From Rhizobium oryzihabitans (GTDB lineage Bacteria > Pseudomonadota > Alphaproteobacteria > Rhizobiales > Rhizobiaceae), in assembly GCF_010669145.1 (NCBI RefSeq), contig NZ_CP048635.1:372001-436000 (forward strand): 64,000 bases of DNA. Reading direction: 5' to 3'. Shown in pieces: positions 1 through 64,000 of the stretch; within the stretch, counting starts at the first letter, position 1, and the number at the start of each line of letters is the position of its first letter. Below the pieces are notes generated by a model that was not told the DNA's origin, made no database searches, and saw only the letters and a program-made list of their open reading frames with translations. The translations under genes were made by a program, and so were the position numbers.

Positions 1-68
1 TGATCCGACGGCAGGCTTTTCAGCTGGTGCGAGGCGGAAAAGTGAAATTCCTTGGTGATGCGGAACAT
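1..68 (-). CDS. queD: 6-carboxytetrahydropterin synthase QueD, N-terminal part only
   Basis: Only the first 22 codons are inside the window. They read MFRITKEFHFSASHQL, which matches the QueD/6-pyruvoyltetrahydropterin synthase start: the HFSASH stretch carries the first zinc-binding histidine. QueD converts 7,8-dihydroneopterin triphosphate to 6-carboxytetrahydropterin, the step before QueE and QueC in queuosine synthesis. The ATG overlaps the queC stop by one base (TGATG), so the two genes are translationally coupled and share the riboswitch upstream of queC. The rest of the gene lies beyond the left edge. Confidence 0.85.
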   Translation of the reverse strand, partial: MFRITKEFHFSASHQLKSLPSD

Positions 69-778
69 CAGCGCACCTCCTGCGCCGCATAGGCATGGGT
101 GGCCGCCACCCAGAAATCGGGGTCTTCATAGTCGGTCGGATCGGTGACGCCGGCCAGATGAAAGGCCTCACGCCGTTCCACACAGGTGCCGCAGCGGCCG
201 CAATGGCGCGAACCGCCCTTGTAACAGGACCATGTTTCGCCAAAGGGCGTGCCGTATTTCACGCCATCGGTGACGATCGCCGCCTTGGAAACGGTGACAT
301 AGGGCGCGAAAAGCTTGACGTTGGCATAACCTTCCAGCGCATGCGCCTGCATGGCATTGAAGCTGTCGATGAAGCCCGGCCGGCAATCGGGGTAGATGAA
401 GTGATCGCCGCCATGCACAGCGATCGCCACGGCATCCGCCTGTTGTGCTGCGGCAAGTCCGAAGGCGATGGTGAGCATGATGGCGTTACGGTTCGGCACC
501 ACGGTGGAGCGCATGGTCTCCTCCGCATAATGCCCGTCCGGCACCGCAATGTCGTCGGTCAGCGCCGAACCGGTGAGATGCGCACCGATGGGGCGGATAT
601 CGATGACATGATGCGGCACGCCAAGACGCCTTGCGCAATCGGCGGCAAAATCCAGTTCCTTCCTGTGGCGCTGGCCATAATCGAAGGAGACGAGAGCGAG
701 AAGTTCATGTTCCGCCGCGATTTTATGCGCAAGCGAAACGGAGTCCAATCCGCCGGAGCAGATGACGATGGTTTTCAT
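68..778 (-). CDS. queC: 7-cyano-7-deazaguanine synthase QueC
   Basis: A 236-residue protein of normal QueC length. It makes preQ0 from 7-carboxy-7-deazaguanine, ammonia and ATP in the cytoplasm. Visible motifs are the N-terminal PP-loop SGGLDS (residues 8-13), the PNRN motif at 95-98, and a C-terminal zinc cluster of four cysteines (about 185, 193, 196 and 199). The ATG is preceded by AAGGG ten bases upstream, and that ribosome binding site is inside the preQ1-type aptamer, so translation is probably shut off when preQ1 is abundant. It is the first gene of the que operon, with queD overlapping its stop. Confidence 0.96.
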   Translation of the reverse strand: MKTIVICSGGLDSVSLAHKIAAEHELLALVSFDYGQRHRKELDFAADCARRLGVPHHVIDIRPIGAHLTGSALTDDIAVPDGHYAEETMRSTVVPNRNAIMLTIAFGLAAAQQADAVAIAVHGGDHFIYPDCRPGFIDSFNAMQAHALEGYANVKLFAPYVTVSKAAIVTDGVKYGTPFGETWSCYKGGSRHCGRCGTCVERREAFHLAGVTDPTDYEDPDFWVAATHAYAAQEVR

Positions 779-786
779 AAGTTGGG

Positions 787-821
787 ATCCCTTGTTTTGA
801 CCGGGTGGGCTGCGACCGGAT
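787..821 (-). promoter_or_regulatory. preQ1-I type riboswitch controlling queC
   Basis: On the minus strand the leader reads CCGGTCGCAGCCCACCCGG followed by TCAAAACAAGGGATCC. This resembles the known compact preQ1-I aptamers: a short GC stem (CCGG/CCGG), a loop starting TCGCAG, an A-rich tail AAAACAAGGG, and a Shine-Dalgarno embedded in the tail. The similarity to the Thermoanaerobacter tengcongensis aptamer (GGUCGCAG, then AAAACAAGGG) is from memory. The AAGGG at 789-793 lies ten bases before the queC ATG, which fits translational control through ribosome-site sequestration. The match to a queuosine gene makes the call strong. Confidence 0.85.
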
Positions 822-1123
822 TACAGGGGGCGCCTTTAAAGCAAAGCGAAGGTGTTGTGAAGGACTTTTTGGCGATCGCAGATCAAGACGAAATAATCGC
901 GCATGCGGGATATTTTTGTGAAAGCTGCTTGAAACAACAAAGCGATTATGTCGGGTTCGCCGCATCGTTGATAAAAAAAACTCAACAAATCTCAATATTA
1001 ACTTTATTGGGATCAGGTCTCTCAACCTCGCTTAAAGTCAACGATGACCTTTGTATGACGGAAGTTCGAATTTGATGTATTTTCCTCAACAACATTCCTA
1101 CAGTAGCGATATTATATCAATCG
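822..1123. other. intergenic region upstream of queC
   Basis: About 300 bases between the riboswitch and the small membrane protein gene. It must hold the que promoter on the minus strand, but I cannot point to convincing -35 and -10 boxes. The right half (from about 960) becomes AT-rich. No RNA gene, repeat or credible reading frame was recognised on either strand. Confidence 0.4.
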
Positions 1124-1438
1124 CTAGAGAGAAGCATCCAGCATCGCTCGCTTCCTAAGATAGTTCCATAATCCTACGCTGAAAAAGACGGATGCGAACA
1201 ACATCGCAGCAATTACCAACCAAAACTCTGTTGGGTTTTCAGCCAGATTGAATTCATAGTAGTCTCCCCGAAAATTAAAGCTCACTTCTTTCTTCACGAT
1301 GCAAAATACAGCCCAGATGGGTAAGAAGATGGAAAATAAAACACTGATGACAATGTGTCTCCCCGTTAGCTTCGGCGGCAACGAGCCACTTGGATAAATT
1401 TCATAAGATTGAACATTATCTTTTTCGTCTTTGTTCAT
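1124..1438 (-). CDS. small two-helix membrane protein, function unknown
   Basis: A 104-residue protein that I do not recognise. It has a charged, lysine- and aspartate-rich N-terminus, a first hydrophobic segment at about residues 28-48 (IVISVLFSIFLPIWAVFCIV), a polar loop containing RGDYYEF, and a second hydrophobic segment at about 73-92 followed by basic residues. This suggests two membrane spans. The gene and its flanks (about 1080-1660) are clearly richer in A and T than the neighbouring operons, hinting at transfer or weak constraint. No strong ribosome binding site is visible before the ATG. It is isolated from both neighbours and could be a spurious frame. Confidence 0.5.
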   Translation of the reverse strand: MNKDEKDNVQSYEIYPSGSLPPKLTGRHIVISVLFSIFLPIWAVFCIVKKEVSFNFRGDYYEFNLAENPTEFWLVIAAMLFASVFFSVGLWNYLRKRAMLDASL

Positions 1439-1661
1439 TTTAACAACTCACAATATAAAAGGCATATTACGCTTAAAATTAAGTATTATTGGCAAACATA
1501 CTGCATAACTACGAAATAAATCAACAAACTTCAGCACCATATTCGACAAAAGAGGCGGTCTGGTAGCGTTATGTTGGCCAAGCCGTTCAGACAGGGATGC
1601 CTCTCCGCTGATCAACGCTTCCAAACAATATCTCCCGAACCGCGTCTCAGTAGCAAACGCT

Positions 1662-2795
1662 TCAGCGCAGCAGCGCCTGCGCCTCCTCGATGCCAAGCGC
1701 TGCCGGCTGGGTGCAGGTCGTTCTCATTTCGATGAAACGGCCCTCCTCCCCGGACTTCAGGATCGATGTCATCACATCGATGCCGTGCAGGGAGCGATCC
1801 AGCGAGCAGCGGGCATCGCGGCCTTCCAGAATGGCGATTGCCATATCGGCAAGGCCGGCCGTGCGATAATTGGCGCGCGGGCCGTTCGGGCTTTCCTGAT
1901 TGGCGATGCCGAAGGGATGCGCCCAGTCTTCCAGCGGCTGGATATCCTTGTCGCGCCCGCTCGCTTCCACCACACCGCCGAAGAAGTTGGGGTCCGGCAC
2001 GTAGATCGAGCCTTCCGTGCCGTAGAGCTCCATATTGGCGTGACGATGCGACCACACGTCCCAGCTGGCCGAAAGCGTGATCGTCGCGCCGTTCACGAAT
2101 TCCAGCAGGGCATGGATGTTGGTCGGCGTTTCGACCGGAATAATCTCGCCGTTCAGCGGCTGGCTGGTCACCGTGCGGGTGGGATTGGCCATACTGGTCA
2201 GCGCACCGACGCGCTTCACCGGACCGATGAGGTTGATGAGATTGGCGACATAATAAGGACCGAGATCGAGGATCGGCCCACCGCCCTTCAGGAAGAAGAA
2301 GCCCGGGTTCGGGTGCCACATCTCCATGCCGGGGCTCATCACATGGCAGGTGCCGGAGGTGATGCGTCCGACCTTGCCCTCATCGATATATTGCCGGGCA
2401 AGCTGATGCGCACCGCCAAGGAAAGTATCCGGCGCGCAGCCGACGGAAAGCTTCTTCTCGCGGGCGATGCGCCGCAATTCCTCGCCTTCTTCCAGCGAAA
2501 GCACCAGCGGCTTTTCCGAATAGACGTGCTTGCCCGCCTCAAGGGCGGCTTTCGACACCGGAAAATGCGCGGCGGGAATGGTGAGGTTCACCACCACATC
2601 GATATCCTTGTTGGCGAGCAGTTCCTCGATGGACTGCGCGACAACACCGAATTCTTCCGCCCTCAGCTCCGCCGCATTGCGGTTGAGGTCGGCGCAGGCA
2701 AGCACCTTGATGCCCTTGAAGAGCGGTGCCAGCGAGAAATAAGCAGACGAGATATTGCCGCATCCGATGATGCCGACGCCAAGATCTCTGGCCAT
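1662..2795 (-). CDS. Gfo/Idh/MocA family sugar dehydrogenase
   Basis: A 377-residue NAD(P)-dependent oxidoreductase. The N-terminal Rossmann motif is GIIGCGNI (residues 8-15) and the family's EKP motif sits at 94-96 (YSEKPLVLS); the C-terminal part is the usual substrate domain. Such enzymes oxidise or reduce sugars, inositols or glycosides at a ring hydroxyl. It is the last gene of a six-gene sugar uptake operon, 25 bases after the TIM-barrel gene, so it probably acts on the imported sugar or its isomer. The preceding GGAG supports the ATG at 2795. The substrate cannot be read from the sequence. Confidence 0.9.
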   Translation of the reverse strand: MARDLGVGIIGCGNISSAYFSLAPLFKGIKVLACADLNRNAAELRAEEFGVVAQSIEELLANKDIDVVVNLTIPAAHFPVSKAALEAGKHVYSEKPLVLSLEEGEELRRIAREKKLSVGCAPDTFLGGAHQLARQYIDEGKVGRITSGTCHVMSPGMEMWHPNPGFFFLKGGGPILDLGPYYVANLINLIGPVKRVGALTSMANPTRTVTSQPLNGEIIPVETPTNIHALLEFVNGATITLSASWDVWSHRHANMELYGTEGSIYVPDPNFFGGVVEASGRDKDIQPLEDWAHPFGIANQESPNGPRANYRTAGLADMAIAILEGRDARCSLDRSLHGIDVMTSILKSGEEGRFIEMRTTCTQPAALGIEEAQALLR

Positions 2796-2820
2796 GATGG
2801 AAACTCCGAAAAATTGAAAC

Positions 2821-3585
2821 TCAATAGGCTTTGAAGGAAGCGATCGAGCGGGTGATCAGCCGGTCGATATCCTTCGGATTGTCGTGCTCCAGCACAAAAT
2901 GTTTCGTGGCCGATTTTGCCTTGAGCACGGCGACAATACCCTTCCAGTCCACTGTACCATGACCGAGATCAGCCCAGCCATCCTCATCCGTGTTTTCGCC
3001 CGATGGCGCGATGTCCTTCACATGCACGGCGGTGATGCGCTTGCCGTAGCTTTCGATCCAGGCGAGCGGATCTGCATTGCCTCTGATAATCCAGGCGATA
3101 TCCGCCTCCCATTTCAGGTCCGGCCCGCCGGCAAGGATCTGCTCCTGCGGGGTGGAGCCGTCGCCAAGCGCCTTGAACTCGAAATCGTGGTTGTGCCAGC
3201 CGAAGGTCAGCCCGGCATCGACGAAAGGCTTGCCCGCCTCCTGCAGGCGCTTGCCGAAGGCGAACCATCCGGCCGCATCGGCAGGGCGCTGGTCAGGCAT
3301 CAGGTAAGGGCAATAGATCGCCTCCACGCCCAGAACCTTGGCGATATTCAGGGCCTTTTTCGGATCGCCCTCAAGAAGGTCGAGGCCGAAATGGCCTGTC
3401 GGCATGGCAAGGCCGTTGGCGTCGAGTTCGGCGCGCAGGCTCTTCAGCCCGGCATCATCCAGTGCGGCGTACATGGCGCCATAACCTTCAACCTGTTTGT
3501 AACCGGCGGCCGAAAGTTTCTTCAAAATCCCGGAAAAAGGCTGGAAATTGCGGGCGCTGTAAAGCTGAAAACCGAGTTCTGTCAT
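2821..3585 (-). CDS. sugar phosphate isomerase/epimerase, xylose-isomerase-like TIM barrel
   Basis: A 254-residue protein of the AP_endonuc_2/IolE-like TIM-barrel superfamily. Conserved metal-ligand segments are visible: FGWHNHDFEF with a histidine pair, WEADIAWI, VHVKDIA with a histidine, and FVLEHDNP with a glutamate near the C-terminus. Enzymes of this fold isomerise, epimerise or dehydrate sugars and keto-inositols using a divalent metal. I chose the ATG at 3585, which follows GGAGGAG at good spacing, over one four codons upstream with no ribosome site. The pairing with a Gfo/Idh/MocA dehydrogenase is typical of inositol or 3-keto-sugar catabolism. Confidence 0.85.
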   Translation of the reverse strand: MTELGFQLYSARNFQPFSGILKKLSAAGYKQVEGYGAMYAALDDAGLKSLRAELDANGLAMPTGHFGLDLLEGDPKKALNIAKVLGVEAIYCPYLMPDQRPADAAGWFAFGKRLQEAGKPFVDAGLTFGWHNHDFEFKALGDGSTPQEQILAGGPDLKWEADIAWIIRGNADPLAWIESYGKRITAVHVKDIAPSGENTDEDGWADLGHGTVDWKGIVAVLKAKSATKHFVLEHDNPKDIDRLITRSIASFKAY

Positions 3586-3643
3586 TGTCTCCTCCATAGA
3601 GATGCTGGGTCTTGGGAAAGTGTGTGGGGGGTAAGTTGCAGCG

Positions 3644-4732
3644 CTAAAGCCGCTCCTCGCTCTCAGCGTCGAACAGCGAGGCCATCGTCAGGTCGAGGCC
3701 GAGGCGGACCTTGGTGCCCGGCGAAAACCGCCTGTGGCCGCCGACGCGCACGGACATGGTATGCCCGGCATGTTTCAGCCAGATCAGATTGTCGGCGCCC
3801 ATCGGTTCCTCGATATCGACCACTGCCTCATGCACCTCGCCGCTGACGATATCGGCATCGACGCGCACATGTTCGGGGCGAACGCCCAGAACCACCGCGC
3901 GGCCGGCGGCAAGCGGCGTCTCCGGCTGATAACCGTCCAGCGAAAAGGTGACGCCGTTGGTGGTGAAGACCACCTTGCCGTCTTTCTCGATCAATTCGCC
4001 ACGCAGGAAATTCATCGAGGGCGAACCGATAAAGCCGGCGACGAAGAGGTTTCTCGGCTTATTGTAGATGGTGACGGGATCGGCCAGCTGCTGGATGACA
4101 CCGCTTTTCATGATGGCGATACGATCCGCCAGCGTCAGCGCCTCGATCTGGTCATGCGTCACATAGATCATGGTGTTCTTCAGCGCCTGGTGAAGCCGCT
4201 TGATTTCGACGCGCAGTTCGGAGCGCAGCTTGGCGTCGAGGTTGGAGAGCGGCTCATCGAACAGGAACACATCCACGTCGCGCACCAGCGCCCGGCCGAT
4301 CGCCACGCGCTGGCGCTGGCCGCCGGAGAGCTCGGCAGGCTTGCGCTTCAGCAGCGGCTCGATCTGGAGTATGCCGGCCGCCCTTTTGACGCGGCGGTCA
4401 ATCTCCTCTTTCGGTACCTTGGCGACCTGAAGGCCGAAGGACAGGTTCTTTTCGACAGTCATCTGCGGATAGAGCGCATAGGATTGAAACACCATGCCGA
4501 TGCCGCGATCCTTCGGCTCTTCCCAGGTAACGTTGCGGTCCTTGATGAAGATTTGCCCATCGGTCGGCTCCAGAAGGCCGGCGATGCAATTGAGAAGGGT
4601 CGACTTGCCACAGCCGGAAGAGCCGAGCAACACGAGGAATTCACCGTCGTAAATATCGAGATTGAGGTCTTTCAGGACGGTAACGGCACCGAAGGACAGG
4701 GAAAGATCGCGGATGGAAACGCTTTTATTCAT
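3644..4732 (-). CDS. sugar ABC transporter ATPase (CUT1, UgpC/MsmK-like)
   Basis: A 362-residue nucleotide-binding subunit. It has a Walker A motif GSSGCGKST, the signature LSGGQRQRVAIGRAL, Walker B FLFDEPLSNLD and the switch THDQIEAL, followed by a C-terminal TOBE-type regulatory region of about 120 residues, as in MalK and UgpC. It powers the permease pair encoded just upstream. A TTG three codons earlier overlaps the permease stop, but the ATG at 4732 is the likelier start, with AAAGG upstream. It sits 58 bases before the isomerase gene in the same operon. Confidence 0.92.
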   Translation of the reverse strand: MNKSVSIRDLSLSFGAVTVLKDLNLDIYDGEFLVLLGSSGCGKSTLLNCIAGLLEPTDGQIFIKDRNVTWEEPKDRGIGMVFQSYALYPQMTVEKNLSFGLQVAKVPKEEIDRRVKRAAGILQIEPLLKRKPAELSGGQRQRVAIGRALVRDVDVFLFDEPLSNLDAKLRSELRVEIKRLHQALKNTMIYVTHDQIEALTLADRIAIMKSGVIQQLADPVTIYNKPRNLFVAGFIGSPSMNFLRGELIEKDGKVVFTTNGVTFSLDGYQPETPLAAGRAVVLGVRPEHVRVDADIVSGEVHEAVVDIEEPMGADNLIWLKHAGHTMSVRVGGHRRFSPGTKVRLGLDLTMASLFDAESEERL

Positions 4733-4737
4733 ATAGC

Positions 4738-5679
4738 TCAACCTTTTACTGCGCCGGCAGCAATGCCGCGGACGAAAAGCCTGCCGGAGACGAAATAAAC
4801 GATCAGCGGCACGGCACCCGTCAGAAGCGTGGCGGCCATGTTGACGTTGTATTCCTTCACCCCCTGCACGGAGTTGACGATGTTATTGAGCTGCACCGTC
4901 ATCGGGTAATATTCCGGCCGCGTGAACACCACGCCGAACAGGAAGTCGTTCCAGATGCCGGTAACCTGCAGGATCATCGCCACGACGAAGATCGGCAACG
5001 ACATGGGCAGCATGATGCGGAAATAAATCTGCCAGAAATTGGCGCCGTCGATGCGCGCCGCCTTGAACAGCTCCTCCGGCAGCGAGGCGAAATAATTCCG
5101 GAACAGCAGCGTCAGGATCGGCATGCCGAAGATGGTGTGAACAATGACGAGGCCGGTCAGCGTGCCATAAACGCCCATTTCGCGCAGCACGATGACGATC
5201 GGGTAGATCATCACCTGATAGGGAATGAAAGCGCCGATGATGAGGATGGAGAAGAACAGCTCCGATCCCTTGAACTTCCAGTTGGCCATGGCGTAGCCGC
5301 TGACGGAAGCGACGACGATTGAGATCACCACCGAAGGCACGAGGATGCGCACCGAATTCCAGAAGCCGCGTGAAAGCCCGTCGCAGTTCAAGCCCGTGCA
5401 GGCATTGGCCCAAGCCTTCACCCACGGCTCGAAGGTGATTTCCACCGGCGGTGCGAAGATGTTGCCGAGACGGATTTCCGGCATGCCCTTTAGCGAGGTG
5501 ACGACCATGACGTAAAGCGGCAACAGGTAATAGGCGGCGGCCACGAACAGCGTCCCGTAAAGAATGATGTTGCGGCGGGAAAAGGTTTTTCTCGGCTTCC
5601 TGCCGCGCGGGCCGGAAAGGTCGCTTGCGACCGCATCGGTGGCGGCGGCGACTGTGTTCAATGTGCTGATATTAGCCAC
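4738..5679 (-). CDS. sugar ABC transporter permease, MalG-like
   Basis: A 313-residue inner-membrane subunit with about six membrane helices after a basic cytoplasmic N-terminus. The EAA-type loop that docks on the ATPase is seen in EELFKAARIDGANFWQIYF, followed by the LPMSLP segment. The start is a GTG at 5679 preceded by GGAGG at seven bases; it overlaps the upstream permease by eight bases. It would pair with the MalF-like permease to form the channel. It belongs to the operon starting at the binding-protein gene at 7929. Confidence 0.92.
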   Translation of the reverse strand: MANISTLNTVAAATDAVASDLSGPRGRKPRKTFSRRNIILYGTLFVAAAYYLLPLYVMVVTSLKGMPEIRLGNIFAPPVEITFEPWVKAWANACTGLNCDGLSRGFWNSVRILVPSVVISIVVASVSGYAMANWKFKGSELFFSILIIGAFIPYQVMIYPIVIVLREMGVYGTLTGLVIVHTIFGMPILTLLFRNYFASLPEELFKAARIDGANFWQIYFRIMLPMSLPIFVVAMILQVTGIWNDFLFGVVFTRPEYYPMTVQLNNIVNSVQGVKEYNVNMAATLLTGAVPLIVYFVSGRLFVRGIAAGAVKG

Positions 5680-6574
5680 GCTTCTTGCCTCCGAATTCGA
5701 GGTAGGCCCATGGAATGACGATGATGGCGACGGTCAGAAGCATCATGGTCGAGGCGGCGAAACCCTGCCCCAGGTTCTGTGCCTGGAACATGTAGTCATA
5801 GACATATTTCGCCGGTACTTCGGATGCGATGCCCGGGCCGCCGCTCGTCTGCGCCACCACCAGATCGTAGACCTTGACGATGCCGCTCGCGATGATGACC
5901 AGCGTGGTGATGAAGACCGGCCGCATCATGGGAATGATGATGAGAATATACGTCCTCCACATGGGAATGCCGTCAACACGCGTCGCCTTCCAGATGTCCT
6001 CGTCGATGCCACGAAGACCGGCCAGCATCAGGCACATGACGAGCCCTGTGCCCTGCCAGAGTGCGGCGATCAGGATGCCGTAAATGACGATCTGCGAATT
6101 ATAGAGCGGATCGAAAGTGAAGCTTTCCCAACCGAGCGAACGAACCACGGACTGGATGCCGAATTCCGGGTTGAGCAGCCATTGCCAGACAAGGCCGGTG
6201 ACAATGAAAGACAGTGCGAAGGGATAAAGGAAGATCGTGCGGAAGGTGTTTTCAAAGCGGATTTTCTGATCCATCAGCGCCGCCAGCACGAAGCCGATGA
6301 CGAGGCTGAAGATCAGCGACAGAATGCCGTAGATCGCCAGATTCTGGATGGAAACGATCCAGCGTGGTGCTGCCCAGAGCCGTTCATACTGGTCGAAACC
6401 GATGAAGGTCGCACGCGGCAGTAGCTTGGAATTGGTGAAGGAATAGATCACCGTCCAGACGGTTCCGCCGAGAAAGATCACCACGGCGGTCAATATCATC
6501 GGAATGGAGGCAATCTTCGAATTGAGATTGCGGAAAAGCTGGTTGGGGCGGCCGGAGCGCGCTTTACCCGCCAT
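5672..6574 (-). CDS. sugar ABC transporter permease, MalF-like
   Basis: A 300-residue permease with six predicted membrane helices and an EAA loop (DEDIWKATRVDGIPMWRTYI). The ATG at 6574 has AGGAGG seven bases upstream. A LacI-type operator palindrome lies only 12 bases before the start, between this gene and the binding-protein gene, so the permease block may have a second regulated start or be repressed by roadblock. It is 122 bases downstream of the binding-protein gene, with a strong hairpin in the gap. Confidence 0.92.
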   Translation of the reverse strand: MAGKARSGRPNQLFRNLNSKIASIPMILTAVVIFLGGTVWTVIYSFTNSKLLPRATFIGFDQYERLWAAPRWIVSIQNLAIYGILSLIFSLVIGFVLAALMDQKIRFENTFRTIFLYPFALSFIVTGLVWQWLLNPEFGIQSVVRSLGWESFTFDPLYNSQIVIYGILIAALWQGTGLVMCLMLAGLRGIDEDIWKATRVDGIPMWRTYILIIIPMMRPVFITTLVIIASGIVKVYDLVVAQTSGGPGIASEVPAKYVYDYMFQAQNLGQGFAASTMMLLTVAIIVIPWAYLEFGGKKRG

Positions 6575-6586
6575 GCATGACCCTCC

Positions 6587-6598
6587 TGTAACGTTGCA
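6587..6598. promoter_or_regulatory. LacI-family operator, second copy
   Basis: The 12-mer TGTAACGTTGCA fits TGNAACGTTNCA, the CG-centred palindrome typical of LacI-family repressors. The same element, inside a longer shared leader (CAACTGCAACGTT, one variable base, then CAG, on the minus strand), occurs in front of the binding-protein gene at 7946-7957. The repressor gene is not in the window. Confidence 0.65.
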
Positions 6599-6658
6599 GT
6601 TGATCAGTACAGAACATCAAGATCGCTTGTACCGGCGTACTGTACTGTCGTTATTGAT

Positions 6659-6682
6659 CGGGGAACGGCGAACCGCTCCCCG
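6659..6682 (-). terminator. intercistronic hairpin between binding protein and permeases
   Basis: On the minus strand a ten-base-pair stem (CGGGGAGCGG with CCGTTCCCCG, one G-U pair) closes a stable TTCG tetraloop 15 bases after the binding-protein stop codon. There is no U-run, so it is more likely an mRNA-stabilising or partial-attenuation structure that gives an excess of binding protein over permease than a full terminator. Confidence 0.6.
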
Positions 6683-6696
6683 TCCGGAGATCACGG

Positions 6697-7929
6697 TCAG
6701 TCAGCCGAACCGATAATGCCTGCGAAGCGCTTCTGCCCATCTTCCGCCGACATTGAGCCCGCGAAGAATTCCGCCATCAGGTCTTCCTTCTGTTTCTGCG
6801 TATCGGCGGAAATCAGCTGGTCGGTGCTGGTCAGAGCATTGCCCTTGGCCAGAATTTCCAGACCCTTCTTCATGCAGTCGTTGGCGGCATTGAGGTCGAC
6901 GTCGCCGCGGATCGGCAGCGAACCTTTCTTGAGGTTGAAGGCGACCTGGGTTTTCGGATCGACGATGGTTTCAGCCAAAACGTCCTGTGCCTTGGATTTC
7001 GCCTCGTCTTTCAGCAACGGGAAATAAAAGGCGTCGCCGCCGGTGGTGATATAGTCGCTGAGGCCGAGACCCGGCAGGCAGGTGTAATCCGTGCCGGCCT
7101 TCTGGTTGGCAAGCTGGAATTCACCCTGCGCCCAGTCGCCCATGATCTGGCCGCCGGCCTTGCCCGTTATGACCATGTTGGTGGCCTGGTTCCAGTCCTG
7201 AACATTGGTCCCCTTGGCCATCTCGCGTGCTTCGACAGCCGCTGCGAAGATCTTCGCCATATCAGGACCGGCCGCCGCTTCGGCATCCTTGTCGCCATAG
7301 ACCTTCTGATAGAGGTCCTTGCCGCCGATCGAGAGCGTCAGCGTGTCGAACAGGCCGTTGGCCTGCCATGCCTGCCCGCCAAGCGCGAGCGGCTGGATAC
7401 CGGCTTTTTTCAGCGCCGGCGCGGCTGCAACGAACTCCGTCCAGTTCTTCGGAACCTCGACGCCCGCCTTCTTGAAGGCCTCGTTGGAAAGCCACAGCCA
7501 TTGCCAGGAATGAATGTTGACCGGGGCGCAATAGATCTTGCCGTCGATGGTGCAGCTGTCGAGCAGGCTTGCGGGCTTGATGACGTCTTTCCACTTGCCC
7601 TTTTCGGCAACGTCGCTCAGGTCGCGCATCAGGCCGGCCTGCACCAGCTCTTCCGCCTGCCGGCCGTGGTTGAACTGGGTGGCGCCCATCGGGTCGCCGC
7701 CGGTGATGCGGCTGATCATGATCGGGCGGGCTGTGCCGCCAGAACCGGCGATGGCGCCATCCACCCATTTATTGCCGGTAGCATCGAAGGCCTTGGCAAG
7801 TTCGGCGACGGCGGCAGCTTCGCCGCCCGATGTCCACCAGTGGGTCACCTCAAGATCCGTGGCCCCCGCCATGCCCGCCGGAATCATTACACTGGCCAAA
7901 AAGGCCGCAGAAATAACACGCATTCGCAT
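6697..7929 (-). CDS. sugar ABC transporter substrate-binding protein (CUT1 family 1, GtsA-like)
   Basis: A 410-residue periplasmic protein. The first 23 residues form a Sec signal peptide ending AGMAGA. The mature start DLEVTHWWTSGGEAAAV and the region GGTARPIMISRITGGDP resemble glucose/mannose-type binding proteins such as Pseudomonas GtsA; this is family resemblance recalled from knowledge, not a measured match. The ATG at 7929 follows GGGAGGA. It is the first gene of the sugar operon and carries a LacI-type operator 17 bases before the start. Confidence 0.9.
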   Translation of the reverse strand: MRMRVISAAFLASVMIPAGMAGATDLEVTHWWTSGGEAAAVAELAKAFDATGNKWVDGAIAGSGGTARPIMISRITGGDPMGATQFNHGRQAEELVQAGLMRDLSDVAEKGKWKDVIKPASLLDSCTIDGKIYCAPVNIHSWQWLWLSNEAFKKAGVEVPKNWTEFVAAAPALKKAGIQPLALGGQAWQANGLFDTLTLSIGGKDLYQKVYGDKDAEAAAGPDMAKIFAAAVEAREMAKGTNVQDWNQATNMVITGKAGGQIMGDWAQGEFQLANQKAGTDYTCLPGLGLSDYITTGGDAFYFPLLKDEAKSKAQDVLAETIVDPKTQVAFNLKKGSLPIRGDVDLNAANDCMKKGLEILAKGNALTSTDQLISADTQKQKEDLMAEFFAGSMSAEDGQKRFAGIIGSAD

Positions 7930-7945
7930 GAGTCTCCTCCCTCAC

Positions 7946-7957
7946 TGAAACGTTGCA
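7946..7957. promoter_or_regulatory. LacI-family operator, first copy
   Basis: TGAAACGTTGCA is a TGNAACGTTNCA palindrome in the leader of the sugar binding-protein gene. It is repeated with one base changed before the permease block, which supports a shared repressor controlling the operon at two points. Confidence 0.68.
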
Positions 7958-8180
7958 GTTGGAACGTATGCGAAGATTTTTGATTAGGCAACCGCCTTAG
8001 ATACGAATCTCAAAAGCGCTCTCGGAGGTGTTTAGACCAACCGCGGACCACACCGAATGGCCGGGCAACGGGCGGGATTCAACAGCGTAACCCACAGGTA
8101 ATGCAGGCGTTTTACAAGGTTTCGGAACCAGGCTCCGGCCTTAACCGCCAACCCCATGGGACAAACAGGTGAAAGCGACA

Positions 8181-8903
8181 ATGAAACGTTGGCACATTCT
8201 TTTGATCACCGGATTGACGGGTGTCGCATCGCTTTTGCTTGCAACGTTTGAGCAGCTTGCACCGGGACAGCAGCTATCCTTTCAGATAAGGCTGCTGATG
8301 CTCATCCAGCCGGCAATCCTGACCATTGCGGCAGTGGCGATCGGTCAGGCCTTGGCGGGAAGAGTCGGGCTTGGCACGCCGCTGATTGATGCTTTGGTGC
8401 AAGGAGGCAGCTTGCGCGCAGTGTTGCGGAGACAGGCGTTGCCCGCATTGTCGGCGGGTCTTGCCGTCGGCCTGCTGATGATTGCCTATTCGACAGTAAT
8501 TCTGTCTGCAGTTACGGATGCTACGACCAAGGCGATGATGACCGCTTTTCCCGTTCCGCTGGCGACGCGAATTCTCTACGGTGGAATAACGGAAGAGCTT
8601 CTGACCCGATGGGGCTTGATGTCATTTTTCGCATGGGCGCTCTGGCGCATGGCGGGAAGGGGCCAGCTACGTCCTGCTATGCTGTGGGCCGCCATCCTGG
8701 TTGCGGCAGCCCTTTTCGCGACGGGCCACCTGCCCTTATTGTTTGCCATTACAACCGATCCGCAACCTTCGCTGATCGTCGCAATCCTGATCGCCAATTT
8801 TATCCCGGGCGTGTTGTTCGGGTGGCTTTTCTGGCGTCGGGGACTGGAGGCGGCGATGCTCTCCCATGCCTTCGCCCATTGCGTGAATGCGCTGGCCACC
8901 TGA
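8181..8903 (+). CDS. CPBP family intramembrane glutamic endopeptidase
   Basis: A 240-residue integral membrane protein with about seven to eight hydrophobic segments. The CPBP (CAAX protease and bacteriocin-processing) motifs are present: EELLTRWG (the EExxxR motif), FATGHLP with the second histidine, and a C-terminal HAFAHCVNA motif. In bacteria these proteases serve membrane protein processing, immunity or signalling; no partner is encoded nearby. AGGTGA lies nine bases before the ATG at 8181; a GTG four codons earlier is an alternative start. It is monocistronic and convergent with manC, with a hairpin between them. Confidence 0.88.
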   Translation: MKRWHILLITGLTGVASLLLATFEQLAPGQQLSFQIRLLMLIQPAILTIAAVAIGQALAGRVGLGTPLIDALVQGGSLRAVLRRQALPALSAGLAVGLLMIAYSTVILSAVTDATTKAMMTAFPVPLATRILYGGITEELLTRWGLMSFFAWALWRMAGRGQLRPAMLWAAILVAAALFATGHLPLLFAITTDPQPSLIVAILIANFIPGVLFGWLFWRRGLEAAMLSHAFAHCVNALAT

Positions 8904-8916
8904 GCAGGTGAAATGG

Positions 8917-8940
8917 CGAGACGGGCTGCGGCCCGTCTCG
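8917..8940. terminator. hairpin between convergent genes
   Basis: A perfect ten-base-pair stem CGAGACGGGC / GCCCGTCTCG with a TGCG loop lies 13 bases after the CPBP stop and 31 bases after the manC stop on the other strand. No clear T-run follows on either side. It probably helps end both transcripts. Confidence 0.6.
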
Positions 8941-8971
8941 GCTCTAGGATGCGGCGTCGGCACGCACGATC

Positions 8972-10402
8972 CTACTGTCTCTTATAATCATCCTCGATGC
9001 GGATGACATCATCCTCGCCGATATAGGCGCCGGTCTGGATTTCCACCAGTTCCAGCGGAATCTGCCCCTCATTGGCAAGCCGGTGCGGCTGGCCAATGGG
9101 GATATAGACCGACTGGTTTTCCGTCAGCAGCCGGGTTTCCTCGCCGATCGTCACCGTCGCGGTGCCCTTGACGATGATCCAGTGTTCCGAGCGGTGGTAA
9201 TGTTTCTGGAACGAGATGCGGTGGCCAGGATCGACCGTGATGTGGCCCACGCGGTAGCGCTCGTCGACATACATGTGTTCGATGTAACCCCATGGACGAT
9301 AGACCCGCTTGTGAGATTGCGTGCGCGGCGCATGTTCGCCATCCTTCAGCCTCTCCACCAGGCCTTTCACATCCTGCACCCGGTTTTTCGGCACCACCAG
9401 AACCGCATCCTTGGTGGCCACCACCACCAGATCCTTTGCGCCCACCACCGTCGTCAGCAATTGCGTGGAATGGATCAGGCAACCCTCGGAATCGATGAAG
9501 ACGCCATCGCCTTCGAGCGCATTGTCATTGTCGTGCTTTTCGGCGATTTCCCAGATGGCATCCCAGCTGCCAATATCCGACCAGCGGAAATGGCCGTGCA
9601 CCACTGCCATGCGTTTGGTCTTTTCGATCACCGCATAGTCGATGGAGTTTTTCGGCGAGGCCTCGAAACTTGCCTGATGCAGGCGCACGAAGCCAAGGTC
9701 GCTTTCATATTGCTCAACGGCTTGGGTCACCGCCGCAAGAATCTCCGGCGCGAAGGCCTTGAGTTCGGCGATCATCACGTCGGAGCGGAACAGGAAGTTG
9801 CCGGAGTTCCAGAGATAACCTTTTTCCAGATAGGAAATCGCCGTCTTCACATCCGGCTTTTCCACGAAGGCATCGACGGTGCTCAAATCTTCTTCGCCAT
9901 CGATCGCCTCACCCGGCTTGATATAGCCGTAGGAGGTGCGCGGCTCGGTCGGCACCAGACCGAAGACGACGATGTTGCCCTGATCGGCGGCTTTCGCGCC
10001 AAGCTTCACGGCCTCGGAGAACTTGTCGGCATCGAGAACCACATGGTCGGCGGCAAGCGCCAGCACCAGACATCCGGGCTCACGACGTTCAGCCAGCACG
10101 GCGGCGGCGGCCATGGCGGCGGCGCTGTCGCGACGGGCGGGTTCTAGAACCACCGTTGCCGGCAGGTCGATCTCTTCCGCCTGACGGCGGGCGAAGAAGC
10201 GGAAATCCTCGTTGGTGATCACCAGCGGCTCGGAATAAAGCGTCTTGTCACCCACCCGCGTCAGTGTCTGCTGATAGGTCGAAAGATTGCCGACCAGCGG
10301 CTGGAACTGCTTGGGCAACTGATCGCGCGATACCGGCCAAAGCCGCGATCCCGCCCCGCCTGCAAGAAGAACCGGCGTGATCTTTCGAGAATGTGCGTTC
10401 AC
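8972..10402 (-). CDS. manC: mannose-1-phosphate guanylyltransferase / mannose-6-phosphate isomerase
   Basis: A 476-residue bifunctional enzyme. The N-terminal nucleotidyltransferase has PVLLAGGAGSRLWPVSRDQ, with the PKQF lysine shortly after, and FVEKPD further on; the C-terminal cupin has HRSEHWIIVKGTA and PHRLANEG. It makes GDP-mannose for exopolysaccharide or LPS in the cytoplasm. The start is taken as the GTG at 10402, with GGAAAGG seven bases upstream; this gives the family's usual length of about 475, whereas an open frame reaching back to 10621 would add 73 unrelated residues. It stands alone, not in a polysaccharide cluster. A palindrome with a T-run lies in its leader. Confidence 0.93.
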   Translation of the reverse strand: MNAHSRKITPVLLAGGAGSRLWPVSRDQLPKQFQPLVGNLSTYQQTLTRVGDKTLYSEPLVITNEDFRFFARRQAEEIDLPATVVLEPARRDSAAAMAAAAVLAERREPGCLVLALAADHVVLDADKFSEAVKLGAKAADQGNIVVFGLVPTEPRTSYGYIKPGEAIDGEEDLSTVDAFVEKPDVKTAISYLEKGYLWNSGNFLFRSDVMIAELKAFAPEILAAVTQAVEQYESDLGFVRLHQASFEASPKNSIDYAVIEKTKRMAVVHGHFRWSDIGSWDAIWEIAEKHDNDNALEGDGVFIDSEGCLIHSTQLLTTVVGAKDLVVVATKDAVLVVPKNRVQDVKGLVERLKDGEHAPRTQSHKRVYRPWGYIEHMYVDERYRVGHITVDPGHRISFQKHYHRSEHWIIVKGTATVTIGEETRLLTENQSVYIPIGQPHRLANEGQIPLELVEIQTGAYIGEDDVIRIEDDYKRQ

Positions 10403-10420
10403 AACAAAACCTTTCCAACT

Positions 10421-10441
10421 AAAAAATTCCCGGCGCGCCGG
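10421..10441 (-). promoter_or_regulatory. palindrome plus T-run in the manC leader
   Basis: On the minus strand the 12-base palindrome CCGGCGCGCCGG is followed after a few bases by TTTTTT, 18 bases before the manC GTG. This has the shape of a small intrinsic terminator in the leader, so attenuation is possible. The sequence could equally be an operator. No leader peptide was identified. Confidence 0.35.
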
Positions 10442-10623
10442 ACAATATACATATTTGCCAATACCGCCATCATCGGTTCGCGGGCGGATAAGCGCAAGCT
10501 CATAAATCCGCCTTGTGAAAGCTTGGTGAACAGCGGACCGTGTTTGCCGACGGACCGTTTTGCTAACGCAAGGCAGAAGGTGAGGTTCCCTGCCGGGATC
10601 GGTCACATCCACTCGCGGCAAAG

Positions 10624-10651
10624 AAAAACCCCGGACCAGCGGCCCGGGGTT
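10624..10651 (-). terminator. Rho-independent terminator of gcd
   Basis: On the minus strand AACCCCGG and CCGGGGTT form a strong stem with an inner GGCC/GGTCC portion, and run directly into TTTTTCTTT. It starts 29 bases after the gcd stop codon and separates gcd from manC downstream. Confidence 0.92.
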
Positions 10652-10679
10652 GCGTTTTCATAATGATGAGCCGTGAGTA

Positions 10680-13109
10680 TCAGTTCGGCAGGGCATAAGC
10701 GATCACATAGTCGCCACGGTCGGGCGACTGGCGGGCGCCGCCGGCCGAGATGACGATATATTGCTTGCCGGTCTTCGGAGACTTGTAGCTCATCGGGCCG
10801 CCCTGGCTGCCGACCGGAAGGCGGGCCTTCCAGACTTCCTTGCCGGTCGCCGTATCGAAGGCGCGCAGATAATAATCCTGCGTGCCGGCGATGAAGACCA
10901 GGCCGCCCTGGGTTGCAAGCGTGCCGCCGAGAGTAGGCATGCCGATCGGGATCGGCAGGCCCATCTTGATGCCGAGCGGACCCGTATCCTCGACAGTGCC
11001 GACCGGCACCTGCCACTTGATCTTCTGGGTCTTCATGTCGATCGCCGTCATCGTGCCATAGGGCGGAGCCTGGCAGGGAATGCCGAGAGCCGAGAGGAAG
11101 CGGTTCTTGTCGACGGCATAGGGTGTGCCCTTCATTGGTACTAGACCCATGCCCGTATTGACGCTTTCGCCACCGCTCGCCGTCGCCTTGGTCGGAGCGG
11201 CCTCCTTCATCTGGATCCACAGGCCGAGGCGCATGTCGTTGACGAAGATGGTGTTGGTGGTCGGGTCGGTTGAAAGACCGCCCCAATTCATGCCACCGAG
11301 CGAACCCGGAAAGCTCAGCGACACATCCGTGCCGGGAGCGGTGTAGAGGCCTTCATAACGCATGCCCTTGAAGGCGACGCGGCACAGAAGCTGGTCGAAA
11401 GGCGTCGCCCCCCACATATCGGCCTCGGTCAGCGTCTGCGCACCGATCTGGGGCATGCCGACCGAACGCGGCTGGGTGGGCGAATAAGGTTCGTTCGGAA
11501 TATTGGCCGCCTTGACCGGCACCTCCTCCACCTTCGTCAGCGGCTGGCCCGTTGCCCGGTCCAGCACGTAGATCTGGGCGGCCTTGGTGCCGAAGACCAG
11601 AGCCGGAACGGTCGTACCATCAGCCTTTGGGAAATCGATGAAGCTTGGCTGCATCGGCACGTCGAAATCCCAGAGGTCGTTATGAACGGTCTGGTACACC
11701 CACTTTTCGCGTCCCGTCGTGGCATCGAGCGCCAGCATGGAAGCACCGTATTTATGGTCGAGCGGCGTGCGCGTCGCGCCATAGAGATCGACCGAGGGGC
11801 TGCCGACGGGCATAAAGACCGTATTCAGCTCCGGATCATAGGACATGGACGCCCAGACATTCGGTGTGGAGCGGGTATAGGTCTGGCCCGCAGGCGGCAA
11901 TCCGGTGATTTCGGGATTACCGGGATCGAAAGCCCAGCGAAGCGCACCCGTCACCACGTCGAAACCGCGCATCACGCCGCCAGGCATGTCCACCTGCACA
12001 TTGTCGGCAATGCGTCCGCCGACGACAACGGTGGTGCCCGCGAGCGTCGGTGCCGATGTCAGCACATATTGCGGATCCGGCGCGTCACCGAGGCCGATCT
12101 TCAGATCGACGCGGCCATTGGTGCCGAAATCCGGGCAGAACGCGCCAGTGTCGGCATCCAGTGCGATCAGTTCGGCATTGATGGTGTTCATCAGAATGCG
12201 GCGCTGGCAAAGTGCGCCGTCGGCAACGATTGCCGGTGTGACAGGTGTTGAGCCCGGCGCCGTAGGCTGCTTCAGCGGCGCCTTGGCATCGAAATAGGCA
12301 AGGCCGCGGCAACGCATCCAGACGGTCGATTTCGCATTGATTTCCGTCTTCCACTTTTCAGCGCCGGTATCGGCATCGAGAGCGATGACATTGTTGTGCG
12401 GCGTGCACAGGAATACGGTGTCGCCAACCTGCAGCGGCGTTTCCTGATCTTCCGCGCCGTTTGCGCCGGGGCTGATCGGGGTGTCGCCGGTACGATAAGT
12501 CCATGCGACCTTCAGGTTCTGGACATTGTCACGGGTAATTTCGTCAAGCGCGACAAAGCGGCTGCCGCCCGCCGTATTTCCATAATGTTCCCAGTTCTTC
12601 TGCTCCGTTTCCGGCGTCACCGGTTTCAGCGCAGCGACTTCACCATTAAACGCAACGGTCGGATGCGGCACGAACATGCCGGCAATGCCCGCGCCGGACG
12701 CGATGGCGAGAACCGCAGCAAGTGCAAAAGAAGCACCATAAGCGGGTGTCTTGCCGGCTGCACGACGCAGCAGCGGATAAGAAAGGGCAACGACCGTGGC
12801 CCCCACGCCCAGTGCCAGCAGGCGAGAGATGAGCGGCCAGAAGTGCAATCCTGCTTCCCAGATCGACCAGGCGCCGGTGAAGATGACGACGAGACCGAAT
12901 AGAAGCGCGCCGACCGGTTTGCGCAAGACGATCAGCAAGCCGGAAACGATCAGCGCGATACCCGCCGTGATAAAGTAGAGGCTGCCGCCAAGTGCCGCGA
13001 GCTTGCTGCCGAGAATGGCGAAGAACAGACCCGCAGCGACGATGACCGCGCCGAGCACAAACAGCCATACTCTGGCTGGAAGCGACGTTGAAGTTGCTGG
13101 TTTACTCAT
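10680..13109 (-). CDS. gcd: membrane-bound PQQ-dependent glucose dehydrogenase
   Basis: An 809-residue quinoprotein of normal Gcd length. The first 140 or so residues hold five hydrophobic segments that anchor it in the inner membrane; the rest is the periplasmic eight-bladed propeller, with the tryptophan-docking type repeats of PQQ enzymes such as ALDADTGAEKWKT, LALDATTGREKWVYQT and AFDTATGKEVWKA. It oxidises glucose to gluconolactone and passes electrons to ubiquinone. No pqq biosynthesis gene is in the window. It is a single-gene transcript with a strong terminator; the divergent LysR gene begins 400 bases upstream and may regulate it. Confidence 0.95.
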   Translation of the reverse strand: MSKPATSTSLPARVWLFVLGAVIVAAGLFFAILGSKLAALGGSLYFITAGIALIVSGLLIVLRKPVGALLFGLVVIFTGAWSIWEAGLHFWPLISRLLALGVGATVVALSYPLLRRAAGKTPAYGASFALAAVLAIASGAGIAGMFVPHPTVAFNGEVAALKPVTPETEQKNWEHYGNTAGGSRFVALDEITRDNVQNLKVAWTYRTGDTPISPGANGAEDQETPLQVGDTVFLCTPHNNVIALDADTGAEKWKTEINAKSTVWMRCRGLAYFDAKAPLKQPTAPGSTPVTPAIVADGALCQRRILMNTINAELIALDADTGAFCPDFGTNGRVDLKIGLGDAPDPQYVLTSAPTLAGTTVVVGGRIADNVQVDMPGGVMRGFDVVTGALRWAFDPGNPEITGLPPAGQTYTRSTPNVWASMSYDPELNTVFMPVGSPSVDLYGATRTPLDHKYGASMLALDATTGREKWVYQTVHNDLWDFDVPMQPSFIDFPKADGTTVPALVFGTKAAQIYVLDRATGQPLTKVEEVPVKAANIPNEPYSPTQPRSVGMPQIGAQTLTEADMWGATPFDQLLCRVAFKGMRYEGLYTAPGTDVSLSFPGSLGGMNWGGLSTDPTTNTIFVNDMRLGLWIQMKEAAPTKATASGGESVNTGMGLVPMKGTPYAVDKNRFLSALGIPCQAPPYGTMTAIDMKTQKIKWQVPVGTVEDTGPLGIKMGLPIPIGMPTLGGTLATQGGLVFIAGTQDYYLRAFDTATGKEVWKARLPVGSQGGPMSYKSPKTGKQYIVISAGGARQSPDRGDYVIAYALPN

Positions 13110-13456
13110 GGAATGAATGTCCGGTTAGGAGAGCCGCCTTGAAGGCTGACGCCCGATGATCGTTCAGCGCCCGGAAAGGCCGGGACAGTCCGCCGCATGC
13201 GCGGCTGAGCGCGGATACGATGAGGGCGGCGCGGCTGAACGGGGAACAATGGTGGGGAAGACTTCCGTCGTGACTGTCATTTTTGACCCATTCACTGCAG
13301 GTACCGCCGGCCCGATGGGCGGCGGACAAGGTGCCAGAACAAATCCTCCCCGGCCCGGATCGCAAAGCCCGCTTGCGGACGGGCGGCGATCAAAACCTTG
13401 GGCGCGGTATAACGTCGCCTGCGACAAGATGACAATGCGCAAGACAGGCAATTTTG
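13110..13456. other. intergenic region between gcd and the LysR gene
   Basis: About 350 GC-rich bases between two divergent genes. The gcd promoter must be here, but no clear -35/-10 pair or ribosome site was found; the gcd start lacks a strong Shine-Dalgarno. Open frames crossing the region run on into the LysR gene in the wrong phase and are not credible. Confidence 0.4.
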
Positions 13457-13471
13457 ATAAGCTATGCTTAT
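13457..13471. promoter_or_regulatory. candidate LysR-type regulator box
   Basis: ATAAGCTATGCTTAT is a perfect 15-base interrupted palindrome with the T-N11-A spacing of LysR-family sites, 38 bases before the LysR start codon. This is the usual place for autoregulation and divergent control. Binding by the adjacent regulator is inferred. Confidence 0.55.
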
Positions 13472-13508
13472 ACCATATCAAACCGACAACACAAAGACCT
13501 GTCCGCCG

Positions 13509-14408
13509 ATGGATATTCGCCAACTCACGATCTTCGTGGAAGCCGCAAGAGCCAGAAATTTCCGGGCCGCCGCCCTGCAGCTCGGCATTGCCCAGCCTGC
13601 CGTGACACAGCGCATCCGGCAACTGGAGGAAAATCTTGGGTTCAAACTCTTTCACCGCATCAATCGTGGCGTGGAGCTCACCCCGGCTGGGCAATCCATG
13701 CTGATAGAGGCGGAAGAAATCCTTGCACGCACCCGTGGCGCGCTGGAGAAGGCGCACCAGATAAGGCGCGGCCAGCTTGGTACGCTGCGCATCGGTTACG
13801 GCACCAGCGTGATGGCCGAACGCAAACTGCCGGCACTGATTACCCGTTATGGCAGCGATCACAGGGAGGTTACGCTGGAACTTCTGCCCGGCATGACGAT
13901 GGAACAGCTGATCGATCAGGTGGCGACGCGCAAGACCGACGTCGCCTTCGTCCGCGCGCCCCTCCCCCAGCTGCCACAGACCTTGCGGGTCATGCCCTTC
14001 GACAGGTCAAAACTGTGTGTGGCCCTGCCGGAACGGCATCCGCTCGGCACCCGAGCGAGCGTTTCGATTGGCGATATCGCACAGGAAAAACTGCTGCTGC
14101 CGGTTGACGAGATCGGCCTTGGCCTCAGCAGCAGTGCACTTTCGCTTTTTGAAGATGCGGGCTGCGAGCCGCAAATCGGCATGCGCATCGCCAACGTCAA
14201 TACCATCCTTGCGCTTGTGGAAGCGGGTGCGGGAATTTCCATCCTGCCGGAAAGCACGGTACGCTCCACACGGGGCATCACCGGCGTCCCGCTGGAAAGC
14301 GCCGACGCCTGGTCCGATTGCGTGCTGGTTGTCCGGCGCGGCGCGCTTGCGCTCCATGTCGAAGCCTTCGTAAATATGGCGCGACAGGCTTACCGATCCA
14401 TTCTCTAA
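13509..14408 (+). CDS. LysR family transcriptional regulator
   Basis: A 299-residue protein. Residues 1-60 are the LysR winged helix-turn-helix (MDIRQLTIFVEAA, then AQPAVTQRIRQLEENLG), followed by a linker helix and a periplasmic-binding-fold effector domain starting near LGTLRIGYGT. The ATG at 13509 is chosen because it begins the family's conserved first helix; an upstream start would add 15 odd residues. It is divergent from gcd and 160 bases from maeB. A palindromic box overlaps its promoter. The target could be gcd, maeB or only itself; the effector is unknown. Confidence 0.92.
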   Translation: MDIRQLTIFVEAARARNFRAAALQLGIAQPAVTQRIRQLEENLGFKLFHRINRGVELTPAGQSMLIEAEEILARTRGALEKAHQIRRGQLGTLRIGYGTSVMAERKLPALITRYGSDHREVTLELLPGMTMEQLIDQVATRKTDVAFVRAPLPQLPQTLRVMPFDRSKLCVALPERHPLGTRASVSIGDIAQEKLLLPVDEIGLGLSSSALSLFEDAGCEPQIGMRIANVNTILALVEAGAGISILPESTVRSTRGITGVPLESADAWSDCVLVVRRGALALHVEAFVNMARQAYRSIL

Positions 14409-14568
14409 CACCAACCCCATGGACTTAATCGATTGAATCGGCCGCAAATTTCATCACGGCTAAATTTGCTGCACTGAACAACATTCAAGGCTTGGCAGGG
14501 GCGCGAAAAATACAATAACAACGGCGGATATTTTTACATTAATATCGACAGGAAAGCACGCTCAGCCC

Positions 14569-16857
14569 ATGTCCGACACGACAAAGCCCGCCAGCACCAG
14601 AACATCGGTTACGGATCAGGAAGCACTGGATTTCCACGCCCAGGGCAGACCGGGGAAACTGGAAATCACCCCGACCAAGCCGATGGCAACGCAGCGGGAT
14701 CTGTCGCTCGCCTATTCGCCTGGCGTGGCCGTGCCGGTGAAAGCGATCGCCGAAAATCCGGCAACCGCTTACGACTATACGACGCGCGGCAACATGGTTG
14801 CGGTCATCTCCAACGGCACGGCGATCCTAGGTCTCGGCAATCTTGGCGCGCTCGCCTCCAAGCCCGTCATGGAGGGCAAGTCGGTTCTGTTCAAGCGCTT
14901 TGCCGACGTCGATTCCATCGACCTTGAAGTCGATACCGAAGACGCCGATGAATTCATCAATTGCGTGCGTTACCTTGGCCCCTCCTTCGGCGGCATCAAT
15001 CTGGAAGACATCAAGGCGCCGGAATGTTTCATCATCGAAAGCCGCCTGCGCGAGCTGATGGACATTCCCGTTTTCCATGACGACCAGCACGGCACCGCCA
15101 TCATCGCCGCCGCCGGCCTTATCAACGCCATCGAACTGACCGGCCGCGACTTCAAGACGACGAAACTCGTCTGCAATGGCGCCGGTGCCGCGGCAATCGC
15201 CTGCATGGACCTCATCAAGGCCATGGGTTTCAACCCCGAAAACATCACGCTTTGCGACACCAAGGGCGTGATCTATCAGGGCCGCACCGAAGGCATGAAC
15301 CAATGGAAATCCGCGCACGCGGTGAAGACGGACAACCGCACGCTGACTGAAGCCATGAAGGGTGCGGATGTCGTATTCGGCCTCTCACAGAAGGGCGCTT
15401 TCACCGAAGAGATGATCCGCTCCATGGCGCCGAAGCCGATCATCTTCGCCATGGCGAACCCCGATCCGGAAATCACACCTGAAGAAGTCTCGCGCATCCG
15501 CGACGACGCCATCATGGCGACCGGGCGCTCGGATTATCCGAACCAGGTCAACAACGTCCTCGGCTTTCCCTATATCTTCCGTGGCGCGCTCGATGTTCGC
15601 GCCAGCCAGATCAACGATGCGATGAAGATCGCCGCAGCGCAGGCGCTGGCCGATCTCGCCCGCGAAGACGTGCCGGATGACGTGGCAGCCGCCTATCAGG
15701 GCAATCGCCCGCGCTTCGGATCACAATACATCATCCCGGTTCCCTTCGATCCGCGTCTGATCTCGGCCATTCCGGTGGCTGTCGCCAAGGCCGCCATCGA
15801 AACCGGTGTCGCCCGCCGTGAACTGCCAGACCTCGACGCTTACGCCCGCGAACTTTCCGCCCGCCGTGACCCCATGGCCTCCACCACGCAGCGCCTTTAC
15901 GAGCGCGTGCGCCGCTCGCCGAAGCGGGTTGTCTTTGCGGAAGCCGAAGAAGAACAGGTCATGCGTGCGGCGATTTCCTTCACTGCGCAGGGCCTCGGCA
16001 CCGCCATCCTGCTCGGCCGTGACGATATCATCAAGGCCAATGCGGAACGCGCCGGCATCGATCTCGACCGCGCCAACATCGAGATCACCAATGCGCGTCT
16101 TTCCAGCCGCGTCGATGCCTATGTCGATTATCTCTATGCGCGTCTGCAACGCGGCGGTTTCCTGCTGCGCGACGTACAGCGTCTGGTCCACAACGACCGT
16201 AACCACTTCGCCGCCTGCATGGTGGCGATGGGCGATGCGGACGCCGTGGTCACCGGCGTTACCCGCAACTACTCCACGGCGCTGGAGGATATCCGCCGTT
16301 GCATCAACACCAAACCCGGCCATCGCGTCATCGGCGTATCGCTGGTGGTCTCGCGCAACCGCACCGTCTTCGTTGCCGATACCGCCGTGCATGACATGCC
16401 GAACGCGGAAGATCTTGCCGATATCGCCGAAGAGGCAGCCGGCCTCGCCCGCCGTTTCGGTTACGAACCGCGCGTTGCCATGCTGGCCTATTCCACCTTC
16501 GGCCAGCCGACCGGCGAACGTTCCGACAAGGTGCGCGAGGCGGTGAAAATTCTCGACAGGCGCAACGTCAATTTCGAGGTCGACGGCGAAATGTCGGCCG
16601 ATGTGGCGCTGAACCATCACCGCATGCAGAGCCAGTATCCCTTCGCCCGGCTTTCCGGCCCGGCCAATGTGCTGGTCATGCCCGCCATCCATTCCGCCTC
16701 CATCTCCACCAAGATGCTGCAGGAACTGGGCGGCGCGACCGTCATCGGCCCACTCCTCGTCGGCCTCGACAAATCGGTACAGATCACCTCGATGGGTGCC
16801 AAGGACAGCGATATCGTCAACATGGCGGCGATTGCGGCCTATAATGCCGGCCGTTGA
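14569..16857 (+). CDS. maeB: NAD(P)-dependent malic enzyme with C-terminal phosphotransacetylase domain
   Basis: A 762-residue fusion typical of rhizobial Dme/Tme enzymes. Residues from about 20 to 430 are the malic enzyme, with [21 protein letters not shown] and the NAD(P)-binding [12 protein letters not shown]; from about 445 to the end is a phosphotransacetylase-like domain ([29 protein letters not shown]), usually regulatory rather than catalytic in this family. It decarboxylates malate to pyruvate, feeding acetyl-CoA supply during growth on C4 acids. I cannot separate the NAD (Dme) from the NADP (Tme) form by eye. No strong ribosome site precedes the ATG. Monocistronic. Confidence 0.95.
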
Positions 16858-17168
16858 CGACGGGGCACAACGTTTGCGGCACGTTTCTTCTCCCCGCCGG
16901 GGAGAAGAAACAAGCGGCATTCGCTCGTCCTTCCTGTGACCGTTTGGCCCGCAGACACCATCTGGACTATCCTCCCGCCCTCACGGCCAAACGTAAAACA
17001 ACGGATGAAAAGAACAGGATTCTACGATTTCAAATTATTGGGATAATTTTTCTTCCTGAAAGATTTATTGGAACCGGATTTTATTCATACTATTTTTCAC
17101 GCAATGCCAATCCTCGCTCTTGGCGGGTGCCTCATGTAGTTTCCTCCTACAATCAAAAGGAAATACCC
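16858..17168 (+). other. intergenic region before the amino-acid transporter
   Basis: This stretch holds the 27-base palindrome at 16884-16910, then a 9-base inverted repeat (CGTTTGGCC at 16942-16950, GGCCAAACG at 16985-16993), then an AT-rich block from about 17020 to 17105 that probably carries the promoter of the transporter operon. A small AT stem AAATTAT/ATAATTT near 17031-17048 ends in a T-run and could be an attenuator. No riboswitch class was recognised. Confidence 0.4.
16884..16910. repeat. 27-base palindrome after maeB
   Basis: TTTCTTCTCCCCG and its exact complement CGGGGAGAAGAAA flank one central C. It follows the maeB stop by 26 bases, so it may act as a terminator. The CTTCTCCCC...GGGGAGAAG core is of a kind that recurs between genes in rhizobial genomes (general knowledge), so it may be a dispersed palindromic unit. 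Confidence 0.6.
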
Positions 17169-18008
17169 ATGGCCTTCTCTTTCTCCAGTTTTGCCGCAAA
17201 ACTCATCGCCGGAACCGTCGTGGTCGCTTCGCTGGCCACCGCCGCTCACGCGGATGCGACGCTCGACCGTATCAAGGGTCGCGGCAAGCTCACCGTCGGC
17301 GTCATCCTCTCCGGCGCGCCTTTCGGCTTCATCGATCCGAAGACGCAGGAGCAGAAGGGCCTCAACATTGACGTCGCCAAGGCGCTGGCCGCCGGTCTCG
17401 GTGTGGAACTGGTGACCGAAACCGTGACCCCGCCCAACCGCGTGCAGTTCCTGCAGCAGGGCAAGGTCGATATTCTGATCGCCAACATGCAGTATACGGA
17501 AGAGCGCGCCAAAACGCTTGACTATGTGCCGACACCCTATGACCGCCAGGGTGGCGCCGCCATCGGCCGCAAGGATTCGGGCATCAAGGACTGGCCGGAT
17601 CTGAAGGGCAAGATCGCCTGCGTTTCGCAAGGCTCGAACTACACGCAGCCGCTGATCGAGCAATATGGCGCGCAGGTAAAGGCGCTGCCGAGCCAGCCGG
17701 AATCGCTGCTGGCGCTGAAGGGCGGCAATTGCGATGTTTCCGTACACGTCAACGGCACGCTGAGCCTGATGCTCCAGGACCGCGCCGATGAGTGGAAAGA
17801 TTACGGCATCCTCATCCCCACCGACCTTATCCCTTCGGACTCCGTCATCTGGCTGCGCAAGGGCGAGGCCGACACGCAGGCTGCCCTCGACAAGATCGTC
17901 AAGGAACTGCACGCATCCGGCAAGATGATCGAATTCGCCAAGGCCAACCGCCTGCCGAGCATCGGCTATATGGAAGAGCAGAAGACGAAGCTTTCGGCCG
18001 CGCAATAA
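17169..18008 (+). CDS. polar amino-acid-type ABC transporter substrate-binding protein
   Basis: A 279-residue periplasmic protein of SBP family 3. A Sec signal peptide runs to about residue 28 (ATAAHA, then DATLDRI); the mature start GKLTVGVILSGAPFGF and the segments RVQFLQQGKVDILIANMQYTEER and GKIACVSQGSN are typical of this family. The ATG at 17169 has AAAGGAA six bases upstream. It is the first gene of a unit with two permeases, an ATPase, a PrpD-like protein and a monooxygenase. The ligand is unknown; a nitrogen- or sulfur-containing small acid is plausible from the enzymes downstream. Confidence 0.92.
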   Translation: MAFSFSSFAAKLIAGTVVVASLATAAHADATLDRIKGRGKLTVGVILSGAPFGFIDPKTQEQKGLNIDVAKALAAGLGVELVTETVTPPNRVQFLQQGKVDILIANMQYTEERAKTLDYVPTPYDRQGGAAIGRKDSGIKDWPDLKGKIACVSQGSNYTQPLIEQYGAQVKALPSQPESLLALKGGNCDVSVHVNGTLSLMLQDRADEWKDYGILIPTDLIPSDSVIWLRKGEADTQAALDKIVKELHASGKMIEFAKANRLPSIGYMEEQKTKLSAAQ

Positions 18009-18100
18009 GACCGGCGCAGGGTCTCTCCGTTCCTTGCCTCTCCTCCACCGCAGGGTGAGGATGATGCCGAACAGGCGGGGTGACTTCCCATGACCATCAG

Positions 18101-18129
18101 GAACGGCTGGTTTCGCCCGCCGTTCTTTT
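18101..18129 (+). terminator. hairpin with T-run between binding protein and permeases
   Basis: GAACGGC and GCCGTTC form a seven-pair stem, 11-base loop, followed by TTTTC. It lies in the 193-base gap after the binding-protein gene, a position where partial termination commonly raises binding-protein level over the membrane subunits. Confidence 0.55.
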
Positions 18130-18201
18130 CTGCTTTATAGCAAGACAGGCCATTCTGGCGCCGCCTGCCGGGCGGCACCGCGATAACAGCATGGATTTCC
18201 G

Positions 18202-18945
18202 ATGCAGGATGCATTTATAGCGCGCTTCATAGAACTGGCCGCGCATATCGGCCTCAACTATGATTTTCTGAACAGTGGCTACGAGGTCCAGATCTGGCTC
18301 GACGGCATGAAGATGACGCTGATCCTCGTGGCCGTCACCCTGCCGCTCAGCCTCGTCTTCGGTTTCATTTTCGCGGCCATGCTCACCTCCGGCAAGGTCT
18401 GGCTCGCCGGGCCCGTGCGCGCTTATGTGGAACTGACGCGCAATACACCGACGCTGGTGCAGCTGATGTGCGGCTTCCTCGTGCTCAACATGCTGATTTC
18501 CAATGTGCTCGGCGGGGCACAGAACAACCCGCTGACACCGTTCTTCTGGGTCGTCGCCATCACCGGCCTGCATATTGCCGCCTTCCATGCGGAGGCGTTG
18601 CGCGGCGGCATCGAGGCGGTGCCGGCCACCACCATCGAGGCGGCGCGCGCGATCGGCTTCAGCTCCTTCGAGGTGCTGCGTTACGTGGAATTTCCGCTGG
18701 CGATCCGCACAGCACTCCCTTCCATCATCAACAATCTCGTCAATCTGGTGAAGCTCACCACCGTCGGCTCGGCGATTGCGGTCGGTGAAATCACCTATGC
18801 CTCGATCCTGATCTGGACGCAGCGTGACAATGTCGTCGAGCTGATGCTCGTCATCCTCCTCTTCTTCAGCGTCATCAATTTCATCGTCGCAAGGGTGGGC
18901 CTTTGGCTCGAGCGTCGTCTTGCGGTTCCGGGGTTCGGTCAATGA
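18202..18945 (+). CDS. amino-acid-type ABC transporter permease (first)
   Basis: A 247-residue inner-membrane permease of the His/Glu/Gln/Arg family with about five helices. The ATPase-docking loop is visible in HAEALRGGIEAVP followed by EAARAIGFSSFEVLRYVEFP. It begins 193 bases after the binding-protein gene, with an attenuator-like hairpin in the gap, and its stop overlaps the next permease start (ATGA). It forms a heterodimer with that permease. Confidence 0.92.
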   Translation: MQDAFIARFIELAAHIGLNYDFLNSGYEVQIWLDGMKMTLILVAVTLPLSLVFGFIFAAMLTSGKVWLAGPVRAYVELTRNTPTLVQLMCGFLVLNMLISNVLGGAQNNPLTPFFWVVAITGLHIAAFHAEALRGGIEAVPATTIEAARAIGFSSFEVLRYVEFPLAIRTALPSIINNLVNLVKLTTVGSAIAVGEITYASILIWTQRDNVVELMLVILLFFSVINFIVARVGLWLERRLAVPGFGQ

Positions 18946-19724
18946 GCGCGGTAGTTTCCCAGCAGCAGGCGGCAAAAAAGCTGCCCTTCGGCACCATTCT
19001 CCTGTGCGGCGTGCTCGTTGCCGTCGTGCTGTGGCTGGTCCTCGATCCTTCACTCGGTCAGGTGCTGCTGCAATGGCTGCCCTATCTCGGTAAGGGTTTC
19101 GCGATGAATGTGCTGATCAGCATTCTGGCGATCGCCATCGGCACCTTCATCGGGGTCCTGCTCGGCATCATGGAGCTTGCGCCCTACCGTCTGGTGCGCG
19201 CGCCGGCGCTTACCTATGTGCAGGTTTTCCGCAACGCGCCGCATCTGGTGCTGATTTTCGCCGCGACCTACATCTTCCCCTTCGAGATTGTCGCCTTCGG
19301 CAACTACATTCCCTTCCCGGACTGGATCAAGGCCGTCGTCGGCCTTGCCATTCCGGCTAGCGCCCATATCGCCGAAATCACCCGCGGCGCCATCCAGTCG
19401 ATCCCGACGGCGCAATGGGAAGCGGCGCAGGGTCTCGGCTTTTCGCGTAACCAGACACTGCGCTGGATCATCCTGCCGCAATGCGTGAAGCGCTCGCTGC
19501 CGCCATGGATGAATCTCTATGCATCGATCACTATGGGCACGGCGCTTGCCTCTCTGGTCGGCGTGCATGAACTTCTTCATGCCGCGACGGACGCCAGCAC
19601 CGCCGTGCAGCGCAATGATTTCACCGTCGTGGTCTATCTCACCGTTCTGATGGCATTCTTCCTGTTCTGCTATCCCGTATCCCGTTTCACGCAGCGCCTC
19701 GAGCGGCGCTTCGCTTCCCGCTGA
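18942..19724 (+). CDS. amino-acid-type ABC transporter permease (second)
   Basis: A 260-residue permease of the same family. The docking loop is IAEITRGAIQSIP followed by EAAQGLGFSRNQTLRWIILPQ. The ATG at 18942 overlaps the upstream stop as ATGA; a start 13 codons earlier would add an unrelated arginine- and serine-rich leader and is not preferred. It has about five to six membrane segments. Confidence 0.92.
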   Translation: MSAVVSQQQAAKKLPFGTILLCGVLVAVVLWLVLDPSLGQVLLQWLPYLGKGFAMNVLISILAIAIGTFIGVLLGIMELAPYRLVRAPALTYVQVFRNAPHLVLIFAATYIFPFEIVAFGNYIPFPDWIKAVVGLAIPASAHIAEITRGAIQSIPTAQWEAAQGLGFSRNQTLRWIILPQCVKRSLPPWMNLYASITMGTALASLVGVHELLHAATDASTAVQRNDFTVVVYLTVLMAFFLFCYPVSRFTQRLERRFASR

Positions 19725-19736
19725 TTGGAACAAGCC

Positions 19737-20537
19737 ATGTCCGCATCCGCACCACAAACCGCCGCCAAAGCTCTGGTTGAGCTTGAAGGCGTACACCTGT
19801 CCTTCGGCGACAATCAGGTCCTGAAGGGTATTGATCTGACGGTGAACAAGGGCGACGCCGTTTCCATCATCGGCCCATCCGGCTCCGGCAAATCCACGAT
19901 CCTGCGCTGCATCAACGGCCTGCTGATCCCGCGATCCGGCAAGATCACCGTTGGCGGCACCCGGGTGGACCTGTTAAAGACCGAGGCGGAGCGTATCGCG
20001 CTGCGCAAGCGCATCGGCATCGTCTTCCAGCAGTTCAACCTCTTCCCGCATCTGACGGTGATGGAAAACATCACCATCGCACCGATCAAAATCCTCGGCA
20101 CGCCGAAGGCGGAAGCCGAACGCCATGCCCGCGAACTGCTGGAAAAAGTCCGTCTTTCCCAAAAGGTCGACGCCTATCCCGGCCAGCTTTCCGGCGGCCA
20201 GCAGCAGCGCGTGGCGATTGCACGCGCACTTGCCATGCGGCCGGAACTGGTGCTGTTCGACGAGGTCACCTCCGCGCTCGACCCGGAAACCGTGGGTGAA
20301 GTGCTCGCCGTCATCCGCGATCTCGTCAATGACGGCATGACCAGCATTCTCGTCACCCATGAAATGCGCTTTGCCGAGGAAATCAGCGACAATATCGTCT
20401 TCACCGAAAACGGCCTGATCGTCGATCAGGGCACGCCGGAGCATATCTTCTACAAGTCGACCAATCCGCGTATCAATGCCTTCGTCAAGGGTCTCGGGGG
20501 ACAGGTGGCGCGTGTCACTGATGGCGAAGGGATCTGA
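19737..20537 (+). CDS. amino-acid-type ABC transporter ATPase
   Basis: A 266-residue ATPase with Walker A GPSGSGKST, signature LSGGQQQRVAIARAL, Walker B LVLFDEVTSALD and switch THEMRFAEE, as in GlnQ/HisP. DEV in place of the usual DEP is a common variant. The ATG at 19737 is preferred over a TTG directly after the preceding stop. It energises the two permeases upstream and is followed after four bases by the PrpD-like gene, tying that enzyme to the transporter. Confidence 0.93.
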   Translation: MSASAPQTAAKALVELEGVHLSFGDNQVLKGIDLTVNKGDAVSIIGPSGSGKSTILRCINGLLIPRSGKITVGGTRVDLLKTEAERIALRKRIGIVFQQFNLFPHLTVMENITIAPIKILGTPKAEAERHARELLEKVRLSQKVDAYPGQLSGGQQQRVAIARALAMRPELVLFDEVTSALDPETVGEVLAVIRDLVNDGMTSILVTHEMRFAEEISDNIVFTENGLIVDQGTPEHIFYKSTNPRINAFVKGLGGQVARVTDGEGI

Positions 20538-20541
20538 CGCC

Positions 20542-21888
20542 ATGACAGCCGACGAAAAACTCACCCTTCATCTGGCCGAAGCCATCGCCGCCTCCGATCC
20601 GCTGCGTGACGACGAAGCGGTGACAATCGCCCGCACCGCGCTGATCGACTTTTTCGCGTGCGTGCTGGGCGGTGCTTCGGACAGAAGCACGAAAATCCTC
20701 ATCGACACTTTTACACCGGGCACATCAGGCACCGCAGGCGTTATCGGCCATGATCTGCGCACGGATGCCTTTACCGCAGCCCTCATCAATGGCCATGCCG
20801 GGCATGTGCTTGACTATGACGATGTGCATGGCAGCGTGCGCGGGCACCCGACTGTCGCCATCATTCCCGCCCTGCTTACTGTTGCGGTCGAGGAAGGTTC
20901 GACTGCCGACGCCTTCATCGCCGCTTATATCGTCGGGCTCGAAACAATGGCGCGGCTTGGCCTCTCACTCGGCACCAAACATTATGAAAATGGCTTCCAT
21001 GCCACGGCCACGCTTGGTCCGATCGGTGCTGCGGCAGCCATCGCCCATCTTCTGAAATTCGACCCGCAAACCACGGCGGTGGCGCTCGGGCTTGCCGCCA
21101 CGCAATCGGCCGGGCTGCGCCTGCAATTCGGGTTTGATGCGAAGCCCCTGCATGCCGGGCTTGCCACGCGCGCCGGCCTAACGGCCGCGCGGCTGGCACG
21201 ATCAGGGTTTCAGGGCGCACCGGATTTTCTGGAAAATCCCATCGGCTTTTATTCCGCCTTCGCCTTCGGCGCGGAGCAGCCCAAGCGGGTTCTCTCCGGA
21301 TGGGGCGCACCATGGCAGATCGTCTCTCCCGGATTGACGCTCAAGGCCTTTCCCTGCTGCACCGCCAGCCACCCGGTCGCCGTCGGCGCAATTGCCCTGC
21401 GCAACGCGCATGAACTGACGCCGGACGAAGTCGAAACCGTCGTCATAACCTTTCCGCCCGGCGGCGATGCCGCCCTTGTCGGTTCAGCCTCGCCCGCCAC
21501 CGGCATCGATGCGCGCTTCAGCGCCGAATATGTCTTTGCCGCAGCGCTGGCAGATGGCGCACTCGGCATCGGCCATTTCGACGAACGCCCGGCCCGCGCC
21601 GACCTGCTCGCCCTTTCGGCAAAAGTCTCGCGCCAGCATGATGAAACCGCCCGCCGCCTCTCGCCCGATCCGACCACCCGTTTCGTCGTCATCGACGTGA
21701 CGAAGAAGGATGGCACGGTGCTATCGCGCCGTATCGACGGCCTTCCGGGCATCGATGACCCGACGGAAAAATTTGCCGACGCCACCGGTGGCAGTGAAAA
21801 ATTCGCCGGAATTCCGGCACTGGTGCGGTCCATGAAAACCGCAGCCGACCTCAGGAAGCTCGATACGCTTCTGGCAACACAGATATAA
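20542..21888 (+). CDS. MmgE/PrpD family protein
   Basis: A 448-residue protein of the MmgE/PrpD fold, the family of 2-methylcitrate dehydratase, cis-aconitate decarboxylase and iminodisuccinate epimerase. The N-terminal helical domain shows the conserved ARTALIDFFACVLGG and the active-site region LDYDDVHGSVRGHPT with its Asp and His residues; the second domain holds FPCCTASHP. No other propionate gene is here, so a role on the imported substrate, as a dehydratase or epimerase of a carboxylated compound, is more likely than methylcitrate metabolism. It starts four bases after the ATPase stop; an ATG 21 bases earlier, overlapping the ATPase, is possible. Confidence 0.85.
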   Translation: MTADEKLTLHLAEAIAASDPLRDDEAVTIARTALIDFFACVLGGASDRSTKILIDTFTPGTSGTAGVIGHDLRTDAFTAALINGHAGHVLDYDDVHGSVRGHPTVAIIPALLTVAVEEGSTADAFIAAYIVGLETMARLGLSLGTKHYENGFHATATLGPIGAAAAIAHLLKFDPQTTAVALGLAATQSAGLRLQFGFDAKPLHAGLATRAGLTAARLARSGFQGAPDFLENPIGFYSAFAFGAEQPKRVLSGWGAPWQIVSPGLTLKAFPCCTASHPVAVGAIALRNAHELTPDEVETVVITFPPGGDAALVGSASPATGIDARFSAEYVFAAALADGALGIGHFDERPARADLLALSAKVSRQHDETARRLSPDPTTRFVVIDVTKKDGTVLSRRIDGLPGIDDPTEKFADATGGSEKFAGIPALVRSMKTAADLRKLDTLLATQI

Positions 21889-21915
21889 CTCGACCGACAT
21901 GAAGGCATGATCCCC

Positions 21916-23223
21916 ATGACCACCACGACCCGTAAAAGACAGATGCATCTCGGCCTTTTCCTGCAGGGCGCCGGACACCACGTTTCCGGCTGGCGCCACC
22001 CGGATGCGGAAGCCGGCAGCGAGAATTTCGATCTGCTCACCCGTGTTACGAAAATGGCCGAAGCGGCGAAGTTCGACATGGTATTCCTCGCCGATGGCCT
22101 GACCAGCGGCGTCGACGCCCATCCCTCGATGATCGCGCGCTTCGAGCCGCTGACGCTGCTTGCAGCGCTTGCGATGGTGACCGACAAGATCGGTCTCGCC
22201 GCCACCGCCTCCACCACCTATGGCGAGCCCTACCACACCGCCCGCGCCTTCGCTTCCATCGATCACCTGAGCCACGGCCGCGCAGCGTGGAACATCGTCA
22301 CCACCTCCTATGCCCGCACGGCGGCAAACTTTTCCAAGGACCACCCCGAGCATGACGAGCGTTATGCGGTGGCGGAAGAATATGTGAATGTGGTGCGCGG
22401 TCTGTGGGACAGCTGGGATGACGACGCTTTCGTCAAGGACAAGCAGGCAGGTCGTTACGTCGATCCGGAAAAGGTCCATATTCTCAACCACGAAGGCAAA
22501 TATTTCACGGTCAAGGGACCGCTCAATATTCCGCGCTCGCCGCAGGGGCACCCGGTTCTCATTCAGGCCGGCTCCTCCGGCCCGGGACAGGACCTCGCCG
22601 CCCGCACCGCCGATATCGTCTTCACCGCCCAGCAGGCTATTTCCGAAGCGCAGGCCTTCTACACCAGCCTCAAGGCGCGGGTCGCGAAGTTTGGCCGCGA
22701 TCCGGCCAGCGTCGCGGTAATGCCGGGTTTCATGCCGATCATCGGCAGGAGCTTCGAAGAGGCCGGCGAAAAGCTGAAGGAACTGAACCGCTGGACCGAC
22801 ATCAAGAGCGCCATGCCGCTGCTGGAAGAGCGCATCGGCCACAGCCTTGCCGAATACGATCTCGACGGCCCCTTGCCGGACCTGCCGATCTCCGACCAGC
22901 TGCGCAGCCGCGCCGAACTTCTGACCGAGCTGGCGCGCCGCGAAAAGCTGACGATCCGCGAACTTGCGCTGCGCGTTGCTGCAGGTCGTGGCCACCACAT
23001 CGTCATGGGCACGGCAAAAGACGTGGCCGACCGCATGCAGGAATGGTTCGAAAACGGCGCCGCCGACGGCTTCAACGTCATGCCGCCCTTCTTCCCCGGC
23101 GGGCTGGAGGAATTCAACCGCGAAGTGGTGCCGCTGTTGCAGGAACGCGGCCTTTTCCGCCGGGACTACGAAGGTTCGACGCTGCGCGATCACCTTGGCA
23201 TCGAACGACCGGCATTGCGCTGA
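21916..23223 (+). CDS. flavin-dependent monooxygenase of the NtaA/SnaA/DszA (SoxA) family
   Basis: A 435-residue bacterial luciferase-like TIM-barrel enzyme. The start RQMHLGLFLQGAGHHVSGWR, the segment FDMVFLADGLTS, and GRAAWNIVTTSY are hallmarks of the class that oxidises nitrilotriacetate, EDTA, dibenzothiophene sulfone and related C-N or C-S compounds with FMNH2 from a separate reductase. No reductase gene is adjacent. GAAGG sits ten bases before the ATG at 21916, so this start is favoured over one three codons upstream. It is the last gene of the transport unit and is followed by a hairpin. Confidence 0.88.
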   Translation: MTTTTRKRQMHLGLFLQGAGHHVSGWRHPDAEAGSENFDLLTRVTKMAEAAKFDMVFLADGLTSGVDAHPSMIARFEPLTLLAALAMVTDKIGLAATASTTYGEPYHTARAFASIDHLSHGRAAWNIVTTSYARTAANFSKDHPEHDERYAVAEEYVNVVRGLWDSWDDDAFVKDKQAGRYVDPEKVHILNHEGKYFTVKGPLNIPRSPQGHPVLIQAGSSGPGQDLAARTADIVFTAQQAISEAQAFYTSLKARVAKFGRDPASVAVMPGFMPIIGRSFEEAGEKLKELNRWTDIKSAMPLLEERIGHSLAEYDLDGPLPDLPISDQLRSRAELLTELARREKLTIRELALRVAAGRGHHIVMGTAKDVADRMQEWFENGAADGFNVMPPFFPGGLEEFNREVVPLLQERGLFRRDYEGSTLRDHLGIERPALR

Positions 23224-23230
23224 TGACGGA

Positions 23231-23260
23231 ATGCGGATGCCCGATCAAAGGCATCCGCAT
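23231..23260 (+). terminator. hairpin after the monooxygenase gene
   Basis: ATGCGGATGCC and GGCATCCGCAT form a perfect 11-pair stem with an eight-base loop, seven bases after the stop. There is no T-run. It likely marks the 3' end of the transport operon. Confidence 0.6.
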
Positions 23261-23306
23261 CACCAAAATCGTCAATAGGGCCTATGTCGGGCTAAAGCCC
23301 GCCCCT

Positions 23307-25043
23307 TCATGCGGCAGCGCGATCCGCTCTCTGATCGTTCCGGCCGCCCTTCGAAAAATCCGACCGGATAGATGATCCGTCTTCACGCTGAACGGTGCGG
23401 CGGTTCAGTTTGAACAGGCTGACGAGCTGTGCGAGCACATCTGCCCCCTGCGCCAGCGTGGTGCTGATCACGGTGGTACGGGCGCTCATGGCGGCGTTCT
23501 CCTGCGTCATCCGGTCGAGCCGGTTAACCGCCTTGTTGATTTCGCCGATGCCGATGGCCTGTTCGTCGGCTGCCTTGGCAATCATGTCGACGTTGCCGTC
23601 GATATGCCTTACCAGCGCGTCGATCTGCTTCAATGCCTCGCCGGTCTCGCCCACCAGCCTGACGCCCTCGAGAACCTCGGTGCCGGAATTGTTGATGAGC
23701 GCCTTGATTTCCTTTGCGGCATTGGCGGAGCGCTGGGCAAGTTCGCGCACTTCCTGCGCCACCACGGCAAAGCCCTTGCCGGCTTCGCCCGCACGCGCCG
23801 CTTCCACGCCGGCATTCAACGCCAGAAGGTTCGTCTGGAAGGCAATCTCATCGATTACGCCAATGATCTGGCTAATTTCACGCGATGCCGTCTCGATGCG
23901 CTGCATGGCGTTGACGGTCCGTTCGACGACTTCGGTTGAAGCAGCCGTGGATGTCCGGGCGCTCTGAACGAGCTTTCGGGTCTCTTTGGTATTTTCGGTC
24001 GATGAGCGAACCGTGGCGGTGATCTCTTCAAGCGCTGCCGAGGTTTCTTCGAGCGCTACCGCCTGCTCGCGCGAGCGCTCGGCGAGATTGACGGAGGCTT
24101 CGCTGACTTCCTGGCTGCTTCTGGTCAGATCGTCGGTCTGGCCGAGAACATTCTCCAGCGTCTTCTGGAATTCCGCGATGGATTTGTTGAAATCCCGGCG
24201 CAGCCTTTCAAATTCGCCCACGAATGGTTTGTCCAGCGTGACACGGATATTGCACTGTGAAAGCCGCTCGAGTGCAGCACCCAGTTCTTCAACCGCGTGC
24301 ATCCGGTCGGTGACGTCGAAAGCAAATTTTACGACCTTGAAGACATGGCCCCGGTCATCGAGGATCGGATTATAGGAAGCCTGGATGAAGACGCGTTTAC
24401 CATCCTTGCCAAGCCGCATGAACTGTCCGGACGAGAATCTGCCAGTCCGGAGTTCGTCCCAGAAGCTGCGATAATCCTGGGACTGGGCATAGGCCTGCTC
24501 GCAGAACATCGAATGATGTTTGCCGACGATTTCTTCCGCCGTGTAACCGAGTGCGGCCAGGAAATTCTCATTGGCGCTGAGGATTTTTCCGTCGGGTGTA
24601 AATTCGATCATGGCCTGCGCCCGGGAAAGTGCCGCCAGCTTGCCATCATCCTCGGCGCTCTTGCGCTTGATCGATGTGATGTCGGTTGCGATCTTGACGA
24701 CCTTGTAAGGCTTGCCGAAACGGAAAACCGGATTGTAGGAGGCCTCGATCCAGATATCGTCGCCGTTCTTTGCGCGGCGCCGGTACTGGCCCTGATCATA
24801 TTCTCCGCGCGACAGCTTTGCCCAGAAGGTCTTGTATTCTGCTGAGGCGGCGTCATCGGGAGACAGGAACATGCTGTGGCTCCGTCCGACGATTTCAGCC
24901 TCCTGATAGCCGATCGCCTTGCAGAAATTGTCATTTGCTTTCAAAATTTTGCCGGTCAGATCGAACTCGATGATGGCCTGAGAGCGGCTGAGTGCATCAA
25001 GCACCGCGGATGCATCCGTACCGAGTTTGAAAAATTGAGACAT
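23307..25043 (-). CDS. soluble methyl-accepting chemotaxis protein with two PAS domains
   Basis: A 578-residue chemoreceptor with no membrane span. Two tandem PAS domains, at about residues 12-120 and 130-245, are near-repeats of each other (AIIEFDLTGKILKAND and AMIEFTPDGKILSANE; IWIEASYNPVF and VFIQASYNPIL). A HAMP-like linker follows, then the signalling hairpin tip EIAFQTNLLALNAGVEAARA near residue 400. It ends without a CheR-docking pentapeptide. It would sense an internal signal such as redox state through a PAS-bound cofactor and control CheA. Monocistronic and convergent with the monooxygenase operon. Confidence 0.93.
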   Translation of the reverse strand: MSQFFKLGTDASAVLDALSRSQAIIEFDLTGKILKANDNFCKAIGYQEAEIVGRSHSMFLSPDDAASAEYKTFWAKLSRGEYDQGQYRRRAKNGDDIWIEASYNPVFRFGKPYKVVKIATDITSIKRKSAEDDGKLAALSRAQAMIEFTPDGKILSANENFLAALGYTAEEIVGKHHSMFCEQAYAQSQDYRSFWDELRTGRFSSGQFMRLGKDGKRVFIQASYNPILDDRGHVFKVVKFAFDVTDRMHAVEELGAALERLSQCNIRVTLDKPFVGEFERLRRDFNKSIAEFQKTLENVLGQTDDLTRSSQEVSEASVNLAERSREQAVALEETSAALEEITATVRSSTENTKETRKLVQSARTSTAASTEVVERTVNAMQRIETASREISQIIGVIDEIAFQTNLLALNAGVEAARAGEAGKGFAVVAQEVRELAQRSANAAKEIKALINNSGTEVLEGVRLVGETGEALKQIDALVRHIDGNVDMIAKAADEQAIGIGEINKAVNRLDRMTQENAAMSARTTVISTTLAQGADVLAQLVSLFKLNRRTVQREDGSSIRSDFSKGGRNDQRADRAAA

Positions 25044-25373
25044 GCCTTTGAACCCCCAACAATGACCAGTATGCGGACCTCTCCCCTCGATGCTGGAGAG
25101 ATGAAAAAACGGATCGGTCTGCCTGCACGCGCAACCTAGCGCGACACCGTTAAATAGCGATTAATAATGATCCATAACTATTGATCCGACGACTGAATCT
25201 GCCAGCGAAAAATTCTTCAGACACGCGCCCTTTACCTGTGAATCTTTCCCGGATGGGCACCGCTTATTTGCCACAGTGCTGATATTTCTGCAGTCGCGGC
25301 ACAATGCGGCCTTTCATCCAGACAGCATTCGTTGTTATGGCGGGCCTGAAAGATTTGTGTTGCAGGAGCGCCG
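25044..25373. other. divergent intergenic region
   Basis: 330 bases between the chemoreceptor and the DadA-like gene. An AT-rich segment at about 25145-25195 is the likely chemoreceptor promoter area on the minus strand. No palindrome, repeat or small gene stood out. The plus-strand gene has a clear CAGGAG before its ATG. Confidence 0.4.
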
Positions 25374-26627
25374 ATGACCAAAACCCTGAAATGCGACGTG
25401 CTGGTGATCGGCAGCGGCATTATCGGTTCCATGGCGGCGCTTTACCTGCAAAATGCCGGGCGCGAGGTCGTTCTTCTGGAGCGCGGCGAAATCGCCCGCG
25501 GTGCGAGTTCCGGCAATGCCGGCATCCTGGCCTTTCCGGCAATCATTCCCATTCCCGCTCCCGGCATCATGAAAAAGGCGCCGCGCTGGCTGTTCGACCC
25601 GCTCGGTCCTCTCAGCGTGCCGCCTGCCTATGCGGCGAAGATCGCGCCTTGGCTGTGGCGTTTCTGGCGCGCCAGCGCCGAGCGAAATTTCCGCTACGGC
25701 CTGAAGGCGCTCAGCGACATCAACCGGCTGGCGGCCACGGAAATGGCCCATGTCACCGCCATGCCGGAGCTTTCGCCCTTCGTGTCGAAGACCGGCACGC
25801 TCGATCTCTACGATAGCGAAACAAGCTTTAATGCCGCCCTCAAGGACTGGAATGAGAAGGAACAGGCCGGTTTCTCCTTTGAGCGCGTCGGCCGCGCCGA
25901 AATCGAGACGCTGCAGCCGGGTCTTGCGCCGCAGTTCCGTCATGCCATGTTCTCGCCGGACGGTCTGCAGGTCTCCGACCCTTACGATTTCACCCGTGCC
26001 ATTTTCGATCTGGTGATCGCCCGTGGGGCAAGCCTTCGCAAGGGCGAGGCCGAACGCATCGATGCCGTTGGTGAAAGCACGATCGTGACGCTGGAAAACG
26101 GCGACAAGATCGACGCTGACAAGGTGGTGATCGCCTGCGGCGCATGGTCGAAGAAACTTGCCGCCACGCTTGGCAACATCGTGACGCTGGAAACCGAGCG
26201 CGGTTATAACACCACCCTGCCTGCCGACGCCTTCAACGTTACGCGGCAGCTTTATTTCAACGACCATGGTTTCGTCGTGACGCCGCTCTCCTCCGGCATC
26301 CGCGTCGGCGGCGCTGTCGAACTTGGCGGGCTGGAGTTGAAACCGAATTTCAAACGCTCCGAAGCCATGCTCAAGAAGGCGGGACGTTTCCTGCCGGGCC
26401 TCAAGGTGGAAGGCGGCCGGCAATGGATGGGCTTTCGCCCGTCAATGCCGGACTGTCTTCCCGTCATAGGTACGGCGCGCGCCACGCCCTCCGTCATCTA
26501 CGCCTTCGGCCACGGCCATCTGGGACTGACGCAATCGGCAGCCACCGCCCGCCTCGTGACGCAACTCGCAAGTGGCGAAGAGACCGCGATCTCGGTTGAT
26601 CCCTTCCGTCCGGGGCGTTTTTCCTGA
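25374..26627 (+). CDS. FAD-dependent oxidoreductase, D-amino-acid dehydrogenase (DadA)-like
   Basis: A 417-residue DAO-fold flavoprotein. The N-terminal FAD-binding motif is VLVIGSGIIGSMAALYLQ, followed by LERGEIARGASSGNAGIL; the C-terminal GHGHLGLTQSAATARLV is the typical second FAD contact. DadA-type enzymes deaminate D-amino acids and pass electrons to the respiratory chain. GGAG lies six bases before the ATG. It is a single-gene unit ended by a strong hairpin. Closely related fold members oxidise sarcosine, glycine or hydroxyproline, so the substrate is open. Confidence 0.87.
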   Translation: MTKTLKCDVLVIGSGIIGSMAALYLQNAGREVVLLERGEIARGASSGNAGILAFPAIIPIPAPGIMKKAPRWLFDPLGPLSVPPAYAAKIAPWLWRFWRASAERNFRYGLKALSDINRLAATEMAHVTAMPELSPFVSKTGTLDLYDSETSFNAALKDWNEKEQAGFSFERVGRAEIETLQPGLAPQFRHAMFSPDGLQVSDPYDFTRAIFDLVIARGASLRKGEAERIDAVGESTIVTLENGDKIDADKVVIACGAWSKKLAATLGNIVTLETERGYNTTLPADAFNVTRQLYFNDHGFVVTPLSSGIRVGGAVELGGLELKPNFKRSEAMLKKAGRFLPGLKVEGGRQWMGFRPSMPDCLPVIGTARATPSVIYAFGHGHLGLTQSAATARLVTQLASGEETAISVDPFRPGRFS

Positions 26628-26657
26628 GCGTGGGGGATCCCGGCTAATGCCAGCTCG

Positions 26658-26684
26658 AGTGTTTCCGGTTTAAACGGAAACACT
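26658..26684. terminator. bidirectional terminator
   Basis: AGTGTTTCCG and CGGAAACACT form a perfect ten-pair stem around GTTTAAA. It lies 30 bases after the DadA-like gene and directly next to the stop codon of the convergent gene. A T-rich tail (GCTTTATTT) follows on the plus strand. Confidence 0.8.
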
Positions 26685-26687
26685 GCT

Positions 26688-27221
26688 TTATTTGACAGGC
26701 TGCATTGAATCTTCAGGGAACTTCACGTCAGCGAAGGCCGGATAGACCTTGCGCAGGATAGTCACCTGCTGCTGGTCGCTGACACGCAGCAAATACCAGT
26801 CTGCGTCATCGATCAGCGCCAGCGTGTGGGATTTCGCCTCGATCGTCTGGCCACCGGTTTCCATCACCGTTTTTGTCGGAATGAGCGCATAAGGCGTTCC
26901 GTCGGGCGTTTCCCCGACGCTGATCGCCCGTGTATCCATGGTGAATTCGGTTATCTTCACCGCCGCAAGCGCCATCTGCATCTGCGCCGTCAAGGCGCTG
27001 CGCAATTGGTCGACGGAAATACCCGCGTCGCCTGCAATGAACTCGAAGATTTTCGGCGGCACAGTCCTGCCGACGGTCTCGAAATCCTGCGTATTCAGCG
27101 CCGCGCTGAACCGTTCGATCTGCGTCTTGAGCTTGTCCTGCTCGGACGGCAGAAGATCGCGAGCCCAGGCATGATGCGACATCGCCGCCAGCAAGAGCAG
27201 ACAGGATAACAGGCGTCTCAT
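26688..27221 (-). CDS. exported protein of unknown function
   Basis: A 177-residue protein. The first 21 or so residues (MRRLLSCLLLLAAMSHHAWA) look like a Sec signal peptide. The mature part is mixed alpha/beta with no cysteine or catalytic motif that I recognise; it includes a helix region LKTQIERFSAALN and a strand-rich C-terminus such as AKSHTLALIDDADWYLLRV, reminiscent of small periplasmic NTF2-like domains, but this is only an impression. The ATG at 27221 follows AAAGGGAAA at good spacing; an ATG nine codons upstream lacks one. It is 48 bases downstream of the oxidase subunit IV gene in the same direction. Confidence 0.75.
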   Translation of the reverse strand: MRRLLSCLLLLAAMSHHAWARDLLPSEQDKLKTQIERFSAALNTQDFETVGRTVPPKIFEFIAGDAGISVDQLRSALTAQMQMALAAVKITEFTMDTRAISVGETPDGTPYALIPTKTVMETGGQTIEAKSHTLALIDDADWYLLRVSDQQQVTILRKVYPAFADVKFPEDSMQPVK

Positions 27222-27269
27222 GGCTTTCCCTTTCGGGTTGGCCGGCACCGCTCCACTATGTGGGGTGGT

Positions 27270-27494
27270 TCAGCGCAGCAGCACGAAGCCTGCGGCCGAA
27301 AGGAAGACAAAGACGATCAAGCCGCCAAGGAAACCGGCTGAGGTAAAGAAACCCGCGACCATGGCCAGCATCAGCACGCATACCAGCATCGTGCCATACT
27401 TCGTCATGGCCAGAAAAGCGTTATAGGTCTTTTCGTGCTCGCCGTAATTCATCTCGGCGCCAACTTCGACCGGACCCGTATGGTGTTCGCTCAT
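27270..27494 (-). CDS. aa3-type cytochrome c oxidase subunit IV
   Basis: A 74-residue single-helix protein. The polar N-terminus ends in EHEKTYNAFLAMTKYGT, the typical motif of the alphaproteobacterial subunit IV family, followed by hydrophobic segments to the C-terminus. It is a small accessory subunit of the aa3 terminal oxidase in the inner membrane. AAGGGGAAG lies just upstream of the ATG at 27494. The catalytic subunit genes are elsewhere. Confidence 0.88.
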   Translation of the reverse strand: MSEHHTGPVEVGAEMNYGEHEKTYNAFLAMTKYGTMLVCVLMLAMVAGFFTSAGFLGGLIVFVFLSAAGFVLLR

Positions 27495-27912
27495 TTCGCT
27501 TCCCCTTATGCTCCATCCGCAGCCCCGCCGCGCAAGACCATCATCCTGCAAACAATGGCGGGCTTATGCCGGATTCTCCATCCGCAGAGGTAACATGAAG
27601 TCATGCAGAAGCGCAATGGATCGTCAGCCACCCGATTGCCTTCCGTAACGTTGGAAAAGTAAAATTAATGCACTGCAAATTGGGCGCATCCTGTAGCGCG
27701 CCAGATAAAATCAGTGCACGATAAATCGTTACAGGGTGCATGCCGTACAGAATTCTTGGAGGAAGAATGACCGTTCGGAGTTGCTTTTCGAAAAGCTGTT
27801 CAATAAGCACCCGCAAACAAGAAAAAATCGGACTTGCCGGTCGAAATGGCAAATAAAACGCCGATAAAAAAGCCGCGGTCCGGACCTTGGATCTGGTCCT
27901 GAGGAGGGGAAA
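27495..27912. other. intergenic region upstream of the TRAP transporter
   Basis: About 420 bases, AT-rich from 27650 onwards. It must contain promoters for the oxidase subunit (minus) and the TRAP genes (plus). A pair of inverted seven-mers, TGCACTG at 27670-27676 and CAGTGCA at 27713-27719, could be a bipartite operator. Short open frames here have no family resemblance and are not called. Confidence 0.4.
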
Positions 27913-28482
27913 GTGAAGTTTTTATTGGGAATAAGCCGGGCCGTCGACACGGTCACCACGGTTATCGGCCAATCTGTGTCCTGGTTATTGCTGGCCGCAG
28001 TGCTGATCAGCGCCACCAATGCGGTGGTGCGCAAGATGTTCGACATGTCGTCGAATGCTTGGCTCGAAGTTCAATGGTATCTTTACGGCACCGTTTTCAT
28101 GCTGGCGGCAGCTTACGCGCTCCTCAAGAACGAGCATGTGAGGATCGACATACTGTCGTCCACGTGGTCGAAGCGCACGCGCGATATCGTCGACTTTGTC
28201 CTCCATATCATTTTCCTCGTTCCTTTCGCCGGTCTGATGACCTATCTCGCCTGGCCATGGTTCTGGAATTCCTTCAATTCTGGAGAAATGTCGTCCAATG
28301 CCGGCGGCCTTATCATCTGGCCCGCCAAGTTTGTCGTCCTTTTGGGCTTTGCCCTGCTTCTCGTCCAGGCATTCTCGGAAATAATCAAGCGTTATGCGGT
28401 GATTGCTGGATATATTGCCGATCCCCGTGAGACGGTACTGTCGGAATCCGAAGCAGAAACCAACGGAACGGCAGGAAACTGA
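27913..28482 (+). CDS. TRAP transporter small permease (DctQ type)
   Basis: A 189-residue protein with four membrane helices and the family motif NAWLEVQWYLYGTVFMLAAA, as in TRAP small subunits of the alpha-keto acid/mannitol type. It stabilises the large permease and couples it to the binding protein. The start is a GTG preceded by GAGGAGGGG. The large permease gene begins two bases after its stop. Confidence 0.92.
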   Translation: MKFLLGISRAVDTVTTVIGQSVSWLLLAAVLISATNAVVRKMFDMSSNAWLEVQWYLYGTVFMLAAAYALLKNEHVRIDILSSTWSKRTRDIVDFVLHIIFLVPFAGLMTYLAWPWFWNSFNSGEMSSNAGGLIIWPAKFVVLLGFALLLVQAFSEIIKRYAVIAGYIADPRETVLSESEAETNGTAGN

Positions 28483-28483
28483 C

Positions 28484-30334
28484 ATGATAGATCTGATTGC
28501 GCATAACCTGCCGCTGGTCATGTTCAGCAGCGTGATGCTGATGCTCTTGCTGGGCTATCCCGTCGCCTTTACGCTCGCCGCCGGCGGCCTCATCTATTTC
28601 GTACTGGGCGTGGAACTATCGTGGATTTCCCCGGAAATCCGACTGTTCTGGCCGCTATTGCAATCCCATCCCGAACGCATCTACGGGATCATGTACAACG
28701 ACACCCTGCTGTCCATCCCGTTCTTCACATTCATGGGCATCATTCTCGAGCGCTCCCGCATGGCCGAAGATCTCCTCGATACGATCGGTCAGCTTTTCGG
28801 CCCTATTCGTGGCGGTCTCGCTTATGCGGTCATTCTTGTCGGCGCTCTGCTGGGCGCCACCACCGGCGTCGTAGCGGCTTCCGTCATGGCCATGGGCCTC
28901 ATTTCGCTGCCGATCATGATGCGTTATGGTTATAATCGCCCCCTCGTCGCAGGCACCATTGCCGCTTCGGGCACTCTTGCGCAGATCGTTCCGCCCTCTC
29001 TGGTTCTGATCGTCATGGCGGACCAGCTCGGCCGCTCCGTCGGCGATATGTATGTCGGCGCGCTTTACCCCGCGCTTATGATCGTGGCGGCCTATTGCGC
29101 ATATATCTTTGCGATCTCTATCTTCAAACCGTCACTCGTGCCCGCCCTTCCGAAGGAGGCCCGCACGCTTGGCAACGGCATTACCTCGCTTTTCGTGATG
29201 ATCGCCATTTCGATAGCGCTATATTTCCTGGGCATGCACGTCCTCTTCTCCGGCATAAAAAGCCCTGAATGGCAGCTGGTCGCCGCGCTCGCCTTTGCCG
29301 TGGTCGCGGTTTATCTCGTCGCCCTTTTTAATAGCGCGGCAAGTACCAAGATCATTTCGCGCCTGGCTGAACAGGTCATCATCGTTCTGGTGCCGCCTCT
29401 GGCACTTATCTTTCTCGTTCTCGGCACAATCTTCCTCGGCATCGCCACACCGACCGAAGGCGGCGCGATGGGCGCAACCGGAGCACTGATCCTGGCGCTC
29501 GCCAAGGGCAGACTCTCCATTGCAACAGTCAAAAATGCGCTGGACGCGACAACGAAGCTTTCCGCCTTCGTCATGATGATCCTCATCGGCGCCCGCGTTT
29601 TCGGCCTCACCTTCTACGGCATCAATGGCAATGTCTGGATCGAAGAACTGCTGCTTGCCCTGCCCGGCGGGGAGTACGGCTTCCTGATCGTGGTCACGAT
29701 CATTATTTTCATTCTTGGCTGCTTTCTGGATTTCTTCGAGATCGCCTTCATCATGGTGCCGTTGTTGGCGCCGGTGGCAGACAAGCTCGGGATCGATCTG
29801 GTCTGGTTCGGCATCATTCTCGGCATCAACCTGCAAACCTCGTTCCTGACGCCCCCCTTCGGGTTTTCGCTATTCTTCCTGCGCTCCATCGCTCCGAACT
29901 CGACATGGGTGGACAAGGTGACGGGTAAAAAGATGCCCGGCGTGAAAACAACGGAAATCTATAAGGGGGTATTTCCCTATATCGTCATCCAGTTCGTGAT
30001 GATCCTTGTGGTCATAGCGTTTCCCGGCCTAGTGATGAACTACAAGAGCAGCCACACCAGCGTCGATCCCAGTACGATCAAGATCGAGATACCCGGCGGC
30101 CCAGGAAGCGGCGGCTTGTCCCTGCCGCCTCTCGGCGGCGGCGCTTCTCCGCAGCAGCCGTCCATCGGACTGCCGCCGCTCAACCTTGGCGGGCCGTCAC
30201 CCACAACGCCAGGTCAGGAAAGTCAGCCACCGGCCCCGCAGCCGGCGCTCGGTCTGCCACCCCTTAATTTGGGTGGACCGCAACCGGAGAACACCCAGCC
30301 CGATCTTGGCCAACCGCCCAAGATCGGACCGTAA
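28484..30334 (+). CDS. TRAP transporter large permease (DctM type) with proline/glycine-rich tail
   Basis: A 616-residue integral membrane protein with about 12-13 helices. Conserved DctM parts are visible: LLGYPVAFTLAAGG, SVMAMGLISLPIMMRYGY, GTIFLGIATPTEGGAMGA, and QTSFLTPPFGFSLFFLR. It uses a sodium or proton gradient to move the solute delivered by the binding protein. The usual domain ends near residue 535. The last 80 residues are a low-complexity tail with the repeated nonamer LPPLNLGGP (twice) and related LPPLGGG, which is unusual for the family. The ATG at 28484 is chosen for homology. The binding-protein gene is convergent just downstream. Confidence 0.93.
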   Translation: MIDLIAHNLPLVMFSSVMLMLLLGYPVAFTLAAGGLIYFVLGVELSWISPEIRLFWPLLQSHPERIYGIMYNDTLLSIPFFTFMGIILERSRMAEDLLDTIGQLFGPIRGGLAYAVILVGALLGATTGVVAASVMAMGLISLPIMMRYGYNRPLVAGTIAASGTLAQIVPPSLVLIVMADQLGRSVGDMYVGALYPALMIVAAYCAYIFAISIFKPSLVPALPKEARTLGNGITSLFVMIAISIALYFLGMHVLFSGIKSPEWQLVAALAFAVVAVYLVALFNSAASTKIISRLAEQVIIVLVPPLALIFLVLGTIFLGIATPTEGGAMGATGALILALAKGRLSIATVKNALDATTKLSAFVMMILIGARVFGLTFYGINGNVWIEELLLALPGGEYGFLIVVTIIIFILGCFLDFFEIAFIMVPLLAPVADKLGIDLVWFGIILGINLQTSFLTPPFGFSLFFLRSIAPNSTWVDKVTGKKMPGVKTTEIYKGVFPYIVIQFVMILVVIAFPGLVMNYKSSHTSVDPSTIKIEIPGGPGSGGLSLPPLGGGASPQQPSIGLPPLNLGGPSPTTPGQESQPPAPQPALGLPPLNLGGPQPENTQPDLGQPPKIGP

Positions 30335-30468
30335 CGGCATAGCGCAGCGTTGATCCGGGAGATCGGCCCGGCAGCGCTGCGCTTTCCCAATGCCCCGCAA
30401 TGAATTCGCAACCAGTTGCACATTCATCCGGAGGCCTCGCGGCCCTGAAATCATTGCTGCAAACACAC

Positions 30469-30504
30469 AAAAAGCCCCCGAGTCCGAAGCTTCGGGGGCT
30501 TTTT
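30469..30504. terminator. bidirectional Rho-independent terminator
   Basis: AAAAAGCCCCCGA and TCGGGGGCTTTTT are exact complements around a short loop, giving a GC stem flanked by A- and T-runs that terminates both strands. It separates the TRAP permease genes from the convergent binding-protein gene. Confidence 0.95.
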
Positions 30505-30528
30505 GCCGGTCCGCCTTTTACCGAAAGA

Positions 30529-31626
<1,098 letters not shown>

Positions 31627-31931
31627 CTATATCCTCCCAGATATGAACGCTGCCCGCAGCTTTGAATTCCCCTCTTTGCTGTTCAGGCATCGCAGCAAAG
31701 TAAGCACGGTTACCGCCCGGCTGACAAGCACCCGCGCCAAGAATTAACCGCACACAAACCGGCCTTTTGGAGAAATTTCCGGAAGTCTCCTCTCTATTTT
31801 ATTTGCAACTGAAATATCACGACCCCGCCTTATACTTTAGGCGCATACATTGCCGACAGAACGCAAAAGGCATGCTTGACTTGGCCCGCCGGCAGTCGCA
31901 CAAATTTTTGGAGATTCGCCCCGGAGCCACC
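31627..31931. other. divergent intergenic region
   Basis: About 305 bases between the TRAP binding protein (minus) and the amidotransferase-like hydrolase (plus). CTTGAC at 31875-31880 matches the rhizobial -35 box and would suit the plus-strand gene, but a good -10 is not clear at the right distance. The open frame extending upstream from the hydrolase through this region has no family character and was not included. Confidence 0.35.
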
Positions 31932-32687
31932 ATGCCAAAACCGATTATCGCCGTTCCCGCCGACATCCGGCATTTCACCGGAGCCGACTGGCACGCGGCG
32001 CAGAACCAGTATCTTGCCGCCGCGTTGAAGGTGGCGGGCGTCATGTCCTTCATCATTCCGGCCTTCGAGGACGGCAACGAGGTGGACGCCATCCTCGACC
32101 GTGTGGACGGCCTGCTCATCTCCGGTTCCGCCACCAATGTGCACCCTTCCCTTTACGGAAAGGAAGCGCAGGATAGCGACGGCCCCTTCGATCAGGCCCG
32201 TGACGCCACCAGCCTGCCGCTGATCCGTCGCGCCATCGAACGCGGCATTCCAATGCTCGCCATCTGTCGCGGCATTCAGGAGCTGAACGTGGCGCTGGGC
32301 GGCACGCTTGCTTCCGAAATTCAGGAACAGCCCGGCATCTGGGACCATCGCAAGCCGGAACATGACGACCGCGACGTGGCCTTCGCGATCCGCCAGCCGG
32401 TGCATGTGCGCGAAGGCTCCTGCATTGCGCAGCATCTCGGCATGTCGGGTGAAATACAGATCAATTCACTGCACCGGCAGGCAATTGCTGAAACGGCGCC
32501 ACGCCTGCAGGTGGAGGCAACCGCAGCGGACGGCACGATCGAGGCCGTTTCGGTCATTGACGCCAAGGGTTTCGCCGTCGGCGTGCAATGGCATCCGGAA
32601 TATTGGGCCGAGACGGACGCGCCGTCTCGCGCTTTGTTCGAAGCCTTCGGCAAGGCCGTTCACGAATACCGAAACAGCAAGGCCTGA
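31932..32687 (+). CDS. gamma-glutamyl-gamma-aminobutyrate hydrolase (PuuD-like, peptidase C26)
   Basis: A 251-residue class I glutamine amidotransferase-fold hydrolase. The nucleophile elbow is LAICRGIQELNVALGG with Cys112; the partner residues are His221 and Glu223 in QWHPEYW. PuuD-type enzymes release GABA from gamma-glutamyl-GABA in putrescine breakdown, but other puu genes are absent here, so related gamma-glutamyl amides are equally possible. The ATG at 31932 begins the conserved first strand (KPIIAVPAD). Monocistronic. Confidence 0.88.
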   Translation: MPKPIIAVPADIRHFTGADWHAAQNQYLAAALKVAGVMSFIIPAFEDGNEVDAILDRVDGLLISGSATNVHPSLYGKEAQDSDGPFDQARDATSLPLIRRAIERGIPMLAICRGIQELNVALGGTLASEIQEQPGIWDHRKPEHDDRDVAFAIRQPVHVREGSCIAQHLGMSGEIQINSLHRQAIAETAPRLQVEATAADGTIEAVSVIDAKGFAVGVQWHPEYWAETDAPSRALFEAFGKAVHEYRNSKA

Positions 32688-32737
32688 GAGCGTCCGCCCT
32701 GCACCTCAACGCAAATCAGCTCCTTCTCGCAGGACAT

Positions 32738-32767
32738 AAAAAAGGGGCAAGCATGGAAGCTTGCCCC
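32738..32767 (-). terminator. Rho-independent terminator of the ribose-type operon
   Basis: On the minus strand GGGGCAAGC and GCTTGCCCC pair over a six-base loop and are followed directly by TTTTTT. It starts 21 bases after the permease stop codon and ends the transcript of the ABC operon encoded from 36563 down. Confidence 0.93.
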
Positions 32768-32787
32768 AAGTCCGGGAGGAGGAGTGT

Positions 32788-33819
32788 TCAGCGCTTTGCG
32801 CGTTTCTTCTGGCGGTAGACGTCGGCAACGACGGCAGCCACGATGATGAGACCCTTGACGATCTCCTGGTAGTAGGCGTCGACCCTGAGGAATGTGAAAC
32901 CGGACGTCATGACACCGAGAATGATGGTGCCGATCACCGTTCCGGTAATGCGGCCCGCACCACCGGCGAGCGACGTGCCGCCGATCACGGCCGCTGCGAT
33001 GGCGTCCAGTTCATACATCACGCCCATGCCGGCCTGCGCCGTCTGCGCGCGGGCAGCGGTGACGATGCCGGCAAGACCGGCGAGCATGCCGGCAATGGCA
33101 TAGACCTTGATCAGATGCGCCTCGATGTTGATACCGGAAACGCGGGCTGCCTGCTGGTTGGCGCCAATCGCATAGGTGAACTTGCCATAGCGCGTATAAC
33201 GAAGCGCAATATGGAAGATGACGGCGACGGCGAGAAATACCACGACAGGCCAGACACCCGTGCCGATGAAGGTGAAACCGTCGGTCAGACCGGAAATCGG
33301 CTGGCCCTTCGTGTACCATTTGGAAAGGCCACGCGCCGTCACCATCATGCCAAGCGTCGCAATGAAGGGCGGGATCTTGGTGCGGGCGATAAGCTGTCCG
33401 TTGATGAACCCGGCCAAAGCCCCGGCCAATATGCCGACAGCCAGCGGTACGAAGAAAGGCAGATCTGTGAGGCCCGGATAAAGGGCGCGCGGCCATGTCG
33501 AGGACTGCGCGACGCTGGCGGATAACATTGCCGTCAGGCCGACGACCGACCCGGAGGACAGATCGATGCCGCCGGTGATGATGACCTGCGTGACGCCGAC
33601 CGCAATGATGCCGATGACCGACACCTGCAGGATCATGATCGTCAGGCGCTGCTGGTTCATCAGAAAGCTCTGGCCGATGAAAATCCAGCCGAGCAGCTCG
33701 TAAACCAGCGCGATGCCGATCAAGATGAAAAATATATTCGCTTCCGGTGGAATGCGCCTATGCGGCTTGCGTCCGGATTTTGCGTCCAACTCTGCGTTGG
33801 CGGCGGCGTTCGTATTCAT
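32788..33819 (-). CDS. ribose/inositol-type ABC transporter permease (RbsC-like)
   Basis: A 343-residue permease with eight to ten helices after a basic N-terminus. Conserved CUT2 motifs are ITGGIDLSSGSVVGLTAM, GFINGQLIARTKIPPFIATLGMM and AAVIGGTSLAGGAGRI, followed by GTIILGVMTSGF. It is the last gene of the binding protein-ATPase-permease set, 33 bases after the ATPase, and has GAGGAGG before its ATG. One permease normally forms the homodimeric channel in this family. Confidence 0.93.
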   Translation of the reverse strand: MNTNAAANAELDAKSGRKPHRRIPPEANIFFILIGIALVYELLGWIFIGQSFLMNQQRLTIMILQVSVIGIIAVGVTQVIITGGIDLSSGSVVGLTAMLSASVAQSSTWPRALYPGLTDLPFFVPLAVGILAGALAGFINGQLIARTKIPPFIATLGMMVTARGLSKWYTKGQPISGLTDGFTFIGTGVWPVVVFLAVAVIFHIALRYTRYGKFTYAIGANQQAARVSGINIEAHLIKVYAIAGMLAGLAGIVTAARAQTAQAGMGVMYELDAIAAAVIGGTSLAGGAGRITGTVIGTIILGVMTSGFTFLRVDAYYQEIVKGLIIVAAVVADVYRQKKRAKR

Positions 33820-33852
33820 TGCGTGTTCCTCCTCGAGAAATCCCGGCGCGCC

Positions 33853-35394
33853 TCACCGCGATGCGAGATCCATCACTTTCACCTGTGTGGCTTCACTTCT
33901 ATCAAGGAAGCCCGTCACCCGACCTTCATGCATGACCATGATGCGGTCGCTCATTCCCAGAACCTCCGGCATTTCGGAGGAAATCATGATGACGGCGACG
34001 CCCTGACGCGCCATCTCGCCAACCAGCTTGTGAATTTCAGCCTTCGCCCCGACATCGATGCCGCGCGTCGGCTCGTCCAGAATAAGAATGCGCGGCTTGG
34101 TCAGCATCCAGCGACCGATCAGCACCTTCTGCTGATTGCCGCCAGAGAGATTTTCGATACGCTCGTAAAGATGCGGGGTCTTGACCCTGAGCTTGCGGCA
34201 CATGTCTTCGCAGGCTTCCGAAAGCGCATTTTCCTTCACGAAGCCATTGGCGACATATTTGTCCTGCAGCACGGCGATCTGCATGTTCTCCAGAATATTC
34301 AGGATCAGCAGACACCCGGTATCCTTACGGTCTTCCGTCAGGAACGCCATGCGGTGGCGGATCGCCTCGGTCGGGCTTGTGATCGAAACCTGCTTTCCGT
34401 CGATTGCAACCGTGCCCGACGAAGCCGGCGTCACACCGAACACCGTTTCCGCCACATTGGAACGGCCGGAGCCGACGAGGCCTGCGACGCCGAGGATTTC
34501 ACCGGCGCGGACATCGAAAGAAACGTCGTGGAACACGCCGTCGAGCGTCAGGTTCTTGACCGACAGCACCACGTCGCCGATCGGAACCTCTTCCTTCGGA
34601 AACATCTGCGTGATTTCGCGGCCCACCATCATGCGGATGATGTCGTCACGCGTCACATCGGTGGAAGCGTGGGTGCCGATATACTTGCCGTCGCGGAAGA
34701 CGGAAAACTCGTCGGCGATCTCAAACAGCTCGTTCATCTTGTGGGTGATGTAGACGATGCCGATACCGCGTTCCCTGAGATCCCGGATGATGCGGAAAAG
34801 ATGCTCGACCTCACGCTCCGTCAGCGCCGATGTCGGTTCGTCCATGATGAGAACGTCGGAATCGTAGGAAACCGCCTTGGCGATCTCGACCATCTGGCGG
34901 CTTGCGACCGACAATTCGCCGACGCGCGTTTCCGGATCGAGATCGATGCCGAGCCTTTCCAGCAGCGTCTCCGTGCGGCGATACATTTCACCATGGTCGA
35001 TGAAGCCCAGCCGGTTTTTCGGCTCGCGGCGGATCCAGATGTTTTCCGCGACAGTCATATAGGCCATCAGGTTGAGTTCCTGATGGATCATCGCAATACC
35101 GTTTTCGAGCGCGTCGAGCGGTGAATCGAGGCGTATGGCAGCCCCCTTCAGGCGAATTTCACCGACATCGGGCTGATAGATACCCGCGAGGATCTTCATC
35201 AGCGTCGATTTGCCGGCGCCATTCTCGCCCATCAGCGCGTGCACGGTGCCGCGCTTGAGGTGGAACGAAACGTCATCAAGCGCGACGACGCCGGGAAATT
35301 CCTTGCGAATACCGTCCGCGGCGAGAAGAAATTCTGCATTCGGCACGGCGCCGCTGGCACGCACGGCGGCCATTGTCGATGGACTGACGACCAT
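33853..35394 (-). CDS. ribose/inositol-type ABC transporter ATPase, two fused domains (RbsA-like)
   Basis: A 513-residue protein of two nucleotide-binding domains. The first has Walker [10 protein letters not shown], a degenerate signature [14 protein letters not shown] and MDEPTSALT; the second has a degenerate loop [14 protein letters not shown], signature [15 protein letters not shown] and [13 protein letters not shown]. This asymmetry is normal for CUT2 ATPases. The ATG at 35394 has GGAGGG just upstream and yields the family's usual length; an earlier in-frame start would add 16 residues. A hairpin lies between this gene and the binding-protein gene. Confidence 0.93.
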
Positions 35395-35577
35395 CTCACC
35401 CTCCACAATAGACAAAAATGACCGGAGAAATGGCTCTGCCAAACGGCGTCCGTTTTCCGGGGAGGCTTACAGCGCCGTGTCGGTTATGACACCAAAGGCG
35501 CTGTAACACTTTGAATTTACTGAAATTCTATTACTCTACCCTGGCCCGGAGCATAAAGCTCCGCTAGCCGTCCAGAT

Positions 35578-35622
35578 CCGGCATTTGCTTCCGAGATTGA
35601 TTTAAACGGTGGCAAATGCCGG
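35578..35622 (-). terminator. intercistronic inverted repeat after the binding-protein gene
   Basis: Arms CCGGCATTTGC (35578-35588) and GCAAATGCCGG (35612-35622) are exact complements separated by 23 bases, starting 11 bases after the binding-protein stop. There is no T-run, so it fits an mRNA-protecting hairpin that raises binding protein relative to the ATPase and permease. Confidence 0.6.
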
Positions 35623-35633
35623 AACCGGTTTCG

Positions 35634-36563
35634 TCAGTTCTTGGCCACGTAGTCCTTGACGTTTTCCGGCGTGACGAGCTGGAAAGGAATGTAAACCTTC
35701 TTCTCCACCTTGTCGCCCTTGACGAGCTTCAGCGCGGCGTCGAGAGCACCCTTGCCCTGGCCCGCAGCATCCTGGAACACCGTCACATCGAGATCGCCCG
35801 CCTGCATGGCGGCAAGTGCGTCCTGCGTGGCGTCCACACCGGCAACGACAAATTCCTTCATGTCCTTGCCTGCGGCCTTCAGGGCCTGGATCGCGCCGAT
35901 CGCCATTTCATCGTTGTTGGCGATGACGGCGTTGAACTCGATACCGCTGGACAGCCAGTTGGTAACAAGGTCAGCACCCTGTGTGCGCTGCCAGTTTGCC
36001 GTCTGCTCTTCAACCACCGAAATGCCCTTGCATTCATCGGTCTTCAGAACATCGTGAACGGCCTGCGTGCGCATGCGCGCGCCCTGATTGGACAATTCGC
36101 CCATCATGACCACGGCCTTGCCCTTGCCACCGAGAAGGCGGCAGACTTCCTTGGTTTCCAGCGTGCCGGCAACGGTTTCTTCCGATGCCACGAAGGCCTG
36201 GCCATCGGGCAGAGTATCCACGTTCACCGGCTGACGGTTGACGTAGACCAGCGGGATTTTCGCATCGGCGGCAAGCTTCGACATGGCTGCCGTCGCATCC
36301 GTGTCAACCGGGTTGACGATGATCGCATCCACCTTGGAGGCGATGAAATTCTGAATCTGGCTCTGCTGCTTGGCAACGTCGTTCTGCGCGTCCTCAACCT
36401 GCAGGGTGACGCCTTTCTGTTCCTTGGCATAATCCTGCATGCCGTTGCGCAGCACGGTCAGGAAGTTGTCGTCGAACAGGGCCATCGAAACACCGATGGT
36501 CTCGGCATGTGCCGCCGTGCCCAAAAGCACAGACATGGCCGCACTGATGATAAGCTTTTTCAT
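35634..36563 (-). CDS. ribose/inositol/rhizopine-type ABC substrate-binding protein
   Basis: A 309-residue periplasmic protein of the type 1 binding fold (CUT2). A signal peptide of about 21 residues ends GTAAHA. Conserved parts include IGVSMALFDDNFLTVLRNGM, VDAIIVNPVDTDAT and NDEMAIGAIQALKAAG. The wording around VNPVDT and the FDDNF aromatic region resembles inositol and rhizopine binders (IbpA, MocB) more than ribose binders, judged from memory. The ATG at 36563 follows GGAGGAG. It is the first gene of the operon; sugar identity is uncertain. Confidence 0.9.
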   Translation of the reverse strand: MKKLIISAAMSVLLGTAAHAETIGVSMALFDDNFLTVLRNGMQDYAKEQKGVTLQVEDAQNDVAKQQSQIQNFIASKVDAIIVNPVDTDATAAMSKLAADAKIPLVYVNRQPVNVDTLPDGQAFVASEETVAGTLETKEVCRLLGGKGKAVVMMGELSNQGARMRTQAVHDVLKTDECKGISVVEEQTANWQRTQGADLVTNWLSSGIEFNAVIANNDEMAIGAIQALKAAGKDMKEFVVAGVDATQDALAAMQAGDLDVTVFQDAAGQGKGALDAALKLVKGDKVEKKVYIPFQLVTPENVKDYVAKN

Positions 36564-36644
36564 TGTTTTCTCCTCCGTGGTGTCCGGCGCCACCTCTCCC
36601 AGCCGGAAACGGACCCTAGAGCCCGTCGCTACCTCCTCACATTC

Positions 36645-36673
36645 AGAAAACGGAATAATGAAACCGATTTTCT
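36645..36673. promoter_or_regulatory. candidate operator upstream of the binding-protein gene
   Basis: An imperfect dyad with outer arms AGAAAA and TTTTCT and an inner CGG / CCG (CGGAATAATGAAACCG) lies about 85 bases before the start codon in an AT-rich promoter area. The regulator is not encoded nearby and its family cannot be named. Confidence 0.3.
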
Positions 36674-36828
36674 ATTGTTCGGTATATTTATTCCATTTTT
36701 AGTTCGAACGTCAATGGTTTCTTCGCGGCCGGTCGGCGAAGCGGCACACAAGGCGGTGATAATCGGGGGTTTTGGAGGGGAAGGGCCTCGCAGGCGGATG
36801 CCGATAGGGGTGCCAAACCCCTCCTGCG

Positions 36829-36903
36829 TCATCCTCGCCCTTGAGGCGAGGATCCATAAGCCGTTGAAATTATGGATCCTCGGATCAAGTCCGAGGATGA
36901 CGT
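36829..36903. repeat. rhizobial-type intergenic palindromic repeat
   Basis: Two head-to-head hairpins form a long dyad: CATCCTCGCC with GGCGAGGATC, then GATCCTCGGA with TCCGAGGATG, joined by ATCCATAA/TTATGGAT. The outer ends GTCATCCTCG and CGAGGATGAC also match. Elements with a GGATCCTCGG...CCGAGGATGAC core are widely dispersed between genes in alphaproteobacteria (general knowledge). It follows the M20 gene and may end or stabilise its mRNA. Confidence 0.7.
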
Positions 36904-36979
36904 CGAGTATGGTGAAAGGTCCGCTTTCAATCTCGGACCCGCAGACCTCGGTTGCGACGGACGCCGGAAGGTGCGCGTT

Positions 36980-38422
36980 TCAGCCGTGCGAACCGGGCAT
37001 GACATTCGCCGGAATGGGGCAGACATAATCGCTGCCTTCGGTCTTCTCCCGCCATTCATTCTTGACGCTTTCTAGCAGCTCGGGCGAGGTCATCAGCGAA
37101 AGGCCGGTCGATGCGAGCGTTTTGGCGGCATGAGCCATGGCCTTGTGGGCGGCCGGGCTTTTGCCCTGCGCCACCACCTGCCACGTATGCGGATTGGTCC
37201 CGATCGCCCATGCGGGCGTCCAGCACTGCGCGGTCGGCGTCACCCAGCTGACATCACCGACATCGGTCGATCCCGCCCGGAAATGCGACTGGCCTTCGAA
37301 ATCGCGCAGGCCGAGATGCAGCGGCATCGACCCGTCGATCTTCCGATTGGAGAAGACATCGCCCTTGATCTGATAAAGCCGGATGCTGCTTTTGATCGCC
37401 TCGTCGGTGAAGGTATCCTGAATGCGTTTGGCGAAGGCGATATCCGCCTCGTCGAAGGCGATGGGTCCGAGCGCCACCATGTTTTCATGCATTGCGGTTT
37501 CAAGCGTGATGTTGGGCAGGAGATTGGTGGAGGCAGTATCAAAGACGATCTCCACTTCCGTTTCGGTCATCATGGCAGCACCACGCGCGACCTTGTCCAC
37601 CCTTGCAGCGAGATCGAGCGCCTGGCGCATTTCCGGTGCACGGATCAGATAGAGCACTTCCGCCTTTGCCTGCACCACATTCGCCGCCTTGCCGCCGGTA
37701 TCGGTGATGGCGTAATGCACCCGGCAGTCCTGCGGCATGTGTTCGCGCAGAAAGTTGACGCCCACATTCATCAGTTCAACGGCATCGAGCGCCGAGCGGC
37801 CGAGATGGGCGGCGTTGGAGGCATGGGAAGCGACGCCTTTGAAACGGTAGAAATATTCCAGAACCGCGAGATTGTTGGTGGAGCGCACGCCGTTGAAGGG
37901 CGCCGGGTGCCAGGTCAGCGCCGCATCGACATCGTCAAACAGACCGGCGCGGACCATGAAGGTCTTGCCGGAACCGCCCTCTTCGCCGGGGCAGCCATAA
38001 TAGCGCACGGTGCCGGGCAGATTGTTGGCTTTGAGATACCGGGCGAGCGCGATGGCGGCCATCAGCGAACCGACCCCGAGCAGATTGTGGCCGCAGCCAT
38101 GGCCAGTGGCGCCGGGTTCACACGGTTGAACCTCAGCCACATCGGCGAGTTGGCTCATGCCGGCCAGCGCGTCGAATTCACCAAGCAGGGCGATGACCGG
38201 CTTGCCGGTGCCGAATTCGCCGATGAAGGCCGTGTCCATGCCCGCAACGCCGCGGCGCACCGCAAAGCCATTCTCCTCAAGCGCACTTGCAAGCATCCCG
38301 GCCGATTGCTTTTCCTCGAATTTGAGTTCGGCAAAATCCCAGATGCTGTCGCTCATTCTGGTGAAATCAGGCTTCATTGCCTCGATCTCGGCGGCAATCG
38401 ACATCACGGCTTCACGATTCAT
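36980..38422 (-). CDS. M20 family amidohydrolase (AbgB-like)
   Basis: A 480-residue zinc hydrolase of the M20 dipeptidase/aminoacylase group. The metal-binding segment GEFDALAGMSQ, then GHGCGHNLLG, and the acidic pair PGEEGGSGK are visible, with a dimerisation domain in the middle (around HASNAAHLGRSALDAVELMN). Relatives cleave p-aminobenzoyl-glutamate, N-acyl amino acids or dipeptides in the cytoplasm. GAGGA lies six bases before the ATG at 38422. It follows the peptide transporter operon on the same strand but beyond a strong hairpin, so it may have its own promoter while serving the same substrate. Confidence 0.9.
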   Translation of the reverse strand: MNREAVMSIAAEIEAMKPDFTRMSDSIWDFAELKFEEKQSAGMLASALEENGFAVRRGVAGMDTAFIGEFGTGKPVIALLGEFDALAGMSQLADVAEVQPCEPGATGHGCGHNLLGVGSLMAAIALARYLKANNLPGTVRYYGCPGEEGGSGKTFMVRAGLFDDVDAALTWHPAPFNGVRSTNNLAVLEYFYRFKGVASHASNAAHLGRSALDAVELMNVGVNFLREHMPQDCRVHYAITDTGGKAANVVQAKAEVLYLIRAPEMRQALDLAARVDKVARGAAMMTETEVEIVFDTASTNLLPNITLETAMHENMVALGPIAFDEADIAFAKRIQDTFTDEAIKSSIRLYQIKGDVFSNRKIDGSMPLHLGLRDFEGQSHFRAGSTDVGDVSWVTPTAQCWTPAWAIGTNPHTWQVVAQGKSPAAHKAMAHAAKTLASTGLSLMTSPELLESVKNEWREKTEGSDYVCPIPANVMPGSHG

Positions 38423-38506
38423 GGCTTGTCCTCGCATTCCTGCCCTTTAAGGGCGCACGCAAACGCTTCGGCGGAGGGCCGCCAAATCATTACGGTCTAT
38501 GATGGA

Positions 38507-38541
38507 AAATGCCCGCGCCGGGCTTTGCGTCCGGCGCGGGC
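38507..38541 (-). terminator. terminator after the peptide transporter operon
   Basis: On the minus strand GCCCGCGCCGG and CCGGCGCGGGC form a perfect 11-pair stem with a nine-base loop, followed by ATTTTCC. It begins ten bases after the binding-protein stop and separates that operon from the M20 gene. Confidence 0.8.
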
Positions 38542-38550
38542 GATATTGGG

Positions 38551-40095
38551 TCAGTTATCGACCGAGACTTCCCAGAGGCGGGCGTTCGACTGCCAGACCG
38601 GCTGGCCCTTGAGCTTCTTCGTAGCGCCCCAGACATCGACCATGTCGTAGAGGAAGATGCCGGGCATTTCCTTCAGCATCAGCTCATGGAACTCGTCGAA
38701 AATCTTCTGGCGCTTCACCTGATCGGCCTCGACATAGGCGGCCTTCATCAGCTCGATCGCCTTCGGATCATCCCACATCAGGGAGGCGTTCTTGTCCTTG
38801 TTGCCGACGTAGAAGGCATACATCAGGGCCGGATCGAGACGCGGGGCGACCGACTGTGAGATCACCTGATAATTGCCGGAACGGCGACGATCCACCTGCG
38901 TGGCATAGTCCAGCACCTCGATCTGTACGTTGAGACCCGCCTGCTGCATCATGGCCTGCGCCATGACGGCGGCCGGGAAGCTCGGCACGTTGCCGCGCTT
39001 GTTGGCGATGATCGAGATCGGCTCGCCCTTGTAACCGGCTGCCTCCAGTTCCTTCTTCGCCGCCTCTATGTCATAGGCCGGACGCTTCTTCTGCGTCTCA
39101 TCGAAATAGACCGAGTCCTGCGAAACCATCGAACCATTGGCTTCGCCCGTACCGTTCGATGCGGCGGCGACCAGTTCATCGAGATCAAGCGCCATCGCCA
39201 TGGCGCGGCGCACGCCGGGATTGCTCAGCACCTTGTCGCGGGTCTGGATATAGAACAGGTTCTTGCCGTTGTTGCGGGCGACGATCAGCTGCATCTTCTC
39301 ATTGGTCTTGAACTCCGGAATGAGATCGGGAGAAATCTCGGCGGTGTCGAGCACGCCGGATTCGAGGCCCGCCTTCACGGTCGAGGCGTCCGGAATGACC
39401 ATGAACTTGATGCCGTCGGCCAGAGGACGCTTGGAACCGACCATGCCGTCCGGCTTGCCGTCATTTGCCGGCGAAACATAATCCGCGAATTTGGCGAGGC
39501 GGATATATTCACCCTTCTTCCATTCGTCCCACTGGAACGGGCCGGTACCGATGGGCTTGACGAAGCTGCCGTCAGCCGCAACGGATTCCGGCGAGATCAT
39601 GCCGGTATAACCGCATTCGGGTCGCGACATCAGGCCGAGGAAAACGGCGGACGGCTTCTCAAGCGCAATCTCAACCGTGGATGCATCGGTGGCCTTGACG
39701 CCGGTGACATGCGCGGCGCCGCCTCCCACGAAATCATTCAGGCAGGCCCATTTGGTTTCCGGCTTCAGGTAGCGCGTCCAGTTCCAGACGACATCCTCCG
39801 CGGTGAGCGGCTTGCCGTTATGGAATTTCACATCCGTGCGCAGCTTGAATGTATAGGTGAGACCATCTGGCGAAACCTCGAAGCTCTCGGCAAGCAGCGG
39901 CTTTACTTCACCGCCATTGTTGTAACCGACGAGGCCTTCGACGATGTGCAGGATCACGCCGTCCGTATTGCCGTCACGGTTGACCCCGGGATTGCTGCTG
40001 CGCAGATCGGAACTTTGCGCGATGGTGATATCGCGGGCCGCCGCGATATTGGCTGTTACGAGCAGGGCCGCGCCTGCGAGAAGAAGTTTTTTCAC
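38551..40095 (-). CDS. peptide-type ABC transporter substrate-binding protein (SBP family 5)
   Basis: A 514-residue periplasmic protein. The start is a GTG with AGAGGG upstream; residues 1-20 are a Sec signal ending NIAAA. The mature protein shows the DppA/OppA landmarks LTYTFKLRTDVKFHNGKPLTAEDVVWNW (split here by position, about residues 78-105), IGTGPFQWDEW and RRAMAMALD. It captures a peptide or peptide-like ligand. It is the last gene of the transporter operon, after the beta-lactamase-fold gene, and is followed by a strong terminator. Confidence 0.92.
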   Translation of the reverse strand: MKKLLLAGAALLVTANIAAARDITIAQSSDLRSSNPGVNRDGNTDGVILHIVEGLVGYNNGGEVKPLLAESFEVSPDGLTYTFKLRTDVKFHNGKPLTAEDVVWNWTRYLKPETKWACLNDFVGGGAAHVTGVKATDASTVEIALEKPSAVFLGLMSRPECGYTGMISPESVAADGSFVKPIGTGPFQWDEWKKGEYIRLAKFADYVSPANDGKPDGMVGSKRPLADGIKFMVIPDASTVKAGLESGVLDTAEISPDLIPEFKTNEKMQLIVARNNGKNLFYIQTRDKVLSNPGVRRAMAMALDLDELVAAASNGTGEANGSMVSQDSVYFDETQKKRPAYDIEAAKKELEAAGYKGEPISIIANKRGNVPSFPAAVMAQAMMQQAGLNVQIEVLDYATQVDRRRSGNYQVISQSVAPRLDPALMYAFYVGNKDKNASLMWDDPKAIELMKAAYVEADQVKRQKIFDEFHELMLKEMPGIFLYDMVDVWGATKKLKGQPVWQSNARLWEVSVDN

Positions 40096-40131
40096 TGTTC
40101 TACCCTCTTTGTTGTCGTTGATCGTGATTGA

Positions 40132-40968
40132 TTAAAAGCCGTCCCAGCAGGCTTGTGCCAGCCGACCGATTGTTTCGAGCGCGACGGTGTATCCCGGCGT
40201 GCCGTCAGGCATGACCTGCGGCACCTCGTCGGTATAGGCGGTGATGATGAAAGACGGCGCGCCGTTTCTGTAGACGATGCCGGCATCCATGCGTCCGCGC
40301 TTGCCGCGTCCGCTTTTGCTCGCCACCATCGCCTCGAAAGGCAGGCGGGAGCGGATTCCATAGCGCAATATCTGGTTTTTCAGCGTCTGCATCGCCCACT
40401 CGCACAATTGCGGGCTGCAGCCGAGCTTTGCCTGCGCCTCTGGCGAGGATTGCGCATCGAGAATGGTCTGAAGCAGCAGCACCTGATCCGCCGCCGAGGT
40501 GGTGGTAACGGTTTTCAACGGATGGTCCGCCGCCAGCGCTAGCGGCGGAATGAGGAAACGGTGGTGGGTATTGGCCATGCCGAGCGTCTTGCAATAGCTG
40601 TCCACTTCCTCAAGCGTCAGCCGCTCCAACACCATCTTCGTGCAGACATTGTCGCTCAGCACCATCATGCCGGCGACGGCATCGCGCAGCGAAATGACGA
40701 TGCCCGGCGTCATATAACGGAACATGCCGCTCGCCACTTCTTCCGCCAGCCGCTTTTCATAGGTGACGGGCTGGTCGAGGTCGATCCGCCCTTCGCTGGC
40801 CGCCTTGAGCACGGCCATCATGATCGACGTCTTGCGGGTGCTGCCCGATGGCGTCTCCTCATTTTCTCCCCGCCCGATCTCTTCGCCGGTCAGGAGATTG
40901 CGCACCATGAAACGTGTCACGAAAGGCTGTGCGTCACAGATAGCATTCAGTTGGGCAGCCACAGTCAT
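40132..40968 (-). CDS. class A beta-lactamase-fold serine hydrolase, apparently cytoplasmic
   Basis: A 278-residue protein. It keeps the three serine-hydrolase motifs of class A enzymes: SxxK as STRK (Ser43, Lys46), SDN at 105-107 and KSG at 218-220. The N-terminus (MTVAAQLNAICDAQPF) is not a signal peptide, unlike true secreted beta-lactamases, so it probably acts inside the cell on a molecule brought in by the surrounding peptide transporter. AGGAAG sits six bases before the ATG at 40968; an ATG two codons earlier would touch that ribosome site. It lies between the ATPase and binding-protein genes of the operon. Amide or ester hydrolysis of an imported peptide-like compound is the inferred role. 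Confidence 0.85.
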   Translation of the reverse strand: MTVAAQLNAICDAQPFVTRFMVRNLLTGEEIGRGENEETPSGSTRKTSIMMAVLKAASEGRIDLDQPVTYEKRLAEEVASGMFRYMTPGIVISLRDAVAGMMVLSDNVCTKMVLERLTLEEVDSYCKTLGMANTHHRFLIPPLALAADHPLKTVTTTSAADQVLLLQTILDAQSSPEAQAKLGCSPQLCEWAMQTLKNQILRYGIRSRLPFEAMVASKSGRGKRGRMDAGIVYRNGAPSFIITAYTDEVPQVMPDGTPGYTVALETIGRLAQACWDGF

Positions 40969-40981
40969 TGTCATCTTCCTG

Positions 40982-42616
40982 TTAAACTTCTTCTTCCAGA
41001 CGCCATTTGAGTGTCACACCGCCCTTTTCATTCTGGTCGAGGGCGGGAATGGCCGAGAGGAGCCGGCGTGTGTAGGCCTCTCTCGGGCTGTCGAAAATCG
41101 TGTCGCGGTCGCCCTCTTCGATGATGCGGCCGTCCTGCATGACGACGACGCGGTCCGCCACCTGTTCGACCACGCCGAGATCGTGGCTGATGAACAGGCA
41201 GGAGAAACCGTAACGTTTCTGCAGATCGGAAAAGAGATCGAGCACCTGCGCCCGCACCGTCACGTCAAGTGCTGAAACCGGTTCGTCGGCGATCAGAAAC
41301 CGCGGACGACGGGCAATGGCGCGGGCAATCGCCACGCGCTGGCGCTGGCCGCCGGAAAGCTCATGCGGGTAACGGGCGGCATAGTCGGCGCCAAGCCCCA
41401 CCTCTTCCAGCGTTTCCAGCGCCCGCTTGCGCTTGGCGGCCTGGTCGAGACCGGGCACGAGGCGCAACGCCTCCTCCACCAGCGCCTGAATGGTCATGCG
41501 CGGATCGAGCGAGGAATAGGGATCCTGAAACACCATCTGGCAATTCAGGCGATAGTCGTTCCAGTCCTCGTTGCGCTGCCGCCCCTGAAACCGGATTTGC
41601 CCTTCGCTTTCCTGCACGAGACCGGCGATGGTGCGGCCAAGCGTGGTCTTGCCGGAGCCGGAGCCACCCACGAGCGCCACAACTTCACCTTCGTGAATAT
41701 CGATGCTGACGCCGTGCAGCGCCCGCTTCGGCTTGGCTTTCTTGAGCAGCGACTTGCGACCGGGATAATCGACGACGATGTTTCTGGCTGAAACCATCGG
41801 CGCCTTGCTGGTGTCGACGACACGCGGCTCGCCCCGGAAGGGCAGTGAGGAAAGCAGCTTTTTCGTATAGGGATGCTGCGGCGCGTCCAGCAGGTCTTCG
41901 GTTCTGCCCTGTTCGACGATCGCGCCCTTTTCCATTACCACGATACGGCTCGTATAGCGGGCCACCATCGGCAGATCGTGACTGATGAGGAGGACGGCAG
42001 TCCCTTCCGCCCGCGTCAATTCGACCATCAGTTCCATGACGTCGCGCTGGATGACGGCATCGAGCGCCGTCGTCGGCTCGTCGGCGATCAGCAAGGCCGG
42101 CTTCAGAAGCATGACCGAGGCCAGCATGATGCGCTGGCGCATACCGCCGGAAAACTCATGTGGATAGGCAACAAGCGCGCCTTCGGGATCGCGGATGCCG
42201 ACCCGCTTCAGCATGTCGAGAATTTTCTCGCGGCGCTCTTCCGGCGACAGTTTCGTGTGAAGGATCAGGCCTTCTTCCAGCTGCCGGCCGATTGTCATCG
42301 ACGGATTGAGAGAGGTCATCGGCTCCTGGAAAACGACGCCGATCTCCGCGCCGCGCAGGCGTCGAAGTTCCCTGACCGGCAGGGACATCACGTCCTTTCC
42401 CTTGTAGACGACCGATCCGCCGGTAACGGCGATCGCCGGAGGCAGAAGCGAGATGAGCGCGCGGGTGGCCAGCGTCTTTCCCGATCCGCTTTCGCCGACG
42501 ATGCCGAAGATTTCGCCAGGTGCAATATCAAAGGAGACATCCTTGACCACGCGGTGGCCGCTGCCTGCGACCTCCAGCGAAAGGCCGCGCACGGTAAGAA
42601 GAGTATTGTCCGTCAT
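40982..42616 (-). CDS. peptide-type ABC transporter ATPase, DppD-DppF fusion
   Basis: A 544-residue protein of two complete nucleotide-binding domains. Domain one has GESGSGKTL and FSGGMRQRIMLASVM with IADEPTTALD; domain two has GGSGSGKTT and LSGGQRQRVAIARAI with IADEPVSALD. Each carries the oligopeptide-transporter C-terminal extension (PHPYTKKLLSS and REAYTRRLLSA). The first ATG overlaps the permease stop (ATGA). It energises the DppB/DppC-type pair upstream. Confidence 0.94.
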   Translation of the reverse strand: MTDNTLLTVRGLSLEVAGSGHRVVKDVSFDIAPGEIFGIVGESGSGKTLATRALISLLPPAIAVTGGSVVYKGKDVMSLPVRELRRLRGAEIGVVFQEPMTSLNPSMTIGRQLEEGLILHTKLSPEERREKILDMLKRVGIRDPEGALVAYPHEFSGGMRQRIMLASVMLLKPALLIADEPTTALDAVIQRDVMELMVELTRAEGTAVLLISHDLPMVARYTSRIVVMEKGAIVEQGRTEDLLDAPQHPYTKKLLSSLPFRGEPRVVDTSKAPMVSARNIVVDYPGRKSLLKKAKPKRALHGVSIDIHEGEVVALVGGSGSGKTTLGRTIAGLVQESEGQIRFQGRQRNEDWNDYRLNCQMVFQDPYSSLDPRMTIQALVEEALRLVPGLDQAAKRKRALETLEEVGLGADYAARYPHELSGGQRQRVAIARAIARRPRFLIADEPVSALDVTVRAQVLDLFSDLQKRYGFSCLFISHDLGVVEQVADRVVVMQDGRIIEEGDRDTIFDSPREAYTRRLLSAIPALDQNEKGGVTLKWRLEEEV

Positions 42617-43431
42617 TTGAGACCTCTCATGCGCGGGTCAAGCCTGTCGCGCAGGGCATCGCCCAGAAGATTGATGCCAAGCAGCGTCAGCGCGATGCAG
42701 AGACCGGGGAAAAGCCCGAGCCAGACGGCCTGCTGGATGAAGGGACGGCCGGCGGCCAGCATGTTGCCCCAGGTGGGGGCCGGTGGCGGCACGCCGAGGC
42801 CGAGGAAGGACAGCGCACTTTCCGAGAGGATAGCCCAGCCGAACATGGAGGTGGCGAGCACCGTGATCGGCGCAATGCAATTGGGCAGGATGTGGCGGAA
42901 CATGGTGTAGATCTCGCCATTGCCCATCACCAGCGATGCCTCGATGAATTCGCGCTCACGCAGCGACAATACCGCGCCGCGCACCACACGCGCCATGGAC
43001 GGCGTGTAGGCGATGCCGAGCGCGAAGATGATGCCATACTGGTTGGCACCGAAAACCGCGAGAAGACCGAGCGCCAATAGGATGCCCGGAAAGGCGAGAA
43101 GCGCATTGTTGATGGCCATGATGACGCCATCCACCCAGCCGCGCGCATAACCGCTGACAAGACCGATCAAAGTACCGCAGATCGTCGCGAAACTGACCGT
43201 CAGGAAGCCAATCCAGACGCTGGCGCGCGCGCCGACCATCAGGCGGCTCAAAACATCGCGCCCGAACTCGTCGGTGCCGAGAAGATGGCTTGGGCCGGGT
43301 GCGGCCAGACGCGAGGCGAAACCGAGCTTCATCGGATCATAGGGCGTCCAGAAGAGGCCGGTAATGGCAGTGATGAGCAGGAGGGCGATGAGGAAGCCGC
43401 CGATAAGCCCGTTGAGTGTGAACTTTTTCAT
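42613..43431 (-). CDS. peptide-type ABC transporter permease, DppC-like
   Basis: A 272-residue permease with about six helices. DppC features are HLLGTDEFGRDVLSRLMVGA near the N-terminus and the ATPase-docking loop REREFIEASLVMGNGEIYTM followed by HILPN. Its start and stop overlap both neighbours by four bases (ATGA at each end), a sign of tight co-translation in the operon. Confidence 0.94.
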   Translation of the reverse strand: MKKFTLNGLIGGFLIALLLITAITGLFWTPYDPMKLGFASRLAAPGPSHLLGTDEFGRDVLSRLMVGARASVWIGFLTVSFATICGTLIGLVSGYARGWVDGVIMAINNALLAFPGILLALGLLAVFGANQYGIIFALGIAYTPSMARVVRGAVLSLREREFIEASLVMGNGEIYTMFRHILPNCIAPITVLATSMFGWAILSESALSFLGLGVPPPAPTWGNMLAAGRPFIQQAVWLGLFPGLCIALTLLGINLLGDALRDRLDPRMRGLK

Positions 43432-44372
43432 TCGGCAACCACACGCGGATCGAAGAGGGGATAAAGAAGGTCGACGAAGAGATTGACCAGCACGTAGGAC
43501 AGGGAAACGAACAGCAGGCAGCCCTGTATGACGGGGTAGTCACGCGCGAAGATGCTGTCGACCATCAGCCGCCCGAGCCCCGGAATGGTGAACACCGTCT
43601 CGATGACGGCGATGCCGCCGAGAAGATTGCCGAGGATGAGGCCGATCATCGTCCATGTCGGACCAAAGGCATTCTTGAAGGCGTGCCGCCAGAGAACCGC
43701 ACTTTCCGAAAGGCCCTTGGCGCGGGCATGGGTGATATAGTCCAGCCGCAGAACCTCAAGCGTGGAGGCGCGCGCCATGCGGATCAGAACACCCATTTCA
43801 TGAATCACCAGCGTCATCACCGGCAGGACGAGATAGAGCATGCCGCCGACGAGATTGTCGCTGATCGACACGTATCCCAGCACCGGCAGCCAGCCGAGCT
43901 TGAGACCGAAGAACAACAGAAGCAGAAGCCCGAGCCAGAATGTCGGGATGGACAACAAGAGAGTCGCCGTTCCCACCAGCGCGAGATCGGTCAGGCTGTT
44001 CTGTTTCCAGGCGGCGATCACACCCGCCGGAACCGCAATCAGGCTGGCGAGCAGTACGGCGACGACGACGATCTCGGCACTGACGAGAAAGCGCGAGACG
44101 ACCAGCGGCAATACTGCCTCGTCGTTGACGATGGACCGGCCGAAATCGCCCTGCACCACATTTCCCGCCCAGATGACGAACTGTTGCGGCATGGACTTGT
44201 CGAGGCCAAGCTCTGTTCTCATCGCCTCGATCTGCTCGGGTTGCGCCATGTCGCCCAGCATCAGGGCGGCGGGATCACCCGGAATGAAGCGGATGAGCGC
44301 AAAGACCGTGATCGACACAAAGGCGATCGTCGGCAGCGCCATCAAAAGACGGCTCAGTATGAATCTTATCAT
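43428..44372 (-). CDS. peptide-type ABC transporter permease, DppB-like
   Basis: A 314-residue permease. DppB landmarks are FIPGDPAALMLGDMA near residue 30, the docking loop RLDYITHARAKGLSE and the C-terminal FARDYPVIQGCLL. The ATG at 44372 begins the conserved MIRFILSRLL helix and follows GGGGAA; an upstream frame would add 30 residues. It is the first gene of the transporter operon; a LysR gene lies upstream in the same direction with a candidate operator between them. Confidence 0.93.
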   Translation of the reverse strand: MIRFILSRLLMALPTIAFVSITVFALIRFIPGDPAALMLGDMAQPEQIEAMRTELGLDKSMPQQFVIWAGNVVQGDFGRSIVNDEAVLPLVVSRFLVSAEIVVVAVLLASLIAVPAGVIAAWKQNSLTDLALVGTATLLLSIPTFWLGLLLLLFFGLKLGWLPVLGYVSISDNLVGGMLYLVLPVMTLVIHEMGVLIRMARASTLEVLRLDYITHARAKGLSESAVLWRHAFKNAFGPTWTMIGLILGNLLGGIAVIETVFTIPGLGRLMVDSIFARDYPVIQGCLLFVSLSYVLVNLFVDLLYPLFDPRVVAE

Positions 44373-44464
44373 CGGTTCCCCACGATTGATGGCCGGGAAC
44401 GTGCTCCCGCCTCTATCGGTTTCGTTGCTGGCGACTATGACGGATTGATAAATAACGCGCAATA

Positions 44465-44492
44465 TTATGCATAAACGTCATATATCTATGCA
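44465..44492. promoter_or_regulatory. candidate LysR operator upstream of dppB-like gene
   Basis: The palindrome TTATGCATAA (44465-44474) overlaps a wider inverted repeat, TGCATA (44468-44473) and TATGCA (44487-44492), in an AT-rich stretch about 100 bases before the first transporter gene. This is the shape expected for a LysR-type site plus activation site. Binding by the neighbouring LysR protein is inferred. Confidence 0.4.
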
Positions 44493-44552
44493 GAATGGTG
44501 GCACGTTTCATCCTGACAGGGACATTGAGATTTCCCGCGAAAAACCCTGTTT

Positions 44553-45458
44553 TCAGTCAATTTTTTGCGAAAGCTGGATCTGTTGCTTCAAGGCGTCGCT
44601 AAGTGCCTGAGCAGCGATGGACAGCGGTGCGCCCGAGGCCCGGGCAAGACCGAACTCCTGCGTCGATTGCGGAATGAAGGGCCGCGCAACGACTGGAAGG
44701 TGCCTGTAGAGGTTGGCATAAAAACTGCTGATGATCGTAACGCCCAGCCCATGCGCGACATAGGCGCAGGCGGAACTGTTGGTGTGGGTTTCGATCTTCA
44801 CCATCGGCTTGACGCCCGCCTTCTTGAAGACCTGATCGAGCGCCATGCGGTTCGGCCGCTGCCGACCAATGAGAATGAGCGGAATGTTGCGCAGGTCCTT
44901 GACCGTGATTTCGGCAAGCTCGGCCAGCGGGTGATCCTGCCGGACCACGCAGACGCTTTTGCCGGTGGCAACACGCTCGACATCGATGCCCGGTCCGATC
45001 TCACCTTCCATACGCAGGAAACCAAGATCGATCACCCGCTCGCCAACCAGCTTGTTGATGGCAGTGGTCGTTTCGAAAAAAGTCTCGATACGCACACCGG
45101 GGAAATCCCTGACATAGTCGATCAGCATGGCGGGCGCGAAATTCTCCCACATGCTGCTCGGCAGGCCGATGCGGACAATTTCGGGACCGGCCGCACCATT
45201 GCGCAGATCTTCGGCGTGGCCGGACATGCGGTCGACGGCAAGCAGCACATTTTCCGCGTCCCGGGCAAGAAGCGCCGCCTCCGGCGTCGGGATCAGCCGC
45301 CCCTTGTCACGGGCAAACAGCGTCAGCGACAGGTCCGCCTCGAGCTGCGCCAGAAGCCGGCTGATACCGGACTGGCTGAGCCCCATGGCCTTGGCGGTGG
45401 CGATGGTCGAGCCGGTGGACAGAAGCGTGCGCAGGACTTCGAGCTGCTTGATATTCAT
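44553..45458 (-). CDS. LysR family transcriptional regulator
   Basis: A 301-residue regulator. The N-terminal helix-turn-helix reads MNIKQLEVLRTLLSTGSTI, then SQSGISRLLAQLEADL, and a substrate-binding fold follows from about residue 95 (VRIGLPSSMWENF). It is encoded just upstream of, and in the same direction as, the dipeptide-type transporter operon and probably controls it. The 3' end of the isoaspartyl peptidase gene lies 173 bases upstream. Confidence 0.93.
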   Translation of the reverse strand: MNIKQLEVLRTLLSTGSTIATAKAMGLSQSGISRLLAQLEADLSLTLFARDKGRLIPTPEAALLARDAENVLLAVDRMSGHAEDLRNGAAGPEIVRIGLPSSMWENFAPAMLIDYVRDFPGVRIETFFETTTAINKLVGERVIDLGFLRMEGEIGPGIDVERVATGKSVCVVRQDHPLAELAEITVKDLRNIPLILIGRQRPNRMALDQVFKKAGVKPMVKIETHTNSSACAYVAHGLGVTIISSFYANLYRHLPVVARPFIPQSTQEFGLARASGAPLSIAAQALSDALKQQIQLSQKID

Positions 45459-45631
45459 GAGGCCAGCACCATGGATGAAAGACGAGCCGGTTTCGGTTCA
45501 GACCTTTTGCCGCCGATAAGCCTTCATGTCACCGGTTTTTTTGCATTGTCACGCGGTCCGCTCGGTTGCCGGTTACAATTCCACCTCATAGACCCTGTCG
45601 TGGGTGGCAACGCGGGCCTCTCCTGATGGTG

Positions 45632-46516
45632 TCACCCAGCCCGGAACATGCCAGGCGTATTATAGGGCGCGGCAATGCCACCTTCGGCATCGATCGCCAC
45701 AAGTCCGGCACCGATATCATAGGGGGCCAGATCCTTGTGAACCAGATTGCCGGCGGCGGTCTCCAGGTCCTGCCCGAGATAGGCGACACGGGACGCGATC
45801 TCATGGCCGACGACATAACGGATGAAAAATTCACCCTTGCCGGTGCCGGAAACGGCGCAGGCACCGTTACGGGCATAGGTGCCGGCCCCGATTACCGGGC
45901 TGTCACCCACCCGGCCGTCAGGCTTGTTGGTGTAGCCGCCGGTGGAGGTCGCGGCTGCGAGATGCCCCGCCGCATCCAGTGCCACGGCGCCGACGGTTCC
46001 GTGTTTTTCGTTTTCCGTCGCTTCCGTACCGGCAGTGGCATGGGCCTTCATGGCCGTCAGCGCCTCGACACGCTTTTGCGTGGTGAAATAGGATTGAGGC
46101 TCCGTGGCAAGCCCCTTCTCCTGCGCAAACCGGTCAGCCGCTTCACCGGTGAGATAGACTGCGCGTTCATCCTCCATGAGCGCCCGGGCCGCCTTCACCG
46201 GGTTGCGGATGGCGCGGGAGGCGCTGATCGCGCCTGCCGCCAGGGTCTTGCCGTCCATGATCGACGCGTCGAGTTCGTGAACGCCATTCTCGTTGAGCGC
46301 CGCCCCATGACCTGCGTTGAAATGCGGGCTGTCTTCCATGACGACGACCGCCGCCTCAACCGCTTCCAGCGCAGTGCCGCCAGCCTTCAGCACGCCATAA
46401 CCGGCGCGCAGCGCCGCCGCCAGATCGTGGCGCGCCGCCTCCCACTCCTGCGGCGTCATGCTGTCTTCCGGCATCACGCCGCAACCACCGTGAATGGCCA
46501 ATGCGATCTTCGTCAT
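45632..46516 (-). CDS. iaaA: isoaspartyl peptidase / L-asparaginase (Ntn hydrolase)
   Basis: A 294-residue plant-type asparaginase precursor. The autocatalytic site is KHGTVGAVALD, with Thr174 as the new N-terminal nucleophile after self-cleavage; the substrate region NAGHGAALN and the HGGCG start (residues 9-13) are also conserved. These enzymes split beta-aspartyl dipeptides and asparagine. It is the last gene of the nine-gene peptide/HyuA operon, 45 bases after the second hyuA, implying that a beta-aspartyl amide is formed or imported by the pathway. GAGGAC lies right before the ATG. Confidence 0.92.
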   Translation of the reverse strand: MTKIALAIHGGCGVMPEDSMTPQEWEAARHDLAAALRAGYGVLKAGGTALEAVEAAVVVMEDSPHFNAGHGAALNENGVHELDASIMDGKTLAAGAISASRAIRNPVKAARALMEDERAVYLTGEAADRFAQEKGLATEPQSYFTTQKRVEALTAMKAHATAGTEATENEKHGTVGAVALDAAGHLAAATSTGGYTNKPDGRVGDSPVIGAGTYARNGACAVSGTGKGEFFIRYVVGHEIASRVAYLGQDLETAAGNLVHKDLAPYDIGAGLVAIDAEGGIAAPYNTPGMFRAG

Positions 46517-46561
46517 GTCCTCACTCCACTGTTGCCCTGCCGCCGGCAGGGCCTCTTACCA

Positions 46562-48100
46562 TCAATGAAAGCCGATATCGCCGATAACACGCACGCGGAC
46601 CCTGCGAGCGCCGCCAGGCAGATAGGCGATCGGAATATCCTCCACCTCAAGCGTCTTGAGGCTCGCGCGCTCCGCTCCCGAAGCAACCGCCGCGTTCTGC
46701 GCTTCGGTCTCGGCTTTCGCAAGGGCCTCGTCGCGGCTCAATCCGGAAAAGACCTGATCGACCTCGCCGGACACCTGCGCCATGGCTGCACCCAGCGCAT
46801 TGGCAACACCTGCATTTTCCACACGCAGCACCTCGGATGCGCCCGGCACCTGCTCCGGTATCAGGAATGCGCCACCGCCCACCGCAACCAGCGGCACGTC
46901 TTCGGCTGATGTCTTCATCTGGTCGAAACTGTCGGCCACCATATCGCGGATACGGCCGAGCGTCGCCTGCACGAATGCCGGATCGAGGTCCTTAACACGA
47001 TCCCTGTCGCCCATCTCGATCAGGCCTGCGGCAACGGCGACATCCGATGTCGTCAGTGTCTCGCCGCCGAAAACGCGGGCTTCGGTGAGGATGCGATACC
47101 CCACCGAGCGCGGGCCGATCTTGCCTGTCTGCGGGTCGACAATGGTGCCGCCGCCAAGTGCGATCGGCAGAAGATCGGGCATGCGGAAAAGGGTGCGCAC
47201 CCCGCCAATATGAACGATATTGTTCGCCTCACGCGGGAACCCGCCGACAAGGCAACCAATATCGGAGGTGGTGCCGCCGACATCCACCACCATGGCATCG
47301 GAAAGCCCGGTGAGGAAAGCAGCGCCGCGCATCGAATTCGTCGGGCCGGAAGCGAAGCTGTGCACGGGGTTGGTAGCGGCGATATCCGCAAGCGCCACGG
47401 TGCCGTCGTTCTGGGTCAGATAGAACGGCGCCTTCACACCCGCTTCTCGCAGCGCATCCGAAAATGCCTGTACCGTGGTCTTGCCAAGCGTCTGCAGGGC
47501 GGCATTCAGAAGTGCAACATTCTCGCGCTCCAGCAGCCCGATGCGGCCGAGCGTATGGGAAAGCGTGATGCGTGCATCGGGGATTACCGAACGGACGATC
47601 TCCGCCGCCCTCACCTCGCACTCCGTGGTCAGCGGCGAAAAGGTCGCGGAAATGGCGATGGAGATGATGCCCGCATCGCGGATTTTCATCGCCGCTTCAC
47701 GGATTTCATCCGGGATCATCGGCACCAGCGGACTGCCATCATATTCATGGCCGCCATGAACCATGAAGATCAGCGGATCGACGGCCTCGTGCAGATCCCT
47801 CGGCCAGTCGCACATGGGCGGCAGCGAAGAACCTGTTGGTAGCGCGATGCGGATGGCCGCGACCCGCTCCAGCCGGGCGCGCTCCACCACCGCATTGGTG
47901 AAATGCGTCGTGCCGATCATCACCGCGTCGATCGGGCGATCCGCCGCGCCGACATGGCCCGCCACGTGGCTCAATGCCGCCTTCACGCCGGACAGGACAT
48001 CCTGCGTGGTCGGAACCTTGATGGAGGCAACAATCGTGTCGCCATCTATGAGAACGGCATCCGTATTGGTGCCGCCAACGTCAATACCGATGCGTTTCAT
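46562..48100 (-). CDS. hyuA: hydantoinase/oxoprolinase family protein HyuA, second copy
   Basis: A 512-residue ASKHA-fold protein. Phosphate-binding motifs are GIDVGGTNTDAVLI (residues 4-17) and VDVGGTTSDIG in the centre; GTTHFTNAV and FASGPTNSMRGAAFL are family landmarks. Related N-methylhydantoinases and oxoprolinases use ATP to open cyclic amides. It is clearly a paralogue of the protein encoded at 52057-53613. Its ATG overlaps the stop of the DUF917 gene, so the two are co-translated and probably form a complex. In this pair the DUF917 gene comes first, the reverse of the other pair. Confidence 0.9.
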   Translation of the reverse strand: MKRIGIDVGGTNTDAVLIDGDTIVASIKVPTTQDVLSGVKAALSHVAGHVGAADRPIDAVMIGTTHFTNAVVERARLERVAAIRIALPTGSSLPPMCDWPRDLHEAVDPLIFMVHGGHEYDGSPLVPMIPDEIREAAMKIRDAGIISIAISATFSPLTTECEVRAAEIVRSVIPDARITLSHTLGRIGLLERENVALLNAALQTLGKTTVQAFSDALREAGVKAPFYLTQNDGTVALADIAATNPVHSFASGPTNSMRGAAFLTGLSDAMVVDVGGTTSDIGCLVGGFPREANNIVHIGGVRTLFRMPDLLPIALGGGTIVDPQTGKIGPRSVGYRILTEARVFGGETLTTSDVAVAAGLIEMGDRDRVKDLDPAFVQATLGRIRDMVADSFDQMKTSAEDVPLVAVGGGAFLIPEQVPGASEVLRVENAGVANALGAAMAQVSGEVDQVFSGLSRDEALAKAETEAQNAAVASGAERASLKTLEVEDIPIAYLPGGARRVRVRVIGDIGFH

Positions 48101-49173
48101 GGGAATACCGATTTGAAATCAATGTCATAACCGAAGGCGCGCGGGCCGACGGCGGCGATGCCGGCAGGAGTCGTCAAGAGGTCCGGCGCCGGCAGGGCCA
48201 CGACCGTGACACGCTGGCCATACCGCACCGATTCCGTGCCGATGGCGCTGCCCGAGATAGTGTCGAGAAGGCAGAGCAGGTCCGGCGTCATGGCAACCGG
48301 CTGGCCATCACGGAAGGCGACCGCCCATTCGTTCTGGAAGGCCAGCTCCATGCGCGAACCCCGGTCGGCGTCTATGCCTTCAATGGTCGTGCTGCCGCGC
48401 AGGAAGCCGCCGGTGGTCTCGCGGGCGACATCCACCACCTTGCCACGGAACAGCTGCTTGCCGCCCTCATGGTCGAGAACCGCCTGAACCGGATCGTCAT
48501 GGCGCGCACGCGCCTCCATCACCGCGCGCCCGAGTTCGGTCGCTTTGGTGACGGTGTAATGAATGCCCCATTCCTTCACTTCCTTGCCGGTGCGCGGCGC
48601 CTTGCAGGTGGCGGCGGTGGAGCCGACTTCGGTGCAGACCTTGCGCGAGATGCGCTCCATCCATTTCCACGAGGCAGCCCGCGTGACGATCACCTCATTG
48701 TCGCGCACATCGACGAGCGACAGCGGGAACATCGGCAGGTTGCCGATGGCGAAGGATGTCATCTGCGCTTCCGGATAGGCGCGTCCCATGGCGTCCGCGT
48801 TCACGACCGGCCGGTCGAGCACGGCGGCGGCGAGGAAGGAGGAAAGCGCGTTCGAGCCGCCGATTTCCACGCTCATGATCGCCCGAAACGGCTTGCCGAG
48901 ATAATCCTCCATCACCTCGACGGCGCGGGCGAGATGCACGGGATCCCCCAGCCGTTCCTGACCGACAAGCGGCGCACCCATCTTGGAGACGACGGCAACC
49001 ATGTCGTCATCGGCAAGCGCCATGGGATCCATGACCTTTACCCGCCTGCCCTCGGCGTAAAGACGGCGCAGATTGAGCGTCGATATATAGGGGTTGCCAC
49101 CGCCGCCGGTTCCCAGAATCCAGGCGCCGGTAGCCAGAGGTTCAATATCGTCTTCGGAAAATTCCTGGATCAT
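48097..49173 (-). CDS. DUF917 family protein, second copy
   Basis: A 358-residue protein of the DUF917 (S-methyl-thiohydantoin desulfurase-like) family. The N-terminal glycine-rich motif GAWILGTGGGGNPYIS and the segment VEIGGSNALSS, then DAMGRAYPEAQMTSFA, are shared with the paralogue at 50931-52064. DUF917 genes typically sit beside hyuA-type genes, and the two products are thought to act together; the chemistry is poorly known. It follows the binding-protein gene by 118 bases containing a hairpin and overlaps the second hyuA by ATGA. Confidence 0.88.
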   Translation of the reverse strand: MIQEFSEDDIEPLATGAWILGTGGGGNPYISTLNLRRLYAEGRRVKVMDPMALADDDMVAVVSKMGAPLVGQERLGDPVHLARAVEVMEDYLGKPFRAIMSVEIGGSNALSSFLAAAVLDRPVVNADAMGRAYPEAQMTSFAIGNLPMFPLSLVDVRDNEVIVTRAASWKWMERISRKVCTEVGSTAATCKAPRTGKEVKEWGIHYTVTKATELGRAVMEARARHDDPVQAVLDHEGGKQLFRGKVVDVARETTGGFLRGSTTIEGIDADRGSRMELAFQNEWAVAFRDGQPVAMTPDLLCLLDTISGSAIGTESVRYGQRVTVVALPAPDLLTTPAGIAAVGPRAFGYDIDFKSVFP

Positions 49174-49250
49174 GCGTCATCCTCGGGCATGCCGCAGCCG
49201 TTCCGGCCGCAGGCGATGCTCCTTCCCTTTGAAGGTCCAAGTCTGGCCAA

Positions 49251-49270
49251 CCCCGCCATTTGTGGCGGGG
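49251..49270 (-). terminator. intercistronic hairpin after the binding-protein gene
   Basis: CCCCGCCA and TGGCGGGG pair over a four-base loop, 21 bases after the binding-protein stop codon on the minus strand. There is no T-run. It likely stabilises or partly terminates the upstream message. Confidence 0.5.
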
Positions 49271-49291
49271 CCGGTTTTCATGAAGTGGAGA

Positions 49292-50887
49292 TCACTCCGC
49301 CTTGCAGTCCCAATGGAAATTGGAGAAGTTCAGGTCCCAGCTCTGCATGGGAATGAACTCGTAACCCTGAAGGCACTTGTTCGCCGCATAACGGCGGTTC
49401 GGCGCAACGGCCCAGACGTCAGGCTGAAGATCGGCGATCTTCGTCTGCAGTTCCTTGTAGGTGGCGTTCTGCTCGTTCACATCCGTGGTGGCGCGGACCT
49501 TGTCGATCAGCCCGTCGATTTCCGCATTCTGCAGCCATTCCATCGACATCCAGGTGCCGGATGCCTTGGAGTGATACTGGTTGTAGAACATCGAATCCGG
49601 CGACGGGTAGGTCGGCGAGATGTTCACCTGCGTCGATGCCGGCGTCGTTTCAGGCTTGGAGGACAGCTCGACGATACGGTTCCACGGCTCGGGCTTGATA
49701 TCGAGCGTGATGCCGATCTGTTCGAGGCTGGATTGCAGAAGCAGCGCCACTTCCGCCTCGAAGGCCAGCGACGCGACATAGCTGTTGACCAGCGTAATCT
49801 TCTGGCCGGCATATTTCGACTTCGCCAACTCTTCCTTGGCTTTCTCCAGATCGTAAACGCCGGGCTGGATATCGCCATTATGCGCGTCCTTGAACGCGTC
49901 TGAGAGCGGTCCCTTCATATCGAAGCCCGGATAGATCACTTCCTGGATCGTCTTGTAATCCGTCGCATAGGCGATGGCGCGGCGAACGTGCACGTCGTCG
50001 GTCGGATAGACCTTGGTATTGAGCTTGATGACGAAACCGCCGGCGGTGCGGGTCTGGATCAGCTTGTAACCCTTCATCCGGCCGATGGATTCATAGGTGT
50101 CGTTGCCAAGCCCGTGCGAGGAAAGGCCGAGTTCGCCCTTTTCCGCCAGCGCCTTCACGGTGGCGTCGTCGCTGGTCTGCACGAAGCGCACTTCATCGAT
50201 AGGCTTGCCCTTGGTCCAGCCGAGGAAATAATCGGCATTGCGGGCGATGACCATATCGGCGGAACGGTTGTAGCTGACGAGCTTGTAGGGGCCGGAGCCG
50301 GCGGAATGTTCGCCGACATAGGCCTCGCCCCATTTGTCTTCGGGCTTGGCATTGGCTTCGATCAGCGTCTTGTTCATCGCCATCATCAATGGCGTCGCCG
50401 CCATGAAAGGCGAGAACTGGCGCTCGATCTTCATGACCAGCGTGGCATCGTCAGGCGCAGTGACGTTTTCTGGCTTCAGAACGCCGACGATGAGGTTCGA
50501 AGGACCCTTGTTGATGCCGAGCAGGCGCTGGATCGACCAGGCAAGATCGGCAGCCTTTACCGCCGTACCGTCCTGGAATTTCGCATCGTCGCGCAGGTGG
50601 AAGGTGTAGGTCAGGCCGTCCTCGGAAATATCCCAGGATTTCGCCAGATGCGGCACGATTTCGCCCTTGGCGTTCACCGTGGTGAGGCCGTCATACATGT
50701 TCACGATGGCCATGTAGCCGGTGTAGTCCGTCACCTTCGCCGGGTCGAGCGAGCTGAATATCTGCATGGTGTTGACCGCGACTGACACCTTGTCTTCCGC
50801 AAGGGCTGCGGAAGAAACAAGCGGCAACGCAAGCGCCGTACCGAGCGCCAGCGCGGCGAGACGGGAAGAAAGTACAGGCATTTTCAT
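49292..50887 (-). CDS. peptide-type ABC transporter substrate-binding protein (SBP family 5)
   Basis: A 531-residue periplasmic protein. The first 29 residues are a Sec signal ending SSAALA. Typical parts are SLDPAKVTDYTGYMAIVNMY, LTYTFHLRDDAKFQDGTAV and AGSGPYKLVSYN. The ATG at 50887 has GAGGAG upstream. Its gene lies inside the enzyme block of the operon, between the two DUF917 genes, far from its permease genes at 55281-57190, which is unusual but on the same transcript direction. The ligand may be a cyclic or beta-aspartyl peptide. Confidence 0.92.
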   Translation of the reverse strand: MKMPVLSSRLAALALGTALALPLVSSAALAEDKVSVAVNTMQIFSSLDPAKVTDYTGYMAIVNMYDGLTTVNAKGEIVPHLAKSWDISEDGLTYTFHLRDDAKFQDGTAVKAADLAWSIQRLLGINKGPSNLIVGVLKPENVTAPDDATLVMKIERQFSPFMAATPLMMAMNKTLIEANAKPEDKWGEAYVGEHSAGSGPYKLVSYNRSADMVIARNADYFLGWTKGKPIDEVRFVQTSDDATVKALAEKGELGLSSHGLGNDTYESIGRMKGYKLIQTRTAGGFVIKLNTKVYPTDDVHVRRAIAYATDYKTIQEVIYPGFDMKGPLSDAFKDAHNGDIQPGVYDLEKAKEELAKSKYAGQKITLVNSYVASLAFEAEVALLLQSSLEQIGITLDIKPEPWNRIVELSSKPETTPASTQVNISPTYPSPDSMFYNQYHSKASGTWMSMEWLQNAEIDGLIDKVRATTDVNEQNATYKELQTKIADLQPDVWAVAPNRRYAANKCLQGYEFIPMQSWDLNFSNFHWDCKAE

Positions 50888-50930
50888 TATCGTTCTCCTC
50901 TTTATTGCGGAGCATTGGCCCCGCTTATGG

Positions 50931-52064
50931 TTAGGCGGCCTTGCTGGCCGGAACGGGCAGCGGTGAGAAAGGAATGTCCGGGTAACCGAAGGCCGCCGGC
51001 CCGACGACCTCAAGCGCGCGGGCGCTGCGCAGCAGGTCATGGCAGGGGATGGCGATGACGGCCACGCGCTGGCCGTAGCGCAGCACTTCGGTGGTGATCG
51101 GATAACCGGTGTCGACATCGAGCAGGACGATCAGATCGGGAACCGTCACTTCCACCTTGCCGTCACGGGAAAACAGCAGGAATTCGTTCTGGATGGCAAC
51201 GCCCGCCGTCTGGCCGGCGCAATCGTCGAAGCCGGAGAGCGTGAGATCGCCGACCGCGAAACCGCCGCGCAGGTGGCGCTTCAGATCGGTGATCTTGCCG
51301 TTGAAGATGCGCTTTCCGCCTTCTAGCGCGCAGACCGCGGCAATCGGATCTTCCTGCTGCTTGCGGGCGCGGATCACCGCCTCACCGATGGCGATCGCCT
51401 TGGTGTAGGTTTTCGGAATGCCGTATTGGTGCACGTAATGCGCCTGCATCGGCGCGGTCGCCAGCATCGCGCCGCCGCCCTGCGAAACGACGCAGGCGCG
51501 CGCCATGCGCTCGTGCCAGACTTCGGAAACGGCGTGGCTGAAGATAACAGCATTGCCGTGCAGATCGCACATCACCGACGGCGTGGAACTGTGGCCGTAG
51601 ATGGAGAAGGTGGTCATCTGCATTTCCGGGAAAGCCCGGCCCATGCCATCGCAATCAAGGATCGGCAGGCCGCCCAGCGCCGCGGTGACCAGCGGGTTCA
51701 TGGAATTGGAACCGCCGATTTCCTCGCAGACGATGGCGTCGACAGGCGTGCGGATCAGCTCTTCCATGGCGCGCAGGCAACGCAGTCCCTCACGGCCCTC
51801 GCGAATGCGCTCCACGCCGACCACCGGCGCGCCGATGCCGCCGATGGACATGCAAAGCGCGTCCGGCTCGATGGCATCGGTGGCAAGGATCTTCATCTCG
51901 TAACCGGCCTTCATCGCCTCGAGTGCAAGCAGCTTGCCCAGATAGGGATTGCCGCCGCCGCCCGTGCCGAGAATGCCGGCGCCGATTTCCAGCGCATCGA
52001 GATCTTCACGGGTCAGCGTCCGCAATGCCGCTTCGTCATATTTCAGCTTGCGCGTCTCAGCCAT
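50931..52064 (-). CDS. DUF917 family protein, first copy
   Basis: A 377-residue DUF917 protein, paralogous to the one at 48097-49173: GAGILGTGGGGNPYLG, CEEIGGSNSMNP and DCDGMGRAFPEMQMTTFS align without gaps by eye. The ATG at 52064 has GGGAG upstream and overlaps the end of the first hyuA by eight bases. It has about 20 extra N-terminal residues compared with the other copy. Likely partner of the adjacent HyuA in an ATP-dependent reaction on a cyclic amide or thiohydantoin-like compound. Confidence 0.88.
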   Translation of the reverse strand: MAETRKLKYDEAALRTLTREDLDALEIGAGILGTGGGGNPYLGKLLALEAMKAGYEMKILATDAIEPDALCMSIGGIGAPVVGVERIREGREGLRCLRAMEELIRTPVDAIVCEEIGGSNSMNPLVTAALGGLPILDCDGMGRAFPEMQMTTFSIYGHSSTPSVMCDLHGNAVIFSHAVSEVWHERMARACVVSQGGGAMLATAPMQAHYVHQYGIPKTYTKAIAIGEAVIRARKQQEDPIAAVCALEGGKRIFNGKITDLKRHLRGGFAVGDLTLSGFDDCAGQTAGVAIQNEFLLFSRDGKVEVTVPDLIVLLDVDTGYPITTEVLRYGQRVAVIAIPCHDLLRSARALEVVGPAAFGYPDIPFSPLPVPASKAA

Positions 52065-53613
52065 GATTGGCTCCCATTTCTCCAACGACTTTCACATGAA
52101 TGCGGGTGGCATTGCCGGGCAGATAGGCAAGCGGCATGTCCTCGCGCTCGATGACTTCCAGCGTCTCGGCGACCGCGCCGGCCGCAATCGCCTTCTCGCG
52201 CGCCTCCGCTTCAGCTTCCGCCAGTGCACTCTCGCGCGTGCGTCCGTCCACCAGCGAGAAGACCCGGTCGGTCTCGCCGCTGATCTGCGCGATTGCCGCG
52301 CCGACGGCATTGGCCACCGCGAAATTCTCGGGCCGGATGACCTCAAGGTCACCGATACGATCCGGCATCAGGATGGAACCGCCGCCAACGGCAATCACCG
52401 GCACCGGTGACGACGAGATGCGGCTGCGCTCCACGCAGGCCTCGAGCATGTCGTTGATCTTGTCGACCGCCGCATCCACGAGCTTTTTGTCGAGGCTGGA
52501 GACCAGCGCCTTCTCACCCACATCCGCCTTGCCGGAGGCAACCGCGATATCGGTTGCCGTCAGGGTCGAGCCACCGAAGCAGAGTGCATCGCGGCGAACG
52601 CGGTAACCGACGGATTTCGGGCCGACGGTCAGCCCATGGTCGCCCTTGACCACCAGCGAACCACCACCGAGACCGATGGAGAAGACGTCAGGCATGCGGA
52701 AATTGGTGCGCACGCCGCCAATATCCACCGTCGTGGAAGCCTGACGCGGGAAGCCATGCGACAGCGAGCCGACATCGGAGGTGGTGCCGCCGACATCCAC
52801 CACGACGGCATCCTTGAGACCAGTAAGGAAAGCCGCACCGCGCATGGAATTCGTCGGTCCGGAAGCGAAGGTGAGCACGGGGAAGCCACGCACCACATCC
52901 GCCGCCATCAACGTGCCGTCGTTCTGGGTAATGTAGAACGGGCAGGTGATGCCCGCCGCCTTCAGCGCCTCACCGAAAGCGGCGACGGTGCGGTCGGCAA
53001 GCGACAACAAGCTGGCATTCATGATCGCCGCGCTCTCGCGAGCGAGCAGACCGTGGCGGCCGATATCCTTGGACATGACAACCGGCAGGCCGGGGCAACG
53101 CTCCTGCAGGATTTCCTTCGTCCGCAGTTCCATCGCATCGTTGATGCCGCTGAAAACGCAGGTGACGGCGGCCGCCTTCAGGCCCTTGGCGCGGATGTCG
53201 GCGGCGATGCGGACGATTTCGTCCTCATCAAGGGCTGAGATTTCACGACCGTCGAATTCATATCCGCCCCGGACCTGATATCCGTGGTTACCAACGATTT
53301 CTCTCAGATCATCCGGCCAGTCGACCATGGGCGGCAGGCCGGCGCCGGACGGCAGGCCGAGACGGATGGCGGCCACCTCGTCCATATGCCGGCGCTCGAT
53401 CACCGCATTGGTGAAATGCGTGGTGCCGATCATCACGGCGCCGATGCGTGCCCTGTCGATGCCCGATGCCTCGATGACCTTTTCAAGGGCTTCGATGACA
53501 CCGGACGTCACATCTTCGGTGGTGGAGGCTTTCACCCCCGCCAGAACGGTTTTATCCTGTAACACAACGGCATCGGTATTCGTGCCGCCGACGTCAATTC
53601 CAACGCGATACAC
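52057..53613 (-). CDS. hyuA: hydantoinase/oxoprolinase family protein HyuA, first copy
   Basis: A 518-residue ASKHA-fold protein. Motifs are RVGIDVGGTNTDAVVL at the start, GTTHFTNAVIE, FASGPTNSMRGAAFL and VDVGGTTSDVG. I take the GTG at 53613 as start: GAGGAG lies six bases upstream, whereas a TTG seven codons earlier has no ribosome site. It follows the ATPase gene by 17 bases and overlaps the DUF917 gene. Related enzymes open hydantoins or 5-oxoproline with ATP; there is no separate HyuB gene, and DUF917 appears to take the partner position. Confidence 0.9.
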   Translation of the reverse strand: MYRVGIDVGGTNTDAVVLQDKTVLAGVKASTTEDVTSGVIEALEKVIEASGIDRARIGAVMIGTTHFTNAVIERRHMDEVAAIRLGLPSGAGLPPMVDWPDDLREIVGNHGYQVRGGYEFDGREISALDEDEIVRIAADIRAKGLKAAAVTCVFSGINDAMELRTKEILQERCPGLPVVMSKDIGRHGLLARESAAIMNASLLSLADRTVAAFGEALKAAGITCPFYITQNDGTLMAADVVRGFPVLTFASGPTNSMRGAAFLTGLKDAVVVDVGGTTSDVGSLSHGFPRQASTTVDIGGVRTNFRMPDVFSIGLGGGSLVVKGDHGLTVGPKSVGYRVRRDALCFGGSTLTATDIAVASGKADVGEKALVSSLDKKLVDAAVDKINDMLEACVERSRISSSPVPVIAVGGGSILMPDRIGDLEVIRPENFAVANAVGAAIAQISGETDRVFSLVDGRTRESALAEAEAEAREKAIAAGAVAETLEVIEREDMPLAYLPGNATRIHVKVVGEMGANHG

Positions 53614-53630
53614 GTCAGGCTCCTCTTTTA

Positions 53631-55277
53631 TCAATCGGTCGTTTTTACGAGGAAGCGCATGCGCTCTTCCTCGGTCACGGTGGGTTTCAGACGCTCTTCC
53701 TCGTCCGTGACGACGGGGATCGCCGCGATCAGGGCGCGGGTATAGGGATGCGACGGCTCAGCGAAGACCGCAGATGTCACCCCCTCCTCGACGATCTCGC
53801 CACGCAGCATGATGGCGATGCGCGAACAGAAATTGCGCATCAGCGACAGGTCGTGCGAGATCATCAGGTAGGTCAGGCCAAGCTCCTCCCGCAGCTGCAG
53901 CAGAAGGTCGATAACGGTCTTCTGCACGGAGACATCAAGCGCGGCCGTCGGCTCATCGAGGATGAGGATTTTCGGCTCCGCCGCCAGCGCGCGGGCTATC
54001 GCCACGCGCTGCTTCTGGCCGCCGGAAAGTTCGTGCGGATATTTGCCGAGATAGGATTGCGGCAACCGCACCAGCCCCATCAGTTCCTGCATACGGCTTT
54101 CACGCGCCTGCCCATCCATGCCGATGGATTTCAGCGGCAGGGTCAGCGTCTGTTTCACCGTGCGCTTCGGATTGAGGGACGTGCCTGGATTTTGATAAAC
54201 GATCTGCGTCAGCCGCTTGCCGCGCTCAGGTGCCGGGGCGTCGATGACAAGACTACCGGAGGTGGGACGGGAAAGGCCCATGATCATGCGCGCAACCGAG
54301 GTCTTGCCGGAACCGGATTCACCCGCAAGGCCAAAAACCTCGCCCTGCTTCAGCGTCAGGTTCACGTCGCGCACGGCATGGTAGCCATTGCGCCTGCCAT
54401 AAATCTTGTTCAGGCCTTCGATGGTGATGATCGGCTGCCGCGTGCTTTGCGTGAGATCCGTGACACGCGAGCCATAGAGCGGCGGCACTGCATCCAGCAG
54501 CGAACGCGTATAATCCGCAGCGGGAGCGTGCAGGATTTGCGTGCAAGGACCGGTTTCGACGATATCGCCGTGGTGCATAACCACGACCCTGTCGGCCACC
54601 TTGCGCACGACGCCGAGATTGTGGGTTATCATCAGCAGCGCCATGTTTTCTTCGGCAACCAGCTGGTTGATGAGATTGAGAATTTCATCCTGTGTGGTGA
54701 CGTCGAGCGCCGTGCCAGGCTCGTCCGCGATCAGGAGCTTCGGCTGGTGCAGCAGCGCAAGGCCGATCAGCACGCGCTGGCGCATGCCGCCCGAAAGCTC
54801 GGACGGATAGGCATTCATGACCCTCTCGGTATCGCCTAGCTGCACGCGGCGCAAAACCGCTGCGATACGGGTGCGACGCTCCGCCTTGGACGAGTTGATG
54901 CCGTCACGTTTGTCGGCAAAGCGCATGACATCATCGAGATGCGTGCCGATCTTGAAGACCGGATTGAAGGAAGACAGCGGGTCCTGCATGATCAGCGAAA
55001 ATGCCGTGCCCTTCAGCGCCTCGCGTTCCCTTCGCGGCATGGCGAGCACATCCCGGCCATCGATCACGATCGCACCGGAGGTGATCGAGGCATTCTTCGG
55101 CAAAGTGCCGATGATCGCCTTGGCGGTGACGGATTTACCCGATCCGGTTTCACCGATCAACGCCACGCGCTCACCAGCGGCAACCGTAAAGGCGACATCG
55201 CGCAACACCTGGCGCGTGCGGCCATAATTGGTGAAGGTGACGTTGAGGTTTTCGACTTTGAGAAGCGGTTCAGTCAT
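53631..55277 (-). CDS. peptide-type ABC transporter ATPase, two fused domains
   Basis: A 548-residue double ATPase. Domain one: GETGSGKSV, LSGGMRQRVLIGLAL, IADEPGTALD; domain two: GESGSGKTS, LSGGQKQRVAIARAL, LDEPTAALD. Both carry the oligopeptide-transporter tails (APAADYTRSLLDAVP and PSHPYTRALIAAIP). GT in place of PT in the first Walker B extension is a minor oddity. It lies three bases after the second permease and 17 bases before hyuA, linking transport to the enzymes. Confidence 0.94.
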   Translation of the reverse strand: MTEPLLKVENLNVTFTNYGRTRQVLRDVAFTVAAGERVALIGETGSGKSVTAKAIIGTLPKNASITSGAIVIDGRDVLAMPRREREALKGTAFSLIMQDPLSSFNPVFKIGTHLDDVMRFADKRDGINSSKAERRTRIAAVLRRVQLGDTERVMNAYPSELSGGMRQRVLIGLALLHQPKLLIADEPGTALDVTTQDEILNLINQLVAEENMALLMITHNLGVVRKVADRVVVMHHGDIVETGPCTQILHAPAADYTRSLLDAVPPLYGSRVTDLTQSTRQPIITIEGLNKIYGRRNGYHAVRDVNLTLKQGEVFGLAGESGSGKTSVARMIMGLSRPTSGSLVIDAPAPERGKRLTQIVYQNPGTSLNPKRTVKQTLTLPLKSIGMDGQARESRMQELMGLVRLPQSYLGKYPHELSGGQKQRVAIARALAAEPKILILDEPTAALDVSVQKTVIDLLLQLREELGLTYLMISHDLSLMRNFCSRIAIMLRGEIVEEGVTSAVFAEPSHPYTRALIAAIPVVTDEEERLKPTVTEEERMRFLVKTTD

Positions 55278-55280
55278 GGC

Positions 55281-56162
55281 TTAGCTTTCCACGTCGAACA
55301 TGTCACGCAGGCCGTCGCCCAGCAGATTGAAACCCAGCGTAACGTAAAGCACGGCCGCACCGGGGCAGAGGACTTCCCACCAGAAATCCGGCATGAACTG
55401 ACGCCCGTCGGCAACCATCGATCCGAGATCGGGGGTCGGCGGCTTGACGCCAAAACCGAGGAAGCTCAGCGTCGCGCCGAAGAGGATGACGAAAGCCGCA
55501 TCCAGCGTCGTCTTGACCGATATGACCGAGACGCAATTGGGCAGGATTTCGCGAAAGAGAATGTGCAGCGGTCCGGCACCGGCAAGACGCGCGGCTTCGA
55601 TATAATCCTCGGATGCGATGGATTTCGACACCGAATAGATCAGCCGCGCATGCCAGGTCCACCACAGAAGCGTGATCGCGATCATGGCGTTCATCAAGGT
55701 GGGTTCCAGCAGGTTGGAGACCGCCAGCGCCATGACGAGCGGCGGCATGGCCAGCATTACATTCGTCAGGCCACTGATGATTTTTTCAGTCCAGCCACCG
55801 AAATACCCGGCGACCAGGCCAAGCACCGTGCCGACGGGAACCGAAATGCCGAGCACGCCGATGACGAGAAGAAGCGAGACCCTGAGCCCGAAGACGGTAC
55901 GGGAGAAAATGTCGCGTCCGGCCTTGTCCGTGCCGAACCAGTGCTCCAGATCCGGCGGCATGTGGCGGGCACGGAAATCGACGACAGCGCCGATATGTTT
56001 GGGATAGGGCGTGAGCCAGGGCGCAAAGATCGCCAGAACCAGCACCGACAGCAGGATCAGCGAACCGATGACCGCCGCCGGATTGCGGCTGAAGCGATAC
56101 CACATCATGTAACCGGCGCTTAGGCCCCGATCGGTGGGTTCGAGCATTTTGATATCAGCCAT
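55281..56162 (-). CDS. peptide-type ABC transporter permease, DppC-like
   Basis: A 293-residue permease with about six helices. DppC features are HWFGTDKAGRDIFSRTVFGL and the docking loop SEDYIEAARLAGAGPLHILF followed by REILPNC. Its ATG overlaps the stop of the upstream permease by one base (TGATG). A longer open frame upstream is antisense-like noise over the first permease and is not part of the protein. Confidence 0.93.
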   Translation of the reverse strand: MADIKMLEPTDRGLSAGYMMWYRFSRNPAAVIGSLILLSVLVLAIFAPWLTPYPKHIGAVVDFRARHMPPDLEHWFGTDKAGRDIFSRTVFGLRVSLLLVIGVLGISVPVGTVLGLVAGYFGGWTEKIISGLTNVMLAMPPLVMALAVSNLLEPTLMNAMIAITLLWWTWHARLIYSVSKSIASEDYIEAARLAGAGPLHILFREILPNCVSVISVKTTLDAAFVILFGATLSFLGFGVKPPTPDLGSMVADGRQFMPDFWWEVLCPGAAVLYVTLGFNLLGDGLRDMFDVES

Positions 56163-57190
56163 CAGCGAGCCTCCTTGCGGCGCAGGCGCGGGTCGATGAT
56201 CGAGATCAGGACATCCACGATCAGGTTCGCAACGATGAAGAACAGGCCGGCCACCAGCACCACGGCGGTCACGGCATTGAGGTCTTTCTGCAGGATGGCG
56301 TTCAGCCCGTAGGAAGCGAAGCCGCCCCAGGCGAAGACCATTTCGATCACGAAGGCATTGCCGATCAGCGAGGCGAATTCGAGCCCCATGATCGTCAGCG
56401 GCGCGATGGAGGAGAGCTTCAAGAGATAACGGAAGATGATGACCCGCTCCGGCACGCCGAAGCTTTGCAGGGTGAGCACGTGATCCTTGCGCTGGTTCTC
56501 GATCATCGAGGAACGCGTGATGCGGGTGATTTGGCCGATGCCGGCCATGGAGAGCGCAAAGGCCGGCAGCGCAAGGTGCTTCAGCGCATCCAGCACCACA
56601 TCGAACCGTCCGGCAAGCGTCCCGTCGATCAGGATGAAGCCCGTCGGGCCGCCCTGCCAGCCGAGCGAGTGATCGAGCCTGCCGATGATCGGCCAACCGG
56701 AGAGAAAGCGGGCGGCGAGCAATTGCAGCGTGATCGCAAAGAGAAAGCTCGGGATCGTCACGCCTGTGAGCGACAGGATGCGGCCGATATGGTCGAGCGG
56801 CCGGTCGCGGTAATGCGCGGTGATGACGCCGAGCGGGATGGCGACGGCAAACATGAAGATAACCGAGACCAGAACCAGTTCGACGGTGGCTGGAACGGTC
56901 TGCGCCAGATCGGTGGTGACCGGACGCTGGGAAACCAGTGAGAAGCCGAGATCGCCGTGCAAGGCATTCCCGATATAGTCGAGATATTGGGCGGCGAGCG
57001 GTTTATCGAGACCCATCTCGCCGCGCAGCGCATCCACCTGTTCCTGCGTTGCCGCGGGGCCGAGTGCCATGCGGGCGGGATCACCCGGCACCACGCGGGC
57101 GAGAACGAAGATCATGATGGACAGGGCGATCATGACCAGCACGAAAGCGCCGAGCCTGTTCAAAATCGCGACCAGCGGATGTTGCTGCAT
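56162..57190 (-). CDS. peptide-type ABC transporter permease, DppB-like
   Basis: A 342-residue permease and the first gene of the nine-gene operon. Landmarks are RVVPGDPARMALGPAATQEQ near residue 33 and the docking loop around MIENQRKDHVLTLQSFGVPE. The binding site for the ATPase and six helices are as in DppB. It diverges from the LuxR-type regulator gene across 136 bases that contain a pair of direct repeats. The ATG has AAGGAAC 12 bases upstream, a slightly long spacing. Confidence 0.92.
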   Translation of the reverse strand: MQQHPLVAILNRLGAFVLVMIALSIMIFVLARVVPGDPARMALGPAATQEQVDALRGEMGLDKPLAAQYLDYIGNALHGDLGFSLVSQRPVTTDLAQTVPATVELVLVSVIFMFAVAIPLGVITAHYRDRPLDHIGRILSLTGVTIPSFLFAITLQLLAARFLSGWPIIGRLDHSLGWQGGPTGFILIDGTLAGRFDVVLDALKHLALPAFALSMAGIGQITRITRSSMIENQRKDHVLTLQSFGVPERVIIFRYLLKLSSIAPLTIMGLEFASLIGNAFVIEMVFAWGGFASYGLNAILQKDLNAVTAVVLVAGLFFIVANLIVDVLISIIDPRLRRKEAR

Positions 57191-57267
57191 CGGTGGAACG
57201 TTCCTTGTGCATCAGTTGCCTGAGCACAAGTTTTCACCACACGTCCTTTCGAACAATCGCCGAAAGG

Positions 57268-57301
57268 TATAGTTTTTTGATGAATGAGTATAGGTTTTTG
57301 A
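57268..57301. promoter_or_regulatory. pair of direct repeats in the divergent promoter
   Basis: TATAGTTTTTTGA (57268-57280) and TATAGGTTTTTGA (57289-57301) differ by one base and start 21 bases apart, two helical turns, so a protein dimer could contact both on one face of the DNA. They lie between the peptide/HyuA operon and the regulator gene, 26 bases before the latter's ATG. Binding by the LuxR-type regulator is inferred. Confidence 0.5.
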
Positions 57302-57326
57302 ATTCAAATCGCCTATCCCTTTCTCA

Positions 57327-59195
57327 ATGACGCTTCTGCCGCGCACCCACCTCTGCCGCCGCATCGCCAGCGAAACCGCAGGCGTGATCTTTCTGCGCGC
57401 ACCCGCAGGTGCGGGAAAAAGCGTTCTCATGGACTTGCTGGCACACGAGCTGGGAACCGAGGTATGCCGGACGCACCAGCCTAGAAGTGATGATGCGGCA
57501 AAAGGCTGTCTGCTTTGGGATGTGCCGGTCTTCGCACGCGCGGTCCGCATGCCCGCCCCTATTCTGGAAACCGTGCGTTTCGTGGTCATCGCCTGCCGTC
57601 CGGATCAACGTATCAGCGGGCTGGCGCGGCAGATCCTGCATCGCGGCTCGCTGACGATCGGGGCAGATGAACTGGTCTTCGGCCAAGATGAGGCCGCGGG
57701 CCTTCCATTGGAACAGAAGCGCCTCGCGCTCGATGACTATGCGGGGTGGCCGGCCTTTCTGTCTCTCGCCCGCCTGGCCGACGAAAAACTATGCGTCGAC
57801 TATCTGCGGGAAAATTATCTGCCACACCTGTCACCGGCGCAGACGGTTGCGCTTTCGCTCTGGCTCGAAAATCCCTCGGCAGCACCAGGCGCGGACTGGG
57901 CCGAACTCCTGCCGCCGTTCCTGACCGCAAACCCGGAAAAACACGGCACGCTGATAAGGCTTCTGACCGTGGCGGCGAAAGACCGTCTCGCCACATTGCA
58001 GGCTGGCAGCGCCGTGGTGGAGGTCGCCTCGGCTTTCGAAAGAGAAGGGCGGGCGCTTGCGGCAATGGCCATGTTGCTCGACCGCGGTTACGAGACCCAC
58101 GCCGCGCAAATCCTTGAACGCGCCCATGGGCGCGAACTGATCTACCGAAGCAGCGTCGACAGGTTTCGCGATATCATCATGCGGTTTTCGCAAGACATGA
58201 TCGCGGCGAACGAGACCGTGCTCTTTGCCGTCACCCGCGCGCTTCTGAAACAGGGCGAATTGCAGCGCGTGCGCCATCTGCTCGGCAAGAGCCTCGGTTC
58301 GGATTATCTCGATCCGCTCAAGGTGCTTGCCCGTGGCTCGCGTTTTTCCTTCGCCGCCCGCACCTTCCGGCTGAACCTGATGATCGCCGAGGACCTGACC
58401 CCCAATGACGCCGTGATAACGCGTCTCGCGGAGTTCATGGCCGATTATCCCATGGACGATCACGGCAAATGGGCGGCCTATTACAATGCACTGCTGGAAT
58501 TCGAAATCCGCCGCCGCAATTTCCGCGAGGCGGAGGCCGCCGCCGCACGCGCTCTGATCTATCTGCGCAAGATGGGCGGGCAGCCCCTGCTGGAATTTTT
58601 CATCCATCTGCACCAGATCGTGCTGCGGCTGATGAGCGGCGATGTGCTTCTGGCCCGTCGGGCGGCGCAGGAGGCGCGCGCGCGGCTGGAACAGGTGCCG
58701 CATGATGCTGCGCAGGAGTTCCGGATGTTGCGGCTGGCGGAAGCCTGTCTTGCCTATGAGGCGGGAAAGCCGCGCGACCTGCTGCATTTCGTCGAGCACG
58801 AATTTGATCATTTCGCTGCCGCCGAGATATGGCCGAGCCTGATGCAGTTTGCCCTGTTTTACGCCTCGCAGGTGTTGATCGACCATTTTCCGATGACCGT
58901 TCGACCTGGCTTTCTCGACGGCCTGTGGATCCACCTTTCGGAAGGGCTGCAATTCCATGCGATGATGGAGGTCAGGACGGCGCTCGCCTATCAGAACGCC
59001 AACCGCTGGGCGGATGCGGCAGCGACGCTTTCCGCGATCCGCATGCCCATGGGCCGCAACTGGGTGGAGAGCGCGCATGAGGATCTTTCCCGACTGATGC
59101 GCCGCGATGAAATCGCCTATGTCATGGCGTGGCTGCGCGATGCGGTGCATCTTTTCACGCCGCGTGCCTATCTCTCCGCCAGATCGACGCGATGA
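57327..59195 (+). CDS. MalT-like LuxR-family regulator, N-terminal part (frame broken)
   Basis: A 622-residue open frame carrying the ATP-binding and helical-repeat parts of a large MalT-type regulator. Walker A is APAGAGKS (residues 25-32); from about residue 200 onward the sequence is alpha-helical and TPR-like. It ends without the DNA-binding domain: the expected continuation, with a LuxR helix-turn-helix, is in another frame just downstream. Adding one base near 59180 would join them to about 780 residues, near the family's length. So this is a one-base deletion, a sequencing error, or a split gene. No ribosome site is obvious before the ATG. It diverges from the HyuA operon. Confidence 0.75.
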   Translation: MTLLPRTHLCRRIASETAGVIFLRAPAGAGKSVLMDLLAHELGTEVCRTHQPRSDDAAKGCLLWDVPVFARAVRMPAPILETVRFVVIACRPDQRISGLARQILHRGSLTIGADELVFGQDEAAGLPLEQKRLALDDYAGWPAFLSLARLADEKLCVDYLRENYLPHLSPAQTVALSLWLENPSAAPGADWAELLPPFLTANPEKHGTLIRLLTVAAKDRLATLQAGSAVVEVASAFEREGRALAAMAMLLDRGYETHAAQILERAHGRELIYRSSVDRFRDIIMRFSQDMIAANETVLFAVTRALLKQGELQRVRHLLGKSLGSDYLDPLKVLARGSRFSFAARTFRLNLMIAEDLTPNDAVITRLAEFMADYPMDDHGKWAAYYNALLEFEIRRRNFREAEAAAARALIYLRKMGGQPLLEFFIHLHQIVLRLMSGDVLLARRAAQEARARLEQVPHDAAQEFRMLRLAEACLAYEAGKPRDLLHFVEHEFDHFAAAEIWPSLMQFALFYASQVLIDHFPMTVRPGFLDGLWIHLSEGLQFHAMMEVRTALAYQNANRWADAAATLSAIRMPMGRNWVESAHEDLSRLMRRDEIAYVMAWLRDAVHLFTPRAYLSARSTR

Positions 59196-59677
59196 TCGCC
59201 AATCCCAAGGTCACCAACCGCGAAAAGGTCGCGCTGAGAATCTGGCAGAGCTATGCCGCGCATCAGCGCCGCGACAATGCCGCCGCCCGCGCCCACATCC
59301 TCACGGCCCTTGAATCGGCGACCCGCCTTGGCTGCAGCGGCGTCCTGTCGGAGGAGCGCATCTTCCTGTCGCCGCTTCTGAACAATCGCCGTATCCGCAG
59401 CTTTATCGAAACCTCGTCCGATGTCCGCACCGCGCTGTCGATTTTCGCCGCTTCGGTGAATTCACCGCAGGCCCGCGCCCTGCATGGCGGGCTTTCGCAG
59501 CGGGAGGCGCAGATGTTGCAACTGCTCGCCAGCGGCATGTCGAACAAGAAGATCGCCCAGACGCTCAATATCTCGGAAGTGACGGTGAAGTTTCACCTCG
59601 GCAACCTGTTCCGCAAGCTGGATTGCAAACGCCGCGCGGAGGCGATCCGCGCGGCGAAAGCACTGGGCTGGCTGTAA
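59192..59677 (+). CDS. LuxR-type DNA-binding part of the broken MalT-like regulator
   Basis: A 161-residue frame that starts with an ATG overlapping the stop of the N-terminal part (ATGA), so translational restart is possible. Residues 1-95 continue the helical region; from about residue 101 the LuxR/NarL helix-turn-helix is intact (LSQREAQMLQLLASGMSNKK, then ISEVTVKFHLGNLFRKL). All key residues are present, meaning the break is recent, an error, or tolerated. It could be read as the 3' part of a pseudogene spanning 57327-59677. It ends three bases before the convergent RraA-type gene. Confidence 0.7.
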   Translation: MIANPKVTNREKVALRIWQSYAAHQRRDNAAARAHILTALESATRLGCSGVLSEERIFLSPLLNNRRIRSFIETSSDVRTALSIFAASVNSPQARALHGGLSQREAQMLQLLASGMSNKKIAQTLNISEVTVKFHLGNLFRKLDCKRRAEAIRAAKALGWL

Positions 59678-59680
59678 GGT

Positions 59681-60391
59681 TCAGCGGTTGTTCTTCTTGC
59701 GCCATTCGGCAAAAGCCATCTGGTGCTCCTCCTTGGTGCAGGGGTAAAGCCCGATGATCGACTGGCCGGCCTTGACCTGCTCCACGACGAAATCCTCATA
59801 AGTCGTCATTTCCACCGCCTCGGTGGCAATCTCGTCGGCAATGCCGGCGGGAATGACGATGACGCAATCGGCGTCGCCAACGATGATGTCGCCGGGAAAG
59901 ACCGGCGCGTCACCGCAGCCGATCGGGCCGTTGATCTCGATCGCCTCGTGTTTGGTCAGATTGGTCGGGCTGGAAGGGCGTGTGTGGTAGGCCGGAATAT
60001 CCAGCTCGGCAATCGTTGCAGCGTCACGAAAACCGCCATCGGTCACGATGCCCGCACCGCCACGAACCATCAGGCGCGTGACCAGAATATCACCGGCCGA
60101 GGCGGCGCTCGCATCCTTGCGGCTGTCGATCACCATCACATGGCCCGGCGGGCAGGTTTCAATGGCGACGCGTTGCGGATGGGCGGGATTGCGAAATTCG
60201 ACGAGCTGGTTGCGGTCCTCACGGGCGGGCATGTAACGCAGGGTGAAAGCCGGGCCGACCATATTCGTGCCCTTGTAGCCGAGCGGATGCACGCCCTGAA
60301 TGACCTGGTTTCGCAGGCCGCGCTTATAAAGCGCTGTCGCCAGCGTGGCGACGGAAATGGTTTTCAGCTTGTCACGGGTCTCGTTGTTCAT
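59681..60391 (-). CDS. RraA-like protein / 4-hydroxy-4-methyl-2-oxoglutarate aldolase family
   Basis: A 236-residue protein of the RraA fold. The active-site region VRGGAGIVTDGGFRDA with its Arg-Asp pair, followed by NGPIGCGDAPVFPGDIIVGD, is that of the metal-dependent class II pyruvate aldolases (HMG/CHA aldolase) rather than of the RNase E inhibitor alone. Next to a sugar-acid dehydratase it probably cleaves or processes the 2-keto-3-deoxy acid product. AGGAGA precedes the ATG. It is the last gene of the operon that enters from the right edge. Confidence 0.85.
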   Translation of the reverse strand: MNNETRDKLKTISVATLATALYKRGLRNQVIQGVHPLGYKGTNMVGPAFTLRYMPAREDRNQLVEFRNPAHPQRVAIETCPPGHVMVIDSRKDASAASAGDILVTRLMVRGGAGIVTDGGFRDAATIAELDIPAYHTRPSSPTNLTKHEAIEINGPIGCGDAPVFPGDIIVGDADCVIVIPAGIADEIATEAVEMTTYEDFVVEQVKAGQSIIGLYPCTKEEHQMAFAEWRKKNNR

Positions 60392-60428
60392 TCAGTATCT
60401 CCTGTCATTCTGCTTGATGGCACATGGC

Positions 60429-62153
60429 CTAAAAAATATCCGGCTCACCGGCCGAGCGGCCGAAATCGGTCTGCAGGAAGTCGAAATCACACCCCTGATC
60501 GGCCTGGCTCACATGTTTGGAAAAGATATAGCCGTAGCCGCGCTCATAACGCGGCGGCGGTGCCTGCCAGGCGGCCCGGCGGCTGGCGATTTCCTCATCG
60601 CTGACCAACATGTCGAGGCGGCGCTGCGGCAGATCGAGCCGCACGATATCGCCTGACCTCAGCAAGGCGAGCGGCCCGCCGATGAAACTCTCCGGCGCAA
60701 CATGCAGCACGCAGGCGCCATAAGAAGTGCCGGACATGCGGGCATCGGAGATGCGCAGCATGTCGCGATGGCCTTGTTTGATCAGCGCCTTGGGGATCGG
60801 CAGCATGCCCCATTCGGGAAAACCGGGGCCGCCAAGCGGACCGGCATTGCGCAGCACCAGCACATGATCCGGCGTCACATCGAGATTTTCATCGTCGATC
60901 GCCGCCTTCATCTCGGGATAGCTGTCAAAAACCAGTGCCGGGCCTTCATGGATGTGAAATTTCGGATCGCAGGCGGCGGGTTTGATGACCGCACCATCCG
61001 GACAGAGATTGCCGCGCAAAACGGCGAGTGAACCTTCCGCATAAACCGGATTGTCGAGTGAACGGATCACATCGTCATTATAAACCTTTGCGCCCTCGAG
61101 ATTTTCGCCCATGCTGCGGCCCGTTACCGTCAGGGCGGAACAATCGAGCCGGCTTTCAAGCTGCTTCATCAGAGCGCGCAAACCGCCCGCATAATAAAAG
61201 TCCTCCATCAGATAATCCTTGCCGGAGGGGCGGACATTGGCGATGAGCGGCGTGACGCGGCCAAGCTCATCCAGATCGTCAAGCGTCAGCGGCACACCGG
61301 CGCGGCGCGCCATGGCGATCAAGTGCACGACGGCATTGGTCGAACAGCCGGTCGCCATCGCGACGATGGCGGCATTGCGGAACGCGGCCGCCGTCAGAAT
61401 GCCGTCCGGGGTCAGATCCTCACCCACCATTTCCACGATGCGGCGCCCGCAGGCGGCAGACATGCGCTGGTGTTCGGCATCCACCGCCGGAATGGAGGAC
61501 GCGCCCGGCAGGGTCAGCCCCAGGGCATCGGCAATAGCCGTCATGGTCGATGCGGTGCCCATGGTCATGCAGACGCCGGCGGAACGGGCGATACCGCCCT
61601 GAAGCCCACGCCACTCCTCATCGCTGACATTGCCTGCCCGGCGCTCGTCCCAATATTTCCAGGCGTCGGAGCCAGACCCCAGCACCTTGCCGGCATAATT
61701 GCCGCGCAGCATCGGCCCGGCCGGCAGATAGATCATAGGCACGCCGGCGGAGATTGCACCCATGACGAGGCCCGGCGTCGTCTTGTCACAACCGCCCATC
61801 AGCACCACGCCATCCAGCGGATGAGAGCGGATCATTTCCTCCGTCTCCATCGCCAGCATGTTGCGGTAGAGCATCGATGTCGGCTTGGTGAAACTCTCAT
61901 CGACCGAAAGCGACGGCATCTCGACCGGGAAGCCGCCCGCCTGCAAGACACCGCGCTTCACATCCTTCACGCGTTCGGGAAAATGCGCGTGACAGGTATT
62001 CAGCTCCGACCAGGTGTTGAGGATGCCGATAACCGGCTTGCCGACAAAATCCTCTTCCGCATAACCGAGCTGCATCATGCGCGAGCGGTGACCGAAACTG
62101 CGCAGGTCGTCAGGAGCGAACCAGCGGTCGGACCTCAATTTCCTGTCGGTCAT
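60429..62153 (-). CDS. IlvD/Edd family sugar-acid dehydratase (L-arabinonate dehydratase-like)
   Basis: A 574-residue dehydratase. The [2Fe-2S]-type cysteines are Cys54 (NTCHAHF), Cys122 (GGCDKTTPG) and Cys195 (AGVCMTMGTAST), spaced as in the arabinonate/xylonate subgroup, and ISDARMSGTSYG is the typical C-terminal motif. It removes water from an aldonic acid to give a 2-keto-3-deoxy acid. The ATG at 62153 begins the conserved LRSDRWFAPDDLRSFGHRSR block; a longer frame would add 19 residues. It lies one base after the oxidoreductase gene and 37 bases before the aldolase-like gene. The exact sugar acid is uncertain. Confidence 0.9.
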   Translation of the reverse strand: MTDRKLRSDRWFAPDDLRSFGHRSRMMQLGYAEEDFVGKPVIGILNTWSELNTCHAHFPERVKDVKRGVLQAGGFPVEMPSLSVDESFTKPTSMLYRNMLAMETEEMIRSHPLDGVVLMGGCDKTTPGLVMGAISAGVPMIYLPAGPMLRGNYAGKVLGSGSDAWKYWDERRAGNVSDEEWRGLQGGIARSAGVCMTMGTASTMTAIADALGLTLPGASSIPAVDAEHQRMSAACGRRIVEMVGEDLTPDGILTAAAFRNAAIVAMATGCSTNAVVHLIAMARRAGVPLTLDDLDELGRVTPLIANVRPSGKDYLMEDFYYAGGLRALMKQLESRLDCSALTVTGRSMGENLEGAKVYNDDVIRSLDNPVYAEGSLAVLRGNLCPDGAVIKPAACDPKFHIHEGPALVFDSYPEMKAAIDDENLDVTPDHVLVLRNAGPLGGPGFPEWGMLPIPKALIKQGHRDMLRISDARMSGTSYGACVLHVAPESFIGGPLALLRSGDIVRLDLPQRRLDMLVSDEEIASRRAAWQAPPPRYERGYGYIFSKHVSQADQGCDFDFLQTDFGRSAGEPDIF

Positions 62154-62154
62154 G

Positions 62155-63234
62155 TCAGGCTTCCCGCAAAACCGGCGCTTGCGGCGCCCAGCCCTTATAG
62201 AGATCGTCATCGGAAGTCAGCGGCAACCGCACAGGCTGTCCCTGACGCACGGATTTGTAGATGGCGGTGACGAGTTCGATGGATCGCAACCCGTCAGCCA
62301 CGGTCACTTCATTGCCGCCGCGCCCCTCCACCGCATCCGCGATAGCTTCGAGGAAACCGGCAAAGCCATCCAGCCCGGTGCCGACCTTCGCCAGAACCGC
62401 GTCGATCTCCTCCTGCGTCGTCGGCGCGCGTGCCGTGAACCGCCAGGTGTCTTCGGCCGGCGCATAGGGCTTGGTACCGCTTTCGGCGGTCAGCCCCTCG
62501 AAACAGAAACGCAGTCGCGACGTATCATTACCCGCGCCGAGCGTGACGGAGCTTGTGACCAATGCCCCACTCTTCATGCGCAGGCTGATAGCCGCGCAAT
62601 CTTCGGTCTCGATGGTGTTCACCCTTGTATCGGCAAACGCGAATACTTCCTCGACGGGACCCAGCACATGGCAGATGAGATCATGGGCATGAATGGCATG
62701 GCCGAGGGTCGCGCCGCCGCATTCGCCTTTCCATGTGCCGCGCCAAGGAATGGAGTAGTAGTCTGCGCCCCGGTTCCAGTGCACTTCGGAACTGGCGACA
62801 AAGGCTTTCCCCGCAAGACCGGCATCGATGAGCGCACGCAATTGCCGCATGGCATGGCCGAAACGATACTGGAAAACCGGGAAGACCTGACGACCGGTGT
62901 TCTTCACCGAAAGAAGCAGCGCATTCGCCTCTTCCAGCGAACGCACCAGCGGCTTTTCGCAGATCACATCCTTGCCGGCGGCATGGGCCTGAAGGGCGAC
63001 CGGAAAATGCAGATGCGGCGGCAGACATATGTCGATCAGCGAAATGCTCTCATCCGCCAGTACCTCATCCAGGCTGGCGGTCACCTTTATCGAGGGATCA
63101 TCCTCGGCAAGCTTGCGCGCCCGCTCCAGATCGAGATCGCAGATTGCCTTGACCGCGTAACGCCCGGAAAGTGCGCGATACCCCTTCAGATGCAATGCGC
63201 CGATGCCGGCGCCGATGATTGCAACGCCGATCAT
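62155..63234 (-). CDS. Gfo/Idh/MocA family oxidoreductase
   Basis: A 359-residue NAD(P)-dependent dehydrogenase. Rossmann motif GVAIIGAGIGALHLKG at residues 3-18 and CEKPLVRSLEEA for the catalytic EKP lysine; C-terminal alpha/beta substrate domain follows. The ATG at 63234 has GGGAG upstream and overlaps the stop of the preceding oxidoreductase (ATGA). It likely oxidises a sugar or lactone in the same pathway as the dehydratase. Confidence 0.9.
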   Translation of the reverse strand: MIGVAIIGAGIGALHLKGYRALSGRYAVKAICDLDLERARKLAEDDPSIKVTASLDEVLADESISLIDICLPPHLHFPVALQAHAAGKDVICEKPLVRSLEEANALLLSVKNTGRQVFPVFQYRFGHAMRQLRALIDAGLAGKAFVASSEVHWNRGADYYSIPWRGTWKGECGGATLGHAIHAHDLICHVLGPVEEVFAFADTRVNTIETEDCAAISLRMKSGALVTSSVTLGAGNDTSRLRFCFEGLTAESGTKPYAPAEDTWRFTARAPTTQEEIDAVLAKVGTGLDGFAGFLEAIADAVEGRGGNEVTVADGLRSIELVTAIYKSVRQGQPVRLPLTSDDDLYKGWAPQAPVLREA

Positions 63235-64000
63235 GCCGTTCTCCCTTCGGCCTTTGCCTGCGCCTGAAGCGCGAGTTCGCAAACCTTGAACACATGCGCT
63301 TGCGGCATGGCGGTTTCAGTGCGGTTGCGGATATCGGCCGACAGGCGGTCGAAATAGGGCAGACCGGCATCGGAAGCATCGATATATTCGCAGCGGTCGC
63401 CATTGACGAGAATGAGCCGGTCAGTGCCCGGCTTGTTGCCGAGATCGACATATTTCCGGAGCTCGATATAGCCCTCCGTTCCGAGAATGGTCAGGCGGCC
63501 ATCGCCCCAGGTCGGCAGCGCATCGGGCGTATACCAGTCGACGCGGATGTAACCGTGGCCCCGGTCACCGCGCAGCAACACCTCGCCGAAATCCTGCAAA
63601 CCCGGATCGCCGGGATTGGCGTAATTCGCCACCGTCGCCGAAACCACTTCCACCTGCGTCGAGCCGGTAAAGAACATGAACTGGTCGATCTGGTGGCTGG
63701 CAATATCGGTCAGGATGCCACCATAGGCTTCGCGGTCGAAAAACCAGTCAGCGCGCAGCGCGCGGTTGAGCCGGTGCGGCCCCATTCCGATGGTCTGCAC
63801 GACCCGGCCAATGGCGCCGGCAGCCACCAGTTCCGTCGCCTTTGTCACACTTGGCACCTCGAAACGTTCCGAAAAATTGACCGACCAGATGCGTTTGGTC
63901 CGGGCAACGGCCTCGCGCAGACGTTCCAGTTGCGCGAGTGTCGTGCATCCCGGCTTGTCCGACATCACATCCTTGCCCGCATCCATGGCACGGATAGCGA
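63231..64000 (-). CDS. Gfo/Idh/MocA family oxidoreductase, C-terminal part
   Basis: Partial: the N-terminal Rossmann part lies beyond the right edge. The visible 256 or so residues start AIRAMDAGKDVMSDKPGCTT, in which DKP stands where the family has EKP, the catalytic-lysine motif. The conserved GGILTDIASHQIDQFMFFTG with its histidine is present. It overlaps the second oxidoreductase by four bases, so the two are co-translated. It is not a duplicate of its neighbour in sequence detail, suggesting different steps. Confidence 0.87.
   Translation of the reverse strand, partial: AIRAMDAGKDVMSDKPGCTTLAQLERLREAVARTKRIWSVNFSERFEVPSVTKATELVAAGAIGRVVQTIGMGPHRLNRALRADWFFDREAYGGILTDIASHQIDQFMFFTGSTQVEVVSATVANYANPGDPGLQDFGEVLLRGDRGHGYIRVDWYTPDALPTWGDGRLTILGTEGYIELRKYVDLGNKPGTDRLILVNGDRCEYIDASDAGLPYFDRLSADIRNRTETAMPQAHVFKVCELALQAQAKAEGRTA

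Follow-up and report, generated by a model that had tools for sequence, protein, structure and literature searches.

What is the role of an operon in which two HyuA-type ATPase subunits each lie beside a DUF917 protein, among genes for a peptide-type importer and an isoaspartyl peptidase? The question is raised by a stretch of Rhizobium oryzihabitans DNA (assembly GCF_010669145.1, contig NZ_CP048635.1, positions 372,001-436,000 of the forward strand), the whole 64,000 nt of which are termed the window. The favoured answer, given a probability of about one half, is a scavenging system in which the Opp-type ABC importer would take up a small ring-shaped amide and two independent HyuA-DUF917 enzymes would open the imported rings in the cytoplasm at the expense of ATP, 2,5-diketopiperazines (cyclic dipeptides) being the favoured rings.

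Organization of the operon

The operon consists of nine genes on the minus strand (57190-45632), and the single-strand order given by an earlier, sequence-only reading was borne out by the gene list and by Pfam, which confirmed the family of each gene. Permease B (56162..57190; PF00528 and PF19300), permease C (55281..56162; PF00528 and PF12911) and a double ABC ATPase of 548 aa (53631..55277; two PF00005 stretches and PF08352) are followed by HyuA1, a short ATPase subunit (52057..53634), and by its presumed partner, the S-Me-THD-like protein DUF917a (50931..52064; PF06032, 180 bits; PF20906, 219 bits). A family-5 solute-binding protein (49292..50887; PF00496, SBP_bac_5, 257 bits) comes next; with its two permeases, two ABC domains and this binding protein, the importer is of the Opp type by Pfam. 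DUF917b (48097..49173) then precedes HyuA2, a short ATPase subunit of 512 aa (46562..48100) and its presumed partner, and the last gene, 45 nt beyond HyuA2, encodes an Ntn isoaspartyl peptidase/asparaginase type 2 (45632..46516; PF01112, Asparaginase_2, 313 bits).

Overlaps join permease B to permease C (1 nt), HyuA1 to DUF917a (8 nt) and DUF917b to HyuA2 (4 nt). The ATPase and HyuA1 genes overlap by 4 nt only if HyuA1 starts at the TTG at 53634; an alternative start, the GTG at 53613, is preceded by AGGAG. Starts at 56162 for permease C, 52064 for DUF917a and 50887 for the binding protein were judged likelier than those of the longest ORFs. Promoter and terminator scanning gave no more sites than shuffled sequence, the Rfam scan had no match above threshold, and the tRNA scan found none.

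Divergently transcribed from the plus strand is a MalT/LuxR-like regulator, of which the part without a helix-turn-helix (57327..59195; 622 aa) has no Pfam match alone. An ORF in another frame (59129..59677, plus strand) carries a LuxR-type HTH (PF00196, 77 bits) and is presumably part of the same regulator. A relative of this regulator adjoins the operon on the opposite strand in all 51 of the 51 type-I loci that reach that far.

HyuA paired with DUF917

Against curated cut-offs of 25.2 bits for Hydant_A_N (PF05378) and 22.9 bits for Hydantoinase_A (PF01968), HyuA1 scores 143 and 110 bits and HyuA2 149 and 97 bits. Both phosphate motifs, DVGGTNTD and a second DxGGT, are kept in each subunit; the adenosine motif GxxPGP is replaced by GPRSVGY or GPKSVGY, the latter in HyuA1. 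The same is evident in 162 DUF917-linked HyuA proteins, with DVGGT[NH]TD in 161, GPxSVG[YF] in 159 and GxxPGP at the adenosine-motif site in none (0/162), and these proteins are, by their sequences, a defined branch. A model of HyuA2 aligns with residues 6-614 of the caprolactamase subunit CapA (6yra; chain length 691), and in model comparison its fold resembles those of CapA and of acetophenone/acetone carboxylase and N-methylhydantoinase subunits.

DUF917 appears to occupy the place of HyuB, as the sequence-only reading had supposed. The host genome holds two HyuA copies, both in the operon, and a HyuB encoded elsewhere in it was looked for without a match (PF02538), in a search that was positive in 6 of 14 control genomes. 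In a phylum sample of 249 genomes, DUF917 scores at least 170 bits in six, and in three of these (G000, G366 and G368) HyuA is present while HyuB is unmatched. Both DUF917 proteins of the operon belong to the S-Me-THD-like family, with PF06032 and PF20906 over cut-off; DUF917b has the fold of 2o3i, and no HyuB-like fold was among the matches listed. Acidic residues E73, E103, D127, E173 and E314 are conserved in HyuA-linked DUF917 proteins. The plasmid records examined label such pairs only as 'hydantoinase/oxoprolinase family' and 'DUF917', in Pseudomonadota and Bacillota alike.

HyuA-DUF917 is probably an ATP-dependent cyclic amide hydrolase. HyuA, an actin-fold kinase, would phosphorylate the amide oxygen to give an imidoyl phosphate, and DUF917 would add water to the activated carbon so that the ring opens. 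Dipeptidases would then cleave the resulting linear dipeptides, a role given here to the isoaspartyl peptidase and in relatives also to an M19 dipeptidase; each of the two ring-opening enzymes would serve one substrate or stereochemical set. Gene content, families, ATP-site motifs, the lack of a HyuB match and pair conservation are read from the DNA; from there we infer complex formation, phosphorylation, ring opening, substrate and step order.

Candidate substrates and the two pairs

Diketopiperazines already stood on the substrate list of the sequence-only reading and are retained as the favourite. Aspartimide, which it also proposed, was rejected on chemical grounds: it hydrolyses spontaneously, so that ATP would not be needed. 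Cyclic dipeptides are favoured, tentatively, because their degradation is described for a Rhizobium and for Agrobacterium radiobacter NM 5-3, by ring-opening enzymes that were called unclear in the available excerpts of a 2013 paper (PMC3852281). The Opp-type importer, the peptidase and M19 dipeptidase genes downstream and the enrichment of DUF917 in cyclodipeptide-oxidase clusters also speak for them. Such degradation has been reported in Agrobacterium/Rhizobium since about 2000, and the genes are unnamed in the excerpts of those sources.

The main rival keeps the same enzymes and takes the rings to be hydantoins, dihydropyrimidines or nucleobase-like heterocycles, opened to N-carbamoyl amino acids. 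In 5 of the 12 plasmid loci examined (Lactobacillales, Bacillaceae, Sodalis), a 'cytosine permease' (NCS1 family) lies beside DUF917-HyuA, a setting in which a hydantoin or a nucleobase-like ring is a better fit than a dipeptide. N-methylhydantoinase is among the solved relatives of HyuA, an Asp/Glu racemase or M20 hydrolase lies close to other HyuA-DUF917 pairs, and a hydantoinase role for DUF917 is proposed in the available part of PMC11055893. However, the operon studied here has no carbamoylase, racemase or cytosine-permease gene, its importer is of the Opp type and its companion gene is a peptidase, which makes hydantoin-like rings an unlikely substrate for it.

How the two pairs work together can be judged from their recurrence. 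The order importer-HyuA1-DUF917a-binding protein-DUF917b-HyuA2 is kept in 51 of 80 other named loci (one further locus is interrupted by a contig end), with DUF917b identities of 81-99% across the 51; the arrangement is therefore not due to chance. Many species carry the linkage, so it is not confined to one strain. The sequence-only reading had the pairs act successively on one imide or diketopiperazine, with the peptidase then cleaving a beta-aspartyl product. Both pairs do share one operon in the 51 loci with both in view, and the peptidase lies immediately downstream in 39 of these. However, 28 type-II loci have the second pair without the first and next to a transporter of its own, and in one genome (G078) the two modules are on separate contigs.

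The pairs are indeed paralogues in reversed gene order (HyuA1 and HyuA2 51% identical, DUF917a and DUF917b 40%). HyuA and DUF917 trees divide alike by gene order, with 2 and 3 changes against 14.3 in shuffled data; the pairs are placed in one clade each, and gene order is reversed between the clades. Local duplication of one pair is ruled out by these separate clades with largely fixed order. Because of the separate clades, the opposite order and the split in G078, two independent enzymes, as the favoured reading has it, fit better than obligate successive steps. The notion of two ATP-driven steps on a single molecule is weakened by the finding of either module alone elsewhere and, taken together with peptidase cleavage, is improbable.

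The peptidase has Thr174 as its nucleophile, which lines up with the first residue of the beta chain in solved structures (2zak alignment), and scores 250 bits against the NCBIfam equivalog PRK10226, below its cut-off of 567. It is missing from 12 of the 51 type-I loci, which marks it as a variable add-on; in three of these 12 the downstream genes encode an oxidoreductase (L051), HlyD (L069) and a binding protein (L078), with no shared theme. Of 10 other loci examined in the family, 6 have a relative of it close to an Opp-type transporter and lack HyuA-DUF917. This association makes a dedicated role in ring opening less likely, and the peptidase may instead be tied to the uptake of peptides at large. 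Placement of a housekeeping peptidase here by chance is not supported, as matches to this peptidase of at least 147 bits occur in just 14 of 151 family genomes and the operon copy is the sole match in the host genome. An M19 dipeptidase follows HyuA2 or the peptidase in eight loci (assigned by clustering, with two of the eight tested by Pfam). The peptidase is of the beta-aspartyl type, whereas opening of cyclo(Asp-X) yields ordinary alpha-peptides, which counts against cyclic dipeptides.

Uptake and opening of a lactam opine, a pyroglutamyl compound or another Amadori-type lactam is suggested by the binding protein, whose best solved relative is AgaA (6hlx, 118 bits), which binds agropinic acid, a lactam; the Agrobacterium/Rhizobium hosts are in keeping with this. 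It is nonetheless a rather remote prospect: the match is moderate, to one among many family-5 proteins, Pfam finds no opine-catabolic oxidase in the operon, and Alloyangia and Acidimangrovimonas carry the operon too (L080, L082, L083 and L095). Breakdown of a sulfur compound by the operon, with DUF917 in the role of a thiohydantoin/S-methyl-thiohydantoin desulfurase, is very improbable despite the Pfam superfamily name. Both proteins score 94-115 bits against cut-offs of 440/450 (NF058529/NF058532), none of the nine genes encodes a thiourocanate hydratase, a lyase or a methyltransferase, and the genome's cut-off-passing copy is located elsewhere, without HyuA.

Comparison with known systems

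CapAB, N-methylhydantoinase and 5-oxoprolinase pair HyuA with HyuB, of which none was found in the host genome. Available excerpts on CapAB report that lactam hydrolysis is strongly lowered by mutation of two phosphate-site Asp residues and abolished by mutation of the partner's metal site (PMC8453981). CapA and one other HyuB-paired HyuA are 691-692 aa long, whereas DUF917-linked HyuA proteins are mostly read as 500-559 aa (133/162), and the GxxPGP of the HyuA/HyuB family contrasts with the GPxSVGY of the operon. No publication on an enzyme made of HyuA and DUF917 came up in a literature search of partial coverage. In the available excerpts, DUF917, hydantoinase and cytosine permease are listed together in L. 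rhamnosus (PMC7513527), and in C. difficile an hcpR transcriptome shows joint changes of adjacent-numbered genes for a permease, a DUF917 protein and a hydantoinase (PMC12915319); neither excerpt discusses the pair.

The E. coli iaaA-gsiABCD genes likewise place an Asparaginase_2 peptidase beside an Opp-type importer, but in another gene order and without HyuA or DUF917. Cyclodipeptide-oxidase clusters are enriched in DUF917, AroM and hydantoin racemase and, as in the operon, bring DUF917 together with peptidases and importers of the ABC peptide type, according to the excerpts available (PMC11055893). The cyclodipeptide-oxidase subunit PF19585 was unmatched in 151 family genomes, in a search equally silent in controls. 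If the favoured reading is true, the degradation of cyclic dipeptides, so far an orphan activity of soil, would gain named enzymes through the operon, and the HyuA-DUF917 activity is predicted to be ATP-dependent. That the pair is a further cyclic amide hydrolase architecture and the operon the genetic basis of this degradation in Agrobacterium/Rhizobium is possible, though doubtful.

Thiohydantoin desulfurase belongs to the same DUF917 family as the operon proteins, and HyuA-DUF917 would be its ATP-driven counterpart: the desulfurase acts on a ring carbon that sulfur has already activated, and DUF917 in the pair would hydrolyse the imidoyl phosphate made with ATP much as the desulfurase does a thioimidate-like ring. 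With one desulfurase compared, R131, D155, R177, N281, E282 and D298 are common to both, whereas E73, E103, N108, D127, E173 and E314 of the operon proteins are not found in the desulfurase. The host genome offers a built-in comparison: the operon DUF917 proteins adjoin HyuA, unlike a HyuA-free copy in an ergothioneine cluster that scores 560 bits as thiohydantoin desulfurase (cut-off 440), a score that corrects the earlier description of DUF917 as poorly characterised.

Architecture of the operon and its two modules

The nine-gene operon lies on the minus strand at 57190-45632. As the sequence-only reading had it, all nine genes are on one strand in the order permease, permease, double ATPase, HyuA1, DUF917a, binding protein, DUF917b, HyuA2 and Asparaginase_2-type peptidase, each family being supported by Pfam. 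Intergenic spacing ranges from an 8-nt overlap up to 118 nt, GC content is flat across the region (61.5-62.0% in 4-kb windows, 44001-60000), and the peptidase nucleophile, Thr174, is in place. The MalT/LuxR-like regulator of the operon (57327-59677) is split into two frames, 622 aa lacking a helix-turn-helix (HTH) and then an ORF containing one; three of its relatives are single ORFs of 789-869 aa, and the split may be an assembly error or a real break. Upstream of the regulator are genes for an RraA-like aldolase and an IlvD/Edd-type dehydratase (59681-62210), and directly downstream of the operon lie a LysR gene and another Opp-type ABC cluster (42613-45458), with synteny in several Agrobacterium loci.

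HyuA1 and HyuA2 are 51% identical, and DUF917a and DUF917b 40%. In quick trees of 42 thinned HyuA-DUF917 pairs, which contain several long branches, gene order divides both families, requiring two changes in HyuA and three in DUF917 compared with 14.3 on shuffles; the exception is locus L119, whose HyuA-first DUF917 falls outside its clade. HyuA1-DUF917a of the window groups with the HyuA-first pairs and DUF917b-HyuA2 with the DUF917-first pairs. In genome G078 the two modules are on different contigs, the first together with the importer (L129) and the second together with AroM (L128). Given this tree split and the separation in G078, the operon is best regarded as a joining of two separate enzymes, the form in which the earlier proposal of two separate complexes stands. 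Since other loci (L116, L117, L118, L120, L130, L134, L138, L145 and L146) have a lone HyuA gene with a tandem pair of DUF917 genes behind it, a single HyuA may, judging from gene content, serve two DUF917 proteins; such an arrangement may also represent a DUF917 heteromer.

Distribution of HyuA-DUF917 pairs

A DUF917b search of genome contigs yielded 175 relatives, the best 80 of which were analysed using the window's proteins. Of these loci, 51 have both pairs with gene order unchanged and a relative of the regulator on the opposite strand, so the linkage is not unique to one strain. L052, apparently the same operon cut at a contig end, brings this class (type I) to 52, with hosts in Rhizobiaceae, Alloyangia and Acidimangrovimonas. 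The remaining 28 loci (type II) contain DUF917b-HyuA2 without HyuA1, and in all 28 the pair diverges from an Opp-type importer and two AroM-like genes; AroM was found in none of the 52 type I loci. In the one type II locus scanned by Pfam (L093, 8899-9855), an AroM domain is fused to a LuxR-type HTH, likely a sensor borrowing an enzyme fold.

HyuA adjoins DUF917 in all 12 plasmid records examined (from 152 with a DUF917 match, 40 of them listed), with a "cytosine permease" adjoining in five, AroM adjoining in two, an Asp/Glu racemase near in three and an M20 hydrolase within 3 kb in two. A Parageobacillus plasmid (L143, 3008-5518) carries a second DUF917-HyuA pair, perhaps degenerate, whose HyuA lacks the DVGGT motif. 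In the family sample, 41 of 151 genomes have a DUF917 match; in 20 stretches from 19 of them, our own included, HyuA adjoins DUF917 in 18 and is absent in two, both of the thiohydantoin type. Seven AroM matches in four genomes of this sample exceed the cut-off, and six of them, in three genomes, are within 10 kb of a DUF917. Because of these varied plasmid neighbours and the AroM association in the family, we conclude that the HyuA-DUF917 pair is a cassette combined with different importers; the ring substrate probably differs by clade.

HyuB, had it been encoded elsewhere in the genome, would have challenged the proposal that DUF917 replaces it; the genome has zero PF02538 matches, and its only two HyuA genes are those of this operon. 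Across the phylum sample, 9 of 249 genomes have a DUF917 match, six of them at 170 bits or more (G000, our own genome, and G128, G238, G285, G366 and G368). HyuA adjoins DUF917 in five of the six, the position of the one HyuA in G368 not being listed. HyuB matches are absent from G000, G366 and G368, G128 and G238 each have a single HyuB, which adjoins a HyuA other than the DUF917-linked one, and G285 has five, none of them close to its DUF917. Among the other three genomes, G029 has a DUF917 of 61 bits with a thiohydantoin-like score, G234 one of 103 bits with both its HyuA genes far off, and G231 a match under the cut-off.

DUF917 chemistry and candidate substrates

DUF917, earlier described as poorly characterised, has a Pfam name (S-Me-THD-like) and two NCBIfam equivalog models, thiohydantoin desulfurase and S-methyl-thiohydantoin desulfurase (cut-offs 440/450). 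At 94-115 bits against these cut-offs, the window's two copies are not desulfurase equivalog members. The third DUF917 of the same genome scores 560 bits as thiohydantoin desulfurase and belongs to an ergothioneine-utilisation cluster (contig C4, 1074000-1093000; L115, 5306-15075) containing hydantoin-5-propionate and N-carbamyl-glutamate amidohydrolases (ErtD and ErtE), thiourocanate hydratase, an MFS transporter and a histidine-ammonia-lyase-like enzyme. No HyuA was found in the 19-kb stretch around it, and a low-scoring DUF917 from another genome (L131) lies in a similar cluster. R131, R177, N281, E282 and D298 are shared by this desulfurase and all 42 thinned HyuA-linked copies, as is D155 by the desulfurase and 40 of the 42; E73, E103, N108, D127, E173 and E314 are common to the 42 and absent from the desulfurase.

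Thiohydantoin desulfurase, as its family name says, takes sulfur off a ring carbon. In the ATP-dependent caprolactamase CapAB, under one of three mechanisms considered, the HyuA-type subunit phosphorylates the lactim oxygen and a metal-bearing partner hydrolyses (PMC8453981). From the CapAB scheme and the HyuA-free desulfurase, we infer that the DUF917 fold would act on activated imidate-like carbons, HyuA supplying the activation from ATP. As substrates, cyclic dipeptides fit the importer type, the dipeptidases and an orphan activity, cyclic-dipeptide degradation, reported for Agrobacterium radiobacter NM 5-3 and Rhizobium sp. (PMC3852281); the caprolactam paper also states that some "5-oxoprolinase" genes may encode cyclic dipeptide hydrolases (PMC6061476). 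Cyclodipeptide-oxidase clusters are reported to be enriched in DUF917, AroM and hydantoin racemase, and the authors of that work suggest a hydantoinase role for DUF917 (PMC11055893). The main rival is a hydantoin-like ring.

The downstream peptidase

L055 stops inside HyuA2, leaving 51 of the 52 type I loci with sequence past this gene. The proposed HyuA-DUF917-iaaA linkage holds in part: the peptidase is directly 3ʹ of HyuA2 in 39 of the 51, but is absent from 12 and from the stretches examined in all 28 type II loci. Two further type-I-like loci (L132 and L133) also lack it. One of the 39 (L046, 12590-13642) has the peptidase as two ORFs, perhaps a broken copy, and another, L052, is counted on gene order alone. 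By clustering (two of eight Pfam-tested), an M19 dipeptidase follows HyuA2 or the peptidase in eight type I loci, replacing the peptidase in three.

As a query, the operon peptidase matches only itself in its own genome; matches of any strength occur in 23 of 151 family genomes, and those of at least 147 bits in 14, our own included. Among ten of the 13 other genomes at that level, Opp-type transporter genes are near the peptidase relative in six and not in four, and neither HyuA nor DUF917 was found in any of the ten stretches around it; G017 has a HyuA-DUF917 locus ~14 kb from its peptidase relative. Thus, the peptidase may track peptide importers rather than HyuA-DUF917, as is also suggested by E. 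coli, in which iaaA overlaps with gsiA, a gene of the glutathione importer, placing the peptidase beside a peptide importer.
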